Origin: Clostridiales bacterium | GTDB lineage: Bacteria > Bacillota > Clostridia > Lachnospirales > Lachnospiraceae | DNA: 60,079 nt | NCBI GenBank assembly: GCA_021204025.1 | Contig: JAJQAC010000040.1 | Span: forward strand, 1-60,079 | Direction: 5' to 3' | In this document: piece after piece, positions 1 to 60,079 of the stretch | Numbering within the stretch: the first letter of the stretch is position 1 | Layout of the letters: each line of letters begins with the position of its first letter | Position numbers and translations under genes: made by a program | The notes under the pieces: generated by a model | Seen by the model: only the letters and a program-made list of their open reading frames with translations | Told to the model about the DNA's origin: nothing | The model's database searches: none

Positions 1-124
1 CCGGCAGGTTCTGTCTGCCGGAATAATCTTAATATCTGATTGTTCAAAAATATCAAGCAATGATCACATGAAAATTTAAAATAGTGAAATGTCGGGGCAG
101 GAGATATCCTTATGTGGCAACCCC
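1..124. mobile_element. Tail of a fourth Rpn unit (cut by window edge)
   Basis: This stretch matches the 3' tail of the unit at 1476-2518 almost base for base: the CCGGCAG/CTGCCGG stem-loop (1-21), then an AT-rich segment, then the right terminal inverted repeat at 94-124. It implies another rpn copy lies just left of the window. Confidence 0.7.
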
Positions 125-381
125 AGATGTTTGGAATTTCAAAGACTTTTATAAAACTATTTTGGACAACTTTTTGAGATATCTATTGTATAATTTCTAG
201 TAGCCTTTCTGCATATTTACTGGAACATTTTCCTGACTCCATCAAAGAATCTTTGCGATTTTTAATCAGACAATATTAAAAAATTCATGAAACAACAATT
301 GAAATCACGTCATTGATGATTTATACTCTGGATAAGGGTTGCTATATAAACACTCCTGCCCCGCTGGGAAGGAGCTGCTGT

Positions 382-1209
382 TTGAAACGGAAACCATTTA
401 GGGAACTGGAATTAAGAGATGCCTTTATGTTCGCGACTGTGATGATGGATGCGGAGATCTGCCGCCTGACGTTAGAGAGGATCCTGGGCTTTTCGATCCG
501 GGAGGTCACCGTTGACACAGAACACGCATTTGCCGTGAACCCAGATTATCGCGGAGTCCGGTTGGACGCCAGGGCGGATGATGCGGATGGTACGGCTTTT
601 ACGATAGAGATGCAGGTGAGCGATGAGCATAACCTGCCGAAGCGCAGCCGTTGTTATCAGGGTCAGATGGATGTGGAGTCGCTGAGGCCAGGCGCGGAGT
701 TTGACGAACTGCCGGAGAGTTATGTGATCTTTATCTGTCTGTTTGATCCGTTTGGGCGAGGACGGTACCGCTATACCTATCGGGAAGAATGCGTGGAGGA
801 CGGAGAGCCGCTGGGCGACGGGACATGCAAGATTTTCCTGAATACAAAGGGAAAGAATCCGGAAGAAGTGCCGAAGGAGCTGGTTGATTTCCTGCACTAT
901 GTCGAGGACGCGGATATCCCGGAAGTATCCGGGGATGACTTCTTAAGAAACTTAAGACGAAAAATTATCCAGATCAAGAAAGATCGAAGGATGGAGGGAC
1001 GGTATATGACGTTTGGAGAGTTGTTGGATGAAGAGCGTAGGGAAGGTCGTGTCGAGGGACAGAATAGGTTATTGACGGTGATCAGCGCAATGACTGCGGA
1101 TGGACGAGGCGCTGAGGTTTCCCGCCTGGCGGAGGATGAGGCCTTTCGGGAAGCGATGTTTGTACGGTATCATGTGACGGAAGATATCTGTGAAGTTCAA
1201 AATGCTTGA
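382..1209 (+). CDS. Rpn family PD-(D/E)XK nuclease / putative transposase, copy 1
   Basis: A 275-residue protein of the Rpn (recombination-promoting nuclease, transposase_31/PDDEXK_2) family. The N-terminal nuclease core carries the expected acidic residues: D62 in RLDARA and E76-x-Q78 in IEMQ. The C-terminal part has charged EGR-type tetrapeptide repeats (two units here) and a helical tail. I start it at the TTG at 382, which follows GGAAGGAG at 367-374 and matches the start of copy 2; an upstream ATG at 313 would add 23 residues that do not resemble the family. E. coli members cause RecA-independent recombination and DNA damage, and some have been reported as antiphage toxins; which role applies here is not visible from sequence. 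It is the first intact member of a three-copy array. Confidence 0.85.
   Translation: MKRKPFRELELRDAFMFATVMMDAEICRLTLERILGFSIREVTVDTEHAFAVNPDYRGVRLDARADDADGTAFTIEMQVSDEHNLPKRSRCYQGQMDVESLRPGAEFDELPESYVIFICLFDPFGRGRYRYTYREECVEDGEPLGDGTCKIFLNTKGKNPEEVPKELVDFLHYVEDADIPEVSGDDFLRNLRRKIIQIKKDRRMEGRYMTFGELLDEERREGRVEGQNRLLTVISAMTADGRGAEVSRLAEDEAFREAMFVRYHVTEDICEVQNA
1006..1209 (+). CDS. Candidate intragenic short Rpn product, copy 1
   Basis: Inside rpn copy 1, in the same frame, GGAGGG (993-998) lies 7 bases before an ATG at 1006. Initiation there would give a 67-residue protein made only of the repeat and tail region, starting MTFGELLDEE. E. coli rpn genes are reported to make such a C-terminal product that inhibits the full-length toxin. 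Here it is inference from the site and its conservation in all three copies. Confidence 0.4.
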   Translation: MTFGELLDEERREGRVEGQNRLLTVISAMTADGRGAEVSRLAEDEAFREAMFVRYHVTEDICEVQNA

Positions 1210-1475
1210 GTTGCCGGGGCGGTGCCCCGGTAGTATATCTCCGGCAGGTTCTGTCTGCCGGAATATTCTTAAAATCTGATTGTTCAAAAATATCAGGTTG
1301 TATCACAAAAAAATTAAAATAAGGGAATGAGCGGGGTATGAAAATTCTTATATGGCAAACCTGATAATGAATTAACTTCGTAAATTTCTTATCATCCTCT
1401 AATCAAAGATTCTATCTAAATTATTTTATAAAACAATAATTGAAATCTACTCACCGATATTTTATAATCAAACCA
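1210..1475. other. Inter-copy region 1-2 of the rpn array
   Basis: No gene is visible. It holds two stem-loops after the rpn stop: CCGGGGC/GCCCCGG (1214-1230) and CCGGCAG/CTGCCGG (1241-1261). The right inverted repeat of unit 1 follows, then about 110 AT-rich bases that are a diverged, shortened version of the spacer at 125-335. Confidence 0.6.
1241..1261. repeat. Conserved stem-loop after rpn copy 1
   Basis: CCGGCAG and CTGCCGG pair perfectly around a 7-base loop. The same 21 bases occur at 1-21, 2395-2415 and 3753-3773, after every copy. No T-run follows, so it is not a classical terminator. Confidence 0.75.
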
Positions 1476-1523
1476 GGGGTTGCCATATAAGCGCTTCCTG
1501 CCCCGCCGGGAAGGAGTTGCTAT

Positions 1524-2363
1524 TTGAAACGGAAACCATTTAGTGAACTGGAACTAAGAGACGCCTTTATGTTTGCGACGGTGATGATGGATGCGGAGAT
1601 CTGCCGCCTGACGTTAGAGAGGATCCTGGGCTTTCCGATCCGGGAGGTCACTGTCGACACGGAACACGCATTTACCGTAAATCCGGACTATCGCGGAGTC
1701 CGTCTGGACGCCAGAGCGGATGATGCGGATGGCACGACTTTTACGATAGAGATGCAGGTGAGCGATCAGCATAACCTGCCGAAGCGCAGTCGCTGTTATC
1801 AGGGTCAGATGGATGTAGAATCATTGAAACCCGGCGCGAAGTTCGAGGAACTGCCGGAGAGCTACGTGATCTTTATCTGTCTGTTCGACCCTTTCGGGAG
1901 AGGCCGGTATCGCTATACCTATCGGGAAGAATGTGTGGAGGACGGAGAGCCGTTGGGCGACGGGACATGCAAGATTTTCCTGAATACAAAGGGGAAGAAT
2001 CCGGAGGAAGTGCCGAAGGAACTGGCTGATTTTCTGCATTATGTTGAGGACGCCGATATCCCGGAAGTATCCGGGGATGACTTCTTAAGAAACTTAAGAC
2101 AAAAAATTATCCAGATCAAAAAAGACCGAAGGATGGAGGGACGGTATATGACGTTTGGAGAACTGTTGGATGAAGAGCGTAGGGAAGGTCGTGCTGAGGG
2201 TCGCGTCGATGGTCAGAATTATGTTTTTGCGCTGATCAACGCAATGGCCGCAGATGGACGGGGCGCTGAGGTTCCTCGCCTGGCAGAGGATGAGACTTTC
2301 CGCGAGGAGATGTTTGCGCGGTATCATATCACGGATGATATCCGTGAAGTGCAAAATGCCTGA
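1524..2363 (+). CDS. Rpn family PD-(D/E)XK nuclease / putative transposase, copy 2
   Basis: A 279-residue paralogue of copy 1, near-identical through the nuclease core (same D and E-x-Q residues) and differing mainly in the repeat tract, which has three tetrapeptide units (EGRA, EGRV, DGQN) against two in copy 1. It starts at TTG 1524 with a GGAAGGAG site just upstream, the same arrangement as copy 1. The gene is intact. Near-identity at protein and intergenic level points to recent tandem duplication. Function as for copy 1: nuclease, with recombination, transposition or defence all possible. Confidence 0.85.
   Translation: MKRKPFSELELRDAFMFATVMMDAEICRLTLERILGFPIREVTVDTEHAFTVNPDYRGVRLDARADDADGTTFTIEMQVSDQHNLPKRSRCYQGQMDVESLKPGAKFEELPESYVIFICLFDPFGRGRYRYTYREECVEDGEPLGDGTCKIFLNTKGKNPEEVPKELADFLHYVEDADIPEVSGDDFLRNLRQKIIQIKKDRRMEGRYMTFGELLDEERREGRAEGRVDGQNYVFALINAMAADGRGAEVPRLAEDETFREEMFARYHITDDIREVQNA
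2148..2363 (+). CDS. Candidate intragenic short Rpn product, copy 2
   Basis: GGAGGG at 2135-2140 lies 7 bases before an in-frame ATG at 2148, exactly as in copy 1. The product would be 71 residues of repeat and tail. Confidence 0.4.
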   Translation: MTFGELLDEERREGRAEGRVDGQNYVFALINAMAADGRGAEVPRLAEDETFREEMFARYHITDDIREVQNA

Positions 2364-2728
2364 GTTGTCGGGGAGAGACCCCGGCAGCACATCTCCGGCA
2401 GGTTCTGTCTGCCGGAATAATCTTAATATCTGATTGTTCAAAAATATCAAGCAATGATCACATGAAAATTTAAAATAGTGAAATGTCGGGGCAGGAGATA
2501 TCCTTATGTGGCAACCCCAGATGTTTGGAATTTCAAAGACTTTTATAAAAATATTTTGGACAACTTTTTGAGATATCTATTGCATATTTTCTAGTAGCCT
2601 TTCTGCATATTTACTGGAATATTTTCCTGACTCTATCAAAGAATCTTTGCGGTTTTTAATCAGACAATATTAAAAATTTATGAAACAACAATTGAATTCA
2701 CGTCTTTGATGATTTATACTCTGGATAA
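2364..2728. other. Inter-copy region 2-3 of the rpn array
   Basis: No gene. It contains a degenerate CGGGG/CCCCG stem-loop after the stop, the conserved stem-loop at 2395-2415, the right inverted repeat of unit 2, and a spacer of about 210 bases (2519-2728) that is nearly identical to 125-335. The spacer was therefore duplicated together with a unit. Confidence 0.6.
2395..2415. repeat. Conserved stem-loop after rpn copy 2
   Basis: Identical 21-base CCGGCAG/CTGCCGG hairpin, as at 1-21 and 1241-1261. Confidence 0.75.
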
Positions 2729-2832
2729 GGGTTGCCATATAAGCGCTTCCTGTCCCGCCGGGAAGGAGTTGCTGTTTGAAACGGAAACCATTTAGTGAAC
2801 TGGAACTAAGAGACGCCTTTATGTTCGCGACG

Positions 2833-2908
2833 GTAATTGATAATGAAATCAGCTTACGGGTCATATCCATGCCGCGCACTGTGCTGCGTGGCATGGAGCT
2901 AGTACGTA
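2833..2908. repeat. Insertion with a hairpin inside rpn copy 3
   Basis: Compared with copies 1 and 2 this is a net gain of 70 bases. It contains a hairpin with arms TCCATGCC (2866-2873) and GGCATGGA (2890-2897), extended inward by further pairs. No other copy is seen in the window. The origin is unknown; it is too short for an insertion sequence and could be a small non-autonomous element. Confidence 0.6.
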
Positions 2909-3469
2909 ATGGATGCGGAGATCTGCCGCCTGACGTTAGAGAGGATCCTGGGCTTTCCGATCCGGGAGGTCACCGTTGACACAGAACACGCATTTACGGT
3001 AAATCCGGACTATCGTGGAGTTCGGCTGGACGCCAGAGCGGATGATGCGGATGGCACGGCTTTTACGATAGAGATGCAGGTGAGCGATCAGCATAACCTG
3101 CCGAAGCGTAGCCGCTGTTATCAGGGCCAGATAGATGTGGAATCGTTAAAGCCGGGAGCGGAGTTTAACGAACTGCCGGAGAGTTATGTGATCTTTATCT
3201 GTCTGTTTGATCCGTTTGGGCGAGGACGGTACCGCTATACCTATCGGGAAGAATGCGTGGAGGACGGAGAGCCGCTGGGCGACGGGACATGCAAGATTTT
3301 CCTGAATACAAAGGGAAAGAATCCGGAAGAAGTGCCGAAGGAACTGGTTGATTTCCTGCACTATGTCGAGGACGCTGATATCCCGGAAGTATCCGGGGAT
3401 GATTTTTTAAGGAACTTAAGACAAAAAATTATCCAGATCAAAAAGGATCGAAGGATGGAGGGACGGTAT

Positions 3470-3721
3470 ATGACGTTTGGAGAATTGTTGGATAAAGAGC
3501 GTAGGGAAGGTCGTGCTGAGGGACGTGCCGAGGGTCGCATCGAGGGACATGCGGAAGGCCGCATCGATGGTCAGAATTGTGTTTTTGCGCTGATCAACGC
3601 AATGGCCGCAGATGGACAGGGCGCTGAGGTTCCTCGCCTGGCAGAGGATGAGACTTTCCGTGAGGAGATGTTTGCGCGGTATCATATCACAGATGATATC
3701 CGTGGAGTTCAAAATGCCTGA
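3470..3721 (+). CDS. Candidate intragenic short Rpn product, copy 3
   Basis: GGAGGG at 3457-3462 precedes an ATG at 3470 by 7 bases. The 83-residue product includes the expanded repeat tract and would be unaffected by the frameshift upstream. Confidence 0.4.
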   Translation: MTFGELLDKERREGRAEGRAEGRIEGHAEGRIDGQNCVFALINAMAADGQGAEVPRLAEDETFREEMFARYHITDDIRGVQNA

Positions 3722-3752
3722 GTTGCCGGGGCGATGCGCCGGCAGCACGTCT

Positions 3753-3773
3753 CCGGCAGGTTCTGTCTGCCGG
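3753..3773. repeat. Conserved stem-loop after rpn copy 3
   Basis: Fourth occurrence of the 21-base CCGGCAG/CTGCCGG hairpin. Confidence 0.75.
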
Positions 3774-4000
3774 AATATTCTTAATATCGTATTATTCTTA
3801 ATATCAGATGATTCAAGTATTGATCAGGTATTATCGCAAATAAATGAAAAACTGAAATGAGCAGGACAGGAGATACTCTTATATGGCAACCTGTCATTTT
3901 ACCGGATATTCTTAAATCTTATGCTCCGGGTGACGGCGCTCTTATTTTGCGAAAACCTGCCATATCTGCCACGTTTTTAAACTTTATTTTCCGGTGGGAA

Positions 4001-4029
4001 TGGACACAATAATGGCAATATGGTAGAAT
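4001..4029 (+). promoter_or_regulatory. Candidate sigma-A promoter of the asp23-fakA-recG operon
   Basis: TGGACA (4001-4006), 17-base spacer, TAGAAT (4024-4029), 38 bases before the asp23-like start. Confidence 0.6.
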
Positions 4030-4067
4030 GAAAACATTGGTAAAAACGATTGAACGGAGGAATCTGT

Positions 4068-4424
4068 ATGGCGGGATGTATCAGCAATCGGTATGGAGAG
4101 ATACGTATTGGCGAAGACGTGATAGCCCTGTACGCGGGTATGACCGCGGTGGAGTGCTTTGGGATCGTGGGGATGGCCGCAGTTAGTATGAAAGATGGTC
4201 TGGTAAAACTTCTGAAACGTGAGAGCCTCACGAGGGGGATCCAGGTGACGGTCACAGATAATCGGATTTCCATCAATTTTCATGTAATCGTAGCCTATGG
4301 AGTCAATATCGGTACAGTTTCCGACAATCTGATGTCGACGGTGCGGTATCAGGTGGAAGAATTTACCGGCATGGAGGTTGAGAAGATCAACATCTATGTC
4401 GAGGGAGTACGCGTGATTGATTAA
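4068..4424 (+). CDS. Asp23/Gls24 family envelope stress response protein (YloU-like)
   Basis: A 118-residue DUF322/Asp23 family protein. The ATG at 4068 follows GGAGG at 4056-4060, so the few codons upstream of it are not used. It has no signal peptide. Family members are small cytoplasmic, often membrane-tethered proteins linked to envelope stress, usually encoded next to the fatty acid kinase FakA, as here (fakA starts 81 bases downstream). Molecular function is not established. Confidence 0.85.
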   Translation: MAGCISNRYGEIRIGEDVIALYAGMTAVECFGIVGMAAVSMKDGLVKLLKRESLTRGIQVTVTDNRISINFHVIVAYGVNIGTVSDNLMSTVRYQVEEFTGMEVEKINIYVEGVRVID

Positions 4425-4505
4425 GGAAGCATAGGATTGTTGCATAAGATCATAACAGGGAGCCAAGAGCATGGCCGGTAACAGATTAAAAAGGAGGATC
4501 ATCCT

Positions 4506-6185
4506 GTGGAGATACAGACGATTGACGCGGAGATTATGCGCAGAAGTTTTCTTTTCGCGGCAAGGAACCTGGAAGCAAAGAAGGAATGGATTAACGAATT
4601 AAATGTATTTCCCGTGCCGGACGGGGATACCGGCACCAATATGACGATGACGATACTGTCAGCGGAGCAGGCAGTAGAGGCGTTAGAAAAACCGACGGTT
4701 GAGGAAATCTGTAAGGCGGTTTCTTCCGGATCTCTGCGCGGAGCCAGAGGAAACTCCGGCGTGATTCTCTCACAGCTGTTTCGTGGATTTACCAGGGAGT
4801 TAAAAGACGCCGACCGGATCGATACGAAGATTCTGGCGAGCGCGATGGTGCGCGCGGCGGAGACGGCGTATAAGGCTGTCATGAAGCCCAAAGAGGGAAC
4901 GATCCTGACGGTGGCGAGGGTCATGGCGGAGCAGGCGGTGGAGACGACCGAGGACATTGTAAAATTTCTGGAAATTGTCATTGAGGCAGGGGATGACGCG
5001 CTGAACCGGACGCCGGAGATGCTGCCTGTGCTGAAACAGGCGAGAGTAGTGGATTCGGGCGGTCAGGGTCTGATGCAGGTGATGAAAGGCGCACGCGACG
5101 GACTTCTGGGGAAGGAAATGGTCGGGGGAAACGTTTCGGGAACTTCCGATGCGGAGAAAACGTGGCTCTCCGGAGCAGCCGGCGTTTTGGCCGATACGCA
5201 GGAGCCTGAGACAGAGGATATCCGTTTCGGATACTGCACGGAGTTTCTGATCCATCCGGGTCAGCAGTTTGACGGGACGGCCGAGATGGGATTGCGTGAT
5301 TATCTGGAGAGTATGGGAGACTGTGTGGTGGTGGTGTCCGATGAAGATCTGGTCAAGGTACACGTCCACACCAATGATCCGGGACTTGTGATCCAGAGAG
5401 CGCTTGACCTGGGCCCGCTCTCAAAGATCAAGATTGATAATATGCGCGAGGAGCATGAGGAACGTCTGATCCGCAATGCCCAAAAGGTGGCAAAAAGCCA
5501 GAAACGTAAGGCAGAGGAACCACGCAAGGCTTTTGGTTTTATCGCGGTGGCGGCGGGGGCAGGTATGGCAGAGATCTTTGGCGGACTCGGCGTGGATGAG
5601 GTGATCGAAGGCGGTCAGACGATGAATCCGTCCACGGAAGATATCTTAAACGCCATCAGCCGGGTGAATGCCGATACCGTTTATGTGCTTCCGAATAATA
5701 AAAATATCATTCTGGCGGCACAGCAGGCCGCGTCAATGACGGCAGACAGACAGGTAGTAGTAATCCCTTCCGCCACGATGCCCCAGGGCATTACGGCGAT
5801 GATTCATTTCATTCCGGAGCTTTCGGCGGAGGAGAACCGGGAAACGATGACGACCGAGATGGCAAACGTAAAGACCGGTCAGATCACCTACGCGGTCCGT
5901 AGCACGGTGATCGATGATGTAAAGATCCATGAGGGAGACAGGATGGGGCTCGGCGACGACGGATTCATCGCAGCCGGACAGGATCTGGCGGATGTGACGA
6001 TGAAGACGCTTGAAGGGATGATGGACGCGGACTCCGAATTAATCAGCATCTATTATGGAGCCGATATCCCCGGGCAGGACGCGCAGGAACTCTGCGAGAA
6101 AGTGAAGGAGCGCTATCCGGACGCGGAGGTCGAGCTGAATTACGGAGGGCAGCCGGTTTATTATTATATGCTTTCCGTGGAATAG
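4506..6185 (+). CDS. DAK2 domain fatty acid kinase FakA-like protein (YloV)
   Basis: A 559-residue protein, full length for YloV/FakA. The N-terminal DAK2 domain (about 1-200) has the nucleotide-binding signature PDGDTGTNM at 38-46; the C-terminal half is the DegV-like region that in FakA contacts the fatty-acid carrier FakB. FakA phosphorylates acyl groups bound to FakB, feeding exogenous fatty acids into phospholipid synthesis. Translation starts at GTG 4506, preceded by AAAAGGAGG. No fakB (degV) gene is in the window. The order asp23-like, fakA-like, recG is conserved in Firmicutes. Confidence 0.88.
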   Translation: MEIQTIDAEIMRRSFLFAARNLEAKKEWINELNVFPVPDGDTGTNMTMTILSAEQAVEALEKPTVEEICKAVSSGSLRGARGNSGVILSQLFRGFTRELKDADRIDTKILASAMVRAAETAYKAVMKPKEGTILTVARVMAEQAVETTEDIVKFLEIVIEAGDDALNRTPEMLPVLKQARVVDSGGQGLMQVMKGARDGLLGKEMVGGNVSGTSDAEKTWLSGAAGVLADTQEPETEDIRFGYCTEFLIHPGQQFDGTAEMGLRDYLESMGDCVVVVSDEDLVKVHVHTNDPGLVIQRALDLGPLSKIKIDNMREEHEERLIRNAQKVAKSQKRKAEEPRKAFGFIAVAAGAGMAEIFGGLGVDEVIEGGQTMNPSTEDILNAISRVNADTVYVLPNNKNIILAAQQAASMTADRQVVVIPSATMPQGITAMIHFIPELSAEENRETMTTEMANVKTGQITYAVRSTVIDDVKIHEGDRMGLGDDGFIAAGQDLADVTMKTLEGMMDADSELISIYYGADIPGQDAQELCEKVKERYPDAEVELNYGGQPVYYYMLSVE

Positions 6186-6190
6186 ATGGA

Positions 6191-6270
6191 TGGAATAAAG
6201 ATATGAAATAAAAGCACGGAATAAAGGCATGGAATAAAAGCAAGGAATATAAGAATGGCATGGATGAGCA
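6191..6270. repeat. Degenerate short tandem repeats between fakA-like gene and recG
   Basis: About five imperfect copies of a 12-14 base unit close to ATGGAATAAAAGC. No gene is visible. Confidence 0.5.
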
Positions 6271-6319
6271 AAATAGAAGAATGGAATCGAAGCAGAATCA
6301 GAAATGAAGATGGTGGATT

Positions 6320-8374
6320 ATGAACAGTCAGCCAATAACAAGCCTGAAAGGGATCGGCGATAAGACAGCGGCATTATTTGCGAAGCTGGGAGTAGAGACC
6401 GTGGAGGATCTGCTGCGGGATTATCCGAGGACTTATGATTTATATGAAGAGACGGTTCCGGCCGGAGATCTCCGGGAAGGGACCGTCTGCGCGGTATCCG
6501 GCCGCCTGGTGGGCAAAGCCGGCATCCGCCGTTATCAGCATATGCAGATCATAACGACGACCCTGCAGGAGATGACGGGAAAGGTGCAGCTTGTCTGGTT
6601 TGGAGTGCCTTATATCGTGAGCGCTCTCCCGGCAGGCCGTGTCCTGACGGCCAGAGGAAGAGTCGTCAGAAAGAGCGGCCGGTTTGTGATGGAGCAGCCG
6701 GAACTTTATGAAGTGGAGGACTACGCGCAGATCGCCGGTACGCTGACGCCGGTCTACAGCCAGACAAAGGGACTGGGCAATAAGGCGATCATCCGCGCGG
6801 TAGAGCAGGCGCTGCATAACCGGGGGTTGGAAAAGGAATATCTGCCGGAGTCGATCCGCGGGCGCTGTGAGCTGGCAGAGTACAACTACGCGATCGAACA
6901 TATTCATTTCCCGGCAACGAAAAAAGACCTGCTCTTTGCGCGAAAAAGACTGGTTTTTGATGAATTTTTCTTTTTCCTCCTGTCTGTCCGTCGCTTAAAG
7001 GAAAAAAATGAGAACAGCCGCTCGCGTTACCGGATCCTGCCGTCAGAGGAGGCGGATCGTCTGCAGGCGGAACTTCCGTATGAACTGACCGGCGCGCAGC
7101 AGAAGGTCTGGCGGGAGATTCGCACGGATCTGTCCGGAGGCCGGGTGATGAACCGTCTGATTCAGGGTGACGTTGGTTCCGGTAAGACGATGGTCGCGGT
7201 TCTCGCGCTGCTGGAAACTGTGTGCAGCGGGTATCAGGGAGCACTGATGGCGCCGACAGAGGTGTTGGCAAAGCAGCATTACATAACTGTGACGGAACTT
7301 TTTGCAAAACATCAGATCGGGAAAAAGGTGGTCCTGGTGACCGGTTCCATGACGGCGAAAGAAAAAAGGATCGCGTATGAAAAGATCCAGAGTCATGAGG
7401 CGGATATTATCATAGGAACACACGCATTGATCCAGGAGAAGGTACAGTATGATTCGCTGGCGCTGGTAATCACGGATGAACAGCACCGCTTCGGCGTCGG
7501 ACAGCGGGAGGCGCTGGGGGCGAAGGGAGAGGAGCCGCATGTCCTGGTGATGAGCGCGACGCCGATCCCGCGGACCCTGGCAATTATTCTCTACGGGGAT
7601 CTGGATATCTCGGTGATCGATGAGATGCCGTCGCACCGCCTGCCGGTAAAAAACTGTGTGGTAGATACCGGATACCGGGAAAATGCCTGGCGGTTTATCG
7701 CCGGCGAGGTGGCAAAAGGCCGTCAGGCGTATGTGATCTGTCCGATGGTAGAGGAAAGCGAGCTGATCGAGGCAGAAAACGTGCTCGATTATACGAAACT
7801 TCTCAGAAAGAAGCTGCCGGCAGGGATCTCAGTGGAATCTCTCCACGGAAAGATGAAGCCGAAGGACAAAAATCGTGTGATGGAGCGTTTTGCGTCCGGT
7901 GAGATCCAGGTGCTGGTGTCGACGACGGTGGTGGAGGTTGGCGTTGACGTGCCCAACGCGACCGTGATGATGATCGAAAACGCGGAGCGTTTTGGTCTCG
8001 CGCAGCTCCATCAGCTCCGCGGGCGCGTCGGGAGAGGCGGGTATCAGTCTTACTGTATCATGATTGATACCGGAGATAACGAGGAGACGAGAGCGAGGCT
8101 GGAGATCCTGAACCATTCCAATGACGGGTTTGCGATTGCGGCGGAGGATCTGAAGCTGCGTGGGCCGGGGGATTTCTTCGGGCTTCGTCAGAGCGGAGAT
8201 ATGGAGTTTAAGCTGGCGGATATTTTCTCGGACGCGGAACTTTTGAAGCTGGTGTCAGAAGAAGTTAATCGACTCCTTGACGAGGATCCGGGACTGGAAA
8301 AGGAAGAACATCAGGCGCTGGCGGCCAGACTGAAAGAATATCTGGATAAGAGCTATGAGAAGGTAAATCTGTGA
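6320..8374 (+). CDS. recG: ATP-dependent DNA helicase RecG
   Basis: A 684-residue RecG of normal length. In order: an N-terminal wedge/OB region, Walker A GDVGSGKT at 283-290, the RecG-type motif II DEQH at 386-389, and C-terminal helicase motifs including GRVGRG. It remodels stalled replication forks and migrates branched DNA junctions. The start ATG at 6320 has only a weak GGTGG upstream. It lies 134 bases after the fakA-like gene and is probably the last gene of that operon. Confidence 0.95.
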   Translation: MNSQPITSLKGIGDKTAALFAKLGVETVEDLLRDYPRTYDLYEETVPAGDLREGTVCAVSGRLVGKAGIRRYQHMQIITTTLQEMTGKVQLVWFGVPYIVSALPAGRVLTARGRVVRKSGRFVMEQPELYEVEDYAQIAGTLTPVYSQTKGLGNKAIIRAVEQALHNRGLEKEYLPESIRGRCELAEYNYAIEHIHFPATKKDLLFARKRLVFDEFFFFLLSVRRLKEKNENSRSRYRILPSEEADRLQAELPYELTGAQQKVWREIRTDLSGGRVMNRLIQGDVGSGKTMVAVLALLETVCSGYQGALMAPTEVLAKQHYITVTELFAKHQIGKKVVLVTGSMTAKEKRIAYEKIQSHEADIIIGTHALIQEKVQYDSLALVITDEQHRFGVGQREALGAKGEEPHVLVMSATPIPRTLAIILYGDLDISVIDEMPSHRLPVKNCVVDTGYRENAWRFIAGEVAKGRQAYVICPMVEESELIEAENVLDYTKLLRKKLPAGISVESLHGKMKPKDKNRVMERFASGEIQVLVSTTVVEVGVDVPNATVMMIENAERFGLAQLHQLRGRVGRGGYQSYCIMIDTGDNEETRARLEILNHSNDGFAIAAEDLKLRGPGDFFGLRQSGDMEFKLADIFSDAELLKLVSEEVNRLLDEDPGLEKEEHQALAARLKEYLDKSYEKVNL

Positions 8375-8561
8375 CGTGGTAAATCTGTAATGGAAAATGT
8401 GATGTTGATATGTCTGTACTCTGGAAGCAGCGGAGTGCGCAACACGGAAGAATGGTCAGGTATCATAAGGGCAAATGGTTTCATGCCTGGCGGTGCGCCT
8501 CACCAGCGGTGCATGTCCGTTTTGACTCCAGAACCATAGAAAATAAGAGAGGGGGAGGATC

Positions 8562-9023
8562 ATGAATCCACAGGAAAGGGAGAAAAATATTTCCGGCAGC
8601 GGCAATCCGATGACGCAGGAAGAGTTTCACGCGATGATGGAGGAGATTCGCGCGTCAAATGAGACGCAGGCAAAGTATGCCAGAAAGCAGTACCAGATGT
8701 CGGTGCTTTCGGCGCTTGCCTCATTTCTGGCGTTGGCGGTGGTCTGTCTGGCCTGCGTGTGGATCCTGCCGAAGGTCAATCAGTCGCTGACGGATCTCAA
8801 TGTAATTATGAGTGATCTGAAAGTCATCACATCCGAACTTGCTGAGGCAGATCTCGCAGGGATGATCGCTGATGTGGAAAATCTGATCACATCCAGCGGG
8901 GACAGTATGAATGAGGCGATGGGGAAGTTAAATGAAATCGATATCGAGAAGCTGAACCAGGCGATCAGCAATCTGTCTGACGCGGTGGAGCCGCTGGCGA
9001 CGTTCTTTAACCGGTTCCGGTGA
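8562..9023 (+). CDS. Small membrane-anchored coiled-coil protein, unknown function
   Basis: A 153-residue protein. The N-terminal 40 residues are hydrophilic, one transmembrane helix spans about 50-70 (LASFLALAVVCLACVWILP), and the rest is an extracytoplasmic or cytoplasmic amphipathic segment rich in D, L, N and S that looks coiled-coil. It starts at ATG 8562 after GAGAGGGGGAGG, a very strong ribosome site. It does not belong to a family I recognise; the pattern recalls methyl-accepting-type coils without a signalling tip. The 187 bases before it contain only weak inverted repeats. Confidence 0.7.
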   Translation: MNPQEREKNISGSGNPMTQEEFHAMMEEIRASNETQAKYARKQYQMSVLSALASFLALAVVCLACVWILPKVNQSLTDLNVIMSDLKVITSELAEADLAGMIADVENLITSSGDSMNEAMGKLNEIDIEKLNQAISNLSDAVEPLATFFNRFR

Positions 9024-9033
9024 TCGTACGATT

Positions 9034-9058
9034 GCGGATATTTTTTCCTCTCAGGAAC
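9034..9058. repeat. Half-copy remnant of the hairpin element
   Basis: The bases GGATATTTTTTCCTCTCAGG here match the right end of the elements at 19793-19891 and 25697-25840; the left end is absent. It lies just after the stop of the preceding gene. Confidence 0.45.
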
Positions 9059-9106
9059 TGGTTTACTGACGAGTAGTCATAAAAATATTGAAAAAGAAGG
9101 ATGACC

Positions 9107-10264
9107 ATGAATAATACGATAGACAGAGATTATTGTATCCGGATTCGCAGACATCTGCATCAGCATCCGGAGATCAGTGGGAAAGAGTATCAGACGGCGG
9201 AATTTATCCGTCGCGAGCTGGAGAGTTTTGGGATCGAGTACCGGAGTGTCGCGGGGACAGGGACTTTTGCCTGGCTGTCTGGCAGACCGGGGGATGGGAG
9301 TGTGCTGTTGCGGGCGGATATTGACGCGCTGCCGATCCATGAAAATACGGGTCTTTCTTTTCAGTCGCAGGATCTGCAGGCCATGCATGCCTGCGGACAT
9401 GATATCCATACCGCGGCTCTTCTGGGCGCGGCGCGGTGTTTGAGTCAGATGCGGGATGCGTTTCGCGGGACCGTTTATTTTGCATTCCAGCAGGCAGAAG
9501 AATTTGGCCATGGTTCGCAGTATTTTATCGCGGAAGGACTGATACAGGACTGTAAGCGGGCATTTGGGTTTCATATAGCGCCGGATATCCCGGTGGGAAC
9601 AGTTGCGTTTTCCAAAGGGGTGGACGCCGCTTCCTGTGATCATTTTCAGATTACGGTTCATGGGGTTGCGTCGCATATCAGCAAGCCTCATATGGGAGCG
9701 GATGCGCTGCTTACGGCGGTGGAGATCGCGACGCGGATCCCGGGGCTTAAAGACCGGATGAATCCCATGGATAACGCACTGCTGGGCGTTGGTTCGATCC
9801 ATGCGGGCCATACCTGGAATATCGTTGCGGACAGAGCCCAGATCGAGGGAACTGTGCGGGCAACATCGGAGGAGAGTCGGGTATCTCTGGTGCAAAGTCT
9901 GGAGACAATGGCTCATCAGGTGGCAGCGCTGCATGGAACGACAGTTGAGGCAGAGTTTGAGACGCATACACATGCTTTGATCAATGACGAGGAAGCTTAC
10001 GAGGAGGGAATCGAGGCGGCCTGCAGAGTGGTGGGGAAAGATCATGTGCTTGCAGGTCAGAAACTTGTCATGGGATTTGCCGGAGATGATTTTGCGGAAT
10101 ATCTGCGTTGTGTGAAGGGAGTTTATGCCCATGTGGGAACTGCCAACGGCACTCCGGAGTCGGCGGTTCCGCTGCACAGCGACAATCTCACGCCGGATGA
10201 GGAAGCCATTGTCATCGGGGCAGGCCTGCATGTGGAGTATGCGCTGCTGATCCTGAGCCGATAG
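9107..10264 (+). CDS. M20 family amidohydrolase (N-acyl-amino-acid / hippurate hydrolase type)
   Basis: A 385-residue M20D metallopeptidase. Metal-binding signatures are clear: LRADIDALP, the HACGHDIHTAALLG block and QQAEEFGHGS, with the dimerisation domain between. Family enzymes remove acyl groups from N-acyl amino acids (hippurate, N-acetyl-diaminopimelate, indole acetyl conjugates); the substrate cannot be fixed here. The ATG at 9107 has AGAAGG at a good distance, whereas the ATG at 9101 directly abuts it, so 9107 is preferred. No signal peptide, so cytoplasmic. Confidence 0.88.
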   Translation: MNNTIDRDYCIRIRRHLHQHPEISGKEYQTAEFIRRELESFGIEYRSVAGTGTFAWLSGRPGDGSVLLRADIDALPIHENTGLSFQSQDLQAMHACGHDIHTAALLGAARCLSQMRDAFRGTVYFAFQQAEEFGHGSQYFIAEGLIQDCKRAFGFHIAPDIPVGTVAFSKGVDAASCDHFQITVHGVASHISKPHMGADALLTAVEIATRIPGLKDRMNPMDNALLGVGSIHAGHTWNIVADRAQIEGTVRATSEESRVSLVQSLETMAHQVAALHGTTVEAEFETHTHALINDEEAYEEGIEAACRVVGKDHVLAGQKLVMGFAGDDFAEYLRCVKGVYAHVGTANGTPESAVPLHSDNLTPDEEAIVIGAGLHVEYALLILSR

Positions 10265-10302
10265 GAAGTCAAAAAGATTTTATAATACTTTAAGAAACAA
10301 AT

Positions 10303-10362
10303 CTCCCCGGATGTGGTATCCTGTTAGGTAGATGATTTTACCTTGTATGTACATTCGGGGAG
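10303..10362 (+). promoter_or_regulatory. Leader inverted repeat covering the ribosome site of the kinase gene
   Basis: CTCCCCGGATGT (10303-10314) and ACATTCGGGGAG (10351-10362) are inverted repeats matching at 11 of 12 positions. The right arm contains GGGGAG, the ribosome site of the kinase at 10372. A smaller hairpin, AGGTA/TACCT, lies in the loop. Folding of this leader would hide the ribosome site. Confidence 0.5.
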
Positions 10363-10371
10363 TTTATTTGT

Positions 10372-11487
10372 ATGAAACTGAAATATCGTTTGATTATTGC
10401 TTTTGCGACTTTCAGCATATTGCCGACGGTAGTTGCGGGCATGATGTTTCTTATGGGCAGACTCTATATTGTATATGACATCAATGAGTATGCCCCGGAG
10501 ATCCGCACGATGATGCTGCAGTTGTTGTTGATCAGTGTTCTGACGCTGGTTTTTATCAGCGGCGCGCTGACGCTCTGGATCTATCATTCCGTCCTGAGTC
10601 CGCTCAGCCGGCTTCAGGAAGCGACGCGGCAGATCCGCGACGGTAATCTGGACTTTACGCTGGAGGTTGACGCCGAGGACGATGAGATCGGTCAGCTCTG
10701 CCAGGATTTTGAGGAAATGCGGATCCGGTTGAAGGAAAATTCCGAGGAAAAGATTCGCAATGACCTGGAAAATAAAGAACTGATCAGTAATATTTCTCAT
10801 GATCTGAAAACGCCGATCACGGCGATCAAGGGCTATGTGGAAGGAATCATGGACGGAGTAGCGGCTTCTCCGGAAAGACTGGACAAATATATCCGCACGA
10901 TCTACAATAAGGCGAACGATATGGACCGGCTGATCGATGAATTAACATTTTATTCCAAGATTGATACGAACCGGATTCCCTATACCTTTACGAAGCTGGA
11001 GGTTGTCAGTTATTTTGATGACTGCGCGGAAGAAGTGGGTCTGGATATGGAGTCGAGAGGCATTGAGTTCCGGTATGACAATGGTGTGCGGCCGCATATC
11101 ATGATTATCGCGGATCCGGAGCAGATGAAACGGGTAGTCAATAATATAATCAGTAATTCTGTAAAATATCTGGATAAGCCGCAGGGAGAGATCTGCCTCC
11201 GGGTTAAGGATATCGGCGACTTTATTCAGGTGGAGATCGAAGACAATGGGAGAGGGATCTCCGGCCGGGATCTGCCGTTTATTTTTGACCGGTTTTATCG
11301 TACGGATGCGTCGAGAAATTCGGCTCAGGGCGGGAGCGGGGTCGGTCTTTCGATTGTAAAGAAAATCATAGAGGATCACGGCGGCCGGATATGGGCGTCC
11401 AGTACGGAAGGATCCGGAACCAATATGCAGTTTGTGTTGAGAAAATATCAGGAGGTAGGACAGGATGAGCAGAATTCTGATTATTGA
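10372..11487 (+). CDS. Sensor histidine kinase (HAMP, HisKA, HATPase)
   Basis: A 371-residue membrane kinase: helix 1 at about 8-28, helix 2 at about 50-70, a HAMP linker, the HisKA dimerisation helix with phospho-accepting H143 in SNISHDLKTP, then the HATPase domain with DNGRGI and GGSGVGLSIV boxes. The loop between the two helices is only about 20 residues, so it probably senses within the membrane or via a partner. It overlaps the response regulator gene by 23 bases and the pair is cotranscribed. The signal is unknown. Confidence 0.92.
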   Translation: MKLKYRLIIAFATFSILPTVVAGMMFLMGRLYIVYDINEYAPEIRTMMLQLLLISVLTLVFISGALTLWIYHSVLSPLSRLQEATRQIRDGNLDFTLEVDAEDDEIGQLCQDFEEMRIRLKENSEEKIRNDLENKELISNISHDLKTPITAIKGYVEGIMDGVAASPERLDKYIRTIYNKANDMDRLIDELTFYSKIDTNRIPYTFTKLEVVSYFDDCAEEVGLDMESRGIEFRYDNGVRPHIMIIADPEQMKRVVNNIISNSVKYLDKPQGEICLRVKDIGDFIQVEIEDNGRGISGRDLPFIFDRFYRTDASRNSAQGGSGVGLSIVKKIIEDHGGRIWASSTEGSGTNMQFVLRKYQEVGQDEQNSDY

Positions 11488-12157
11488 AGACGAGGTCAGC
11501 ATTGCTGAGCTGGAGAGGGATTATCTGGAGCTGTCAAGGTTTGAGGTAGAGATCGCGGAGGACGGGAGCCAGGGGCTTGACCGTGCGCTGCATGGAGATT
11601 TTGATCTGGTGATCCTTGACCTGATGCTTCCCGGTATCGACGGATTTGAAGTCTGCCGGCGTATCCGCGAGGCAAAAAATATTCCGATTATTATGATCTC
11701 GGCCAAAAAAGAAGATATCGATAAGATCCGCGGACTGGGCATGGGCGCGGATGATTATATGACGAAGCCATTCAGTTCGAGTGAGATGGTCGCGCGGGTG
11801 AAGGCTCATCTTGCGAGGTACGAGCGGCTGGTGGGCAGTAACGGCCAGGCTGCCAATGAGGTGATCGAGATCCGCGGACTTAAGATCGATAAGACGGCAA
11901 GGCGTGTCTGGATTAACGGGGAAGAGAAGAATTTTACCACAAAAGAATTCGACCTTCTGACCTTCCTTGCTCAGAATCCCAATCATGTTTATACCAAGGA
12001 TCAGCTTTTCCGGGAGATCTGGGACATGGAATCCGTCGGCGATATCGCGACGGTAACCGTGCATATCAAGAAGATCCGTGAAAAGATCGAGCTTAATACT
12101 GCGAAGCCGCAGTACATCGAGACGATCTGGGGCGTAGGATATCGATTTAAGATGTAA
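11465..12157 (+). CDS. OmpR/PhoB-family response regulator
   Basis: A 230-residue regulator with a receiver domain (acidic E8, D9; phosphorylation site D52 in LVILDLMLPG; K in MTKPF) and a C-terminal winged helix ending in WGVGYRFKM. Partner of the upstream kinase. The L,D-transpeptidase gene follows 115 bases later and could be a target, which would fit an envelope-sensing system; this is inference. Confidence 0.93.
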   Translation: MSRILIIEDEVSIAELERDYLELSRFEVEIAEDGSQGLDRALHGDFDLVILDLMLPGIDGFEVCRRIREAKNIPIIMISAKKEDIDKIRGLGMGADDYMTKPFSSSEMVARVKAHLARYERLVGSNGQAANEVIEIRGLKIDKTARRVWINGEEKNFTTKEFDLLTFLAQNPNHVYTKDQLFREIWDMESVGDIATVTVHIKKIREKIELNTAKPQYIETIWGVGYRFKM

Positions 12158-12272
12158 AAAAGCCGTCCGGCTGCAGGCAGAGGAGTTTACCCTGGACAGT
12201 CTGGTTATGCGTAAGGGCACAGAAGGAAGTCGGCGGCTTATGGAAAAAGATGGACGCAGAGGATGAAAGATC

Positions 12273-13103
12273 ATGAGAAAAAGAGGTTTTGCGCCTGTAT
12301 TGGCGGTTTTGCTGGCATTGGTTTCAGGAACGGCGGCGTACGCCGATGTGGTTGTTGCCGGGAACGGGAGTCTGGGTGAAAAGGCCGTTTCACTGGTGGG
12401 ACCATCGGGACAGACTGTGTATTCCCAGGAAGGATCCGGGATGGAGGACGATGTGGATTTCGATGTGGATCAGTTTGTACTGCCGGAGGGGGCGGCAGTG
12501 CTGGTAATCGTCGAGGGAACAGGCGGCTCTGACTGCATGGTTTACGCCTATGAAAAGGAAGACGGCGAGTGGCAGCGACGGATAGAAACTTATGGTTATC
12601 TGGGCGAAAATGGGATGAGCAATCACCGTACTTCCGGTGATAAGACGACTCCGATCGGTCTCTTTCAGATGAACACACCGTTTGGACAGAAGGAAGCACT
12701 GGAGGGATTTCCGGAAAATTATATTCAGACAACGATCAGCCATGTCTGGCGTGATTCAACCAATAAGCTGGTCGATGATATCAGCGCCTACGGTGACGGC
12801 GAGGCGATAGGGACATTCTGGTATGCCAGTTATTATGATTACGCGATCGACGCCGGGTTTAATATCAATGGGATCGAAGGGCAGGGATCGGCGCTTTTCC
12901 TGCACTGCATCGGTCAGAATAAGACTGATACGTCGGGCTGCGTAGCGATTCCGACCGAAGAGATGATCGCGGTTATGCGGCTGTATGGAGCGCACGGAGA
13001 TGGAGCGTGTTATATCGCGCAGGCCCCGAAGGGGACGTTTGATCTGGTTTATGATACCTATGGCGTCAATGATGGTCTGTCGCCGGATGGAGATTTTACA
13101 TAG
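12273..13103 (+). CDS. Secreted L,D-transpeptidase catalytic-domain protein (YkuD-like)
   Basis: A 276-residue protein with an N-terminal signal peptide (about 1-24, cleavage after AYA). The catalytic region has the L,D-transpeptidase pattern: a histidine in LFLHCIG followed by TSGCVAIP with nucleophile C223. Such enzymes form 3-3 cross-links in peptidoglycan or attach proteins to it. No peptidoglycan-binding or SH3 domain is present, so it is a minimal form. It follows the two-component genes on the same strand. Confidence 0.82.
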   Translation: MRKRGFAPVLAVLLALVSGTAAYADVVVAGNGSLGEKAVSLVGPSGQTVYSQEGSGMEDDVDFDVDQFVLPEGAAVLVIVEGTGGSDCMVYAYEKEDGEWQRRIETYGYLGENGMSNHRTSGDKTTPIGLFQMNTPFGQKEALEGFPENYIQTTISHVWRDSTNKLVDDISAYGDGEAIGTFWYASYYDYAIDAGFNINGIEGQGSALFLHCIGQNKTDTSGCVAIPTEEMIAVMRLYGAHGDGACYIAQAPKGTFDLVYDTYGVNDGLSPDGDFT

Positions 13104-13148
13104 ACAATATATTTTGCAGCTGACGCTGCTGGGTAGGAGGATAAGAAA

Positions 13149-13958
13149 ATGGCAGAGAAAAATTATCGTTACGGTCTGATTGGCATGGGAAACATGGGAT
13201 ACGCGATTCTAAAGGGACTTTTGAAGGAAACAGATCCCGGGGAGATCACGTTTTCGGAGATGAATACTGAGAGAGCAGAGGATGTCTCTGCGAAGACTGG
13301 CGTGATCCCGTCTCAGGACAATGCTTCCTGTGTGCGGGCGTCGCAGTATATCCTGCTGGCGATTAAACCGCAGCAGCTTGATACCGTGATTGGACAGATC
13401 CGGGAGGCAGTGGATGCAGAAAAGATTCTCATCTCGATCCTGCCGGGAGTGACGATCCGTATGATCGGGGATAAGATCGGGAAACCTTGTCGGATTGTGC
13501 GCGCGATGCCGAATACGCCTGCGCTGGTCGGCGAAGGGATGACGGGAGTGTGTTACGATGATACCCAGTTTGACGAGGAAGAGAAGCAGACGATTCACGC
13601 GTTTTTCGCATCGTTTGGTAAGATGGCGCGCGTGGACGAAAAGCTGATGAATGCGGTTGTCTGTGTCAGCGGGAGTTCTCCGGCTTATGTTTATATGTTT
13701 ATCGAGGCGTTGGCTGACAGTGCGGTCAAATACGGGATCCCCCGTGCGTCGGCTTATGAGATGGCGGCGCAGACGGTGCTCGGCAGCGCGAAGATGGTGC
13801 TGGAGACCGGACTGCATCCGGGCGCGTTAAAAGATATGGTATGTTCGCCGGGAGGCACGACGATCGCAGCGGTGGCAGCGCTTGAGGAGTGTGGGTTCCG
13901 CAGCGCAGTGATCAAAGCCGGAGATCAGTGTTATGCGAAATGTACCAATATCGGGTAA
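13149..13958 (+). CDS. proC: Pyrroline-5-carboxylate reductase
   Basis: A 269-residue ProC of normal length with an N-terminal Rossmann motif (GMGNMGYAILKG) and the C-terminal signature region around SPGGTTIAAVAALEE. It reduces 1-pyrroline-5-carboxylate to proline with NAD(P)H. The start at 13149 follows GGTAGGAGG. proA and proB are not in the window. Confidence 0.93.
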   Translation: MAEKNYRYGLIGMGNMGYAILKGLLKETDPGEITFSEMNTERAEDVSAKTGVIPSQDNASCVRASQYILLAIKPQQLDTVIGQIREAVDAEKILISILPGVTIRMIGDKIGKPCRIVRAMPNTPALVGEGMTGVCYDDTQFDEEEKQTIHAFFASFGKMARVDEKLMNAVVCVSGSSPAYVYMFIEALADSAVKYGIPRASAYEMAAQTVLGSAKMVLETGLHPGALKDMVCSPGGTTIAAVAALEECGFRSAVIKAGDQCYAKCTNIG

Positions 13959-14065
13959 CCGGAGGAGCCAAAAACCGGGATTATCATGAATGATAAGAAA
14001 ATCAATCATAGAGGCAGCAGATTTTGCAGCGGCAGCAGACAGATGACAGGAAGGAGCAATACCAG

Positions 14066-14635
14066 ATGGAAAATGAAAGACAGCAGCACAGTGTACCGCC
14101 GGTGATCCGCAAGGACCGGCAGCTTCGGTACACGGGTACGATTTTAAAAATATATGAAGACACGGTGATTGCCAATGGCAACGAGGCGCATTGGGATTTT
14201 ATTCATCATGATGGGGCGGCCTGTGTGGTGCCGGTGACGGATGAAGGGAAGATTCTCATGGTGCGTCAGTATCGCAACGCGCTGGATCGTGAGACACTGG
14301 AGATCCCGGCCGGCAAGCTGGACAGCCCGGATGAACCGAAGATCGAATGTGCCAGACGGGAGCTGGAGGAGGAGACCGGATATGCCTGTAAGAATCTGGA
14401 ATATCTGATGAGTCTGAATACAACGATCGCGTTTTGTGATGAAGCCATTGACGTATTTGTCGCCAGCAATCTGATCCCGTCGCATCAGCATCTGGATCCG
14501 GACGAGGTGATCTATGTTGAGGAATGGGAAGTGGAGGACCTGAAAAAGCTGATCTACAGCGGCAAGATGACGGACGCCAAGACGGTTGCTTCCATTCTGG
14601 CGTATTCTGACCGGTATCTGAAAAAAAACATATAG
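14066..14635 (+). CDS. NUDIX hydrolase, ADP-ribose pyrophosphatase type
   Basis: A 189-residue NUDIX enzyme. The box is recognisable (AGKL ... RRELEEETGY) but has one extra residue between the leading glycine and the first glutamate (G-x6-E rather than G-x5-E). The upstream pattern VPVTDEGKILMVRQYRN is typical of the ADP-ribose pyrophosphatase group, which cleaves ADP-ribose to AMP and ribose 5-phosphate. The ATG at 14066 follows AGGAAGGAG; an upstream in-frame start at 14024 lacks a site. Confidence 0.87.
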   Translation: MENERQQHSVPPVIRKDRQLRYTGTILKIYEDTVIANGNEAHWDFIHHDGAACVVPVTDEGKILMVRQYRNALDRETLEIPAGKLDSPDEPKIECARRELEEETGYACKNLEYLMSLNTTIAFCDEAIDVFVASNLIPSHQHLDPDEVIYVEEWEVEDLKKLIYSGKMTDAKTVASILAYSDRYLKKNI

Positions 14636-14737
14636 GGGGATCAAAAGGATAAAACTGCCGGAGATATCCTCTTAAGTTTAAGGCATAAAGAAAAAAAGCC
14701 GGCATATATTGACAAAAAGATTTTGCGCGGTATATCG

Positions 14738-15085
14738 ATGAGACCGTATCATATGGGAATCTTTCTGTTTCGCTGGTTTGGAATCGGATGTGCGGCGGGA
14801 TGTGTGCTGGTGAATCTGTTATTGGATCGGGGATATCCGGATGTCGCCTGCGCGGTGCGGTTTCTTATGGGAGCGGCGTATTTTGGTGCGGCGGCTTTCC
14901 GGCGTTTCCCGGCGGCTGCAGTCGGGAGTACGTTTATCGTGATGGTTTTTCTGCTGGCTCTGCGGCGTACTCATCGCGTGTATCGATGGATGGTGGTGAT
15001 TGTGCTGGCGACAGGCGGAATCTATGCCGGTGTGTCGGCTGTTTTTGTGAGAGGAATGATGGCGGGCTATCTGATGGTCGGCTGA
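14738..15085 (+). CDS. Small hydrophobic membrane protein, unknown
   Basis: About 115 residues with three to four predicted membrane helices (residues about 5-25, 35-55, 60-80 and 85-105) separated by short arginine-rich loops. No clear ribosome site precedes ATG 14738; a TTG at 14723 would add five residues. Arginine-rich loops suggest the positive-inside side. No family recognised. It could be a spurious reading frame, but the regular helix-loop pattern makes a real membrane protein more likely. Confidence 0.5.
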   Translation: MRPYHMGIFLFRWFGIGCAAGCVLVNLLLDRGYPDVACAVRFLMGAAYFGAAAFRRFPAAAVGSTFIVMVFLLALRRTHRVYRWMVVIVLATGGIYAGVSAVFVRGMMAGYLMVG

Positions 15086-15106
15086 CAGGCAGTAAATGAA
15101 AATGGT

Positions 15107-15135
15107 TTGATTTTCCCTGCGTTTCGAATTATAAT
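15107..15135 (+). promoter_or_regulatory. Sigma-A promoter upstream of the XerD-like gene
   Basis: TTGATT (15107-15112), 17-base spacer, TATAAT (15130-15135). Transcription would start near 15142, about 75 bases before the coding region. Confidence 0.7.
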
Positions 15136-15218
15136 AAGACTGTATGAAAGATCAGCCGCAGTGCGGCAAAGAATCCTGAGAAACAGGATTCTGAAAAGTA
15201 TGGGGACTTTTTTGAACT

Positions 15219-16010
15219 ATGGGAGACGAGATTGTAATATTTACCGTATATTTGCAGAATGAGAAAAAGGCGTCTGAAAATACGGTAAAATCTTACCAGA
15301 GAGATTTAAGACATTTTGCGAATTATCTGGAAGGGATTGGTATCTATGATGTTTCAAAGGTAACGAGAACCTGTTTAAATTCGTATCTTTTGTTTTTGGA
15401 AAAAGAAGGGAAGGCTGCTTCCAGTATCTCAAGGATGCTGGCGTCGATCCGGTCTTTCTTTCGTTATGAACTGAATTATGGACGGATCCGCAAAGATCCG
15501 TCAGAATTGATCCGGGGACCGAAAGTCCGGAAAAATGAACCCACGGTACTTACAGAGGAGGAAGTGGCAAGACTTTTGGGACAGCCGGATGGAAATTCCC
15601 CTAAGGAGATCCGGGATCGGGCGATGCTGGAACTCCTCTATGCGACAGGGATCCGGGTATCGGAACTGGTCGGACTGAGGACTGATGATTTAAACCGTTC
15701 ATTGGGATGCATTCGCTGCCGTGACAGTGTGAGAGACCGGGTTATTCCTTATGGGAAGGAAGTGGAACAGCGTCTGCAGCGTTATTTATCGGCGGCGCGG
15801 CCGGAACTTTTGAAGGGAAAAGAATCCGAGGCGCTCTTTGTAAACTGCAACGGCAGCCCGATGTCCCGGCAGGGATTCTGGAAGATCGTCAAGCATTACG
15901 GGGATAAGGCTAAGATACAGGGGGATATTACGCCGTACAGCTTAAAGCATTCGTATGAGGCACATATACGGGACAGGAGACAACGGCAGAAACAGCCGGA
16001 AACTGCGTGA
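15219..16010 (+). CDS. XerD-like tyrosine recombinase homologue, probably catalytically inactive
   Basis: A 263-residue protein related to XerC/XerD. The N-terminal SAM-like core-binding domain (about 1-100) and the start of the catalytic domain are well kept, including R146 in ATGIRVSEL. The other catalytic positions are lost: the beta-hairpin lysine region reads RCRDSVRDRVIP, the HxLRH box is YSLKH (240-244), and the protein ends 19 residues after it, without the H/W and nucleophile tyrosine region. Active XerD is about 295 residues. The frame is open to its stop and the following gene is translationally coupled, so it seems expressed. It may bind DNA without cutting it, or be an early pseudogene. 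Confidence 0.75.
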   Translation: MGDEIVIFTVYLQNEKKASENTVKSYQRDLRHFANYLEGIGIYDVSKVTRTCLNSYLLFLEKEGKAASSISRMLASIRSFFRYELNYGRIRKDPSELIRGPKVRKNEPTVLTEEEVARLLGQPDGNSPKEIRDRAMLELLYATGIRVSELVGLRTDDLNRSLGCIRCRDSVRDRVIPYGKEVEQRLQRYLSAARPELLKGKESEALFVNCNGSPMSRQGFWKIVKHYGDKAKIQGDITPYSLKHSYEAHIRDRRQRQKQPETA

Positions 16011-16022
16011 AAGGAGGTCTGT

Positions 16023-16667
16023 ATGGACAAGGCAAAACTGGTAATCACAATCGCGAGACAGTATGGCAGCGGCGGGCGCATCATCGGGTGCAGCCTGGCG
16101 GAAAAGCTGGGGATCCATTTTTATGATCAGGAGATCCTGAGGCTTACGTCAGATAAAAGCGCCGTAGGAGAACAGTTTTTCCGCCTTGCGGATGAGAAAG
16201 CGGGGAATAACATCCTTCGCCGTATTGTAGGGGCGGTCAGGGAGGCTCCGATCGACAAACCGAGAATTGAAGGAGACATTACGTCTCCGGATAATCTGTT
16301 TCGTTTCCAGTCCGAGGTGATCCGTGAGCTGGCAGAGACAGAGTCGTGTGTGATTGTCGGACGCTGTGCGGATTTTGTACTGAATGCGGCAGGCAAGAAG
16401 GATCTGATCCGGTTGTTTGTGTATGCAGATACGCAGACCTGTCTGCGCCGGACGATGGAGGTAGATGGTATTGATGATGAGAAAGTGGCGATGGAACGTC
16501 TGAGCAGGATCACGAAGCAGCGTCGCGAATATCATAAATATTTTACCGGCAAGGACTGGGAAAGCATGGATAATTATGATCTGCTGATCAATACAAGCCG
16601 GATGGAACCGGATGCCGTGACGGATTTTATTATGGAATATATCCGCAGGCGGGGATATGAAGTATAG
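16023..16667 (+). CDS. Cytidylate kinase-like family protein
   Basis: A 214-residue protein of the cytidylate_kin_2 family (P-loop related; N-terminus ITIARQYGSGGR). Many Clostridia carry one or more besides the true Cmk; the substrate is uncertain. The ribosome site AAAGGAGG overlaps the stop of the XerD-like gene, so the two are translationally coupled. Confidence 0.8.
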   Translation: MDKAKLVITIARQYGSGGRIIGCSLAEKLGIHFYDQEILRLTSDKSAVGEQFFRLADEKAGNNILRRIVGAVREAPIDKPRIEGDITSPDNLFRFQSEVIRELAETESCVIVGRCADFVLNAAGKKDLIRLFVYADTQTCLRRTMEVDGIDDEKVAMERLSRITKQRREYHKYFTGKDWESMDNYDLLINTSRMEPDAVTDFIMEYIRRRGYEV

Positions 16668-16913
16668 TGGATATGGCATCAGCCATAAAACTCCTTACCG
16701 GCCCTGTGATCGAGCAGGAGGCAGCTTTTTCGCATCCTGCTCGCCGCGCCGGTTGCGCCGGTTGCTGTGTGCCGCGGTGGCATCTACACTCCGTTTCGGT
16801 CCGTCCTTAACGTGTGCCGCTGGCACACAGGACCGTTTAGCAACGACCGAAGCGGAGCGTAGACCAGATGCAGCGTCAGCTGCAAAATTCCCATATCCGC
16901 CCGTGCGCATAAA
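16668..16913. repeat. Palindromic intergenic repeat, long form
   Basis: No gene. From 16706 it shares both ends with 26810-26910: a GAGCAGGA/TCCTGCTC hairpin at the left and a CCGTGCGCAT block at the right. Its extra middle part contains an 18-base inverted repeat (16784-16801 against 16845-16862, 16 matches) enclosing a perfect GTGTGCC/GGCACAC hairpin (16812-16828). A nested structure of this kind is typical of a small palindromic mobile element. Confidence 0.5.
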
Positions 16914-16936
16914 AGAGCTCCGTCTGCCGGAGCTCT
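16914..16936 (-). terminator. Terminator for the lipoprotein gene, possibly bidirectional
   Basis: AGAGCTCCG (16914-16922) pairs perfectly with CGGAGCTCT (16928-16936); a short T-run follows on the - strand. It sits between converging genes. Confidence 0.7.
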
Positions 16937-16965
16937 TAACATCTGAAAATTCTTTTGTAAGTTCT

Positions 16966-17769
16966 TTACTGGAGTGAAATCTCCAGAGCTGTGATTTCCT
17001 TATCGGTGATTTTCCCATCGTAAATAATCAGAACCGTGTCGCCTTCGCTGAACTGAGAAAAATCAAGGCTGTCTGATGTGAAGGTGTAAAAATCTTCTTC
17101 TTCAGATTCGAGTACGATCTGATCGTCTCTGACTTCTGAGACATCAGCGACAAAGCCATTTTTCTGTGCGTCTTGGGAGTCGAAGGAATCTTCGGTTACA
17201 ACCTTAATCGCATAAGGCTCATCATCCGGTTCACCGATGTAGCTGACCCTGACGCGGGTGCCGGTCTGGAGACCGTCAGTGGTGACCATGTAGGCGTGGA
17301 TCGTCAGGAAAGAATATTCATCACCGTTGTCCGTGGTGATGGTGATGCTCCTGGCTGCGGTATCGGTAATCGTTCCTTCGATCACCGGATCCATGATGGT
17401 TTCGAGATAGGGTTCATCTACCTCCAGTGCGATGGCAGTCAGCGGGATCTTATCTTCCACGTAGTATTCGACATACACTCCGTCCCCCTCGGTCAGATCA
17501 TACTGGCGGGTGATTTCAGCCGATGACAGATCAAAGGTGTATTCCTGACCATCGTCTGAGCTGGTTACGGTAACCGTATCACCGTCGATACTGGTCAGTT
17601 CACCGGTCAGAGAATCTTCATCCGGTTCCTCCTCCTCGTTGGTTTCTTCGGCTGAATCCTCTGCGGCGGTAGTCGGCGCGGCTGTGGTTTCTGTTGTTTT
17701 AGAAGAAGAGCAGCCTGGCAGAGCCAGAGTCACTGCCAGTAAGGCGAGGACTAAAAATCTTTTTTTCAT
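16966..17769 (-). CDS. Acidic lipoprotein with repeated beta-type domains, unknown
   Basis: A 267-residue lipoprotein: the signal MKKRFLVLALLAV ends in the lipobox ALPGC, followed by a linker rich in T, A, S and E, then three similar segments of about 60-70 residues (each a short beta region with GD/TV patterns such as DGDTVTVTSSDDGQEYTF). The mature protein is very acidic. No family is recognised; it is likely surface-anchored. The ATG at 17769 is 11 bases from GGAGG and a TTG three bases upstream sits at the more usual 8; either may start it. Confidence 0.75.
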   Translation of the reverse strand: MKKRFLVLALLAVTLALPGCSSSKTTETTAAPTTAAEDSAEETNEEEEPDEDSLTGELTSIDGDTVTVTSSDDGQEYTFDLSSAEITRQYDLTEGDGVYVEYYVEDKIPLTAIALEVDEPYLETIMDPVIEGTITDTAARSITITTDNGDEYSFLTIHAYMVTTDGLQTGTRVRVSYIGEPDDEPYAIKVVTEDSFDSQDAQKNGFVADVSEVRDDQIVLESEEEDFYTFTSDSLDFSQFSEGDTVLIIYDGKITDKEITALEISLQ

Positions 17770-17828
17770 CAATGAGCGTTCCTCCTTTAAATGTTTTGGC
17801 TCATAATTCCCCCTGTTTCCCAAAAAAC

Positions 17829-17858
17829 AGGATAACAGCATGAGTTTACTACAGGCAA
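17829..17858 (-). promoter_or_regulatory. Candidate promoter of the lipoprotein gene
   Basis: Read on the - strand: TTGCCT (17858-17853), 18-base spacer, TATCCT (17834-17829). Confidence 0.4.
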
Positions 17859-17900
17859 AGGGAAAAAGCTATTGAAATTTCATTAAATTTCGATTACGTT

Positions 17901-17947
17901 ACTTTGAAAATAATAATAAAATTCCGTGACATCACTTTGAAAATAAT
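17901..17947. promoter_or_regulatory. Paired direct repeats over a promoter
   Basis: ACTTTGAAAATAAT occurs at 17901-17914 and again at 17934-17947, exactly 33 bases apart (about three helical turns). The second copy overlaps the -35 element of the promoter for the NlpC/P60 gene, so this may be an operator. Confidence 0.45.
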
Positions 17948-17964
17948 GAAAAAGATGTTATAGT
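17937..17964 (+). promoter_or_regulatory. Promoter of the NlpC/P60 gene
   Basis: TTGAAA (17937-17942), 16-base spacer, TATAGT (17959-17964), 28 bases before the start codon. Confidence 0.6.
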
Positions 17965-17992
17965 ATCGATATGTTATGACAGGAGAAAAATT

Positions 17993-19612
17993 ATGTCCGA
18001 AAAGAGTGGTTACCAGGAAATCCTGGAGAGAGCCCGTAAGAGAAAGGCGCGGGAAAAATATCAAAAATATATCATAGTGGGAATTATTGTCATAATTCTG
18101 GCGGTTGGAGCGGCAGTTTTTATGAGAAAAGAACCATCCGTAGAGGAACCGGCGGCCGCAGATGTCAGTCGGCAGACGGAGGTTGTTGTTGAGGTGGAGA
18201 GCCTTTCCGAAGAAGAGGCGGCCCGGATGGCGGAGATGGAAGAAAAACAACGGGTCGTTGATTCGTATGAAAATCTTGGTCTGGTCAATACTTCCGGTTA
18301 TCTGAATGTACGCAGCGAGCCGGATACGTCCGATAATCGCAACATCATCGGAAAACTGCAGGAGAATGGAGCCTGCGAGATCCTGAGAACAGAGGGAGAC
18401 TGGTATTATATTTCCTCCGGTGAGGTTGAAGGATATATCAGCAGTCAATATGTATTAACCGGTGAGGAGGCCAGAGAAGCAGCACTTGAACACGTATCGC
18501 GGATGGCGACGATTCTGGCGGATAAGCTGAATATCCGCAGAGAGCCGGTACAGGATCCTACGAATGTGATCGGTTACGCGCTGAGGGGAGAACGGTATAC
18601 CATCCAGGAGGAGACGGGTGACGGCTGGTATCGGATTGGGGGAGGTTATATTTCATCGGATCCGGAATACACAGAGGTCGGCTATGCGTTAAATGAAGCC
18701 CGTAAGCTGGATCTGAAGGAGATGGCATTAAATCAGTACGATAATCTGGTGATCTCCAAAGTGAGCAATTATCTGAACGTACGCAATTCACCGGAGCAGA
18801 AAAGCGATGATTCCAACGTCATCGGTAAATTCCCCGGAAATGCGGCCGGCGAGATTCTGGAAACACTCGATGGCTGGTATAAGATCAAGTCCGGCAGTAT
18901 CGTCGGCTATATCTCGTCCGATCCACAGTACGTAGCAGTTGGCCAGGAGGCAAAGAATCTGGCAATGCAGTACGCGGAGCTGACCGCGATCGTGATGACG
19001 GATATGCTGAATGTACGGTCAGAACCCAACACAGAGAGCACGATCTGGACACAGATTTCCAAAGATGAGCGATATCATGTACTGGACCAGCTGGACGGCT
19101 GGGTGCAGATCGAACTTGATACCGGAGATGGTGAAGAACCGGATAAAGCATATATCTCGACACGCGACAATAACGTAGAAGTCCGCTACGCTCTGGAAGA
19201 AGCCATCAAATTCTCACCACTGGAAGAGAAAGCAAATCAGCTTGCGTCCAGACGCAACAGTCTGGTCAATTACGCCCTTCGCTTTGTAGGCGGAAGGTAC
19301 GTCTGGGGTGGGACAAACCCCAATACAGGAGCAGATTGTTCCGGCTTTGTACAGTACGTCTACCGTAACAGCGCCGGTATTTCTCTGCCACGGACCTCCC
19401 GTGAACAGGCCAAGACCGGTCGCGAGGTCAGTTCCTCCCAGATGCAGCCCGGCGACCTGATCTTCTACACCAACAGCCGCGGAGTCGTCAACCACGTCGC
19501 GATGTACATCGGAAACGGCCAGATCGTCCACGCAGCAAGCACCCGGAGCGGCATCAAGATCTCCACCTGGAATTACCGCAAACCTAAGACAATACGGAGA
19601 TATATCGAGTAA
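17993..19612 (+). CDS. SH3-domain NlpC/P60 cell-wall endopeptidase
   Basis: A 539-residue protein. One membrane helix at about 22-42 anchors it, followed by a Glu-rich linker, four SH3-type cell-wall binding repeats (each with a LNVR or LNIR core: near 102, 180, 260 and 340), then a C-terminal NlpC/P60 domain with catalytic C449 in DCSGF, H501 in VNHVAMYIG and H513 in IVHA. Such enzymes cut the stem peptide of peptidoglycan, typically D-Glu to the diamino acid. The start ATG at 17993 has AGGAG upstream. It is a single-gene unit with its own promoter. Confidence 0.92.
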   Translation: MSEKSGYQEILERARKRKAREKYQKYIIVGIIVIILAVGAAVFMRKEPSVEEPAAADVSRQTEVVVEVESLSEEEAARMAEMEEKQRVVDSYENLGLVNTSGYLNVRSEPDTSDNRNIIGKLQENGACEILRTEGDWYYISSGEVEGYISSQYVLTGEEAREAALEHVSRMATILADKLNIRREPVQDPTNVIGYALRGERYTIQEETGDGWYRIGGGYISSDPEYTEVGYALNEARKLDLKEMALNQYDNLVISKVSNYLNVRNSPEQKSDDSNVIGKFPGNAAGEILETLDGWYKIKSGSIVGYISSDPQYVAVGQEAKNLAMQYAELTAIVMTDMLNVRSEPNTESTIWTQISKDERYHVLDQLDGWVQIELDTGDGEEPDKAYISTRDNNVEVRYALEEAIKFSPLEEKANQLASRRNSLVNYALRFVGGRYVWGGTNPNTGADCSGFVQYVYRNSAGISLPRTSREQAKTGREVSSSQMQPGDLIFYTNSRGVVNHVAMYIGNGQIVHAASTRSGIKISTWNYRKPKTIRRYIE

Positions 19613-19654
19613 AAGTGTAAAAGTAGAGCACAGATTACAGAAAAATTGCCTGAC

Positions 19655-19773
19655 GCAACTTCCGATAAGCTATATTATGGGAACCTGCTGACGCAGAACC
19701 CCATAATCGGATGGACGGGGCTAACGCCCCTTTTATCGGCAGTTGCTGGCGCAACTTCCGATAAGTTATATTA
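19655..19773. repeat. Structured intergenic region with direct repeats and hairpins
   Basis: GCAACTTCCGATAAG plus an adjoining TATATTA block occurs at 19655-19677 and 19751-19773, 96 bases apart. Between them are an ATTATGGG/CCCATAAT hairpin and GGGGC-TAAC-GCCCC followed by TTTT (19717-19734), a short terminator for the NlpC/P60 gene. No gene is visible. Confidence 0.5.
19717..19734 (+). terminator. Short terminator after the NlpC/P60 gene
   Basis: 5-base-pair GC stem (GGGGC/GCCCC), TAAC loop, then TTTT. Confidence 0.45.
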
Positions 19774-19792
19774 GGGCCACACCAGTAAAGTA

Positions 19793-19891
19793 GTCCCTGA
19801 GAGAAAAACATATCCGCAAAGGACATTTTTACCGCTACGTGAAAACCTAAGCGCGAGCGGTCCTCGGAGGATATGTTTTCCTCTCAGGGAC
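19793..19891. mobile_element. Hairpin element, short form (99 bases)
   Basis: The ends 19793-19815 and 19869-19891 are 23-base inverted repeats with 22 matches, and inner arms (ACCGCT/AGCGGT, GGAC/GTCC) extend the pairing. It shares its inner sequence with 25697-25840 but lacks 45 bases of it. It has no coding capacity: a MITE-like or REP-like element. Confidence 0.65.
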
Positions 19892-19963
19892 GGAAGGGAT
19901 ACCAATGAAATAAAGATACCAAAGACAGCCCAAACCACAACAACAGAAAGGAGCCGCAACCAT

Positions 19964-21505
19964 TTGTTCAGCAAAGTAAACAGCGGAGGTTTAAGAGGCG
20001 TCGAGGGATATCGCATAGAAGTCGAGGCGGATGTCAGCGACGGTCTGCCATCCTTCTCGATGGTCGGGTACCTGGCCGCGGAGGTAAAAGAGGCGGGAGA
20101 CCGCGTGCGCACGGCAATCAAAAATTCAGGATTTCATCTATACCCAAGAAAAGTAACGATCAATCTGTCACCGGCCGATATCCGTAAGGATGGGACGGCA
20201 TTTGACCTGCCGATCGCTCTGGCAATTCTGGGAGCCTATGGGATTGTGGATATGAGACGATACCATGACAGTGCTTTTCTCGGAGAACTGGGTCTGGACG
20301 GGAGTATCAAGGGGATACGCGGCGTACTTCCGCTGGCGCTGGCCCTTCAGAATGAGGGCGTCCGACAACTGTTTGTGCCGGAAGATAATCTGGCAGAGGG
20401 TCTGGCGGCGGAAGCCGTTTCGACTGTGAGAGCCGGCAGTCTGAAAGAAGTCGTAACAATGTTAAACGACCCTGACTCCATAAGGCCGGAGTCCGGAGAT
20501 GTTTTCCACCGGGAAAAAGAAGAAAGCAACTGTTATACGCAGGATTTCTCCGAAGTAAACGGACAGAAGGCGGTACGGAGAGCAACGGAGGTTGCGGTAG
20601 CCGGTCGCCATAATATTCTTTATATCGGTCCGCCGGGAAGCGGGAAAACCATGATGGCGAGCCGGATTCCTACCATCATGCCCTCCCTCTCGCGGGAGGA
20701 GCAGATCGAACTTTCTAAAATCTACAGCGTCTGCGGCATGCTGCCGCCGGGACGCACTCTGATCCGAAACCGTCCGTTTCGGGCACCCCATCATACAATC
20801 AGTCCCGCTGCTCTGATCGGAGGAGGGAAAACTCCGAGGCCGGGCGAAGTATCTCTTGCCTCGAGAGGCGTCCTGTTTCTCGATGAGCTTCCTGAATTTC
20901 AGCGACAGACACTTGAAATTCTCCGGCAGCCGCTGGAGGAACGCAAGGTGACCATCGCGAGAGTGAACGCGACTTGTGATTTCCCCGCAGATTTTATGCT
21001 GGCTGCTGCCGCAAATCCCTGCCCGTGCGGTCATTTTCCTGATCGTAATAAATGCTCCTGTTCAGAATCACAGATCCGGAAATATCTGGGGAAAATTTCG
21101 CGGCCGCTTTTAGACCGCATTGATATCTGCGTGGAAGCCGCACCCATTACTTATCAGGATATCCGGAGTGAAAGCCGGAATGAGCCGTCAGAGCAGATCC
21201 GTGCAAGGGTGGAAGATGCCAGAGAGATTCAAAAAGCACGTTTTGAGGGGAGTTCGGTTTATTTTAACAGTGAGATGGGAAACCGTGAGGTAAAAAGGTT
21301 CTGTGTGCTGGGGGAGGATGAGGATGCTTATTTAAAAAACGTATTTATGAAAATGCAGCTTAGCGCCAGAGGCTACAGCCGCGTCCTGAAAGTCGCGCGG
21401 ACCATCGCAGACCTGGACGGCAGCGCGGATATTCGCCGCAGGCATCTGGCGGAAGCAGTCGGATACCGTGATCTGGAAGATCGTTACTGGGGAGGGAGGG
21501 CGTAG
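19964..21505 (+). CDS. comM: YifB/ComM family Mg-chelatase-like AAA+ ATPase
   Basis: A 513-residue ComM. It has an N-terminal Lon-protease-like domain (about 1-170), Walker A GPPGSGKT beginning at residue 222, Walker B GVLFLDELPEF, and a C-terminal Mg-chelatase-type domain. In naturally transformable bacteria ComM is a hexameric helicase that promotes branch migration during DNA uptake; it is widespread in non-transformable species too. It begins at TTG 19964, 10 bases after AAAGGAG, with no better start nearby. Its stop directly abuts the dprA start. Confidence 0.9.
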   Translation: MFSKVNSGGLRGVEGYRIEVEADVSDGLPSFSMVGYLAAEVKEAGDRVRTAIKNSGFHLYPRKVTINLSPADIRKDGTAFDLPIALAILGAYGIVDMRRYHDSAFLGELGLDGSIKGIRGVLPLALALQNEGVRQLFVPEDNLAEGLAAEAVSTVRAGSLKEVVTMLNDPDSIRPESGDVFHREKEESNCYTQDFSEVNGQKAVRRATEVAVAGRHNILYIGPPGSGKTMMASRIPTIMPSLSREEQIELSKIYSVCGMLPPGRTLIRNRPFRAPHHTISPAALIGGGKTPRPGEVSLASRGVLFLDELPEFQRQTLEILRQPLEERKVTIARVNATCDFPADFMLAAAANPCPCGHFPDRNKCSCSESQIRKYLGKISRPLLDRIDICVEAAPITYQDIRSESRNEPSEQIRARVEDAREIQKARFEGSSVYFNSEMGNREVKRFCVLGEDEDAYLKNVFMKMQLSARGYSRVLKVARTIADLDGSADIRRRHLAEAVGYRDLEDRYWGGRA

Positions 21506-22606
21506 ATGGACGAACGGGAAAAAGAGTATTTATATTGGTTAAACAGTACGGCTGAGTTAGGTGCAGTATCACTCCGCAGACTTTATGAGCATTTTCACAG
21601 CTATGAGAGAATATATCATATAGAAGAAACGGAATTAAGACAGGCCGGATTCCTGAAGGAAAGGCAGATCTGCGCTATCATGGAGAGAAAAGAGCAGTAT
21701 CCAAAACTTCGGGAGGAGTATCAGGCACTCGCCGGGCGTGGTATCGGGACAGTCACTTTTCTGGACGCGGAATATCCACAACGGCTGCTGGAGATCTATG
21801 ATTACCCGCCGCTGCTTTTTTACCGGGGACATTTACCGGAAAACAGCGTGCCATCGGTAGCGATTGTGGGAGCTCGGGGATGCAGCAGATATGGCGAACA
21901 GATTACGGAAAAGTTTGCCGGGGCGCTTGCCGCGGAGCATGTCCAGATTATCAGCGGGCTTGCGACGGGGATCGATACTGCTGCGCATACAGGCGCGCTA
22001 AAGATCGGGGGCGGCAGGACGTTTGGTGTCCTGGGATGCGGAATTAATATCTGTTATCCGCGGAATAACTATCTTTTATATGAGAATATGCAGGAGAACG
22101 GCGGGGTTCTGACTGAATTTCCGTGTAATACCCCGCCCTTGAAACAGAATTTTCCAATGCGCAACCGCCTGATCAGTGGACTTGCCGATGTCGTGCTGGT
22201 CGCAGAAGCAAAGGAAAAGAGCGGCTCCCTGATCACGGCGGAGCTGGGACTGGAGCAGGGAAGAGAAATCTTTGCCTTTCCGGGGAGGATTACGGACCGC
22301 CTGAGCGCCGGCTGTAATCTTTTGATCGCGCAGGGAGCCAGACCTGCTCTGTGCCCCGATGATATCCTGGAATATCTGGAGCTTTGTCATGGCAGAAAGC
22401 TGGTTATTCGTGAAAAAAATATGGCGAGGCTTGCAAAGCGTGAAAAAATGGTGTATAGTTTCCTAGACTTTACCCCAAAACATCTGGATGAAGTTGTGGC
22501 GGATACAGGGCTGTCTGTCACGGAGTGTATGGATAGTTTACTGGAGCTGGAACTGGGGGGATATGTATTTTGTACATCAAACCAGTATTACGGCAGGAAA
22601 TTATAA
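21506..22606 (+). CDS. dprA: DNA-processing protein DprA
   Basis: A 366-residue DprA/Smf. It has an N-terminal SAM-like region, a central Rossmann-type DNA-binding domain with SGLATGIDTAAHTGAL, and a C-terminal winged-helix domain. It loads RecA onto incoming single-stranded DNA during transformation. ATG at 21506 follows the comM stop with no gap. The comM-dprA-topA order is common in Clostridia. Confidence 0.93.
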   Translation: MDEREKEYLYWLNSTAELGAVSLRRLYEHFHSYERIYHIEETELRQAGFLKERQICAIMERKEQYPKLREEYQALAGRGIGTVTFLDAEYPQRLLEIYDYPPLLFYRGHLPENSVPSVAIVGARGCSRYGEQITEKFAGALAAEHVQIISGLATGIDTAAHTGALKIGGGRTFGVLGCGINICYPRNNYLLYENMQENGGVLTEFPCNTPPLKQNFPMRNRLISGLADVVLVAEAKEKSGSLITAELGLEQGREIFAFPGRITDRLSAGCNLLIAQGARPALCPDDILEYLELCHGRKLVIREKNMARLAKREKMVYSFLDFTPKHLDEVVADTGLSVTECMDSLLELELGGYVFCTSNQYYGRKL

Positions 22607-22623
22607 GGAGACGGAGAGCAGTC

Positions 22624-24717
22624 ATGGCGAAGAATCTGGTTATCGTAGAGTCACCTGCTAAGGTCAAAACAATCAAAAAATTCCTTGGGAGCAGTTATGA
22701 GGTAGACGCTTCCAATGGTCATGTGCGCGATCTTCCCAAGAGTACACTGGGAATTGACATCGAGAATGGCTATGAGCCCAAATATATTACGATACGCGGC
22801 AAAGGGGACATCCTGTCGCGGCTGCGCAAGGAAGTAAAAAAATCAGACAATATCTATCTGGCGACGGACCCTGACCGGGAGGGAGAGGCGATCTCCTGGC
22901 ATCTGATGAAAGCGCTCAGGCTGGACGAACTGAAGGATAAGAAGGTATACCGGATCAGTTTTAATGAGATCACAAAAAACGCGGTAAAGAATTCCCTGAA
23001 AAATCCGCGGCAGATCGATATGGATCTGGTAAACGCCCAGCAGACCCGCAGAATCCTGGACCGGATGGTGGGTTACAGTATCAGTCCGTTGCTCTGGAGT
23101 AAGATTAAGAGAGGTTTAAGTGCCGGACGCGTTCAGTCGGTGGCACTGCGCATGGTATGCGATCGTGAGGAAGAGATCGGATCCTTTATTCCGGAAGAAT
23201 ACTGGACGTTGGATGCGAAACTTACGCATAAGGGAAGCAAAAAACCGCTGACCGCGAGATTTCATGGCAAAGGTTCGCACAAAGTCGAGATCCACAGCAG
23301 GGAAGAGGTGGATCAGATCCTGCAGGATCTGGAGGGGAAAAGTTATCTTGTCAATGAGATCAGGACCTCAGAACGAGTCAAAAAGGCGCCGCTTCCCTTT
23401 ACAACAAGCACGTTGCAGCAGGAAGCTTCCAAGGCGCTCAATTTCTCGACACAGAAGACCATGCGGATCGCACAGCAGCTGTATGAGGGAGTCGATGTGC
23501 CGGGGCAGGGAACGATCGGCCTGATTACTTACCTGCGTACGGATTCGACGCGTGTCGCGCAGGAAGCGGAAGAAGCGGCGGAAACGTATATTCGATCCGC
23601 CTATGGGGACGCATATGCTATCGGAAACAGCAAGACAGGTACGACAGGTTCGAAAAAGATCCAGGATGCCCACGAGGCGATCCGGCCGACCGATATTACA
23701 AGAACGCCGGTGATGTTAAAAGACGCTCTGCCGAGAGACCAGTTCCGTCTGTATCAGCTGATCTGGAAACGATTTACTGCCAGCCGCATGAAGCCGGCGG
23801 TATATGAGACCACTTCGGTGAAGGTGGGAGCGGGGGATTATGTGTTCCATCTGTCGGCGTCGCGTCTTGTATTTGACGGCTTTATGTCAGTATATGTCTC
23901 GGAAGACGATAAGGATGACGAGAAAGGCAACGCCCTGTTTGGAAAAATGGAGCCGGGGGAGCAGCTGCAGCTGGCCGGACTGGAAGAAAATCAGCACTTT
24001 ACGCAGCCGCCGGCGCATTATACCGAGGCATCTCTGGTCAGGGCGATGGAAGAAGTGGGGATCGGGCGTCCGAGCACTTACGCGCCGACGATCACGACGA
24101 TCCTCGCGCGCCGCTATGTAACAAAAGAAAATAAAAACCTCTACGTCACGGAGCTTGGAGAAGCGGTCAATATGGTGATGAAAAAATGTTTTCCCAGCAT
24201 TGTGGATACCACTTTTACCGCCAATCTGGAACAGCTTCTCGATCGGGTGGGGAGCGGAGACGTTGACTGGAAGACAATCGTAGAGAATTTTTATCCGGAT
24301 CTGGATGAAGCGGTCAAATCGGCGCAGGCATCCCTGGAGAATATCCGGATCGCGGATGAAGTCAGCGATGTGATCTGTGAGAACTGTGGACGCAACATGG
24401 TCATCAAATACGGTCCTCACGGTAAGTTCCTTGCCTGCCCGGGTTTTCCGGACTGCAAAAATACCAAACCATATCTGGAAAAAATCGGAGTCCCATGTCC
24501 GAAGTGTGGCAAAGAGATCGTACTGAAGAAAACCAAAAAGGGCCGTCGGTATTTTGGCTGTGAGGCCAACCCGGAGTGCGATTTTATGAGCTGGCAGAAG
24601 CCGTCAGCCGAAAAATGTCCCCAGTGCGGGTCCTATATGGTGGAAAAAGGTAGCAATCTGGTCTGCGCAAGTGAAACTTGTGGATATCGTGTGAAAATTC
24701 AGAAAAATAAACAATAA
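22624..24717 (+). CDS. topA: DNA topoisomerase I (type IA)
   Basis: A 697-residue type IA topoisomerase. An N-terminal Toprim domain begins LVIVESPAKVKTIKKFLG, the active-site tyrosine is Y303 in LITYLRTDS, and three C-terminal four-cysteine zinc ribbons end the protein. It relaxes negative supercoils. ATG at 22624 is chosen because the protein family begins at MAKNLVIVES and AAGGAGACGGAG precedes it; in-frame codons upstream overlap dprA. Confidence 0.95.
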   Translation: MAKNLVIVESPAKVKTIKKFLGSSYEVDASNGHVRDLPKSTLGIDIENGYEPKYITIRGKGDILSRLRKEVKKSDNIYLATDPDREGEAISWHLMKALRLDELKDKKVYRISFNEITKNAVKNSLKNPRQIDMDLVNAQQTRRILDRMVGYSISPLLWSKIKRGLSAGRVQSVALRMVCDREEEIGSFIPEEYWTLDAKLTHKGSKKPLTARFHGKGSHKVEIHSREEVDQILQDLEGKSYLVNEIRTSERVKKAPLPFTTSTLQQEASKALNFSTQKTMRIAQQLYEGVDVPGQGTIGLITYLRTDSTRVAQEAEEAAETYIRSAYGDAYAIGNSKTGTTGSKKIQDAHEAIRPTDITRTPVMLKDALPRDQFRLYQLIWKRFTASRMKPAVYETTSVKVGAGDYVFHLSASRLVFDGFMSVYVSEDDKDDEKGNALFGKMEPGEQLQLAGLEENQHFTQPPAHYTEASLVRAMEEVGIGRPSTYAPTITTILARRYVTKENKNLYVTELGEAVNMVMKKCFPSIVDTTFTANLEQLLDRVGSGDVDWKTIVENFYPDLDEAVKSAQASLENIRIADEVSDVICENCGRNMVIKYGPHGKFLACPGFPDCKNTKPYLEKIGVPCPKCGKEIVLKKTKKGRRYFGCEANPECDFMSWQKPSAEKCPQCGSYMVEKGSNLVCASETCGYRVKIQKNKQ
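24694..24708. promoter_or_regulatory. Possible CodY-binding box
   Basis: The 15 bases match the CodY consensus AATTTTCWGAAAATT at 12 positions. The site lies at the 3' end of topA, about 160 bases before codY. Weak evidence. Confidence 0.3.
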
Positions 24718-24756
24718 GAAATATTTGCAGAATAGTCGAAAAAATTCAAAAATCTC

Positions 24757-24802
24757 TTGTTATTCAACGACTATCGTGCTAAAATTCATAGTGAACAACA
24801 AG
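24757..24802 (+). promoter_or_regulatory. codY promoter with overlapping inverted repeat
   Basis: TTGTTA (24757-24762), 17-base spacer, TAAAAT (24780-24785). The region is also an interrupted inverted repeat: CTTGTT, TTC and ACTAT at 24756-24774 against ATAGT, GAA and AACAAG at 24788-24802. It could be an operator or the topA terminator. Confidence 0.45.
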
Positions 24803-24863
24803 AATATTTTGTCGTTCACTGAGTTAGATGCCGTTGTAGGATTTGATACGGGGAGGTTTTCGA

Positions 24864-25640
24864 ATGAGTGTTCAACTGCTTGATAAGACCAGAAAAATTA
24901 ATAAACTGCTGCATAATAATAATTCTCACAAGGTTGTATTTAATGATATCTGCAAAGTGCTGAGCGAGATCCTCCTTTCTAATATTCTGGTAATCAGTAG
25001 AAAAGGAAAGGTTCTTGGCGTGGGTCTTTGTCCGGGAGTAGATGAGATCGAGGAACTGATTGAAGATCAGGTCGGCGGGTTCGTCGATAAGATGTTAAAC
25101 GAACGACTGCTCAGCATCCTTTCCACCAAGGAAAACGTCAATCTGGCGACACTGGGATTTGCAGATGACAACGTTAAAAAATATCAGGCGATCATTACCC
25201 CGATCGACATTGCGGGTGAGCGCCTGGGGACATTGTTTATCTACAAGATGGATAACCAGTATGACATCGACGATATCATCCTCAGCGAATATGGGACGAC
25301 CGTCGTCGGTCTGGAGATGATGCGCTCCGTGAATGAAGAAAACGCAGAAGAGACGCGCAAAATCCAGATCGTCAAGTCGGCGATCGGGACATTGTCATTT
25401 TCAGAGCTTGAGGCAATCAAGCACATCTTTGAGGAACTTGACGGAGACGAAGGGATCCTGGTCGCCTCCAAGATTGCCGACCGGGTTGGCATCACCCGCT
25501 CCGTCATCGTCAACGCACTCAGAAAATTTGAAAGCGCCGGCGTAATCGAATCCCGGTCCTCCGGTATGAAGGGCACCTATATCAAGGTGCTCAATGATGT
25601 AGTCTTTGATGAGTTGAAAAATATTAAGTTGTCGAAATAA
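24864..25640 (+). CDS. codY: GTP-sensing pleiotropic transcriptional regulator CodY
   Basis: A 258-residue CodY: an N-terminal GAF domain that binds branched-chain amino acids and a C-terminal winged helix (ASKIADRVGITRSVIVNALR). It represses nitrogen and amino-acid genes when GTP and isoleucine are plentiful. The ATG at 24864 follows GGGGAGG; an in-frame start 21 bases earlier has no site. It is likely to control peptide uptake and peptidase genes such as those at 34-40 kb, but this is inference. Confidence 0.95.
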   Translation: MSVQLLDKTRKINKLLHNNNSHKVVFNDICKVLSEILLSNILVISRKGKVLGVGLCPGVDEIEELIEDQVGGFVDKMLNERLLSILSTKENVNLATLGFADDNVKKYQAIITPIDIAGERLGTLFIYKMDNQYDIDDIILSEYGTTVVGLEMMRSVNEENAEETRKIQIVKSAIGTLSFSELEAIKHIFEELDGDEGILVASKIADRVGITRSVIVNALRKFESAGVIESRSSGMKGTYIKVLNDVVFDELKNIKLSK

Positions 25641-25696
25641 ATGGGATTTCAGTATAGAAGAGAATAAGAAGCCATTTTAAGTATGCCAACAAAGTA

Positions 25697-25840
25697 GTCC
25701 CTGAGAGAAAGAAATATCCGTAGAGGACATTTTTCACGTCGGCACTTAGTGAGCAGGGTGCTTTTCCTGCGAACTTAGTACCGCTACGTGAAAACCTAAG
25801 CGCGAGCGGTCCTCGGAGGATATTTCTTTCTCTCAGGGAC
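25697..25840. mobile_element. Hairpin element, long form (144 bases)
   Basis: The 23-base ends 25697-25719 and 25818-25840 are perfect inverted repeats. Relative to the 99-base form it has 45 extra bases, which contain a GCAGG/CCTGC hairpin and two ACTTAGT repeats; TTTTCACGT before them pairs with ACGTGAAAA after them. The end sequences differ from those of the short form at several positions, with matching changes on both sides. Confidence 0.7.
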
Positions 25841-25875
25841 GGATGTTTCTCAGTACAGTACATTTTATGATTAGA

Positions 25876-25906
25876 AGTCGTCCGTCATATCGTGGGCGGC
25901 TTTTTT
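25876..25906 (+). terminator. Terminator downstream of codY
   Basis: AGTCGTCC (25876-25883) pairs with GGGCGGCT (25894-25901) using two G-T pairs, then TTTTTT. Confidence 0.65.
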
Positions 25907-25938
25907 GCTGTTAATTTGCACTTAATGAAAATAACCTC

Positions 25939-25967
25939 TTGTCATTTCCCACTGGATATGTTAGGAT
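25939..25967 (+). promoter_or_regulatory. rpsB promoter
   Basis: TTGTCA (25939-25944), 17-base spacer, TAGGAT (25962-25967). About 100 bases of leader follow, with GCCG/CGGC and CCCC/GGGG stems that could serve S2 autoregulation. Confidence 0.6.
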
Positions 25968-26075
25968 AAAAAAGCTGAAAATTAATCACGTCTGCCGATT
26001 CTGACGGCGGTGCCCCGAGGGGTCCCGGAGGAAGCATGAGACGCAGGCGGAAGAAAAACCAATGGAGGAAAAGAC

Positions 26076-26804
26076 ATGAGTGTTATTTCAATGAAGCAGC
26101 TTTTGGAAGCAGGTGTTCATTTCGGACATCAGACAAGAAGATGGAACCCGAAGATGGCTCCTTACATCTACACCGAGAGAAACGGCATCTATATCATCGA
26201 CCTGCAGAAGTCTGTTGTTAAAGTGGACGAAGCTTACAACGCGGTATCCGATATCGTGGCAAACGGCGGCACGATCCTTTTTGTCGGCACCAAGAAGCAG
26301 GCACAGGATGCGATTGCTACCGAGGCACAGCGCTGCGGTATGTATTATGTAAACGGAAGATGGCTGGGCGGCATGCTGACAAACTTCAAGACCATCCAGA
26401 GCCGTATCGCGAGACTGAGAGAGATCGAGGCGATGTCAGAGGACGGTACCTTTGATGTCCTGCCGAAGAAGGAAGTAATCAAGATCCGCAAAGAGTGGGA
26501 CAAGCTGGAAAAGAACCTTGGTGGTATCAAGGATATGAAGAGACTTCCGGACGCGATCTTTATCGTAGATCCGAAGAAGGAGAGAATCTGTGTACAGGAA
26601 GCACAGTCCCTTGGCATCCCGTTAATCGGTATCGCGGATACCAACTGTGATCCGGAGGAGTTGGATTATGTGATTCCGGGTAATGACGACGCGATCCGCG
26701 CGATCAAGCTGATCGTTTCCAAGATGGCAGACGCTGTCATCGAGGCAAATCAGGGAGACGCGGCTGAGGTTGAGGAAGCAGAAGCGGAAGAAGCTGAGGC
26801 ATAA
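26076..26804 (+). CDS. rpsB: 30S ribosomal protein S2
   Basis: A 242-residue S2 with the usual start ([20 protein letters not shown]) and the conserved [11 protein letters not shown] region; the C-terminal tail is short and very acidic. It binds the 30S subunit late in assembly. ATG at 26076 follows GGAGG. tsf is downstream on the same strand. Confidence 0.97.
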
Positions 26805-26809
26805 AGAGA

Positions 26810-26910
26810 CTGTATCGGATCGAGTGGGAGGCGTTTTTTGCCTCATACTCGCCCGTCGGCTGCGTCGGCAATAGCCGGAAAATTTCTTACGCAGCCGTGC
26901 GCATTTAAGG
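26810..26910. repeat. Palindromic intergenic repeat, short form
   Basis: It resembles the ends of 16706-16913: a GAGT...GGC/GCC...ACTC hairpin around a T-run (26822-26850) and a CCGTGCGCAT block near 26895. The hairpin with its T-run could attenuate transcription between rpsB and tsf. Confidence 0.5.
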
Positions 26911-26962
26911 GCCGGATCAGGGCTTAAGATATTCAGATATCATGAATTTGGAGGAAAATACA

Positions 26963-27901
26963 ATGGCAGTTACCGCAGCAATGGTAAAAGAGTTGAGAGA
27001 GATCACCGGTGCAGGTATGATGGATTGCAAGAAGGCACTGACTGCTACCGAGGGAGATATGGATAAGGCGATCGAGTTCCTGAGAGAGAAGGGACTTGCG
27101 GGCGCAGCTAAGAAAGCCGGCCGTATCGCGGCAGAAGGCATTGTTATGACCGATATGACTGCTGACGGCAAAAAGGCAGTTATCGTAGAAGTAAACGCGG
27201 AGACCGACTTTGTGGCAAAGAATGAGAAGTTCCGCACGTATGTAGCGGATGTAGCGGCTCAGGCGTTGGCGACCGAGGCCACTGATATGGATGCTTTCCT
27301 GGCTGAGAAGTGGTCTAAGGACGAGACTGTGACCGTAAAGGAAGCTCTGTCTCAGCAGATTTCCGTGATTGGCGAGAATATGAATATCCGTCGTTTCGAG
27401 CAGGTAGAGGAAGCAAACGGACTCGTGGTTTCCTACATCCACGCAGGCGGCAGAATCGGCGTACTGGTTGACGTAGAGACCGATGTAGTCAATGACGCGA
27501 TCAAAGAGATGGCAAAGAACGTGGCGATGCAGGCTGCAGCTCTGAAGCCTCAGTTCTGCGACAGGAGCGAGGTGAGCGCGGAGTTCATCGAGCATGAGAA
27601 ATCCATCCTGTTGGCTCAGATCCAGAACGATCCGAAGGAAGCCTCTAAGCCGGAGAAGGTGATCCAGGGCATGATCCAGGGTCGTATCAACAAGGAACTC
27701 AAGGAGTTCTGCCTGATGGATCAGGTTTACGTAAAGGCAGAAGACGGCAAGCAGAGCGTATCTCAGTATGTCAATCAGGTTGCGAAGGCAAACGGCGCGA
27801 AGGTCGCGATCAAGAAGTTTGTCCGCTATGAGACCGGCGAAGGCATCGCAAAGAAGGAAGAGAACTTCGCAGAGGAAGTTGCGAAGCAGATGGCGCAGTA
27901 A
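26963..27901 (+). CDS. tsf: Translation elongation factor Ts
   Basis: A 312-residue EF-Ts, starting with a UBA-like domain and the TGAGMMDCKKAL signature, then two EF-Ts dimerisation domains. It is the nucleotide exchange factor for EF-Tu. ATG at 26963 follows TTGGAGG; in-frame codons upstream are not family-like. The genes usually found next (pyrH, frr) are absent. Confidence 0.97.
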   Translation: MAVTAAMVKELREITGAGMMDCKKALTATEGDMDKAIEFLREKGLAGAAKKAGRIAAEGIVMTDMTADGKKAVIVEVNAETDFVAKNEKFRTYVADVAAQALATEATDMDAFLAEKWSKDETVTVKEALSQQISVIGENMNIRRFEQVEEANGLVVSYIHAGGRIGVLVDVETDVVNDAIKEMAKNVAMQAAALKPQFCDRSEVSAEFIEHEKSILLAQIQNDPKEASKPEKVIQGMIQGRINKELKEFCLMDQVYVKAEDGKQSVSQYVNQVAKANGAKVAIKKFVRYETGEGIAKKEENFAEEVAKQMAQ

Positions 27902-27920
27902 TCTATTTATTTTGTCAGAT

Positions 27921-28049
27921 TTAAAATGTCCGATTATCAAAAATAATTGTCCGAATGAAAAGGAAAGACCTTGAGAAATCAGGGTCTTTTTTTAGGTTAA
28001 GAAACTGGTGAAGGTTTATTTTTTTGGTAAGTGAAGCAGTATGTTTCAT
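27921..28049 (-). pseudogene. Possible decapitated 5' end of a gene on the - strand
   Basis: On - , AGGAGGG (28062-28056) sits 6 bases before an ATG (28049). The reading frame starts MKHTASLTKKINLHQF but runs straight into the tsf terminator and stops at 27921. A ribosome site this good before only 42 codons, just downstream of the peptidase gene, looks like the remains of a gene cut off at a joint near 28.0 kb. Chance is possible. Confidence 0.35.
27964..27993 (+). terminator. tsf terminator
   Basis: AAAGACCTTGA (27964-27974), GAAA loop, TCAGGGTCTTT (27979-27989), followed by a run of seven T. Confidence 0.9.
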
Positions 28050-28080
28050 AAGGGTCCCTCCTGAGAGTAATAATCCTGCT

Positions 28081-29145
28081 TTACAGAATCATCAGTTCCT
28101 TTGGAAATTCCGTCAGATTTACAGTTCCGTTTTCGGAAAGCCAGACCATATCTTCGATTCGCACACCGAATCTGCCGGGCAGATAGATGCCGGGTTCCAT
28201 CGTGATTACATTGCCTGTCTGAAAGACATCCCGGCTGCCCTGAGCGGCGCGCATGCCGTCATGACAGATCAGTCCCACGGAGTGACCGAGCCCATGTCCG
28301 AAGGTTCCCCGGTACGGGGTGGCATCGATCAGGTCGCGGGCGGCACGGTCCGTCTCATCGCCGGTTTTTCCGGGAGCGATGGCTGCGATGCCGGCCAGCT
28401 GCGCCTGCAGGACCAGCTCATAGACCTGCCGCATTTCATTGGTGGCGTGGCCGAGTGCGAAGGTACGGGTCATGTCGGAACAGTAACCGCCCACCTTAAC
28501 GCCAATATCGAGGGTGACGAAATCGCCGTTTTCCAGCCTGCGGTTTCCTGGGAAACCGTGCGGCAGAGAAGAATTGGGGCCGCTCAGGATAATGACCGGA
28601 AAGGCGAGCCCCTCCGCACCGTTGTGGTAAAACCGGTAAATCAGCTCGGCGACCAGCTCCTGCTCGGAAACGCCGGGCTTTATCAATGGGAGCAGCTCGC
28701 GGAGGGATTTCTCCACGATCCGCTGAGCACGGATGATGCATGCGATTTCCGCGGGAAACTTTATGTGGCGCAGCTCCTCCAGCATTCCGTCCAGCCGGGT
28801 CAGCGGGCAGGGGATTGCCGCCTGCCATGCTTCATATTGGCTGACAGTCAATGTCCGGTTTTCCACAGCCAGGGAAGGAAAGCCCTGTTCGTGAACCAGA
28901 CCGGCCACGACATCGTTAAATCCGGCGTCCGCGCGGGTCAGGCTGATGCCGCTGCCCGCGAAATGAGATTCCGCCGCTTCGATCGTGCGAAAGTCCGTAA
29001 AATACCATGCTTTGTCCGGTGTGACCACCATGGCGGCTGCGGCAAAGAAGTCAGTCAGATAAAAATGGCTGGTGCCGGAGGTGATCAGTGCGGCGGGAAT
29101 TCCGGCTTCCCGCAGGGCTTTTTGAAAACGTATCAGCTTTTCCAT
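28081..29145 (-). CDS. M24 family Xaa-Pro peptidase
   Basis: A 354-residue aminopeptidase P / prolidase family enzyme with an N-terminal creatinase-like domain and a C-terminal pita-bread fold. Metal ligands are visible: the two aspartates of TLDIGVKVGGYCSDMTRTF, H in FGHGLGHSVGL, and the glutamates in MEPGIYLPG and RIEDMVWL. It cleaves X-Pro bonds in short peptides. ATG at 29145 follows AAGGAGC; codons further upstream overlap the ferredoxin gene. It is the last gene of the - operon. Confidence 0.9.
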   Translation of the reverse strand: MEKLIRFQKALREAGIPAALITSGTSHFYLTDFFAAAAMVVTPDKAWYFTDFRTIEAAESHFAGSGISLTRADAGFNDVVAGLVHEQGFPSLAVENRTLTVSQYEAWQAAIPCPLTRLDGMLEELRHIKFPAEIACIIRAQRIVEKSLRELLPLIKPGVSEQELVAELIYRFYHNGAEGLAFPVIILSGPNSSLPHGFPGNRRLENGDFVTLDIGVKVGGYCSDMTRTFALGHATNEMRQVYELVLQAQLAGIAAIAPGKTGDETDRAARDLIDATPYRGTFGHGLGHSVGLICHDGMRAAQGSRDVFQTGNVITMEPGIYLPGRFGVRIEDMVWLSENGTVNLTEFPKELMIL

Positions 29146-29155
29146 GGTGTGCTCC

Positions 29156-29674
29156 TTAAATCTGGTGCGAGGAAATTTCTCTCGCATTCGGGATGAGAGA
29201 GTGGTCGCTGTGATTTTTCTCGTACTCCTCCTCGGTTACCATGCGCAGCGCTCCGGTAGGACAAACCCGGACGCAGGCCGGTTCCATGCCATAGCGGACG
29301 CGCAGATAGCAGCCGTTGCATTTTTCCATCTTGCCCTGGGCGTTGAAGGAAGGAGCGCCGAAGGGACATGCCATGGCGCAGCTGTGGCAGCCGATGCAAT
29401 CGGTATTGTCAAAAACTGTCAGGTCGGTTTCCGGATCCTTTTTCAGGCAGCCCACCGGGCACGCGGTGACGCAGGGAGCCGGAGAGCAGTGCATGCAGGC
29501 GACCGAATAATGAGAAAATACCGGTTTATCTTTTAATTCCCTGTCTTCGAAGATCGTGCGGAAGGGGGCATTGCCCGTCTTCGGATCGTAATCGTTCTGA
29601 TCCATGCAGGCGATGGCGCAGGCGCCGCAGCCGCAGCAGAGAACCGGATCAAAATCAAGAATCATTTTACTCAT
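29156..29674 (-). CDS. Four-cluster 4Fe-4S ferredoxin, electron-transfer subunit
   Basis: A 172-residue polyferredoxin of the DmsB/HybA type with four cysteine groups: CCGCGACAIACMD, CMHCSPAPCVTACPVG, CIGCHSCAMACPFG and CNGC with CVRVCPTGAL. It has no signal peptide or membrane helix. It starts within the last 8 bases of the molybdopterin oxidoreductase gene, so the two subunits are surely coexpressed, carrying electrons between that enzyme and the flavoprotein encoded upstream. Confidence 0.92.
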   Translation of the reverse strand: MSKMILDFDPVLCCGCGACAIACMDQNDYDPKTGNAPFRTIFEDRELKDKPVFSHYSVACMHCSPAPCVTACPVGCLKKDPETDLTVFDNTDCIGCHSCAMACPFGAPSFNAQGKMEKCNGCYLRVRYGMEPACVRVCPTGALRMVTEEEYEKNHSDHSLIPNAREISSHQI

Positions 29675-31814
29675 GGGCTTCTCCTTTTCTGGAAATCCGG
29701 CAGCGGGTAGAGGATCGGAATGCCGGGAATCCGGAGTAGGGATCCAGGCGGTCCTGATGGATCAGATTGCCGTAGTTTGCTTCCCGATAGCCGTGATAGA
29801 GGCTGACCATTCCCCGTGGGATCCTTCTGGAAATCAGGGCAGTTACCGTGATCGAACCGTTAGCGGTGGAGAGCTCAAACAGATCGCCCTCCGCAATGCC
29901 ATGTGCCGCGGCGTCCTCCGGATGGATTTCCGCACTTGCCTTTGGCCGCAGGGTTCGCAGCCAGGAGACGTCATGCAGACGGGAGTGCAGCGCGTTCGGA
30001 AGGCGCCCTCCTTCGGTCAGAAACATCGGATAAAGCGTTTCATCCTCACCCTCGTAGGGAGCGCGGTAGGTCGGGAGCGGATCCAGTCCCCATTCCGGAT
30101 GGGAGGCAATCAGTTCGGATTTCAGTTCGAATTTTCCCGTGGGTGTATTCAGGCCGCGGCTGATGGTAGCGTATTCCTCATGGGGATGGAATTCCGGCAC
30201 TTTCAGGGGAGTATCCGCCTCCTGCAGCTGCTCGACCGAATAGGAAATCGGTGAGAGTATGTAATTCAGGCAGGCCCGGTAGCCGGCCTTCAGAAGCGGA
30301 TCATTGAGGTTCATATAACGCGCCAGGTCGCACATGATGTCGGTGTCCGGCCGGGATTCGTAAAGCGGAGGAATCACCGGTTTGGTGTAATAGGCATAGC
30401 CGCCCGGATAGGATTTGAATTCCTCCCGCTCGAAGGAGCTGCATGCCGGAAGTACGATGTCCGCGTATTTTGCGGTGTCGGTCATGAACAGATCTACATC
30501 TACGAAAAATTCGAGCTCCTCCAGCGCTTTTTTCATGTGCTGGTCGCTGCCCGGAAACATGCGGAAGTTCATGCCGAACGCCAGAAGCGCCTTGATGGGG
30601 TAGGGAGTTCCCTGCCGGATCTGACGTGCCAGGTCCATGGTCTGGGCCTCCTTTTCCAGTTCATTCCAGAGGGGGAAGCGTTGCGCGCCTACGGCCGCCG
30701 CCATGGAGGATTTGCGTGCCTCCCTGACAAATTTGTGCTCCCAGGTGTGATAGCCGGAGGACTGGTGGGTGTAAGTGAAGGGCGCCGGAGTCTGGCCGCC
30801 CTTCCGGTCGTAATTTCCGGTGATCGCGCTCAGCGCCATGATTGCGCGGTAATTCTGCATGCCGTTGGCATGATGTCCCAGCGGCGCGGAGCTTTCCCGG
30901 ATGCTCATCGGCCCGTATTCATGAATCATCTGCGCAGCCTGTTTTACTTTCTCGCAGGGAACGCCGGTGAGCGCTTCTATATTGCCCGCGTGGAAGCCCT
31001 TGCAGTATTCGGCGTACTCCTCAAAGCCATGCACATACTTTTCAATATATTCGTAATCCACCCAGCCGTTGGTAATCAGTTCGTTCGCGATGGCCAGCGC
31101 CAGCGCGCCGTCGGTGCCGGGGCGGGGCTGCAAAAAAAGGTCTGCGATTTTTTCCACGGTCTGGGTGTACATGGTGTCCACAATGATAAACTTTACGCCC
31201 TGCTTTTTCAGACGTTCGGTGTTGCGTGCGCTCAGATAGCCGGTGTAATAGGGATTATGTGCCCATCCGAGGAACAGGCGGGAATTGCGCATGTCCGGAC
31301 GTGCGGGCAGGGCGGTAGCTGTTTCCCATGCCATCAGGCCGGAGGTGAAGCAGGTGCTGGACTCCGTCCCGTAGTTTGGGGAACCGAAGGAGTAGCACAG
31401 GCGCTGCAGAATCGGCCGGTACCATTTGCTGTAGCCGGAAAAGAAGAATACAGACTGGGCGCCGAAGGACTGTTTGTAGCCCAGCAGCTTTTCGGAGATG
31501 GTCTGGTAAGCCTCCTCCCAGCTGATCGGTTCAAACGATCCGCTTCCCCTGGGGCCTGTCCGTTTCAGCGGGGTACGGACGCGATCCTCGCGATAGATAT
31601 ATTGACGGTTGGAAGCGCCCTTGGTGCAGAGAAGTCCGCGGTTCAGAGGATGGTTTTTGTTGCCTTCGATTTTGATAACCACGCCGTCCTTTACGTAGGC
31701 GTCAATGCCGCAGTGCGAACCGGGGGAGCAGATATCGCAGAGCGTATGGCGTATCTCAATGCCGGTTTCCGGGCAGGGGATTTTTGCTTTCAGAAGCTCT
31801 TCTTTAGTTGCCAT
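29667..31814 (-). CDS. Molybdopterin oxidoreductase catalytic subunit (DMSO reductase family)
   Basis: A 715-residue catalytic subunit. An N-terminal 4Fe-4S site is formed by C26, C29, C35 and C63, then come the molybdopterin domains and a C-terminal dinucleotide-binding domain. C155, in ESSTCFTSG, is at the position expected for the metal ligand, suggesting a Cys-ligated Mo or W. There is no twin-arginine signal, so unlike most family members with a DmsB-type partner it should be cytoplasmic. The substrate is unknown. Start ATG 31814 follows GGAGGGCG and overlaps the flavoprotein gene by 11 bases. Confidence 0.9.
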   Translation of the reverse strand: MATKEELLKAKIPCPETGIEIRHTLCDICSPGSHCGIDAYVKDGVVIKIEGNKNHPLNRGLLCTKGASNRQYIYREDRVRTPLKRTGPRGSGSFEPISWEEAYQTISEKLLGYKQSFGAQSVFFFSGYSKWYRPILQRLCYSFGSPNYGTESSTCFTSGLMAWETATALPARPDMRNSRLFLGWAHNPYYTGYLSARNTERLKKQGVKFIIVDTMYTQTVEKIADLFLQPRPGTDGALALAIANELITNGWVDYEYIEKYVHGFEEYAEYCKGFHAGNIEALTGVPCEKVKQAAQMIHEYGPMSIRESSAPLGHHANGMQNYRAIMALSAITGNYDRKGGQTPAPFTYTHQSSGYHTWEHKFVREARKSSMAAAVGAQRFPLWNELEKEAQTMDLARQIRQGTPYPIKALLAFGMNFRMFPGSDQHMKKALEELEFFVDVDLFMTDTAKYADIVLPACSSFEREEFKSYPGGYAYYTKPVIPPLYESRPDTDIMCDLARYMNLNDPLLKAGYRACLNYILSPISYSVEQLQEADTPLKVPEFHPHEEYATISRGLNTPTGKFELKSELIASHPEWGLDPLPTYRAPYEGEDETLYPMFLTEGGRLPNALHSRLHDVSWLRTLRPKASAEIHPEDAAAHGIAEGDLFELSTANGSITVTALISRRIPRGMVSLYHGYREANYGNLIHQDRLDPYSGFPAFRSSTRCRISRKGEAHE

Positions 31815-33081
31815 GACGCCCTCCTTCCAGCTGAAGAATGAATTCTTCGCTTAAGCCTTCTTGTTTCAGGATCCCGCGTTGCATATCCGCGATGGGATGA
31901 TACTGGTTCTGAATGATGCCGAGTATATGATTTTTCAGGATTCCGCTGATGCGGTAGCTGCCGAGAATATTAATTCCGGCGAGCCGGCCGTCGCTGCGGA
32001 CCGCTTCGATCCACAGATCCCTTTCCTTATTTTCAAAGGACAGTTTTTCACCCTGAATCCGGTTGTCGCCGAAGCCGATGAAATCCATGCCGAAAAAGTG
32101 CGTGATATTATGTAAAATGTTGCCGGAGAAGCTTTGTCTGCTTCCACACATGTTTGCTCCGGCGGTGTAGCCCTGATAGGCCGCGTTCGCCCAAAGCCCG
32201 ATGATCTGTGGCTGTCCGTTCTGCAGGTTGCAGCCCTCGCAGCAGTCGCCTGCCGCGTAAATCCCCGGCGCGCTGGTTGCCATGGACGGATCTACGGTGA
32301 TGCCGCGTCCTACGGCAAGGCCGGCCTGGACGGCCAGATCGGTGTTTGCCCGGGTACCAATGCACAGCCCCACAAGATCGGCCGGAAGCAGGGTGCCGTC
32401 AGAACATTCCACGATCGTTTCGGTTTCGGTGCCTTTGCGGATGGCTTTCAGTCCGGCGCTGAATTTCAGGGAGACGCCCTGTGCGCTCAGGCTTTTTTCA
32501 ATCCGGTGAGCAGTGTCCGCATAGGCCGCCAGCGGGAAAATATGGGGCGCCATGTCCGCCAGGGTAGTGGGAATGCCGTTGTTGTGCAGGACCTCCACGA
32601 CCTTGATGCCGGCCATGGAAGCGCCGACTACGACTGCGCGGGTGATGTCGCCATGTTCCAGGCGCCGTTTCAGATCCCTCGCGTTGTCCAGAGTACGCAT
32701 GGAAATGCAGGCTTCGGGACACTCGTTGGTGATGGGCGGAGTGAAGGAACGCGCTCCGGTTGCCAGGACAATGCCGTCGTAGCGGCGCCGCGTGCCGTCC
32801 TCGAGGGTGATTTCACGGTCAGCGGCGTTTAAACCGGTGACTCTTGTATTGGAGAAGACGTTCGCCTTGAAGGTAAACGCGATGTCCTCTGAATTGCCGA
32901 ACGGAAACATCCCCTCATAGCGGAGACGATTTGAGGCATAGTAGGTGGTCAGCATCGGGTTGTAGGGAGGATCCGGATGCTCAGAATAAATATCAATGGT
33001 GGATTCGGTATCGGCGTCGCGGATTGCGGTCAGCGCGTGATAGCCTGCGCAGCCGAAGCCGATGATTGCATAAGCTGCCAT
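31804..33081 (-). CDS. NAD(P)/FAD-dependent oxidoreductase
   Basis: A 425-residue pyridine nucleotide-disulphide-type flavoprotein: an N-terminal FAD motif (AYAIIGFGCAGYHAL), a central NAD(P) motif (AVVVGASMAGIKVVEVL), then GIYAAGDCCEG. It resembles the NADH-binding part of NirB-type and rubredoxin reductases. With the ferredoxin and the molybdenum subunit downstream it would make a soluble NAD(P)H-linked complex. Start 33081 follows GAGAGGAG. Confidence 0.88.
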   Translation of the reverse strand: MAAYAIIGFGCAGYHALTAIRDADTESTIDIYSEHPDPPYNPMLTTYYASNRLRYEGMFPFGNSEDIAFTFKANVFSNTRVTGLNAADREITLEDGTRRRYDGIVLATGARSFTPPITNECPEACISMRTLDNARDLKRRLEHGDITRAVVVGASMAGIKVVEVLHNNGIPTTLADMAPHIFPLAAYADTAHRIEKSLSAQGVSLKFSAGLKAIRKGTETETIVECSDGTLLPADLVGLCIGTRANTDLAVQAGLAVGRGITVDPSMATSAPGIYAAGDCCEGCNLQNGQPQIIGLWANAAYQGYTAGANMCGSRQSFSGNILHNITHFFGMDFIGFGDNRIQGEKLSFENKERDLWIEAVRSDGRLAGINILGSYRISGILKNHILGIIQNQYHPIADMQRGILKQEGLSEEFILQLEGGRHGN

Positions 33082-33099
33082 GGGAATACTCCTCTCTGC

Positions 33100-34326
33100 T
33101 TATTTCTGAAAATGGGAACGGTGCATTCCCGCCAGGTGATCCAGCGCCTGGTTCAGCACATCCCGGTGACATCCGATATTCATTCGCATATAGCCTTCGC
33201 CTCCGGAACCGAAATGGCTGCCGCCGTTGAAGCCCAGATGCCAGGTATGGATCAGCTCGTTCTCCAGTTCCTCATCCGTCAGTCCATACGCACGGAAATC
33301 CAGCCACATCAGGAAGGTTCCTTCCGGCTTCGATACGGCGATGGAAGGAGCCTCCGAGGAAAGTCGGTTGAGCACGAGACGGACATTGTCCTCCAGATAG
33401 GCGATCTGAGCGTCCAGCCACGGTGCGCCGGATGTGTAGGCGGCGATGGAAGCCTCGATCGCCAGTACACTGGGATTGATCAGCCATGCGCTGCGCAGCC
33501 GGGTGCCGATCTGGGCGTTCGCCTGCGGATCCGGGATCACCATGCTGGAAATGCCGAGACCGGAAAGGTTGAAGGTCTTTCCAGGAGCGATGCAGCTGAT
33601 CGCACGCGAATGCCCTTCCGGGATCGCCAAAACCGAGGTATAGCGGCTGCCGAACAGTTCGATGTCGCAGTGAATCTCATCGGACACCAGCCAGACCTGA
33701 TACTGCACACACAGCTTTACCAGGCGTATGATCTCCTCCCTGCTCCACACACGTCCGACCGGATTGTGCGGGTTGCAGAAAATCATCATTTTCACACCCT
33801 CCCGGAACGCCTGCTCCAGACCGTCAAAGTCTATGAGATAGGTGTGGTTTTCGCAGAGCAGAGGATTTTCCACTACGGTACGGCCGGTGCCGCGGATCAC
33901 GGCCTGGAAGGGATCGTAAACCGGGGGCTGAATCAGGATCGGATCGCCGGGCTCTGTCAGGGCCTGTATGGCATAGCTGATGGAGGTGACGACGCCGCCG
34001 CAGCAGCGAATCCATTCTTTTTCCAGAGAAACGCCGTGCCGTGTGGAAAACCAGTCCATGATGCTGGTGAAATAGCGGCTGTCGGGAAAGCTGTAGCCGA
34101 AAATGGGGTGCTCCATGCGTCTGGAGATGGCCTCAACCACCTCCGGGGGGCACGCGAAATCCGTGTCCGCGATCCAGAGAGGAAGAATGTCCTCTTCCTT
34201 GAATTTTCCCCTGCGGCGGTCCCATTTGATGTAGTTGGTGCCAATCCGGCTGATCGGGGTGTGAGAGAAAAGGTCAGGAGGATTGTGAAATGAAAGACAA
34301 ACTTGACAAACTGATGATCCGGGCAT
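33100..34326 (-). CDS. MalY/PatB-type aminotransferase (C-S lyase), 5' end anomalous
   Basis: A PLP fold type I protein of the MalY/PatB family: PHNPVGRVWSREE, the PLP lysine in APGKTFNLSG, and SDEIHCDIELFG. Such enzymes split cystathionine or other cysteine conjugates to pyruvate, ammonia and a thiol. The only in-frame start, ATG 34326, has no ribosome site and adds about 17 residues unlike the family (similarity begins near DLFSHTPISRIGTNYIKWD). It also lies inside the opposite-strand permease gene. The native start was probably removed at a joint near 34.28 kb. Otherwise it heads the five-gene - operon (18 bases to the next gene). Confidence 0.8.
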   Translation of the reverse strand: MPGSSVCQVCLSFHNPPDLFSHTPISRIGTNYIKWDRRRGKFKEEDILPLWIADTDFACPPEVVEAISRRMEHPIFGYSFPDSRYFTSIMDWFSTRHGVSLEKEWIRCCGGVVTSISYAIQALTEPGDPILIQPPVYDPFQAVIRGTGRTVVENPLLCENHTYLIDFDGLEQAFREGVKMMIFCNPHNPVGRVWSREEIIRLVKLCVQYQVWLVSDEIHCDIELFGSRYTSVLAIPEGHSRAISCIAPGKTFNLSGLGISSMVIPDPQANAQIGTRLRSAWLINPSVLAIEASIAAYTSGAPWLDAQIAYLEDNVRLVLNRLSSEAPSIAVSKPEGTFLMWLDFRAYGLTDEELENELIHTWHLGFNGGSHFGSGGEGYMRMNIGCHRDVLNQALDHLAGMHRSHFQK

Positions 34327-35723
34327 TTGCTAAACCGTTGTACCGGATTGCGCTTGTCCTGCTTGGACTTCCCACGTTTGTGGTCGCGTTCCTGGCATAT
34401 ATGTCCCGGAAAGGCCAGGAGGATGCCGGACATCAGGCCATCGTGGAGACTGCCAGGAAGGAGGCGGAGGAAGATGGGAGCCTGAACCGGATACGGGAAA
34501 ACGCCGGGATGTATCTCACGAATAAATATCATCATTTCAATAAGGATACGGACAGCGCTGAGTTCAAAAAGGAACTGGAGCAGCAGATCCGGAAGGACGA
34601 AGAGGCGGAGATCGCAGAGAGAACGAACCAGATTTATCAGAGAGACGGCCTGAAAAAGCGCCCGACCTTTATTGAATTCCTGTGCGGCTGCCTGAATAAT
34701 CAGGGGCTGCTGGTACTTTCGGTTATCACCTCGCTGCCCATGTATGTGTTGCTGCTGATTTCGGCAAACCCGTACAGCCGGTACATATTTGAACGACTGA
34801 TCATGATGATCTTCGTGGCTTTCGGTGTGGTATTCGTCGTATTTACGATTCTGCATTTTGCTTCCTCGGATCCGGCGGTAAACGTCCTGGGCGAGACAGC
34901 GACCGCGCAGCAGATCGCGGACTTCAATCGTGTGTACGGGCTGGATCAGCCGTATATCATTCAGCTGCTCCAGAACTTTAAGAACCTTGCTACATTCAAT
35001 CTGGGAAATTCCTACTCAGGCAACGAGGACGTAATGGCGGCCATTCTGAGAAAATTCCCGGTAACTCTGGAAATGAGCGTTTACGCGTTCCTGATCGCGG
35101 TGGTGATTTCCATCCCGATCGGTATCCTGACGGCGGTAAAACCGAATACCGCGTTTGATTATGTTTTCATGTTTATCGCGTTGGTGGGTCTGTCGCTTCC
35201 GGCGTTCTGGTTTGGTATGCTTCTGATTCTGACCTTCTCCATCAACAATCATATCCTTCCGGCGTCCTATGTGGAAGGAAATAAGCTGTCGCTGCTCATG
35301 CCCGCGATTGTGTCCGGTACGCATCTGGCCGCGAGCCTGGCGCGGAATACCAGATCCGCGCTGCTGGAGGTGCTGGGACAGGATTACATTGTCACCGCGA
35401 AGGCGAAGGGTCTGAGCAATGTGCGTGTGATTGCCAAACATGCGCTTGGCAACGCCCTGATTCCCATCGTAACCGTGGCCGGACTGCAGTTCGGCGGCAG
35501 CCTGGGCGGCTCGGCGGTTATCGAGAAGGTATTCAACGTAAAGGGTATCGGAAGTTATGTCGTGGATAAACAGTTCCTCCCGGATATTCCGGCTATTTTA
35601 GGCGGCGTGGTCTATGTGTCCATCATCATCAGTCTTGTAAACCTGGCAGTGGATCTGATTTATGTGTATCTGGATCCCCGCATCAAGTCGAGACTGAAGA
35701 GCCCAAGGAGGAAAAAACTATGA
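34290..35723 (+). CDS. DppB-type peptide ABC permease with N-terminal extension
   Basis: A 477-residue permease. Residues about 163-477 are a normal DppB/OppB inner-membrane domain (FASSDPAVNVLGE, GLDQPYIIQ, the EAA-type loop near DYIVTAKAKGLS). The first 160 residues are extra: a membrane helix at about 18-38, a charged cytoplasmic coiled stretch (42-128) rich in E, K and R, and a second helix at about 139-158. AGGAGG (34275-34280) gives a good start at 34290. It overlaps the next gene by 4 bases. A second permease and the ATPases are not in the window. Confidence 0.85.
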   Translation: MKDKLDKLMIRAFAKPLYRIALVLLGLPTFVVAFLAYMSRKGQEDAGHQAIVETARKEAEEDGSLNRIRENAGMYLTNKYHHFNKDTDSAEFKKELEQQIRKDEEAEIAERTNQIYQRDGLKKRPTFIEFLCGCLNNQGLLVLSVITSLPMYVLLLISANPYSRYIFERLIMMIFVAFGVVFVVFTILHFASSDPAVNVLGETATAQQIADFNRVYGLDQPYIIQLLQNFKNLATFNLGNSYSGNEDVMAAILRKFPVTLEMSVYAFLIAVVISIPIGILTAVKPNTAFDYVFMFIALVGLSLPAFWFGMLLILTFSINNHILPASYVEGNKLSLLMPAIVSGTHLAASLARNTRSALLEVLGQDYIVTAKAKGLSNVRVIAKHALGNALIPIVTVAGLQFGGSLGGSAVIEKVFNVKGIGSYVVDKQFLPDIPAILGGVVYVSIIISLVNLAVDLIYVYLDPRIKSRLKSPRRKKL

Positions 35724-37564
35724 AGAAAAGAAGATTGGCAGCGTTGGCTCTGTGCGTGTCGGCAGCAGCGTCCATGACCGCATGCAATGTCCAGACCAAA
35801 AGCGATATGACCAGTGCGGCCGCCGCTGAAAATCAGGCATCTGCGGAAGCGGATCCCAACGCGGATGTGGAAATCGGCGAAGTAAACTTAAAGCTGCTGT
35901 ACAACAGCAGTGATGAGAGCATAGCAAACGTTATCCGCGATGAGCTGACAAAGGCCGGTATCACCGTGGAGATGAGCGCGGCATCAGACGGCGCTGCCTT
36001 CCGTGAGCAGGAGGGCAACGGCAACTTTGATATTGCTGTGTCCAGCTGGGCGAACCCGGTAGGAACTCCGGACTACGGCTGCCGCGGCATCTGGGAGTCT
36101 GTCGGCGACAGCAATCTGACCGGCATCAATGACGAAAAGCTGGATGAGCTGATCAATCAGGCGGCTGCGGAAACTGCGGACGTTTACGTAGAGACCTATG
36201 GAGAAGCAGAGAGATATGTGGTCGAGGAACAGGTTTACATGACTCCGCTGTATATTTCGATGACCGGACGTGCCAGCAGCAATATCCTGAACCAGGACAC
36301 CATCACCAATAACCAGAGATGGGAAAAGCTGGATTATGCAGACGAATCTCTGCGTGATACCCGCACCCTGGTTCTGACCCAGACCGGTTCCACCATCACC
36401 ACCTGGGATCCGATCCGTGCGGACGATCAGAGTTCCGGTTACGCTCTGGATGAGATGTACGTACATCTGCTGACCCTGCAGCCGGACTGGTCTGTGAGCA
36501 CAGATTCCTCTCTTTCCTATAATTACGCGGTGTCGGATGACAACAGCTCCTATTATTTTATCCTGAGAGACGATTGCGGCTTCGCGAGAATCGATGCGGA
36601 CGGCAACGTATATGACTCCGGTGTAAAGGTAGCGGCAGAGGATGTTGTTTATTCCCTGAACCGTGCGAAGGATCCGGATTCTACCGCAATGCACAAGACC
36701 TACAGCATGTACACCAACCTGGATACCGTTGAGATCGTGACCGACATCGAGGAGCTCGATAGCGTTAAGACCGCGGGAGGTACGAGTGTGCGTGAGGTTC
36801 TGGAAGCGGACATCACCCCGATTGAGACCCTGGCGGCAACCAGAGATGAGGTTGACAACGCGGCCGGCAGCTATCAGGTAGTGCGCTGCAATACGACCGT
36901 TCCCTATCCGCAGATTCTGAACTGCCTGACCTTCCATGGCGCGGGCATTGTGGACAGCGAGTGGGTTGAGGCTATGAACGAAGGCGTGGATTACTCCACT
37001 TATGACGCGACAAAGGATAAGCTGTACGGAGATTCCGTTACCACCGTTGAGGGAGCAACCTATGACAATCAGCTGTCTCTGAGCGGAAACTATGTGCTGA
37101 CCTCCATGAATGACTATCAGATGAACTTTGTGGCGAACCCGTATCTGCGCACCAACGATCCGGACTGTACGAAGATCAAGATCCTGACCGATAGATTTAT
37201 TGCTGATACGGATACTGCGCTTTCTGCTCTGAGAAGCGGAGAGGTGGATCTGCCTTACAGCATTCCGTCCACTAAATATGATGTGGTGGAACAGGATGAG
37301 AATCTGAACCTGACAAAGTTCCCTGGTATCCGCGCTTACATGCTGGCTTTCAATATGCATGGCAATTCGATTGTTTCAGATTCTGTTGATCTGAGAAAGG
37401 CGGTTGCATCCGCGATCAAATACGAGGACATCAGCGCTGTACTGGCAGGCAACACCATCGAGTGCTACAGCCCGCTGAGTACCTGTCTGGACGCCGGAAA
37501 CAAGCTGTCCTATCAGGCAGGAGACACCGAGAAATATCTGAGAGCTTATTTCGCGAATAAATAA
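35720..37564 (+). CDS. Circularly permuted family 5 solute-binding lipoprotein
   Basis: A 614-residue lipoprotein: signal with lipobox SMTAC (C22), then an A/E/S-rich linker to about 50. Residues 51-205 match what is normally the C-terminal third of OppA/DppA-type proteins (VNLKLLYNSSDESIA, then NFDIAVSSW, then VYMTPLYIS). Residues 213-340 match the normal N-terminal part (TLVLTQTGSTITTWDP, then EDVVYSLNRAKDPDS), and 370-614 the middle, ending at SYQAGDTEKYLRAYFANK, just where the normal protein would run into the LLYNSSDE segment. Old N and C termini are thus joined and new ends opened. The ligand is presumably a peptide. It is coupled to the permease (ATGA overlap). Confidence 0.85.
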   Translation: MKKRRLAALALCVSAAASMTACNVQTKSDMTSAAAAENQASAEADPNADVEIGEVNLKLLYNSSDESIANVIRDELTKAGITVEMSAASDGAAFREQEGNGNFDIAVSSWANPVGTPDYGCRGIWESVGDSNLTGINDEKLDELINQAAAETADVYVETYGEAERYVVEEQVYMTPLYISMTGRASSNILNQDTITNNQRWEKLDYADESLRDTRTLVLTQTGSTITTWDPIRADDQSSGYALDEMYVHLLTLQPDWSVSTDSSLSYNYAVSDDNSSYYFILRDDCGFARIDADGNVYDSGVKVAAEDVVYSLNRAKDPDSTAMHKTYSMYTNLDTVEIVTDIEELDSVKTAGGTSVREVLEADITPIETLAATRDEVDNAAGSYQVVRCNTTVPYPQILNCLTFHGAGIVDSEWVEAMNEGVDYSTYDATKDKLYGDSVTTVEGATYDNQLSLSGNYVLTSMNDYQMNFVANPYLRTNDPDCTKIKILTDRFIADTDTALSALRSGEVDLPYSIPSTKYDVVEQDENLNLTKFPGIRAYMLAFNMHGNSIVSDSVDLRKAVASAIKYEDISAVLAGNTIECYSPLSTCLDAGNKLSYQAGDTEKYLRAYFANK

Positions 37565-37579
37565 AAAGGAAGCATTGGT

Positions 37580-39100
37580 ATGAATAGACAGGAACTGGTC
37601 AGACAGCTGGACGCGTATATCGACTCCCACAGAGCGAAGATTCTGGAGGACTGGAAAAGTCTGGTGAGGATCCCCAGCGTCAGTGTGGAGGGAACCGAAG
37701 AAAAACCCTTTGGGGAGGCGTGTGCGCGTATACTGGATCACGCGCTTGCGATGGCGGATCAACGAGGATTTGCAGTCAATAACCACGGTAACTGGTACGG
37801 CACCGCTTTCCTGGAGAGCCGGAAAGAGGGAGAAGGGATCATCGGTATCTTTTCCCATCTGGATGTAGTGGAGCCGGGCGAGGGATGGACCTATGACCCC
37901 TTTGAGCCGTTGGAGAAGGACGGATTTCTGATCGGCAGGGGGGCCGGTGACAACAAAAGCGGCGTGATTATTGGTCTGTACACCATGCAGGCGATCAAGG
38001 AGCTTGGCATTCCGCTGGGAAGCAATCTGATGCTGTATTTTGGATGCAATGAGGAAGCGGGGATGAAGGATGCCGAGCGCTTCGCCAAAGAGCATGTGAT
38101 GCCGGACTATTCCATGGTTCCTGATCTCTTTTTCCCGGTATGTTATGGAGAGAAGGGCAGTCTGAGACTGACCCTTCAATCCACCTCCGGTTTTTCTCAG
38201 ATTACCGGATTTTCCGCCGGCAAGGCGGAAAACATGATTCCGGCGAGCGCTTCCGCTGAGATTGCTTTTTCGCGGCCGCTTTATGAGGAGGCCGTTCGTC
38301 TGGCAGAAGGCCGCACGGATATTGAAGTTCTGGAAAAAAGTAATAAAATAGTAATAACCTCCGCGGGCGTAGGCGGTCACAGCGCGATGCCCGCGGGATC
38401 GGTAAACGGCATCTGGCTTCTGGTGGATTTCCTGAAGGATCTGACGGCGCTGGCAGAATCAGACCGGAAGATCTGCGCTGCGCTGGCGGATTTTTCCGGA
38501 GACAGCGACGGCAGCGCTCTGGGGATTGCCTGGGAGGATGAACCGTCCGGCAAGCTGGTATGCGCGGCAACAGTCGCGCGCATGGACGGCTCGATCCCGG
38601 AGGCGCTCTTTTCAATCCGTTATCCAGTGACCGATTACAGAGAGCGCATAGAAACGGAGCTTTTGCGGGTGATCGGAAGCAGAGGCTTCGCGGTGAAGCA
38701 TATAGTGAACAACGACCCGATGTATATGGAAAAGGATGAACCCTATATCCGGCGTCTGATGAAGGTTTATCACGAGGTGACGGGGAAACCGAACGAGCCT
38801 TATGTGATCGACGGAGGAACCTACGCCAGAAAACTGAAGCACGCGGTCGGTTATGGCGGCGGCAACGGCGTCAGGGCTCCGTTTCTGCCAAAGGGACACG
38901 GCGGAGTCCATCAGCCGGACGAGGCCAGGAGCATCGACGGAGTTCTGGAGGCGATCCGGATTTACGTGCTTTCCGCTATGGAGATTGATGCCATGATTCA
39001 GGAGGAACGAAAAGAGAAGGGACAAAGGAAAAATGAATCACGCGATGGTGATTGCCGGGGTGAAGTGAGACAGAATGGGAGGAATTGGAATGAAGATTAA
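37580..39100 (+). CDS. M20 family dipeptidase (PepV/Sapep-like)
   Basis: A metallopeptidase of about 480 functional residues with the M20 metal sites (GIFSHLDVVEPGEGW, GRGAGDNKSG, GCNEEAGMKD) and a lid domain insertion. It should hydrolyse dipeptides delivered by the neighbouring transporter. ATG 37580 follows AAAAGGAAG. The last 20-odd residues (after ERKEKGQ) are low-complexity charged sequence running over the start of the esterase gene (11-base overlap), which suggests the original stop was lost. Confidence 0.87.
   Translation: MNRQELVRQLDAYIDSHRAKILEDWKSLVRIPSVSVEGTEEKPFGEACARILDHALAMADQRGFAVNNHGNWYGTAFLESRKEGEGIIGIFSHLDVVEPGEGWTYDPFEPLEKDGFLIGRGAGDNKSGVIIGLYTMQAIKELGIPLGSNLMLYFGCNEEAGMKDAERFAKEHVMPDYSMVPDLFFPVCYGEKGSLRLTLQSTSGFSQITGFSAGKAENMIPASASAEIAFSRPLYEEAVRLAEGRTDIEVLEKSNKIVITSAGVGGHSAMPAGSVNGIWLLVDFLKDLTALAESDRKICAALADFSGDSDGSALGIAWEDEPSGKLVCAATVARMDGSIPEALFSIRYPVTDYRERIETELLRVIGSRGFAVKHIVNNDPMYMEKDEPYIRRLMKVYHEVTGKPNEPYVIDGGTYARKLKHAVGYGGGNGVRAPFLPKGHGGVHQPDEARSIDGVLEAIRIYVLSAMEIDAMIQEERKEKGQRKNESRDGDCRGEVRQNGRNWNED
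39031..39066 (+). other. Eleven-codon reading frame inside the M20 tail
   Basis: ATG at 39031 opens MNHAMVIAGVK then a stop, after a weak AAAGGA. It looks like the beginning of a protein and may be a relic; it could be chance. Confidence 0.2.
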
Positions 39101-40001
39101 TTTGCATCCCCACTATAAGGCAGTTGAGGCCGCGGATATGGGAGAAACACAGGCAATGCTGCGGCGTTATAAGAAACCGGAGGAAATGAACATCGAAGAG
39201 AGAACAGTGCCTGGGCTTGACGGCGATCCGGATATCGAAATCCGTATTTTCCGGCCGGGATACGCGCCTGCGGGCAGCCCGATGATCATGGATATCCACG
39301 GAGGCGGTTTTACCGGCGGAGACTACAATCTGGATAACAACCGCGCGAGTCATCTGGCAATGAATATTCCGGCGATTGTGGCGTCCTTCAACTACCGCCT
39401 GGCGCCTCAGCATGTTTTCCCCGCCGCGCTCAATGACTGCCGGGCAGTCTGGTACTGGATGCATGACCATGCGAAGGAACTGGGCGGAGATCCGGAGCGT
39501 ATGGGTCTGTTCGGAACCAGCGCGGGAGGCAATATGTGCGCGGGACTGGCATTTTATATCCGGGATCACGGCGGACCGAAGATTTCTCTCAATGCCATCA
39601 ATGTTCCGGCAGTAGGCGTAGGACCGTCTCTGTCTGCGGAACAGATGCGGGAGGATGCGCCGACGCTGAAAGGAGAAAATCTCTCCTCGGCCTTTCATGA
39701 ATATGTGGGCGGCTTCAGCGGCGGTTTCAATGGACAGATCCCGTCCTATTACGCGATTCCGAACCTGGCGATCGACTATTCGAACCTGCCGCCGACTGCG
39801 ATTATCGTCGCGGAGTACGATCCGTTGCGGGAGGAGGGCTTGAAATACGCGCACCGTCTGATGAAGGACGCCGTTCCGGTGGAGCTTTATCTGATGCCGC
39901 GCGTGGGCCACGGCTTTGACGCGGTCAAGGACGCGCCCATGACTCAGTGGATCTGGAACGGACTTGTCATGTCGTTCCAGCGGGAATTCGGAATGCTGTA
40001 G
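39090..40001 (+). CDS. Alpha/beta hydrolase, acetyl-esterase (HSL family) type
   Basis: A 303-residue esterase/lipase of the hormone-sensitive lipase family: oxyanion box HGGGF, nucleophile in GTSAGG, acid in EYDPLREEG and histidine in VGHGFD. Cytoplasmic. It hydrolyses short acyl esters; the natural substrate is unknown. ATG 39090 follows GGGAGG. The sequence immediately after its stop codon is a fragment of an unrelated surface-protein repeat. Confidence 0.88.
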   Translation: MKINLHPHYKAVEAADMGETQAMLRRYKKPEEMNIEERTVPGLDGDPDIEIRIFRPGYAPAGSPMIMDIHGGGFTGGDYNLDNNRASHLAMNIPAIVASFNYRLAPQHVFPAALNDCRAVWYWMHDHAKELGGDPERMGLFGTSAGGNMCAGLAFYIRDHGGPKISLNAINVPAVGVGPSLSAEQMREDAPTLKGENLSSAFHEYVGGFSGGFNGQIPSYYAIPNLAIDYSNLPPTAIIVAEYDPLREEGLKYAHRLMKDAVPVELYLMPRVGHGFDAVKDAPMTQWIWNGLVMSFQREFGML

Positions 40002-40222
40002 AACAGACATTCGTTTTTGACGCAAACGGCGGCAGTGACGTGGCGAGTCAGGTGTGTATGTATGGAGATCTGCTGACAGAACCGGAACTGCCTTCCCGGG
40101 AAGGTTATATTTTTGAGGACTGGTATATCGATGAAAGTGGTACGATTCGCTGGAATTTTGATGTAGATGTTGTAAATGGCGGCATGGAACTTTATGCCGT
40201 TTGGAAAGAGGAGCAGGATTAA
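40001..40222 (+). pseudogene. 3' fragment of an InlB B-repeat (Listeria-Bacteroides repeat) protein
   Basis: In a frame different from the esterase, about 70 codons match one flg_new/InlB B-repeat: TFVFDANGGSD, then LPSREGYIFEDWYID, then MELYAVWKEEQD. There is no start or signal peptide; in-frame codons upstream belong to the esterase in another frame. It is the last repeat of a surface protein whose remainder is missing, and it keeps its own terminator. Confidence 0.7.
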
Positions 40223-40250
40223 CGAAAGGACAATCCTGCTCCTCTTTTTC
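40206..40250 (+). terminator. Strong terminator overlapping the InlB fragment stop
   Basis: A perfect 15-base-pair stem: 40206-40220 against 40232-40246, an 11-base loop, then T-rich sequence. It now terminates the esterase operon. Confidence 0.88.
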
Positions 40251-40322
40251 ATTAGTTTCTGATATTTCGTCCTGTCAAAAACGTTAAAATAGTGCAGACA
40301 TCGGATAAAAATGAGTCACGAC

Positions 40323-40351
40323 TTTAAAAATAAATCATGTTACCATAAAAA
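40323..40351 (+). promoter_or_regulatory. Candidate promoter of the glucosidase genes
   Basis: TTTAAA (40323-40328), 17-base spacer, TAAAAA (40346-40351). Weak match; an AACGTT palindrome lies 40 bases upstream. Confidence 0.3.
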
Positions 40352-40377
40352 TAAAAACAGGCTTTGGAGGGAGATAT

Positions 40378-42057
40378 ATGGAACACTGGTGGAAGGAAGC
40401 AGTCGTTTATCAGATCTACACAAAAAGTTATTATGACACAAATGGCGACGGAATCGGCGACCTGCGGGGAATTATTCAGAAGCTGGATTATATTAATTCA
40501 CTGGGCGCCAGCGTGATCTGGCTGAATCCGATTTATAAATCTCCGGATGTCGATAACGGATATGATATAGCGGATTATCAGAGCATAGATGAGCGATACG
40601 GGACACTGGAAGATTTTAAAGAGTTGTTAACTCAGGTTCATCAACGCGGTATGCGTCTGATTATGGACATGGTACTGAATCACACCTCAGACGAACACCG
40701 TTGGTTTCAGGAGTCGAGAAGCTCAAAGGATAACCCTTACCGGGATTATTATATCTGGAGGCCGGGAAAGGATGGCAAAGAGCCAAACAACTGGGGAAAT
40801 TATTTCTATGAGGGCCGGGGGTCAGCGTGGGAATATGATGAACATACAGGCGAATACTATCTGCATAATTATTCCAGGAAAATGCCGGATCTGAATTGGG
40901 ACAATGCTGATTTGCGTGACGCGATGTGCCGGATGATGCGCTGGTGGCTGGATCTGGGTGTGGATGGTTTCCGCATGGACGCAATTAACCGCCTAGTCAA
41001 GCCGAAAGGACTGCCGGATTCCCCAAATCCGCTCACTCCTCCGGTGGGGATTTACGGCTATGTCGTTGATCGGACCATGTGCGCAAACCGACCGGGTATC
41101 CATGAACTGCTTCATGAATTAAATGAGAAGGTATTCAGCCGCTACGATATTATGGTGGTAGGAGAAACGGGTAATGTCGACGCGGCGATAGCGATTGATT
41201 ACGTAAAAGAAGAGCGGGAAGAAATCGATATGGTCTTTCATTTTGAGATCGCTAAAAATCCGGTTCTTGTGGATGCGGTCAAATTTAAGGAGGTGCAGCG
41301 GCGCTGGTATCATGTTGTTGAGCAGCATGGATGGATTACCCAGTATCTCTCGAATCACGATACGCCGAGACAGGTTTCCCGGTTTGGCGATGATCAGAAA
41401 TACCGGTATGAATCTGCGACAATGCTGGCGACGTTGATGCATACGCATCCGGGGACTGTGTATATTTACCAGGGGGAAGAGATCGGGATGACAAACGTGG
41501 AGTTCCCTTCGATTGAATATTATAACGAAAAATATACGGTCGGAAAATATTATACCATGGTAGAAAGCGGCAGATCACCCGAAGAGGCGCTTGCGTCTCT
41601 GCGGATGATGAGCCGGGATAATGACCGGACGCCCATGCAGTGGAACAGCGGGGAAAACGGAGGTTTTACGACTGGTTCGCCCTGGATGCATGTCAACCCC
41701 AATTATGTCAGTATCAATGTGGCGGAGGAGGAATGCGCGGAAAAGTCAGTTCTGCGTTATTACAGGAAACTGACCGCCATGCGCAGACAATACCCGATTA
41801 TGGTTTATGGCTCCTATCGGCAGATTATGGAGGAAGACCCTGAGTTGATTGTCTATGTGAGGGAATATCAGGGAGACCGATGGCTGATCGTCTGTAATTT
41901 TTACGACGGCATACGGGAACTTTCAGGGATAGTAAAAGCGTATCCGGAGATGGAGAAGAGAGAACTGATTTTGTGTAACTACCTGTCAATGGAAAATGAA
42001 CAGGAAATACGGCCATATGAAGCAAGAATCTATTGTCTGAGAGACAGAAAAATATAG
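40378..42057 (+). CDS. GH13 alpha-glucosidase (oligo-1,6-glucosidase subfamily)
   Basis: A 559-residue cytoplasmic alpha-glucosidase with the (beta/alpha)8 barrel signatures: nucleophile D201 in GFRMDAIN, acid/base E263 in VVGETGN, stabiliser D328 in LSNHDTPR, and a TNGDGIGDLRGI start. It releases glucose from short alpha-glucosides. The residue after the nucleophile is Ala, not the Val typical of strict isomaltases, so alpha-1,4 or mixed specificity is plausible. ATG 40378 follows TGGAGGGAG. It precedes the GH31 gene by 17 bases. Confidence 0.93.
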   Translation: MEHWWKEAVVYQIYTKSYYDTNGDGIGDLRGIIQKLDYINSLGASVIWLNPIYKSPDVDNGYDIADYQSIDERYGTLEDFKELLTQVHQRGMRLIMDMVLNHTSDEHRWFQESRSSKDNPYRDYYIWRPGKDGKEPNNWGNYFYEGRGSAWEYDEHTGEYYLHNYSRKMPDLNWDNADLRDAMCRMMRWWLDLGVDGFRMDAINRLVKPKGLPDSPNPLTPPVGIYGYVVDRTMCANRPGIHELLHELNEKVFSRYDIMVVGETGNVDAAIAIDYVKEEREEIDMVFHFEIAKNPVLVDAVKFKEVQRRWYHVVEQHGWITQYLSNHDTPRQVSRFGDDQKYRYESATMLATLMHTHPGTVYIYQGEEIGMTNVEFPSIEYYNEKYTVGKYYTMVESGRSPEEALASLRMMSRDNDRTPMQWNSGENGGFTTGSPWMHVNPNYVSINVAEEECAEKSVLRYYRKLTAMRRQYPIMVYGSYRQIMEEDPELIVYVREYQGDRWLIVCNFYDGIRELSGIVKAYPEMEKRELILCNYLSMENEQEIRPYEARIYCLRDRKI

Positions 42058-42074
42058 AGTGAAAGGGGTATTTT

Positions 42075-44558
42075 ATGAGTAAACTGGATGAAAGATTTCG
42101 ACTGGGGCTGGATGGACGCTGTAACCCGGACTGTGTTGTGCAGGGGCCGGATTATCGCTTTACGGTTCTGACGCCGCAGATGCTGCGTATGGAGTATTCC
42201 CGTGATGGGGCTTTTGAGGATCGTCCGACGCAGACTGTGTGGAACCGGAACTTTGATCGTCCGGTTTTCCGCGTTCAGGACAGCGCGGACTGCGTGGAAA
42301 TCGATACCGAATATTTTCATTTGTTTTATGACAAAAAGGGATTTTCGCAGAATCATCTGTATATTGACGTTAAATATGCGTTTACTAATTACGGTGGCAG
42401 ATGGTATTATGGCAGGACGGATTATGGAAATCCTCCCAGGGAACATAATCTGAAGGGGACGGCCAGGACACTGGACCGCTGTAACGGGCAGTGGTATGAG
42501 GGCAGTAATTTACTGGAACGGGTGAGAGCGGAAGGCGGGAAAATCAATCGCTGCGATGGGGATGTGGATCTGGGCCGGGGTCTGTGCGATACGAGCGGAC
42601 GTACCTTTTTTGATGACAGCAAATCCCTTGTCATTGATGAAGACGGTTGGGTACATCCACGATCGGGAGACTGCACAGACATTTATTTCTTCGGTTATGG
42701 CCGGGATTATTTTCGGGCGATTCATGATTTTTATCAGCTTTCCGGTCCCGTTCCGATGCTGCCTAAGTACGCGCTTGGAAACTGGTGGAGCCGCTACTGG
42801 AAATATACAGAAAAAAGCTATATGGAGCTTCTGACACGGTTTCAGCAGGAGGATATTCCCTTTACGGTAGCAGTAATTGATATGGACTGGCATCTGGTTG
42901 ATATTCCCGAAAAGTTTGGGAAAGGCTGGACCGGGTATACATGGAATCGCGAACTTTTCCCGGATCCGAAACGTTTTTTGGACTGGCTGCATGAACACGG
43001 ATACCGGATTACATTGAACCTTCATCCCGCGGACGGGGTACGGGCATTTGAGGAGCAGTATCTGGAAATGGCAAAAGCTCTTGGCGTGGATCCGGCGTCG
43101 GAGGATCCTGTGCGGTTTGATTTTACGAATATAGAATTTATAGAAGCTTATTTTAAGTACCTGCATCATCCGAATGAGGAAGCAGGTGTTGATTTCTGGT
43201 GGATGGACTGGCAGCAGGGGAATGTTTCCGCGGTTGAAGGTCTGGATCCCATGTGGATGCTGAATCATTATCACCATTATGACCGGAAGCGGGACGGAAA
43301 AAGAGCAATCATGCTGTCCCGATACAGCGGGCTGGGCAGTCAGCGATATCCGATCGGATTTTCCGGCGATGTCCATATGACATGGGATTCTCTGGAATTT
43401 CAGCCGTATTTTACGGCGACGGCGGCGAATGTCGGGTATACCTGGTGGAGTCATGATGTCGGCGGTCATTTAAATGGAGTGCGGGACAATGAACTCTATA
43501 TCCGATGGCTGGAACTGGGAGTTTTTTCTCCGGTCAACCGGCTGCACAGTAACAGCAATCCGTTTTGTGCAAAGGAGCCATGGAGGTATCCGAAGCCATA
43601 TGACGATATTGCCGCTGGTATTTTACGGCTTCGTCACCGTCTGATTCCCTATTTGTATACGATGAACTATCAGTGCCATCAGGAATTAAAACCGGTTGTC
43701 GTTCCTGCTTATTATTATTATCCGATGGAGCCGGGCAGCTATCAATATCGCAATGAATATTTCTTTGGGAGTGAATTGCTGGTACAGCCTATGGTTCACC
43801 CGACAGATCCTCAGACTGGTTATACATTCGAAGAAACCTGGCTTCCAGCTGGTCTGTGGACGGATATCTATACAGGCCGGCTGTATGACGGAGGCATCAG
43901 AGGAAGGAATATGACGATTGGTCGTCCGATCGAACAGCAGGGAGTTCTTGCAAAACCAGGGGCAATCATTCCGATGTCCGCTTATCAGGCGGGGGAAAAT
44001 GGGATCGAAAATCCGCAGACCCTGGAAATCTATGTATTCCCGGGCGGGAATAATCAGTTTTGTCTGTTTGAGGACACGGGCGACGGTTTTGAGTACGAGC
44101 AGGGGGTCTGCCTGAAAACAGAAATGACATTAAAATGGGAAGATAATCATGCTGTATTTCAGATGGCCGCTGAGGGAGATTACTCAGTTATTCCGGAAAA
44201 ACGTCATTATCAACTGCATTTCAGAGGCTTTGCCGATGTGGAGAACATTGTGGCGAACGGCTGTTTTGAGCGAAGTTATGACGGAAAGACACACACGCTG
44301 ACATTGTTTTTCCGGGACAGAGATCCGGCTTGTCCGCTTACAGTCACACTTCGCGGAGCGCTTAAGCAGGATAACAGGGATCTGAAAGAACGGGTTTTTG
44401 CTTTCCTGGATGGTGTACAGGGAAGCACGGTTATGAAGAACGCAATCTATCAGTGCTTTGAGAGCGAATTGTCTCCGGAACGGCTGGTCAGCGCGGTAAT
44501 GGCATTAAATCCGCCGGATGGGTGGAAGAAAGCGCTTCTGGAGATGGTAGCCTGCTGA
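42075..44558 (+). CDS. GH31 family alpha-glycosidase
   Basis: An 827-residue GH31 enzyme with an N-terminal beta-sandwich, a catalytic barrel with nucleophile D378 (FWWMDWQQG) and acid/base D432 (GFSGDVHMTW), the WWSHDVGGH stretch, and a C-terminal beta domain plus about 80 extra residues (a small helical tail after LTVTLRGALK). No signal peptide. The family includes alpha-glucosidases and alpha-xylosidases; the substrate is not decided, but pairing with GH13 and a sugar transporter suggests branched alpha-glucans or isomalto-oligosaccharides. Confidence 0.92.
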   Translation: MSKLDERFRLGLDGRCNPDCVVQGPDYRFTVLTPQMLRMEYSRDGAFEDRPTQTVWNRNFDRPVFRVQDSADCVEIDTEYFHLFYDKKGFSQNHLYIDVKYAFTNYGGRWYYGRTDYGNPPREHNLKGTARTLDRCNGQWYEGSNLLERVRAEGGKINRCDGDVDLGRGLCDTSGRTFFDDSKSLVIDEDGWVHPRSGDCTDIYFFGYGRDYFRAIHDFYQLSGPVPMLPKYALGNWWSRYWKYTEKSYMELLTRFQQEDIPFTVAVIDMDWHLVDIPEKFGKGWTGYTWNRELFPDPKRFLDWLHEHGYRITLNLHPADGVRAFEEQYLEMAKALGVDPASEDPVRFDFTNIEFIEAYFKYLHHPNEEAGVDFWWMDWQQGNVSAVEGLDPMWMLNHYHHYDRKRDGKRAIMLSRYSGLGSQRYPIGFSGDVHMTWDSLEFQPYFTATAANVGYTWWSHDVGGHLNGVRDNELYIRWLELGVFSPVNRLHSNSNPFCAKEPWRYPKPYDDIAAGILRLRHRLIPYLYTMNYQCHQELKPVVVPAYYYYPMEPGSYQYRNEYFFGSELLVQPMVHPTDPQTGYTFEETWLPAGLWTDIYTGRLYDGGIRGRNMTIGRPIEQQGVLAKPGAIIPMSAYQAGENGIENPQTLEIYVFPGGNNQFCLFEDTGDGFEYEQGVCLKTEMTLKWEDNHAVFQMAAEGDYSVIPEKRHYQLHFRGFADVENIVANGCFERSYDGKTHTLTLFFRDRDPACPLTVTLRGALKQDNRDLKERVFAFLDGVQGSTVMKNAIYQCFESELSPERLVSAVMALNPPDGWKKALLEMVAC

Positions 44559-44649
44559 TTTTTAATGAAAACAAACCGGATTTTCTTAAAAAATGTTCAG
44601 ATTGCAATAAATTAATGCAAAAAGCATAAAAATCGCCAAAAAACCGCCA

Positions 44650-44678
44650 TTCATTTTTGCAAAACAAACAAATATAAT
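44650..44678 (+). promoter_or_regulatory. Promoter of the sugar ABC transporter genes
   Basis: TTCATT (44650-44655), 17-base spacer, TATAAT (44673-44678). Just upstream, TTGCA and TGCAA half-sites in an AT-rich stretch may be an operator. Confidence 0.45.
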
Positions 44679-44715
44679 GAAAGAAAGTAATCAGTACGTA
44701 AGGAGGTTATCTATT

Positions 44716-46029
44716 ATGAAAAGGGTATTAGCATTATCAACGGCGGTTATCCTGATAGCGGGAAGCATGGCGGGATGTTCCGGCGGTTCCGGGACGGCCG
44801 CAACTCAGGCGGCTGCAGAGACGCAGTCCGCAGAGACGGAAGCGCAGGTGGCTGAGAGCGGAAACCTGACGGGAGAACTTGCAGTTATGGTAAACAATGC
44901 GTTTACCGGTATGGAGGATCCCGCGATTATGCGCGCGGCAAAGGCGTTTGAAGAAGCGAATCCGGGCGTTACCATTACGATCGAGGGACTTGGGAGCAGC
45001 GACCTGATCAGCAAATATACGACGTCCGCAATGGCCGGTTCGGGGCCTGATGTGGTGGCGCTGGATAATTCGGGCTGGCCGATTGATCTGGCGGCAATGG
45101 GATTGATTATCCCTCTGGACGAGCAGATTGCGTCATCGGGGAATGATTATCTGCAGGGTCCACTGGAGTCTGGCTTGTATGAGGGACAGTATTATTCGGT
45201 ACCGTGGTATTTTAACAATACAGGACTTTATTATAATAAGAGAATTCTGAGTGAAATCGGCAAGACGGAGCCGCCGACGAACTGGGAAGAATTTGAGGAA
45301 GACATAAAGCTGGCAACTGAGCTGGGGTATGCCGGAGTATCTACCCGGCTGGATGGATACGCAATTTTCAATATTTTCTTTGAAAATGATAATCCGGTGA
45401 TCGACGTTTCCGGTGATCGTCCGGTGGTAACGGTGAATGAGGAGTCCGGAAAAGAAGCGTTTGAATTCTGGACCGGTCTGCATACCAAATACCATGCGTT
45501 CCCGGAAGGAATGAAGGATGCTTCGGACTGGGCAACAGCTTATACGACTTTTGTGTCGGATGATTGTCTGTTCTTTATCTGCGGAGACTGGGGATATGCC
45601 AATATAGCAAGTGGAAATCCGGATATGGAATTCGGACTGGCTCCGATGATTCAGGGCAGTGTGCAGGCAGTATGCCTGGGCGGATATAATCTGGCGATCA
45701 ATTCCAACTGCACAAATCCGGAACTGGCATGGGCTTTCGTCGATTATCTGACCAGCAAGGAATGTGATTATGTCATGTCCGAACAGGGACGAATCCCGGG
45801 CAGGACGGATGTGGATTACGAGCCGATTCTGGAAATCAACCCGGATTATCAGGTGTTTATTGACGAGGCAGCTTATACCGTGCCGAGACCGCGTGTGAAA
45901 AACGCAGCGTCTGTGGATGTGAAAATGGTTGATGCTTTCAAAAAAGTATTCTTTGATCAGATGTCCGCGGAACAGGCGCTTAACGAGCTGGAAACAGAGT
46001 TAAATGATTTCATCAATGAAAATTATTAA
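44716..46029 (+). CDS. Sugar ABC transporter substrate-binding lipoprotein (family 1)
   Basis: A 437-residue family 1 binding protein (MalE/MsmE type). Signal MKRVLALSTAVILIAGSMAG with lipidated cysteine in AGCSGG, a short A/T/E linker, then two lobes. ATG 44716 follows AGGAGGT; upstream in-frame codons are not used. Binds oligosaccharides, probably alpha-glucosides given the neighbours. A hairpin after the gene may hold down expression of the permeases. Confidence 0.92.
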   Translation: MKRVLALSTAVILIAGSMAGCSGGSGTAATQAAAETQSAETEAQVAESGNLTGELAVMVNNAFTGMEDPAIMRAAKAFEEANPGVTITIEGLGSSDLISKYTTSAMAGSGPDVVALDNSGWPIDLAAMGLIIPLDEQIASSGNDYLQGPLESGLYEGQYYSVPWYFNNTGLYYNKRILSEIGKTEPPTNWEEFEEDIKLATELGYAGVSTRLDGYAIFNIFFENDNPVIDVSGDRPVVTVNEESGKEAFEFWTGLHTKYHAFPEGMKDASDWATAYTTFVSDDCLFFICGDWGYANIASGNPDMEFGLAPMIQGSVQAVCLGGYNLAINSNCTNPELAWAFVDYLTSKECDYVMSEQGRIPGRTDVDYEPILEINPDYQVFIDEAAYTVPRPRVKNAASVDVKMVDAFKKVFFDQMSAEQALNELETELNDFINENY

Positions 46030-46103
46030 CACAGTCTGCTGGGCTTGCCTATACGAAACATAGGCAAATGAACAGCTGACCATCAAAGATGCTTGACAGC
46101 GGT

Positions 46104-46143
46104 AACCGCCATTTGCCGTGGCTGATACAGGCGGGTGGCGGTT
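46104..46143 (+). promoter_or_regulatory. Intercistronic hairpin between binding protein and permeases
   Basis: AACCGCCA (46104-46111) pairs with TGGCGGTT (46136-46143), then TTCCTTTT. A leaky terminator or mRNA stabiliser, as often seen after binding-protein genes. Confidence 0.55.
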
Positions 46144-46169
46144 TCCTTTTGCCTGGGAGGAGAAGCCTG

Positions 46170-47087
46170 ATGAAACAAAGTAAAAAAAAGAGATCAAAAG
46201 AATACACATTCAGAAAAAATCTGAACGGGTATCTGCTGATCGCCCCGGCAGTTATCGCGATTTTGGTGCTAAGCGTATACCCGTTGCTGCAGGGAATCTG
46301 GATCAGTTTCCTGAATTATGATATGACAAAAGCGAACGCAGCGGATTTTGGCACCTTTGCCGGATTAAAGAACTATATGGTGATTTTCGCGAATTCAAAA
46401 TACCGCAATGCGGTGATGAATTCGGTGGTCTGGACGCTGGTAAATATCGTGGCCCAGCTCGCTCTGGCTATTGGGGTAGCGCTGGTGCTCAATGAGCATT
46501 TAAAGGGACGCGGATTTTTCCGTACGGCGGCCCTCCTTCCCTGGGCGATTCCGGCGGCGATCAGCGCTCTGACATTCAGCGCGCTGTATGATACAAAAAT
46601 CGGCGTATTTAATACAATATTGATTCGTCTGGGAATCCTGAAAGAGGGATATTCATTCCTTGGAAATGTAGAATCAGCAATGCCGGCGGTCATTATCGCC
46701 AATGTATGGAAAAGCACTCCTTTTTTAATGATATTTATTCTGGCGGCACTTCAGGGGGTGTCATATGATCAGTATGAGAGCAGCGCGATTGATGGAGCCG
46801 GAAAGATACAGCGTTTTCTGTATATTACCCTGCCAAATATCAAGGAACCGATGGCAGTGGCGGTAATCCTGAATGTGATTTCCATATTTAACAACTTCAA
46901 CGCGATCTGGCTGCTGACGCAGGGAGGACCGCTTGACAGCACAGAGATTATGTATACCTACGCGTATCGTCAGGCGTTCGTGGATCACAAATTCGGATAT
47001 GCAGCGGCGACGTCTGTTGTGATTTTTGCCGTGATAGCGATTCTGACGATTATTTATGTAAAAATGATTTCATTAGATCGTGATTGA
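46170..47087 (+). CDS. Sugar ABC transporter permease (MalF/UgpA type)
   Basis: A 305-residue inner-membrane permease with six predicted helices and the EAA loop (ESSAIDGAGKIQRFLYITLPNIKEP). ATG 46170 follows GGGAGGAG. Works with the permease encoded 13 bases downstream. No ATPase (MsmK type) is in the window; such transporters commonly share one encoded elsewhere. Confidence 0.92.
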   Translation: MKQSKKKRSKEYTFRKNLNGYLLIAPAVIAILVLSVYPLLQGIWISFLNYDMTKANAADFGTFAGLKNYMVIFANSKYRNAVMNSVVWTLVNIVAQLALAIGVALVLNEHLKGRGFFRTAALLPWAIPAAISALTFSALYDTKIGVFNTILIRLGILKEGYSFLGNVESAMPAVIIANVWKSTPFLMIFILAALQGVSYDQYESSAIDGAGKIQRFLYITLPNIKEPMAVAVILNVISIFNNFNAIWLLTQGGPLDSTEIMYTYAYRQAFVDHKFGYAAATSVVIFAVIAILTIIYVKMISLDRD

Positions 47088-47100
47088 GAAAGGAAATGGC

Positions 47101-47928
47101 ATGAAGAGAACAAGATTAGAAACCGGTATCTTATATGGACTGTCTGTCCTGATTGCGTTATATTCCATCCTGCCGTTTGTCTGGGTGTTTATGACAGCTT
47201 TGAAATCACCGGAACAGATTTATAATATGAATCAGATTATTCCAACCTATATTACACTGGACAACTTTAAGCAGGTGCTGTTTCAGTCAAATTTTGTGCG
47301 TTATTTCTTAAACAGCGCATATATTTCCGTGATCGTTACCGTGGTTTCCATGGTGTTTGCCGTGATGGCTGCATATGGATTTTGCCGGTACCATATCCAC
47401 GGCGCAGACTCCCTGAAGATGGGAATCCTCTTCACCAGAATGTTTCCCGGCGTGTTGCTTTCGATACCTTATTATGTTATTATGAAAAAAGTCGGCCTGA
47501 TTGATACACATGCCGGTCTGATAGTAATAAACTGTTCTTTTGTTCTGCCGTTTGCGGTCTGGAATATGTGTACGTTTTTCCTTCAGATCCCATGGGAAAT
47601 TGAAGAGTCGGCTTTGATTGACGGCTGCAACCGATTTCAGGCATTTATGAAGGTGATTTTCCCGCTGGCAAAGCCGGGCATCTCAGCTACGACCTTGTAC
47701 TGCTTTCTGATGTCATGGGATGAGTTTATGTATGCGAATACCTTTATCAATTCGACGCTGAAAAAAACGGTTCAGGTCGGGATCCGGGATTATATCGGCG
47801 AGTACTCCACAGATTGGGGGCCGCTGATGGCGGCGGTCATCCTGAGCCTGGTTCCGGTTATTGTGTTCTTTATATTTGTTCAGGACAGTCTGGTCGGCGG
47901 ATTGTCCGCAGGTGCGGTAAAGGGCTGA
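47101..47928 (+). CDS. Sugar ABC transporter permease (MalG/UgpE type)
   Basis: A 275-residue permease with six predicted helices and the EAA loop (ESALIDGCNRFQAFMKVIFP). ATG 47101 follows GAAAGGAAA. Second half of the membrane channel for the binding protein at 44716. Confidence 0.92.
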   Translation: MKRTRLETGILYGLSVLIALYSILPFVWVFMTALKSPEQIYNMNQIIPTYITLDNFKQVLFQSNFVRYFLNSAYISVIVTVVSMVFAVMAAYGFCRYHIHGADSLKMGILFTRMFPGVLLSIPYYVIMKKVGLIDTHAGLIVINCSFVLPFAVWNMCTFFLQIPWEIEESALIDGCNRFQAFMKVIFPLAKPGISATTLYCFLMSWDEFMYANTFINSTLKKTVQVGIRDYIGEYSTDWGPLMAAVILSLVPVIVFFIFVQDSLVGGLSAGAVKG

Positions 47929-47960
47929 TTTTCCGGCAGCGGTAAAAAGAGGATAGCGGT

Positions 47961-49745
47961 ATGAGAGAAAAAGGCGATTTAAAACCAAGTATTAAGCAAA
48001 GTATGGTAAAAATGATTTTTCTGTACGTACTTGTGCCTCTTTTTGTCATGCTGGCTGTCCTCTGTTTTTTGCTGTACCGGACGTCTTATAAAAGTACGGC
48101 AGAAGCGTTTCAGATGATGTTCGATCAGAACCTGAAAGGGATCGACGATGCGATATTGCAGTCTAATTATGCGAGCAGTGCCATGATTGTTTATTCGGAG
48201 AGTAATGATTTCCTGAGAAATTATTACAAGGCGGAAGACGAGTATGAAACAGACAGGATAACCGGACAGATTGCCAATATGCTCGCAAATTATAACGCCA
48301 CGATGCTGGGAAGCTTCCAGGGAGAACTCATCGTAGTGATGAACGACGGTTATGTGATTAACTCTGCAAAACATCGTCGTCTGGTTGCGGAGCTGGAGGA
48401 TCTTTCCTGGTACAGAGAAATGGAAAAAAACGGTCAGTATCCCTATTGGGATAAAGATATGAACGACCTGTTTGATTATGATCCGGTCTACAGCTATGTG
48501 GTGTTCGGGCGCGCACTGGTGCGCTATCAGACGCTGCCGCTGGGGTATGCCCTGGTAAGGATTCCGGTAGAAAATCTGTTTCGTTTCCGTGAAGACAGCG
48601 GGTTTCAAAAAGGAGTCATGGCTATGTTCAGTGAGGACGGACGCCTCCTTGCCTGCAGCGACAGCACGATTTCGGAAGAAGATGTGAGAAGCCTTTACGC
48701 GCAATGGCAGGAAGACGGACATCGGGAGGGCCACTATGGTAAATTTTATCTGATGGCGTCCGACCTGATCTACAGCAGAAATGCTGTGATCTATGTGGGA
48801 AACGCGCACGAGATGTTTGCACACAGTGAACAGATCCTGATCTATGTGCTGGTCTTTATGATAGCCAGTTCTCTGATTTTGACGGGAGTGGTAATGTTTG
48901 TGTCCCAATATATCACAAGGCCGATCCTGTCTCTTTCTGAGCGTGTGCAGAAGATCGGAGAAAATCAGCCGGAGCTTTTAAAACTAGAGGAAAATTATTT
49001 TCAGGAAACGAGGATGCTGGAGAACCGTATGGTTGAGGCGCAGAAGCGGATCGAGCATTTGCTTGAGGAAGTGCGTACGGAGACAGAGATGAAGGAAAAA
49101 GCGCGGTTTGAGGCGCTGAAAGCGCAGATTAATCCCCATTTCCTGTTTAATACTCTGAATGCGATACGGTGGAAGGTAGAACTGAAGGGGGATAAAGAGG
49201 TGGCGGATGCCCTTTCCGCTCTCGGGGTTCTTCTGGGAGAAACCTATCGGAATGACAATGAAGCCGAGCGTATCAGTGATGCGCTGGATGTACTGGATGC
49301 TTATGTCAAAATCATGCAGGTGCGTTTTGGAGAAAAAATACAGTTTTTCTGTTCCGTACCGGAACAGCTGGGAAGATATCAGATCCCCAGATTTTGCCTG
49401 CAGCCGTTGGTAGAAAATTCGTTTATCCATGGTTTAAGCCACACGGAATGTGGGATTATCGCGCTGCGCGGCGAACGGGTCGGGGAGGATATTGTTCTGA
49501 CGCTGGTAGATAATGGATCCGGCCTGCAGGGGAAAGTACCGGTTCTGAATGAGGAAAAGTCATCAGATAAAAGGGGAATCAATGGTATTGGCATCTCGAA
49601 TGTCCATCAGAGGATTCAGGCAATGTACGGGAACGGCTATGGGCTTTCGATTGACTCGGATGTAGAGGTGGGTTTTAAGATATCTCTGAGAATCCCGGCC
49701 ATAAAGGAGGATGATACAGATGAAGGCGCTGATCGTAGAGGATGA
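47961..49745 (+). CDS. YesM-type sensor histidine kinase
   Basis: A 594-residue kinase: helix 1 at about 16-36, a large extracellular sensing region (about 40-285), helix 2 at about 290-312, HAMP, the His_kinase domain with INPHFLFNTLNAIRWK, and a HATPase domain with DNGSG and GIGISNVHQRI. This class pairs with AraC-type regulators and controls carbohydrate genes. It follows the sugar permeases and overlaps the regulator gene by 26 bases. Confidence 0.93.
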   Translation: MREKGDLKPSIKQSMVKMIFLYVLVPLFVMLAVLCFLLYRTSYKSTAEAFQMMFDQNLKGIDDAILQSNYASSAMIVYSESNDFLRNYYKAEDEYETDRITGQIANMLANYNATMLGSFQGELIVVMNDGYVINSAKHRRLVAELEDLSWYREMEKNGQYPYWDKDMNDLFDYDPVYSYVVFGRALVRYQTLPLGYALVRIPVENLFRFREDSGFQKGVMAMFSEDGRLLACSDSTISEEDVRSLYAQWQEDGHREGHYGKFYLMASDLIYSRNAVIYVGNAHEMFAHSEQILIYVLVFMIASSLILTGVVMFVSQYITRPILSLSERVQKIGENQPELLKLEENYFQETRMLENRMVEAQKRIEHLLEEVRTETEMKEKARFEALKAQINPHFLFNTLNAIRWKVELKGDKEVADALSALGVLLGETYRNDNEAERISDALDVLDAYVKIMQVRFGEKIQFFCSVPEQLGRYQIPRFCLQPLVENSFIHGLSHTECGIIALRGERVGEDIVLTLVDNGSGLQGKVPVLNEEKSSDKRGINGIGISNVHQRIQAMYGNGYGLSIDSDVEVGFKISLRIPAIKEDDTDEGADRRG

Positions 49746-51207
49746 ACTGCTGGCCAGAGTCGGGATGCGTTCCCTGATTGACTGGAAGGGGATGGGCATT
49801 ACATTGCTGGAGGATGCTCAGGATGGAAAGGAGGCGCGCAAGCGGATTGAAGAAGAGAAGCCGGATATTTTGCTGCTGGATCTGAATATCCCGGAAATCA
49901 GCGGACTGGAGCTGTTGAGGTTTATCCGGGAACAGGGCCTTCCCGTTAAGACTATTGTGGTGAGCTGTTATGATGATTTTGATACGGTAAAGGAAGCCAT
50001 GAAGCTGGGGGCGGTAGACTATATCCGCAAATTTGGACTTTCGAAAGACGAGCTTACGGCATCTTTGTCCAGTATCATCGAAATTCCACGGAAAATGACA
50101 GATAATCAAAAATCCGTAGCTCAGAATGATTATGAAAATCATAAAAAACTCGAGAGTATTCCGCCGGAATATCAGAGCGGATACTGCCTGAGTTTTTATC
50201 TTCTCTGGAAATACGCGGGAGAGATGACAGATCTGAGGATCGTAGAGACCATTGTCAATCAGTATTTTCAGGGAAAAGGATTTCAGGTACTGATGCTGAA
50301 TTATGAGGGAAAACTTCTGGCCTTTTTAAAGGACGAGGTTACGCAGCAGGACGTAGAGCAGCTGCTGCGTCAGATCGCCCCGTTTGTAAGTCATCCCTGT
50401 TACATCGGGACCACTGCCTGTCAGAATACGGAATACGATGCGAAGTTTTTTGTGAAAATTGCAAATTCGATTGAAAATTATGGGTTTTATGAGGCCGGAC
50501 CTCAGATCATCCGGCTGGATCAGCCCGTTGAGATTTATAAGACCTATCCCTTTGATGTTGCCGGTTATCTGGATCAGCTGGATCGGGGGATTCAGAAAAT
50601 CTCAGAGAAAGAGATCCTGGATGCGTTGGATCAGCTGTTTCACCAGATCCTGGAGCATGAATATCTTTCGGTTGCGTTGGTGAAACAATTAATGATAGAA
50701 ATTGTAAGCAGATTTTCTGATAAGGCGAGATCGCTGGGCGGAGCGATTGAAGAAATCGAAGTCCGTGACAGCAGTAAGCATTATCAGCAGATTGTATATA
50801 TGACGAGCTTTGGGGATTTACGGCAATGGTGGAAGGAATTCGTCCATGCGTTTACAGTTCAGTTCTTCACAAAACAGAAAAAGTCCGAATCGGATATCAT
50901 TGAAAGTGCGTTGGAGTATATCGATAACAATCTGGATAAGCCGATTCAGTTGTCAGATGTGGCGCGTTTTATCGGCGTATCGGAGCCATATCTGAGTTCT
51001 TTTTTTAAGAGAAATATGAATATTAATTTTATTCCCTATGTAAATGCCCAGAAGATCAAACGCGCCAGGCAGCTGTTTGCGGAGGGGAAAATGGTGTATC
51101 AGGTGTCAGAAATGCTGGGGTTTGAGAACAGCACTTATTTCTCCAAGGTTTTTAAAAAAATTGAAGGAGTAACGCCGGAACAATATCGCAAAAATCTGAG
51201 ATTGTAG
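49720..51207 (+). CDS. YesN-type response regulator with AraC DNA-binding domain
   Basis: A 495-residue regulator: receiver domain with phospho-acceptor D54 in LLLDLNIPEI, a long middle region, and a C-terminal pair of AraC helix-turn-helix motifs (IQLSDVARFIGVSEPYLSSF; VYQVSEMLGFENSTYFSKVF). ATG 49720 lies 9 bases from GGAGG, whereas ATG 49711 abuts it. Likely activates the transporter and glycosidase genes upstream in response to extracellular oligosaccharide. Confidence 0.92.
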   Translation: MKALIVEDELLARVGMRSLIDWKGMGITLLEDAQDGKEARKRIEEEKPDILLLDLNIPEISGLELLRFIREQGLPVKTIVVSCYDDFDTVKEAMKLGAVDYIRKFGLSKDELTASLSSIIEIPRKMTDNQKSVAQNDYENHKKLESIPPEYQSGYCLSFYLLWKYAGEMTDLRIVETIVNQYFQGKGFQVLMLNYEGKLLAFLKDEVTQQDVEQLLRQIAPFVSHPCYIGTTACQNTEYDAKFFVKIANSIENYGFYEAGPQIIRLDQPVEIYKTYPFDVAGYLDQLDRGIQKISEKEILDALDQLFHQILEHEYLSVALVKQLMIEIVSRFSDKARSLGGAIEEIEVRDSSKHYQQIVYMTSFGDLRQWWKEFVHAFTVQFFTKQKKSESDIIESALEYIDNNLDKPIQLSDVARFIGVSEPYLSSFFKRNMNINFIPYVNAQKIKRARQLFAEGKMVYQVSEMLGFENSTYFSKVFKKIEGVTPEQYRKNLRL

Positions 51208-52125
51208 TCAGGTCAGAGAGCCATGGCTGATCCAGTACTGTCGGCAAAGCCGAAGAAACGCTTTCTGCGCGTCGCTCAGATAGGCGTTTTTACGGTAACA
51301 CATGGTAATTTCCCAGAACGGGTGCTGGTCCAGGCGAAAATAGATGATATCCTTGTGGGGCAGGGCGAAAACTGCGGGGAGCAGGGCGCAGCCGACACCG
51401 GCGCAGACCATCCGGTATTTACTGACGTTGCTGCTTGTGCGAAAAAGGATCCTGGGACTGAATCCGGCGTCTGAGAATAATTGTTCCACGAGCTGGTGCA
51501 TGGTTGAGGTTCGCGCGATTTCAATAAAGGAATCGTCACGGAATTGCTTCAGGGAGATCACCGGTGCATATTTGGTGTCCGTTGCGCCAAGCGGGGCCAG
51601 CGGATGATCGGAGGGGACGGCGAGAAAGATCTCTTCCTGTCCCATGGACAGATAGTGGTTGTCATCCTTCTGATTTTCTGTGAGCGTGATCAGGCCCAGG
51701 TCAATCTGGCCTTTTGTAATCAGCCTCTGCATGGTGCGGACATTGCATTCCAGCGGTTCCAGGGTGACCTCGGGCCAGGTGCGGTGAAATTCCGGATAGA
51801 TCGCGGTGAACATGTCGATCCCGCGCTCCGGGATCAGACCGATATTAAAATGGCGGCGGGCCTGTTCGGCTATATCATAGATCCGGTTATAGGCGTCTTT
51901 TTTAATCATCAGGATTTCCTTGGCCGCCTGAATGTAAACCTCTCCGGCGGGAGTGGGTCTCCAGTCGGAACGGGTGCGGGTAAAGAGCGGAGTCCCCAGT
52001 TCGGTTTCGAGCTTCTGCAGCTGCTGGCTGAGGGCAGACTGAGTGACAAAGAGTTTTTCGCTGGCGCGGGTAATGCTTTTTTCTTCATGAATCATAAGAA
52101 TACTTTCCATCAGTTTCAGATCCAT
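51208..52125 (-). CDS. LysR family transcriptional regulator (1)
   Basis: A 305-residue LysR: an N-terminal winged helix (SITRASEKLFVTQSALSQQL) and an effector-binding domain. ATG 52125 follows GGGAGGT on -; the ATG 33 bases upstream lacks a site. It is divergent from the GlpA-like gene and probably controls it. It is paralogous to the LysR proteins at 55449 and 56424 (shared SELDIGF/GQIDLGL and YPEFHR/YPELHR regions). Confidence 0.93.
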   Translation of the reverse strand: MDLKLMESILMIHEEKSITRASEKLFVTQSALSQQLQKLETELGTPLFTRTRSDWRPTPAGEVYIQAAKEILMIKKDAYNRIYDIAEQARRHFNIGLIPERGIDMFTAIYPEFHRTWPEVTLEPLECNVRTMQRLITKGQIDLGLITLTENQKDDNHYLSMGQEEIFLAVPSDHPLAPLGATDTKYAPVISLKQFRDDSFIEIARTSTMHQLVEQLFSDAGFSPRILFRTSSNVSKYRMVCAGVGCALLPAVFALPHKDIIYFRLDQHPFWEITMCYRKNAYLSDAQKAFLRLCRQYWISHGSLT

Positions 52126-52180
52126 AAATACCTCCCGGATATCATAGGGGTCAGACACTTTTCCCCCGACATCATGAACA

Positions 52181-52193
52181 TTAGTAAAACTAA
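52181..52193. promoter_or_regulatory. Candidate LysR operator
   Basis: The palindrome TTAGT-AAA-ACTAA lies between the divergent lysR and GlpA-like genes, 23 bases upstream of the -35 element of the latter. Confidence 0.4.
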
Positions 52194-52215
52194 CATATCG
52201 ATTATTTTTATCAAT

Positions 52216-52244
52216 TTGACTAACTTACTATCTGTTTATATAAT
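52216..52244 (+). promoter_or_regulatory. Promoter of the GlpA-like operon
   Basis: TTGACT (52216-52221), 17-base spacer, TATAAT (52239-52244). A near-consensus promoter with a leader of about 110 bases. Confidence 0.75.
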
Positions 52245-52360
52245 AAAATCATAACAAATACAAGATAAAAATCAGTATTTTAATCAGGAGTATTTGTAAG
52301 GAAAGAAAAAATTTCCTTACGATGTGTGCGTCGGCGAAGGGCGGCAGAATGGAGACTGAC

Positions 52361-53842
52361 ATGAGAGATTATGATGTGATTGTGATCGGGGCCGGCGTGG
52401 TCGGCTCGGCGACGGCCAGGGAACTGTCCAGGTACCGCCTGAAGATCGCGGTGCTTGAGAAGGAGCAGGATGTGGCGTGCGGCAACAGCAGCCGCAATAC
52501 GGGTATGCTTCATGCCGGATTTACTTATAAGCCGGGGAGTCTGAAGGCGGAATGCGCGGTAGAAGGCAATCAGGAGTTTGACCAGGTGGCAAAGGAACTG
52601 GGCGTACCATTCCGGCGTACCGGCAAACTGGTTGTTGGTTTTACGGAGCATGACCGGGAAAATATTCTTAAGTTTAAGACGAACGGCGAGATCAATGGTG
52701 TGAAGGGCATGCGTATGATTGACAAGGACGAGATTCACCGCATCGACGCGAACGCGGGCGGCGAGTTCGCGATGTATGTGCCGTCCTCCGGCATCCTGGA
52801 TCCGATGCAGTATACGATCGCGCTGGCAGAAAACGCGTGTCAGAATGGCGTGAAGTTTTATTTCGGACAGCGGGTGACCGGTATCACGAGAGAGGATGAG
52901 ACATGGCTGCTTCACACGGAGACGGATGAGTTCCGGACAAAGTGGGTGATTAACTGTGCGGGTATGTATGCGTCTCAGATATCCGCAATGCTCGGATACC
53001 CGGACTATCCCGTCAGAGGTTTTAAGGGCGAGTATTTCGTGCTGGATAAGAAAGCAGGCGCTTATCTCTCCATCCCGGTCTATCCGGCGCCCAATGACAA
53101 GGGCGGATTCTCAACGCACGCGACGCCGACGATCGACGGCAATGTGCTGGTAGGACCGGATTCGTATGTGACGGAAGAGCCGGAGGATTATAAGGTTACG
53201 AAGGAGCATATGGACGGGCTCTTTGCCGACGGACAGAAGATGTTCAAACAGATGAAGCGGGATTACTTTATCCGCAATTTTGCCGGTATCCGCTGGAAGC
53301 GGATCAATCCGGAGACCGGAGAGGTGCTTGACTTTAAGCTGGAGGCTGATGAGGCACATCCAAACACAGTCAATCTGGTGGGAATCGAGTCTCCGGGCGT
53401 GACCTGCGCGCTGCCGCTCGCGAGGCGTGCCTGCCGGTTGCTGGTGGAGAAAGAGCAGACGGAGGAAAATCCGGACTTTGATCCGGTGCGCCCGGTGAGG
53501 AAGCGTTTCTATGAGATGACACATGAGGAGCAGGAAGAAGCGATTCAGGGCGATCCCATGTACGGAGAGATCATCTGCCGCTGTGAGACGGTGACCAAGG
53601 CAGAGATCCTGGCCGCGATCCACAATCCGCTGGGAGTCCATACCGTGGCGGGTATCAAGAACCGGACGCGCGCGACGATGGGACGCTGTCAGGGCGGTTA
53701 CTGTGAGACGAGGATTACGCAGCTGATTGAGAGTGAACTGGGCATATGTCCGGAGGAAGTGCGGTACTCGAAGAAAGACTCCTGGATGTTCACAGGCAAG
53801 GTGAGAGTATCAGAGACGGGAAAGGCGGGAAGAGAAGCATGA
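52361..53842 (+). CDS. GlpA-like FAD-dependent oxidoreductase with BFD-type 2Fe-2S domain
   Basis: A 493-residue flavoprotein. N-terminal DAO domain with FAD motif VIVIGAGVVGSATARELS and the SSRNTGMLHAGF segment; C-terminal bacterioferredoxin-like domain with cysteines in ICRCETVTK and GRCQGGYC. It resembles the catalytic subunit of anaerobic glycerol-3-phosphate dehydrogenase, but related proteins oxidise other hydroxy acids and no glpK or glpF is nearby. ATG 52361 follows GGAG; an earlier frame start is less likely. It overlaps the next gene by 4 bases. Confidence 0.88.
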   Translation: MRDYDVIVIGAGVVGSATARELSRYRLKIAVLEKEQDVACGNSSRNTGMLHAGFTYKPGSLKAECAVEGNQEFDQVAKELGVPFRRTGKLVVGFTEHDRENILKFKTNGEINGVKGMRMIDKDEIHRIDANAGGEFAMYVPSSGILDPMQYTIALAENACQNGVKFYFGQRVTGITREDETWLLHTETDEFRTKWVINCAGMYASQISAMLGYPDYPVRGFKGEYFVLDKKAGAYLSIPVYPAPNDKGGFSTHATPTIDGNVLVGPDSYVTEEPEDYKVTKEHMDGLFADGQKMFKQMKRDYFIRNFAGIRWKRINPETGEVLDFKLEADEAHPNTVNLVGIESPGVTCALPLARRACRLLVEKEQTEENPDFDPVRPVRKRFYEMTHEEQEEAIQGDPMYGEIICRCETVTKAEILAAIHNPLGVHTVAGIKNRTRATMGRCQGGYCETRITQLIESELGICPEEVRYSKKDSWMFTGKVRVSETGKAGREA

Positions 53843-55071
53843 GACAGGCGGATGTGGTAATTATCGGAGGCGGTCCCGCCGGACTGGCGGCGGCGGTGGA
53901 ACTGGTTCATAAGGGCGTGACAGATATCCTGATCCTGGAGCGGGAAAAGAAACTGGGAGGTATCCTGCGCCAGTGCATCCACGATGGATTTGGCCTGACG
54001 CGGTTTGGTGAGACGTTAAGCGGGCCAGAGTACGCGAGTCGGTTTATCCGGGAAGTGGAGGAACTGAAGATTCCTTATCTGACTGATACGACAGTACTGG
54101 AGGTGACTCCGGATAAAAAGGTTTACGCGGCTTCCTCACAGGGGTTCCTGACAGTTCAGGCAAAGGCCGTGATCCTCGCGATGGGCTGCAGGGAGCGTAC
54201 CAGGGGTGCGATCAGCATTCCCGGCACCAGGCCGGCAGGCGTCTATACGGCCGGCGTAGCGCAGGCATATATTAATCTGCAGAATAAAATGGTCGGCCGT
54301 GAGGTTGTGATCCTCGGCTCCGGTGATATCGGTATGATCATGGCGCGCCGGATGACCCTGGAGGGCGCGCATGTTCTGGGAGTGTTTGAGATCCAGCCTT
54401 ATCCGAGCGGACTCGCGCGTAACATCGAGCAGTGTCTGCATGATTATGACATTCCGCTTTATCTGAGCCATTCCGTGACGGAGATCCGGGGAACAGAGCG
54501 TCTGGAAGCGGTTGTGATCTCGGAAGTGGACGAGAGGATGCAGCCGGTTCCGGGGACAGAGAAGGTATATCCCTGCGACACCCTGATCCTTTCTGTTGGG
54601 CTGATTCCGGAGAATGAACTGACCTGGATGGCAGGAGCGAAGGAGGATCCCGGCACAAGAGGAGCGGCGGTGGATGAGCATTATCAGACGACAACGCCGG
54701 GAATCTTTGCTGCCGGCAATGTGTTGCATGTCCATGATCTGGTGGATTTTGTCTCGCTGGAGGCGGAGGCACTGGCAGACGCCGCGGCGCGGTATATTCA
54801 GAAGGGAAGTCTGCCGGAGAGCGGCTTTGCGGTAAAGGGAGACGGCATGACCGGACAGCTGGTGCCGGCACGTATCAGCGGGCAGGATGACGTGACGATC
54901 TCCTTCCGTGTGAGAAGACCGGTGCGAAACTGTACGATCCGGGTGAGCCAGGGCGGGCGTATCATACGTGAACTGCGCAAGCCGAAAGCGCTTCCTGCAG
55001 AGATGATTCAGATCCCGGTCAAGGCGGGGCAGCTGGAAGAAAAGGATCTGGAGGTGGAAGTATTATGCTGA
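53839..55071 (+). CDS. GlpB-like FAD/NAD(P)-dependent oxidoreductase
   Basis: A 410-residue flavoprotein with an N-terminal FAD motif (DVVIIGGGPAGLAAAVEL), a central NAD motif (REVVILGSGDIGMIMARR) and GIFAAGNVLHVHD near the end. Family members pass electrons from the GlpA-type subunit to a further acceptor. Starts in an ATGA overlap with the preceding gene and overlaps the DUF1667 gene by 7 bases, so the three proteins are made together. Confidence 0.88.
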   Translation: MRQADVVIIGGGPAGLAAAVELVHKGVTDILILEREKKLGGILRQCIHDGFGLTRFGETLSGPEYASRFIREVEELKIPYLTDTTVLEVTPDKKVYAASSQGFLTVQAKAVILAMGCRERTRGAISIPGTRPAGVYTAGVAQAYINLQNKMVGREVVILGSGDIGMIMARRMTLEGAHVLGVFEIQPYPSGLARNIEQCLHDYDIPLYLSHSVTEIRGTERLEAVVISEVDERMQPVPGTEKVYPCDTLILSVGLIPENELTWMAGAKEDPGTRGAAVDEHYQTTTPGIFAAGNVLHVHDLVDFVSLEAEALADAAARYIQKGSLPESGFAVKGDGMTGQLVPARISGQDDVTISFRVRRPVRNCTIRVSQGGRIIRELRKPKALPAEMIQIPVKAGQLEEKDLEVEVLC

Positions 55072-55421
55072 GAGAATTTACCTGCATTATGTGCCCGCAG
55101 GGGTGTGAGATAAGCGTAGATATCGAGAAGGACACGATTGTCGGAGTGTCGGGAAACCGCTGTCCTAAGGGTAAGGAATACGTGACTCAGGAGATTGTCA
55201 ATCCGATGCGCAATATCGCCAGTTCGGTGCTGGTTACCGGCGGCGAGCTGCCGCTCGCCAGCGTACGCCTGACCCGGCCGATCCCTAAGAACCGGATCTT
55301 TGACGTGATGGCGGAGATCAGAAAGGTCTGCCTCACCGCGCCGGTACAGGCCGGAGATGTCGTGATCTCCGATGTACTGGGGCTGGGGAGCGATGTGATC
55401 CTGACGAAGACGGTGGAGTGA
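55065..55421 (+). CDS. DUF1667 cysteine-rich protein
   Basis: A 118-residue DUF1667 protein with C7, C10, C14 and C33 (CIMCPQGC; NRCPKG), which could hold an iron-sulphur cluster. Regularly found as the third gene after GlpA-like and GlpB-like genes in Clostridia, thus probably the third subunit. It has no membrane helix, unlike the E. coli GlpC anchor. Confidence 0.88.
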   Translation: MLREFTCIMCPQGCEISVDIEKDTIVGVSGNRCPKGKEYVTQEIVNPMRNIASSVLVTGGELPLASVRLTRPIPKNRIFDVMAEIRKVCLTAPVQAGDVVISDVLGLGSDVILTKTVE

Positions 55422-55448
55422 CAGACTGCGTTTTGGTACAACCAGGGT

Positions 55449-56357
55449 CTACAGGCTGTTCCAGTTTTCCTGTGCCAGCCGTATAAACTCTTTTGCCCCT
55501 GAGTTGAGATATCCGGAACGCGGGTAGCTTACGGCAACGTCCCAGATGGGATGCGTCTCCAGTGTGAAACGGGCCAGCCGCGGTGATGGCTTGCGGACAT
55601 AGTACCAGGGAATGATACCGCAGCAGAACGTGGATTCGACCATCCGCGCGATGCCTGCGGTATTATTGGTTTCAAAGAGAATATTCGGGGTAAAGCCGGC
55701 CTGCTCAAAGAGCCGGTCGCATACAGCACGCAGCGTGGAGGTCTTGTCCATCAGAACAAAAGGCTCGTATCGGAGCTCGCGGATATCCAGTGTCGTGAGC
55801 GGAGCACCGTCAGGAGCTGCTTTTGCGGCGGTGGGATGCCCGGAGGGGATGATGAGGATCAGTTCTTCTTTGCCAAGGACCAGATAGTTATCGGAAGTAC
55901 GCTCCTGTTCATGCAGAGTCATAAAACCGATATCGAGTTCACCGCGGGCAATTGCTTCCTGCTGTGGGCGGACACGCATCTCGATCGGGCGCACTTCAAG
56001 GTTGGAAAAATTCCGATGCAGTTCCGGATAGATCTCAGTAAAGAGACGCAGCCCGCGGCCGGGAGTGAGACCTATGGTGAGAGAGCCTTTTTTGGCGTTT
56101 ACCACATCATAAATACGGTTGTAGGTAGTCTTTTTGATCTGGAGAGCCTCCTTGGCGCCTTCCATATAGATGCGTCCGGCTTCGGTCAGCCGCCAGTTGG
56201 TGCGTGAGCGGTGGAAAAGCGGGGTGCCCAGTTCCTTTTCCAGTTTCAGAAGCTGCTGATTGAGCGCGGACTGAGTGATAAAAAGCTTATCCGCCGCTTT
56301 GGTAATGTTATTTTCTTCTGCGATTTTGAGAATGTATTCGATCTGTTTGGTATCCAT
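55449..56357 (-). CDS. LysR family transcriptional regulator (2)
   Basis: A 302-residue LysR with an N-terminal helix-turn-helix (NITKAADKLFITQSALNQQL) and an effector domain similar to LysR 1 and 3. ATG 56357 follows AGGAG. It converges on the DUF1667 gene with only 27 bases between and no visible terminator. Its target is unclear. Confidence 0.92.
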   Translation of the reverse strand: MDTKQIEYILKIAEENNITKAADKLFITQSALNQQLLKLEKELGTPLFHRSRTNWRLTEAGRIYMEGAKEALQIKKTTYNRIYDVVNAKKGSLTIGLTPGRGLRLFTEIYPELHRNFSNLEVRPIEMRVRPQQEAIARGELDIGFMTLHEQERTSDNYLVLGKEELILIIPSGHPTAAKAAPDGAPLTTLDIRELRYEPFVLMDKTSTLRAVCDRLFEQAGFTPNILFETNNTAGIARMVESTFCCGIIPWYYVRKPSPRLARFTLETHPIWDVAVSYPRSGYLNSGAKEFIRLAQENWNSL

Positions 56358-56423
56358 AAGTTCTCCTGTGAATATGCGAAGGCGTATTTCTAATTCTGGT
56401 ATAAACGAATTAAGTGAGATATT

Positions 56424-57338
56424 TCAATATTTTTCCGTCCACTGTTGTGTTACAAGTTCGAGAAACCGACGGGCAGGACTGCTGAGACGAGTCTTTCTGC
56501 GGTAGCTTGCCGTAAGGTACCAGAAAGGATGCTCCGGCAGAGAAAAAAAGGACAGGCTCCGTGGTGCGTCTATCGCATGAAAACTGGGCACCAGGCCGCA
56601 GCAAAGGCGTGCAGAGGCTACTGACAGAATTGTATGGAAGAGCGCTGCCTCAAAGACGAGAGTGGGTTCAAATCCGGCCTGGTGAAAGATATGATCAGCC
56701 AGTTCACGAAATGTGGATTCTTTGTGTATAAGCGCAAAAGGCTCGTATTGAAGATTTGCAATATCCAGTTCCGGAAAGAGGCTGTGCGTGCTGGGAACAG
56801 CATTCTGACAGGCAGGGTGTTCCGAAGGAATTGCGATCAGGGCCTCTTCCTGTTTGATGGATACATATTCATCATTGGTTTTCTGATGTTCCATCAGGGT
56901 AAGGAATCCGATATCCAGTTCTCCGCTTGCGATCATTTGTTGCTGCCGGCGCACGGATACTTCATGTGTTTGTATCCGGATATCCGGATATTCCTGACAA
57001 AATGCCGGATAAACGCTGGTAAAAAGCGCGGCTCCGCGGTCAGGCGGGAGCCCGACAGAAAGAGTCCCTTTCCAGGTTTTTGCAATATCCTGGAGACGAT
57101 GGTAGGTTTCTGATTTCATCCGGAGCATCTCACGGGCAGTTTCGAGGTAGATTTCCCCGGCCTGGGTGGGCTTCCAGCCATTGCGGGAGCGGATAAAGAG
57201 CGGAGTGCCCAGTTCATCTTCCAGATGGAGAAGCTGCTGGGTCAGGGCAGATGGAGTGATAAACAGTTGCTCTGCTGCCCGCGATAAATTGCCGGTTTCC
57301 GCGATTTTGACGATATATTCCACTTCTTTTAAATTCAT
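56424..57338 (-). CDS. LysR family transcriptional regulator (3)
   Basis: A 304-residue LysR (helix-turn-helix NLSRAAEQLFITPSALTQQL), 66 bases upstream of and in line with LysR 2, and closely related to it. It is divergent from the LarA-like gene, with a long inverted repeat in the shared intergenic region, so it probably regulates that gene. ATG 57338 follows AGGGG. Confidence 0.92.
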   Translation of the reverse strand: MNLKEVEYIVKIAETGNLSRAAEQLFITPSALTQQLLHLEDELGTPLFIRSRNGWKPTQAGEIYLETAREMLRMKSETYHRLQDIAKTWKGTLSVGLPPDRGAALFTSVYPAFCQEYPDIRIQTHEVSVRRQQQMIASGELDIGFLTLMEHQKTNDEYVSIKQEEALIAIPSEHPACQNAVPSTHSLFPELDIANLQYEPFALIHKESTFRELADHIFHQAGFEPTLVFEAALFHTILSVASARLCCGLVPSFHAIDAPRSLSFFSLPEHPFWYLTASYRRKTRLSSPARRFLELVTQQWTEKY

Positions 57339-57457
57339 CCTGTACCCCTGTTGTGATTTTTATGCTTTCATTATAACGTGAGAAATTCTGAAATACAATA
57401 ATAGAAAGAATAACTTGTTTCAAAGAATGCTTTGTAAAACTGTTTCGTTAATAATAC

Positions 57458-57496
57458 TAACAATAAAAAAAGTAATTTTAAATTTACTTATTGTTA
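57458..57496. promoter_or_regulatory. Long AT-rich inverted repeat, candidate operator
   Basis: TAACAATAA (57458-57466) mirrors TTATTGTTA (57488-57496), and AGTAA (57471-57475) mirrors TTACT (57484-57488). It lies midway between lysR 3 and the LarA-like gene. Confidence 0.5.
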
Positions 57497-57622
57497 TCAG
57501 TCATATTATAATAATACAAGCGGATTTTGGGGAAGATTTGTATGGTACGGAAACAAATCATCCGGATAAATTCAGAGACGAGATAAGCAAAAAAGCGGCA
57601 GGGAAAGAGAGGAGGAGTTGCT

Positions 57623-58930
57623 GTGAAGGTAGTAAATGGTGGAAGAGTTTCCGAATTGCTTGGCGGAATCGAGATTCCAAAAATGTTTCATGCCAGACAG
57701 ACCTTTGCGAAGGAACATATCAGTCCGGAGGAGATTCCTGAGGTCGTATTCCGGGAACTGAGCCAGGAGGCGTTTGCTTCGCGTGTGAAACCGGGGATGC
57801 GGATTGCGATTACGGCGGGAAGCCGGGGGATCCGCAACGTGGACATTATCACAAAAGCGATCGTTGATTTTGTAAAATCGAGAGGGGCAAGTCCGTTTAT
57901 TGTGCCGGCTATGGGCAGTCACGGCGGAGCGACCGCGGAGGGACAACTGGAGATCCTGGCGGGATATCACATTACGGAAGAAACGATGGGGTGCCCGATC
58001 CTTTCATCCATGGAGACTGTGGAACTGGGAATGTCCGAGCGTGGACGGATGGTTTATATGGACAAAAACGCATATCTTGCGGATGGCATTATTATTTCGT
58101 GCCGGTTAAAGCCGCACAATGCGTTCCGCGGCCCCTATGAGAGCGGCCCGTGCAAGATGATGACGGTCGGCCTGGGTAAGCAGAAAGGCGCTTCTCTGGT
58201 ACATACGGACGGCATGGGCGTGATCCAGGAAAATATCCCTACCATGGCAAAGGTAGTGCTGGAGAAAGCGCCGGTTCTGTTTGCGATTCCCTGTATTGAG
58301 AACGCTTACGATGAAACCTTTAAGATTGAAGGAATTCTGGCAGAAAATATTATGGAGCGGGAGCCGCAGCTTTTGAAGCTGGCTTTTGAGAAGATGCCGA
58401 GCCTGATTGTGGGAAAATGCGACGTGCTGGTGGTTGATACGATCGGCAAGAATTTCAGCGGGACCGGCGTAGACCCGAATATCACAGGGACATTTTCCAC
58501 AGATTTTGCTCATGGTGGTATCGAAGTGCAGCGCACGGCGTTTCTGAATCTGAGCGAAGAATCTCATGGAAATGCGCTGGGTACCGGTCTTGCCAGTGCG
58601 ATCACTAAGAAGATTTTTGATGAGATGGATCCGGAAAAGATGTACCCGAACTGTATTACCAGCACGGTAATCAAATCGGCGCAGATTCCCTGTGTGTTTG
58701 CCACAGATAAGGAAGCGATTCAGTTCTGTATCCGGACCTGCAACGGGATCGATCTGGATCATGTCCGTATGGTGAGAATTGCAAATAGTCTGCATATCGG
58801 AGAAATTATGTTATCGGAAGCGTATTATGAAGAGGTAAAGGCCGGGAAATATCCGGGAGTAGAGGCACTGGATGAACCGGAGAATCTGATATTTGACGAA
58901 CAGGGAAATGTGACGACGCCGATAAAGTAG
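57623..58930 (+). CDS. LarA-like (DUF2088) domain protein
   Basis: A 435-residue protein with the N-terminal fold of nickel-dependent lactate racemase LarA (RIAITAGSRGIRNVD, then VPAMGSHGGATAEGQLE). It may act on a hydroxy acid; whether it uses the LarA nickel-pincer cofactor is unclear, as no larBCE genes are present. Start GTG 57623 follows GGAGGAG. Standing near the GlpA/B-like triad and among LysR genes, it could interconvert the substrate of that oxidoreductase; this is inference. Confidence 0.8.
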   Translation: MKVVNGGRVSELLGGIEIPKMFHARQTFAKEHISPEEIPEVVFRELSQEAFASRVKPGMRIAITAGSRGIRNVDIITKAIVDFVKSRGASPFIVPAMGSHGGATAEGQLEILAGYHITEETMGCPILSSMETVELGMSERGRMVYMDKNAYLADGIIISCRLKPHNAFRGPYESGPCKMMTVGLGKQKGASLVHTDGMGVIQENIPTMAKVVLEKAPVLFAIPCIENAYDETFKIEGILAENIMEREPQLLKLAFEKMPSLIVGKCDVLVVDTIGKNFSGTGVDPNITGTFSTDFAHGGIEVQRTAFLNLSEESHGNALGTGLASAITKKIFDEMDPEKMYPNCITSTVIKSAQIPCVFATDKEAIQFCIRTCNGIDLDHVRMVRIANSLHIGEIMLSEAYYEEVKAGKYPGVEALDEPENLIFDEQGNVTTPIK

Positions 58931-58971
58931 TTTGTTTACGAGTGAATTACCATATAACCATATAATATTGG

Positions 58972-58997
58972 AAGGCGGCAAAATGTTTTGCCGCCTT
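58972..58997. terminator. Bidirectional terminator
   Basis: AAGGCGGCAAAA (58972-58983) is perfectly mirrored by TTTTGCCGCCTT (58986-58997), between converging genes. Confidence 0.85.
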
Positions 58998-58999
58998 GA

Positions 59000-59944
59000 T
59001 CAGAAAACAGAGTTTGCCGGATAGTTTTCGGCTATATAAGGACACTCATGATTTTCTTTAAAATAGTTCAGAACAAAATCCATAAAAGACTTCTCCGGTT
59101 CATTCTGAAGCCAGTTTTTTCGATGAACGACAAGATTCAGACGGCGCAGGGAAGGAGATAACGGGTAATACACGATATGTTCACGGTCGATGGAGCAGGA
59201 CTCTGCGATAAAAGCGACTCCGGCGTTTTGCGCTACCATATTACGGGTGGCAGAGATGCTGTTCGTTTCGCAGAAAGCGCTCGGAGTAAAGTCACAGGCT
59301 TCAAAATACATATTACAGAGCATCCGCAGAGAAGATCCTTTTTTAGAAAAAACAAAGTTGTCGTCGGCAAATACATGGACCAGTTCTTCCATAGTGAGTG
59401 TGCCGTGCGGATGTGTCTGTGCGTAAGGATGCACGCGCGAGATAGCAAAAAAAACTTCTTCTTCACGTAAAACTTCTGCCCAGTCTCCAAATGGGACGGT
59501 GCTTGCTTCTGCACAGATTCCTACGTCGATTTCTTCTTTTACGAGCAGTTTTTTAAGACCGGGGAGTCCGGTTTCTGTAATTTCAATCACAACTCCGGGA
59601 TAAAGTTCACGAAAACGGGGAATGATTTCCGAAAGCATCCGCAGGGCGAAATTGGACGTTACGCCTACCCGGATCAGTCCGCGCTGGCTCAGAAAGTCGA
59701 TTTTATGATAGAGATCCTTCTGGATTTTTATCACTTTCTCAGCGGCATCCACATACAGTTCGCCCGCGGGTGTCAGTGAGAGCTCTCCCTTATTACGGAT
59801 AAAAAGCGGTGTCCCCAGTTCCTGCTCCAGCCGGGACAGATACTGGCTGAGAGAGGATTGTGACACGTAGAGCTCTTCAGCCGCCTTGGTCATGTTGCGT
59901 CGCCTGGCGATGGCAAGGATATATTTTAAATATTTCACATCCAT
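59000..59944 (-). CDS. LysR family transcriptional regulator (4)
   Basis: A 314-residue LysR (helix-turn-helix NMTKAAEELYVSQSSLSQYL), more distant from the other three and of the CysB/CynR-like type. ATG 59944 follows GGGAG; in-frame codons upstream are discounted. It converges on the LarA-like gene and is probably divergent from a gene just beyond the window. Confidence 0.92.
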   Translation of the reverse strand: MDVKYLKYILAIARRRNMTKAAEELYVSQSSLSQYLSRLEQELGTPLFIRNKGELSLTPAGELYVDAAEKVIKIQKDLYHKIDFLSQRGLIRVGVTSNFALRMLSEIIPRFRELYPGVVIEITETGLPGLKKLLVKEEIDVGICAEASTVPFGDWAEVLREEEVFFAISRVHPYAQTHPHGTLTMEELVHVFADDNFVFSKKGSSLRMLCNMYFEACDFTPSAFCETNSISATRNMVAQNAGVAFIAESCSIDREHIVYYPLSPSLRRLNLVVHRKNWLQNEPEKSFMDFVLNYFKENHECPYIAENYPANSVF

Positions 59945-60000
59945 AATGATTTCTCCCGCAAGATAATTAGCAAAAATGATTGAAACGATTAGCAATAAAT

Positions 60001-60026
60001 ATTGGATTCTTATTGAAAAATCCGAT
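60001..60026. promoter_or_regulatory. Candidate operator upstream of LysR 4
   Basis: ATTGGATT (60001-60008) and AATCCGAT (60019-60026) are inverted repeats with 7 of 8 matches, 57 bases before the lysR start. Position and form suit a LysR autoregulatory site for a divergent promoter. Confidence 0.4.
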
Positions 60027-60079
60027 AATATAACTTATGAGAAGATGCAAAGCAGATTCTCATAAAAGGCGCATGCTTT

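Follow-up and report, generated by a model that had tools for sequence, protein, structure and literature searches.

Evidence for an inherited circular permutation in a family-5 solute-binding lipoprotein of a Lachnospiraceae bacterium

A binding lipoprotein with its usual C-terminal third in front

The window analyzed here, by which we mean the whole stretch of 60,079 nucleotides from a Lachnospiraceae draft genome, encodes a solute-binding protein (SBP) that belongs to SBP_bac_5 (PF00496) by homology and not by the order of its parts, and that has very probably undergone a circular permutation. As an overall explanation, we consider it likely that this is a true, inherited permutation of a family-5 binding protein (presumably cluster C) of the peptide/glutathione type. 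The old N and C termini would have been joined by a short linker, and new ones opened between the segment ending in ..YLRAYFANK and LKLLYN, at ..EKYLRAYFANK / EIGEVNLKLLYN.., so that the lipid anchor would now be carried by what forms the C-terminal part of ordinary SBPs. If so, a large natural circular permutation is added to the peptide-binding branch of SBPs. The gene and its parts are as follows.

35720..37564, forward strand: family-5 solute-binding lipoprotein of 614 residues, very probably circularly permuted (Pfam, genome scan, rotation tests)
35720..35785, forward strand: lipoprotein signal with a presumed lipobox at Cys22 (read from the sequence)
35786..35869, forward strand: low-complexity linker, residues 23 to 50, of varying length among nine aligned proteins
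35870..36334, forward strand: block found at the C terminus of ordinary SBPs, residues 51 to 205, profile 296 to 364 and beyond (structure and profile matches, rotation)
36320..36367, forward strand: putative joint of the old C and N termini, about residues 201 to 216 (rotation scan optimum at 200 to 220)
36335..37561, forward strand: block that is N-terminal plus middle in ordinary SBPs, residues 206 to 614, profile 10 to 254, with the new C terminus at its end (Pfam, genome scan, rotation)
36743..36871, forward strand: extra segment, about residues 342 to 384, lacking a counterpart in the ordinary SBP L001 (alignments)

The open reading frame has no internal stops and starts with a lipoprotein-like signal ending in ..SMTAC, which we take to be a lipobox with Cys22. 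PF00496 was the sole Pfam family to exceed its cut-off (116.4 bits; cut-off, 32.4), and its best stretch, residues 269 to 591, corresponded to profile positions 10 to 252. The genome scan assigned window positions 35897 to 36103 (residues 60 to 128) to profile positions 296 to 364 with 30.3 bits, slightly below the cut-off for this piece alone. This piece lies upstream of the stretch matching positions 10 to 254, so the collinear order of the profile is reversed, with 296 to 364 preceding 10 to 254. OpuAC touched residues 64 to 169, below its cut-off (17.2 versus 21.2 bits).

The same order was observed against solved structures. Residues 226 to 333, 494 to 572, and 60 to 190 aligned with positions 25 to 120, 210 to 286, and 342 to 476 of 7kz8, respectively, and 4toz repeated this order when a nine-sequence profile was used. 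Some pieces taken alone were weak (e.g., 5.9 and 6.3 bits in 7kz8). The order nevertheless goes beyond chance, because the C-terminal block reached an i-E value of 5.6e−10 against 4toz with the nine-sequence profile and because relatives as distant as 31% identity share the order. The original prediction, made from the sequence alone, had placed the usual C-terminal third (residues 51 to 205) ahead of the usual N-terminal and middle parts (206 to 614) and had expected a noncollinear alignment with structures; Pfam, the genome scan, 7kz8, and 4toz all agree with it.

Proteins with this order were also sought in related genomes, as had been proposed, and they form a clade and not a one-off. Their identities to the window SBP were 85% (L039), 82% (L040), 76% (L041), 75% (L042), 73% (L043), 70% (L044), and 69% (L045), with more distant members at 43% (L071), 42% (L069), 40% (L064 to L067), 38% (L070), and 31% (L075). 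The extra segment at about residues 342 to 384 was present in the nine permuted proteins aligned.

Rotation restores a complete binding protein

We built a profile from 16 permuted proteins, of which hhalign's internal filter retained 14, and compared it with that of 20 ordinary SBPs from the same genus. The partial proteins L046 and G772 (L060/L073) were left out of the permuted set, and the ordinary set was obtained from 33 loci by removing one for its length and 12 that were more than 80% alike. The native order gave a score of 270.8 over 296 columns. When the start was moved to residues 200 to 220, the score rose to 397.2 (E = 1.8e−51). Cuts at 190 and 180 scored slightly lower (396.3 and 393.6) and distant cuts far lower (252.2 at 500 and 218.2 at 550). 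The borders drawn in the original prediction fit this optimum. With a cut at 206 and a lower accuracy threshold (mact 0.1), 459 columns were aligned, spanning positions 55 to 525 of the 529-residue template. The rotated alignment contained no repeated block and nothing was missing; together, the blocks make up one complete SBP.

Single sequences behaved alike, since the best-domain score was higher after rotation in all 16 permuted proteins, including the window SBP (from 67.6 to 134.3 bits). Because the N-terminal part of the window SBP matches weakly, this protein alone gave a wide plateau in place of a sharp optimum, and the cut point was taken from the profile-profile scan. Among the eight ordinary controls scored with leave-one-out profiles, seven were best at their native start and the eighth was virtually tied six residues off. 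The claim that family 5 is otherwise collinear was checked against the 20-protein profile, eight members of which were these controls. Reordering the blocks also changed the match to 7kz8, from 4e−9 in pieces to 3.2e−12 in a single 261-residue match across the rejoined point. The gain was modest, however: the PDB entries at E values of 0.001 or better numbered 17 in native order and 15 after the blocks were reordered and the signal and linker removed. Along with the same-order relatives, the rotation tests support the proposal that old termini were joined and new ones opened; the fold of the permuted form is predicted from the sequence.

The operon of the window and the state of its SBP

The SBP gene is flanked by the following features.

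34290..35723, forward strand: permease B, 477 residues, with core Pfam domains from residue 164 (Pfam)
34290..34772, forward strand: extension at the N terminus of permease B, in which a loop of about 100 residues is flanked by two additional hydrophobic segments (alignment, profile search)
33100..34326, reverse strand: PatB-type C-S lyase, divergent to permease B (TIGR04350, 432 bits; cut-off, 340)
37580..39100, forward strand: M20 dipeptidase of the Sapep group, 506 residues (TIGR01887, 313 bits; cut-off, 208)
39075..40001, forward strand: alpha/beta hydrolase (Abhydrolase_3; family search)
35703..35704, no strand: deletion joint between permease B and the SBP, where permease C and ATPases D and F are missing (about 3.5 kb in L041)
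39043..39074, no strand: second deletion joint, where a PepC-like peptidase (PF03051) is missing

The operon of L041 and L042 encodes permease B, permease C, two ATPases, the permuted SBP, an M20 dipeptidase, a PepC-like peptidase, and an alpha/beta hydrolase, some of these being named by position, length, and likeness only; the hydrolase of the window was family-searched. The end of permease B overlaps the start of the SBP by four bases in the window. A complete importer of the Opp/Dpp type, with two permeases and two ATPase domains, was not found there, permease B standing alone at the locus. The PepC-like gene stands at the second joint in L039, L040, L041, and L042 and is not there in L043. 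The two deletions themselves may be assembly errors.

Since permease C and both ATPases are absent, import by the window system is probably lost or dependent on borrowed subunits. The chance is somewhat short of even that the copy is no longer part of an importer and persists as a relic or as a ligand-binding surface lipoprotein. The rest of the assembly contained neither an extended permease C nor any close copy of D or F, and the window SBP was slightly farther than the intact L039 from each of the four outgroups (dN of 0.123 versus 0.099 to L040, 0.170 versus 0.160 to L041, 0.173 versus 0.152 to L042, and 0.199 versus 0.179 to L043; differences of 0.010 to 0.024). The acceleration is mild at most. 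Against loss of function, the frame is open, permease B is kept, and dN is far below dS between the window SBP and L039, whose contig keeps the ATPase genes (dN = 0.095; dS = 1.45, near saturation), so the SBP is under purifying selection. Either the gene loss is recent or the window SBP is still in use; in the latter case, other systems in the genome may supply ATPases and a core-type permease C, which are 41 to 48% identical over the core.

Extended permeases accompany the permuted SBP

Permease B carries about 160 residues ahead of its known domains, with a charged loop between the two hydrophobic segments, and this extension was conserved in ten aligned proteins, that of the window included. 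Among 397 genomes of the family, its profile matched four, which are exactly the carriers of the permuted SBP; of the 393 genomes without a match, the 20 listed were also the same in both scans. Three of the matches were strong (E = 2.3e−58 or better). The fourth, in G317, was weak and partial (83 of 158 positions, E = 1.6e−8) and lay on a contig other than that of its SBP. Such a four-of-four co-occurrence would arise by chance with a probability of about 1e−9 if the shared ancestry of the four genomes is ignored. The search for a known domain in the extension gave, as the best match to a solved structure, an E value of 0.16.

Permease C is also extended in L041, by about 230 residues ahead of its known domains, and in other relatives. 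Among the matches listed from 299 genomes of the phylum, only G862, which also carries a permuted SBP, matched most of the extended part of the L041 protein. The permuted SBP would then go with a transporter whose permeases bear long N-terminal extensions. Core helix 1 of such permeases usually starts inside the cell; with that start, the parity of the helices would place the permease B loop outside. A charge test for the side of the loop was ambiguous over 13 rows, 2 of which (L041 and L042) picked the core helix and were unusable.

We tentatively raise the possibility of a distinct class of Firmicutes peptide importers, with the anchor on the opposite lobe and coevolved extensions on both permeases, in which the loop of about 100 residues in permease B could dock or clamp the SBP outside the cell. 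Since extended permeases accompany the permuted SBP, the reason why binding proteins are permuted becomes open to experiment, anchor position being separable from permease contact. The combination also gives a signature by which this rare type of importer in gut Clostridia can be recognized from sequence.

Gene neighbors and the putative substrate

The PatB and Sapep neighbors suggest cysteine-containing peptides as the substrate. PatB exceeded its cut-off in the window, L068, and L071. In L068 it lies near permease B with a gene that looks LysR-like by eye in between, and in L071 it lies directly 3′ of the SBP, in the same orientation, with the dipeptidase next. The Sapep dipeptidase exceeded its cut-off in the window, L041, and L071. 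Other neighbors differ: the gene after the SBP in L069 has PF03313, which we take to be a domain of L-cysteine desulfidases, and a glycoside hydrolase adjoins the SBP in L070.

In the route that we propose, the anchored SBP would capture small peptides that contain cysteine (glutathione, glutathione disulfide, or Cys-Gly conjugates) and deliver them to permeases B and C, which the two ATPases would power. In the cell, the Sapep dipeptidase and the PatB lyase would split them into amino acids and a thiol or sulfide. The combination of importer, dipeptidase, and C-S lyase resembles the staphylococcal route described as freeing thiols from Cys-Gly conjugates (PMC11742315). The window dipeptidase differs from the enzyme of that route (156 bits versus a cut-off of 1025).

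Gamma-glutamyl transpeptidase (Ggt) adjoins the SBP in L075 only, so for the Lachnospiraceae copies it is PatB and the dipeptidase that point to glutathione. Among nine genomes with a permuted SBP, five had no match to Ggt, three had two each, located elsewhere, and the source genome had a single one on another contig (C33); ggt was not among the seven family-searched genes of the window, from 29667 to 40001. Glutathione via Ggt was thus not borne out as a general route. This survey slightly lowered our confidence that glutathione or cysteinyl peptides are taken up and broken down, a reading that we still favor by a little. It is possible, at lower probability, that another small molecule is bound, such as an opine, a nickel chelate, a murein peptide, or another peptide. 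The five genomes without Ggt fit such a ligand, as do the matches of the window SBP to the SapA, NikA, and GsiB models, which were about equal and all far below the cut-offs; the glycoside hydrolase of L070 likewise weighs against the favored reading. PatB close to the SBP in three loci, the neighboring dipeptidase, and the adjoining ggt of L075 speak for a thiol peptide instead.

Rarity and origin of the permuted form

The permuted form is rare. Within the genus, 3 of 24 genomes carried it at full length, as did 4 of 397 in the family and 4 of 398 in the phylum; in the class it occurred in 2 of 391, one copy being partial. The source genome is counted in all of these figures, and the scans beyond the genus used an E value of 1e−60 with at most three candidates scored per genome.

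When the permuted proteins, after rotation, and ordinary ones were placed in one tree, a branch with an SH-aLRT support of 100 set the 16 permuted proteins apart. This branch is long (1.31), and a long branch can inflate grouping; the tree fits one origin and is no proof of it. The SBP and permease B trees had 7 of 10 splits in common. A single origin appears likely from these sequence comparisons, and the simplest account would be one permutation event preceding either the split between the Clostridia and Bacilli versions or a transfer between them. The event may have been the duplication and trimming of the original prediction or some other rearrangement; no intermediate with a tandem duplication was noticed in passing among the loci opened.

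The same order could, in principle, come from a fusion of two SBP genes, with the tail of one placed before the head of the other; the origin of segments from a second gene was considered for TpMglB-2 (PMC4990184). Here, the best matches to solved structures do differ by block: the C-terminal one is closest to MppA and AapF, the remainder to YliB and others. We regard a fusion as unlikely, since the blocks make one complete SBP and the joint is common to all 16 proteins, each of which aligned over its full length in the permuted order.

An assembly or binning error that cut and rejoined a normal gene, for which the 91-contig draft and an operon without genes present in relatives might speak, is refuted for the permutation by other records and has a negligible probability, as the permuted order recurs in two named isolates (L041, Clostridium sp. 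MCC353; L042, Clostridium sp. chh4-2), in two single-contig genomes (G1122 and G1161, of 6.5 and 6.6 Mb), on the closed Metabacillus plasmid NZ_OK052578, and on Staphylococcus aureus-associated contigs deposited as phage.

A viral or mobile origin of the inherited permutation was considered and rejected. The viral-contig scan confirmed no relatives of the permuted SBP, and the two "phage" records have no annotation; one of them holds a gis-like operon and is probably host DNA.

Comparison with known systems

Circular permutation is known in other clusters of SBPs. TpMglB-2 of Treponema pallidum is a natural circularly permuted SBP for which a "Type Ic / Cluster Bc" was proposed (PMC4990184). 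It resembles the window SBP in being natural, lipid anchored, and circularly permuted and in having Gram-positive relatives. It differs in having a glucose-binding cluster B fold with N-lobe strands moved (PMC4990184), whereas about 155 residues are moved in the family-5 protein of the window. Circular permutation has also been described within the glycine-betaine-binding proteins (PMC2395249), a different group of SBPs, which we compared with the window SBP through the Pfam OpuAC match alone. GsiB/YliB, DppA, OppA, and MppA are of family 5 and share homologous blocks in the ordinary order. Among the papers listed by our searches of the open-access literature on SBP circular permutation and on GisD, none reported a circularly permuted family-5 SBP, and within that scope the case appears to be new.

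The closest known system is the GisABCD-Ggt importer of S. aureus, for which import of reduced and oxidized glutathione (GSH and GSSG) and a layout of gisA and gisBCD-ggt have been published (PMC10355420) and on which growth at low GSH depends (PMC12510641). The words "circular" and "permut" are absent from the main text of both papers. At locus L075, a divergently oriented ABC ATPase with two domains is followed by two permeases, the SBP, and Ggt, which matches the published layout in gene order and families (PMC10355420); the equation with gis is made on these grounds and not by accession, the record being filed as an unverified phage contig. Its GisD-type SBP, encoded between a permease gene and ggt, aligns in the permuted order with 96% of the window protein, at 30.7% identity, and its permease B is extended, as in the window. 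The permease C of L075 has about 200 residues before the BPD_transp_1 core, versus 320 in L041, and the fused ATPase and ggt of L075/gis contrast with the two separate ATPases and the dipeptidase of the Clostridia operons opened. The window shares the extended permease B of the GisD-type clade and lacks permease C, and its importer is probably broken or borrowing parts. From these comparisons, the permuted clade apparently includes S. aureus GisD; if GisD was indeed built by permutation, this affects the modeling of its pocket and of its docking.

Genes around the binding-protein operon

Divergent from the operon of the permuted solute-binding protein (SBP), the window holds consecutive genes for a molybdopterin oxidoreductase, a pyridine-nucleotide oxidoreductase, and a PatB-type C-S lyase (positions 29667 to 34326, reverse strand). 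A comparable set of neighboring genes, the final one cut, was found in a locus of a different genus (L068), and the three genes possibly constitute a linked sulfur redox pathway. Elsewhere on the forward strand, positions 313 to 3721 carry a tandem of three highly similar ORFs (298, 279, and 270 aa), and inspection by eye of positions 40378 to 51207 suggested two glycoside hydrolase-like genes, after which come apparent genes for an SBP of the sugar type, two permeases, and the two members of a two-component system.

Related loci and the moved block

In L071, another locus carrying the permuted SBP, the C-terminal end of the G008 permease B (14543 to 15844, reverse strand) departs from the family sequence in a frameshift-like manner. 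Two records, L075 (OR845000) and L074 (OR849883), are filed as Staphylococcus phages; the former contains an entire operon resembling the gis glutathione importer and is probably a contig of the host chromosome.

The moved block of the SBP (residues 64 to 169; window positions 35909 to 36226) matched Pfam OpuAC at 17.2 bits, under the 21.2-bit cut-off, and this family belongs to an SBP group other than that of the window protein.
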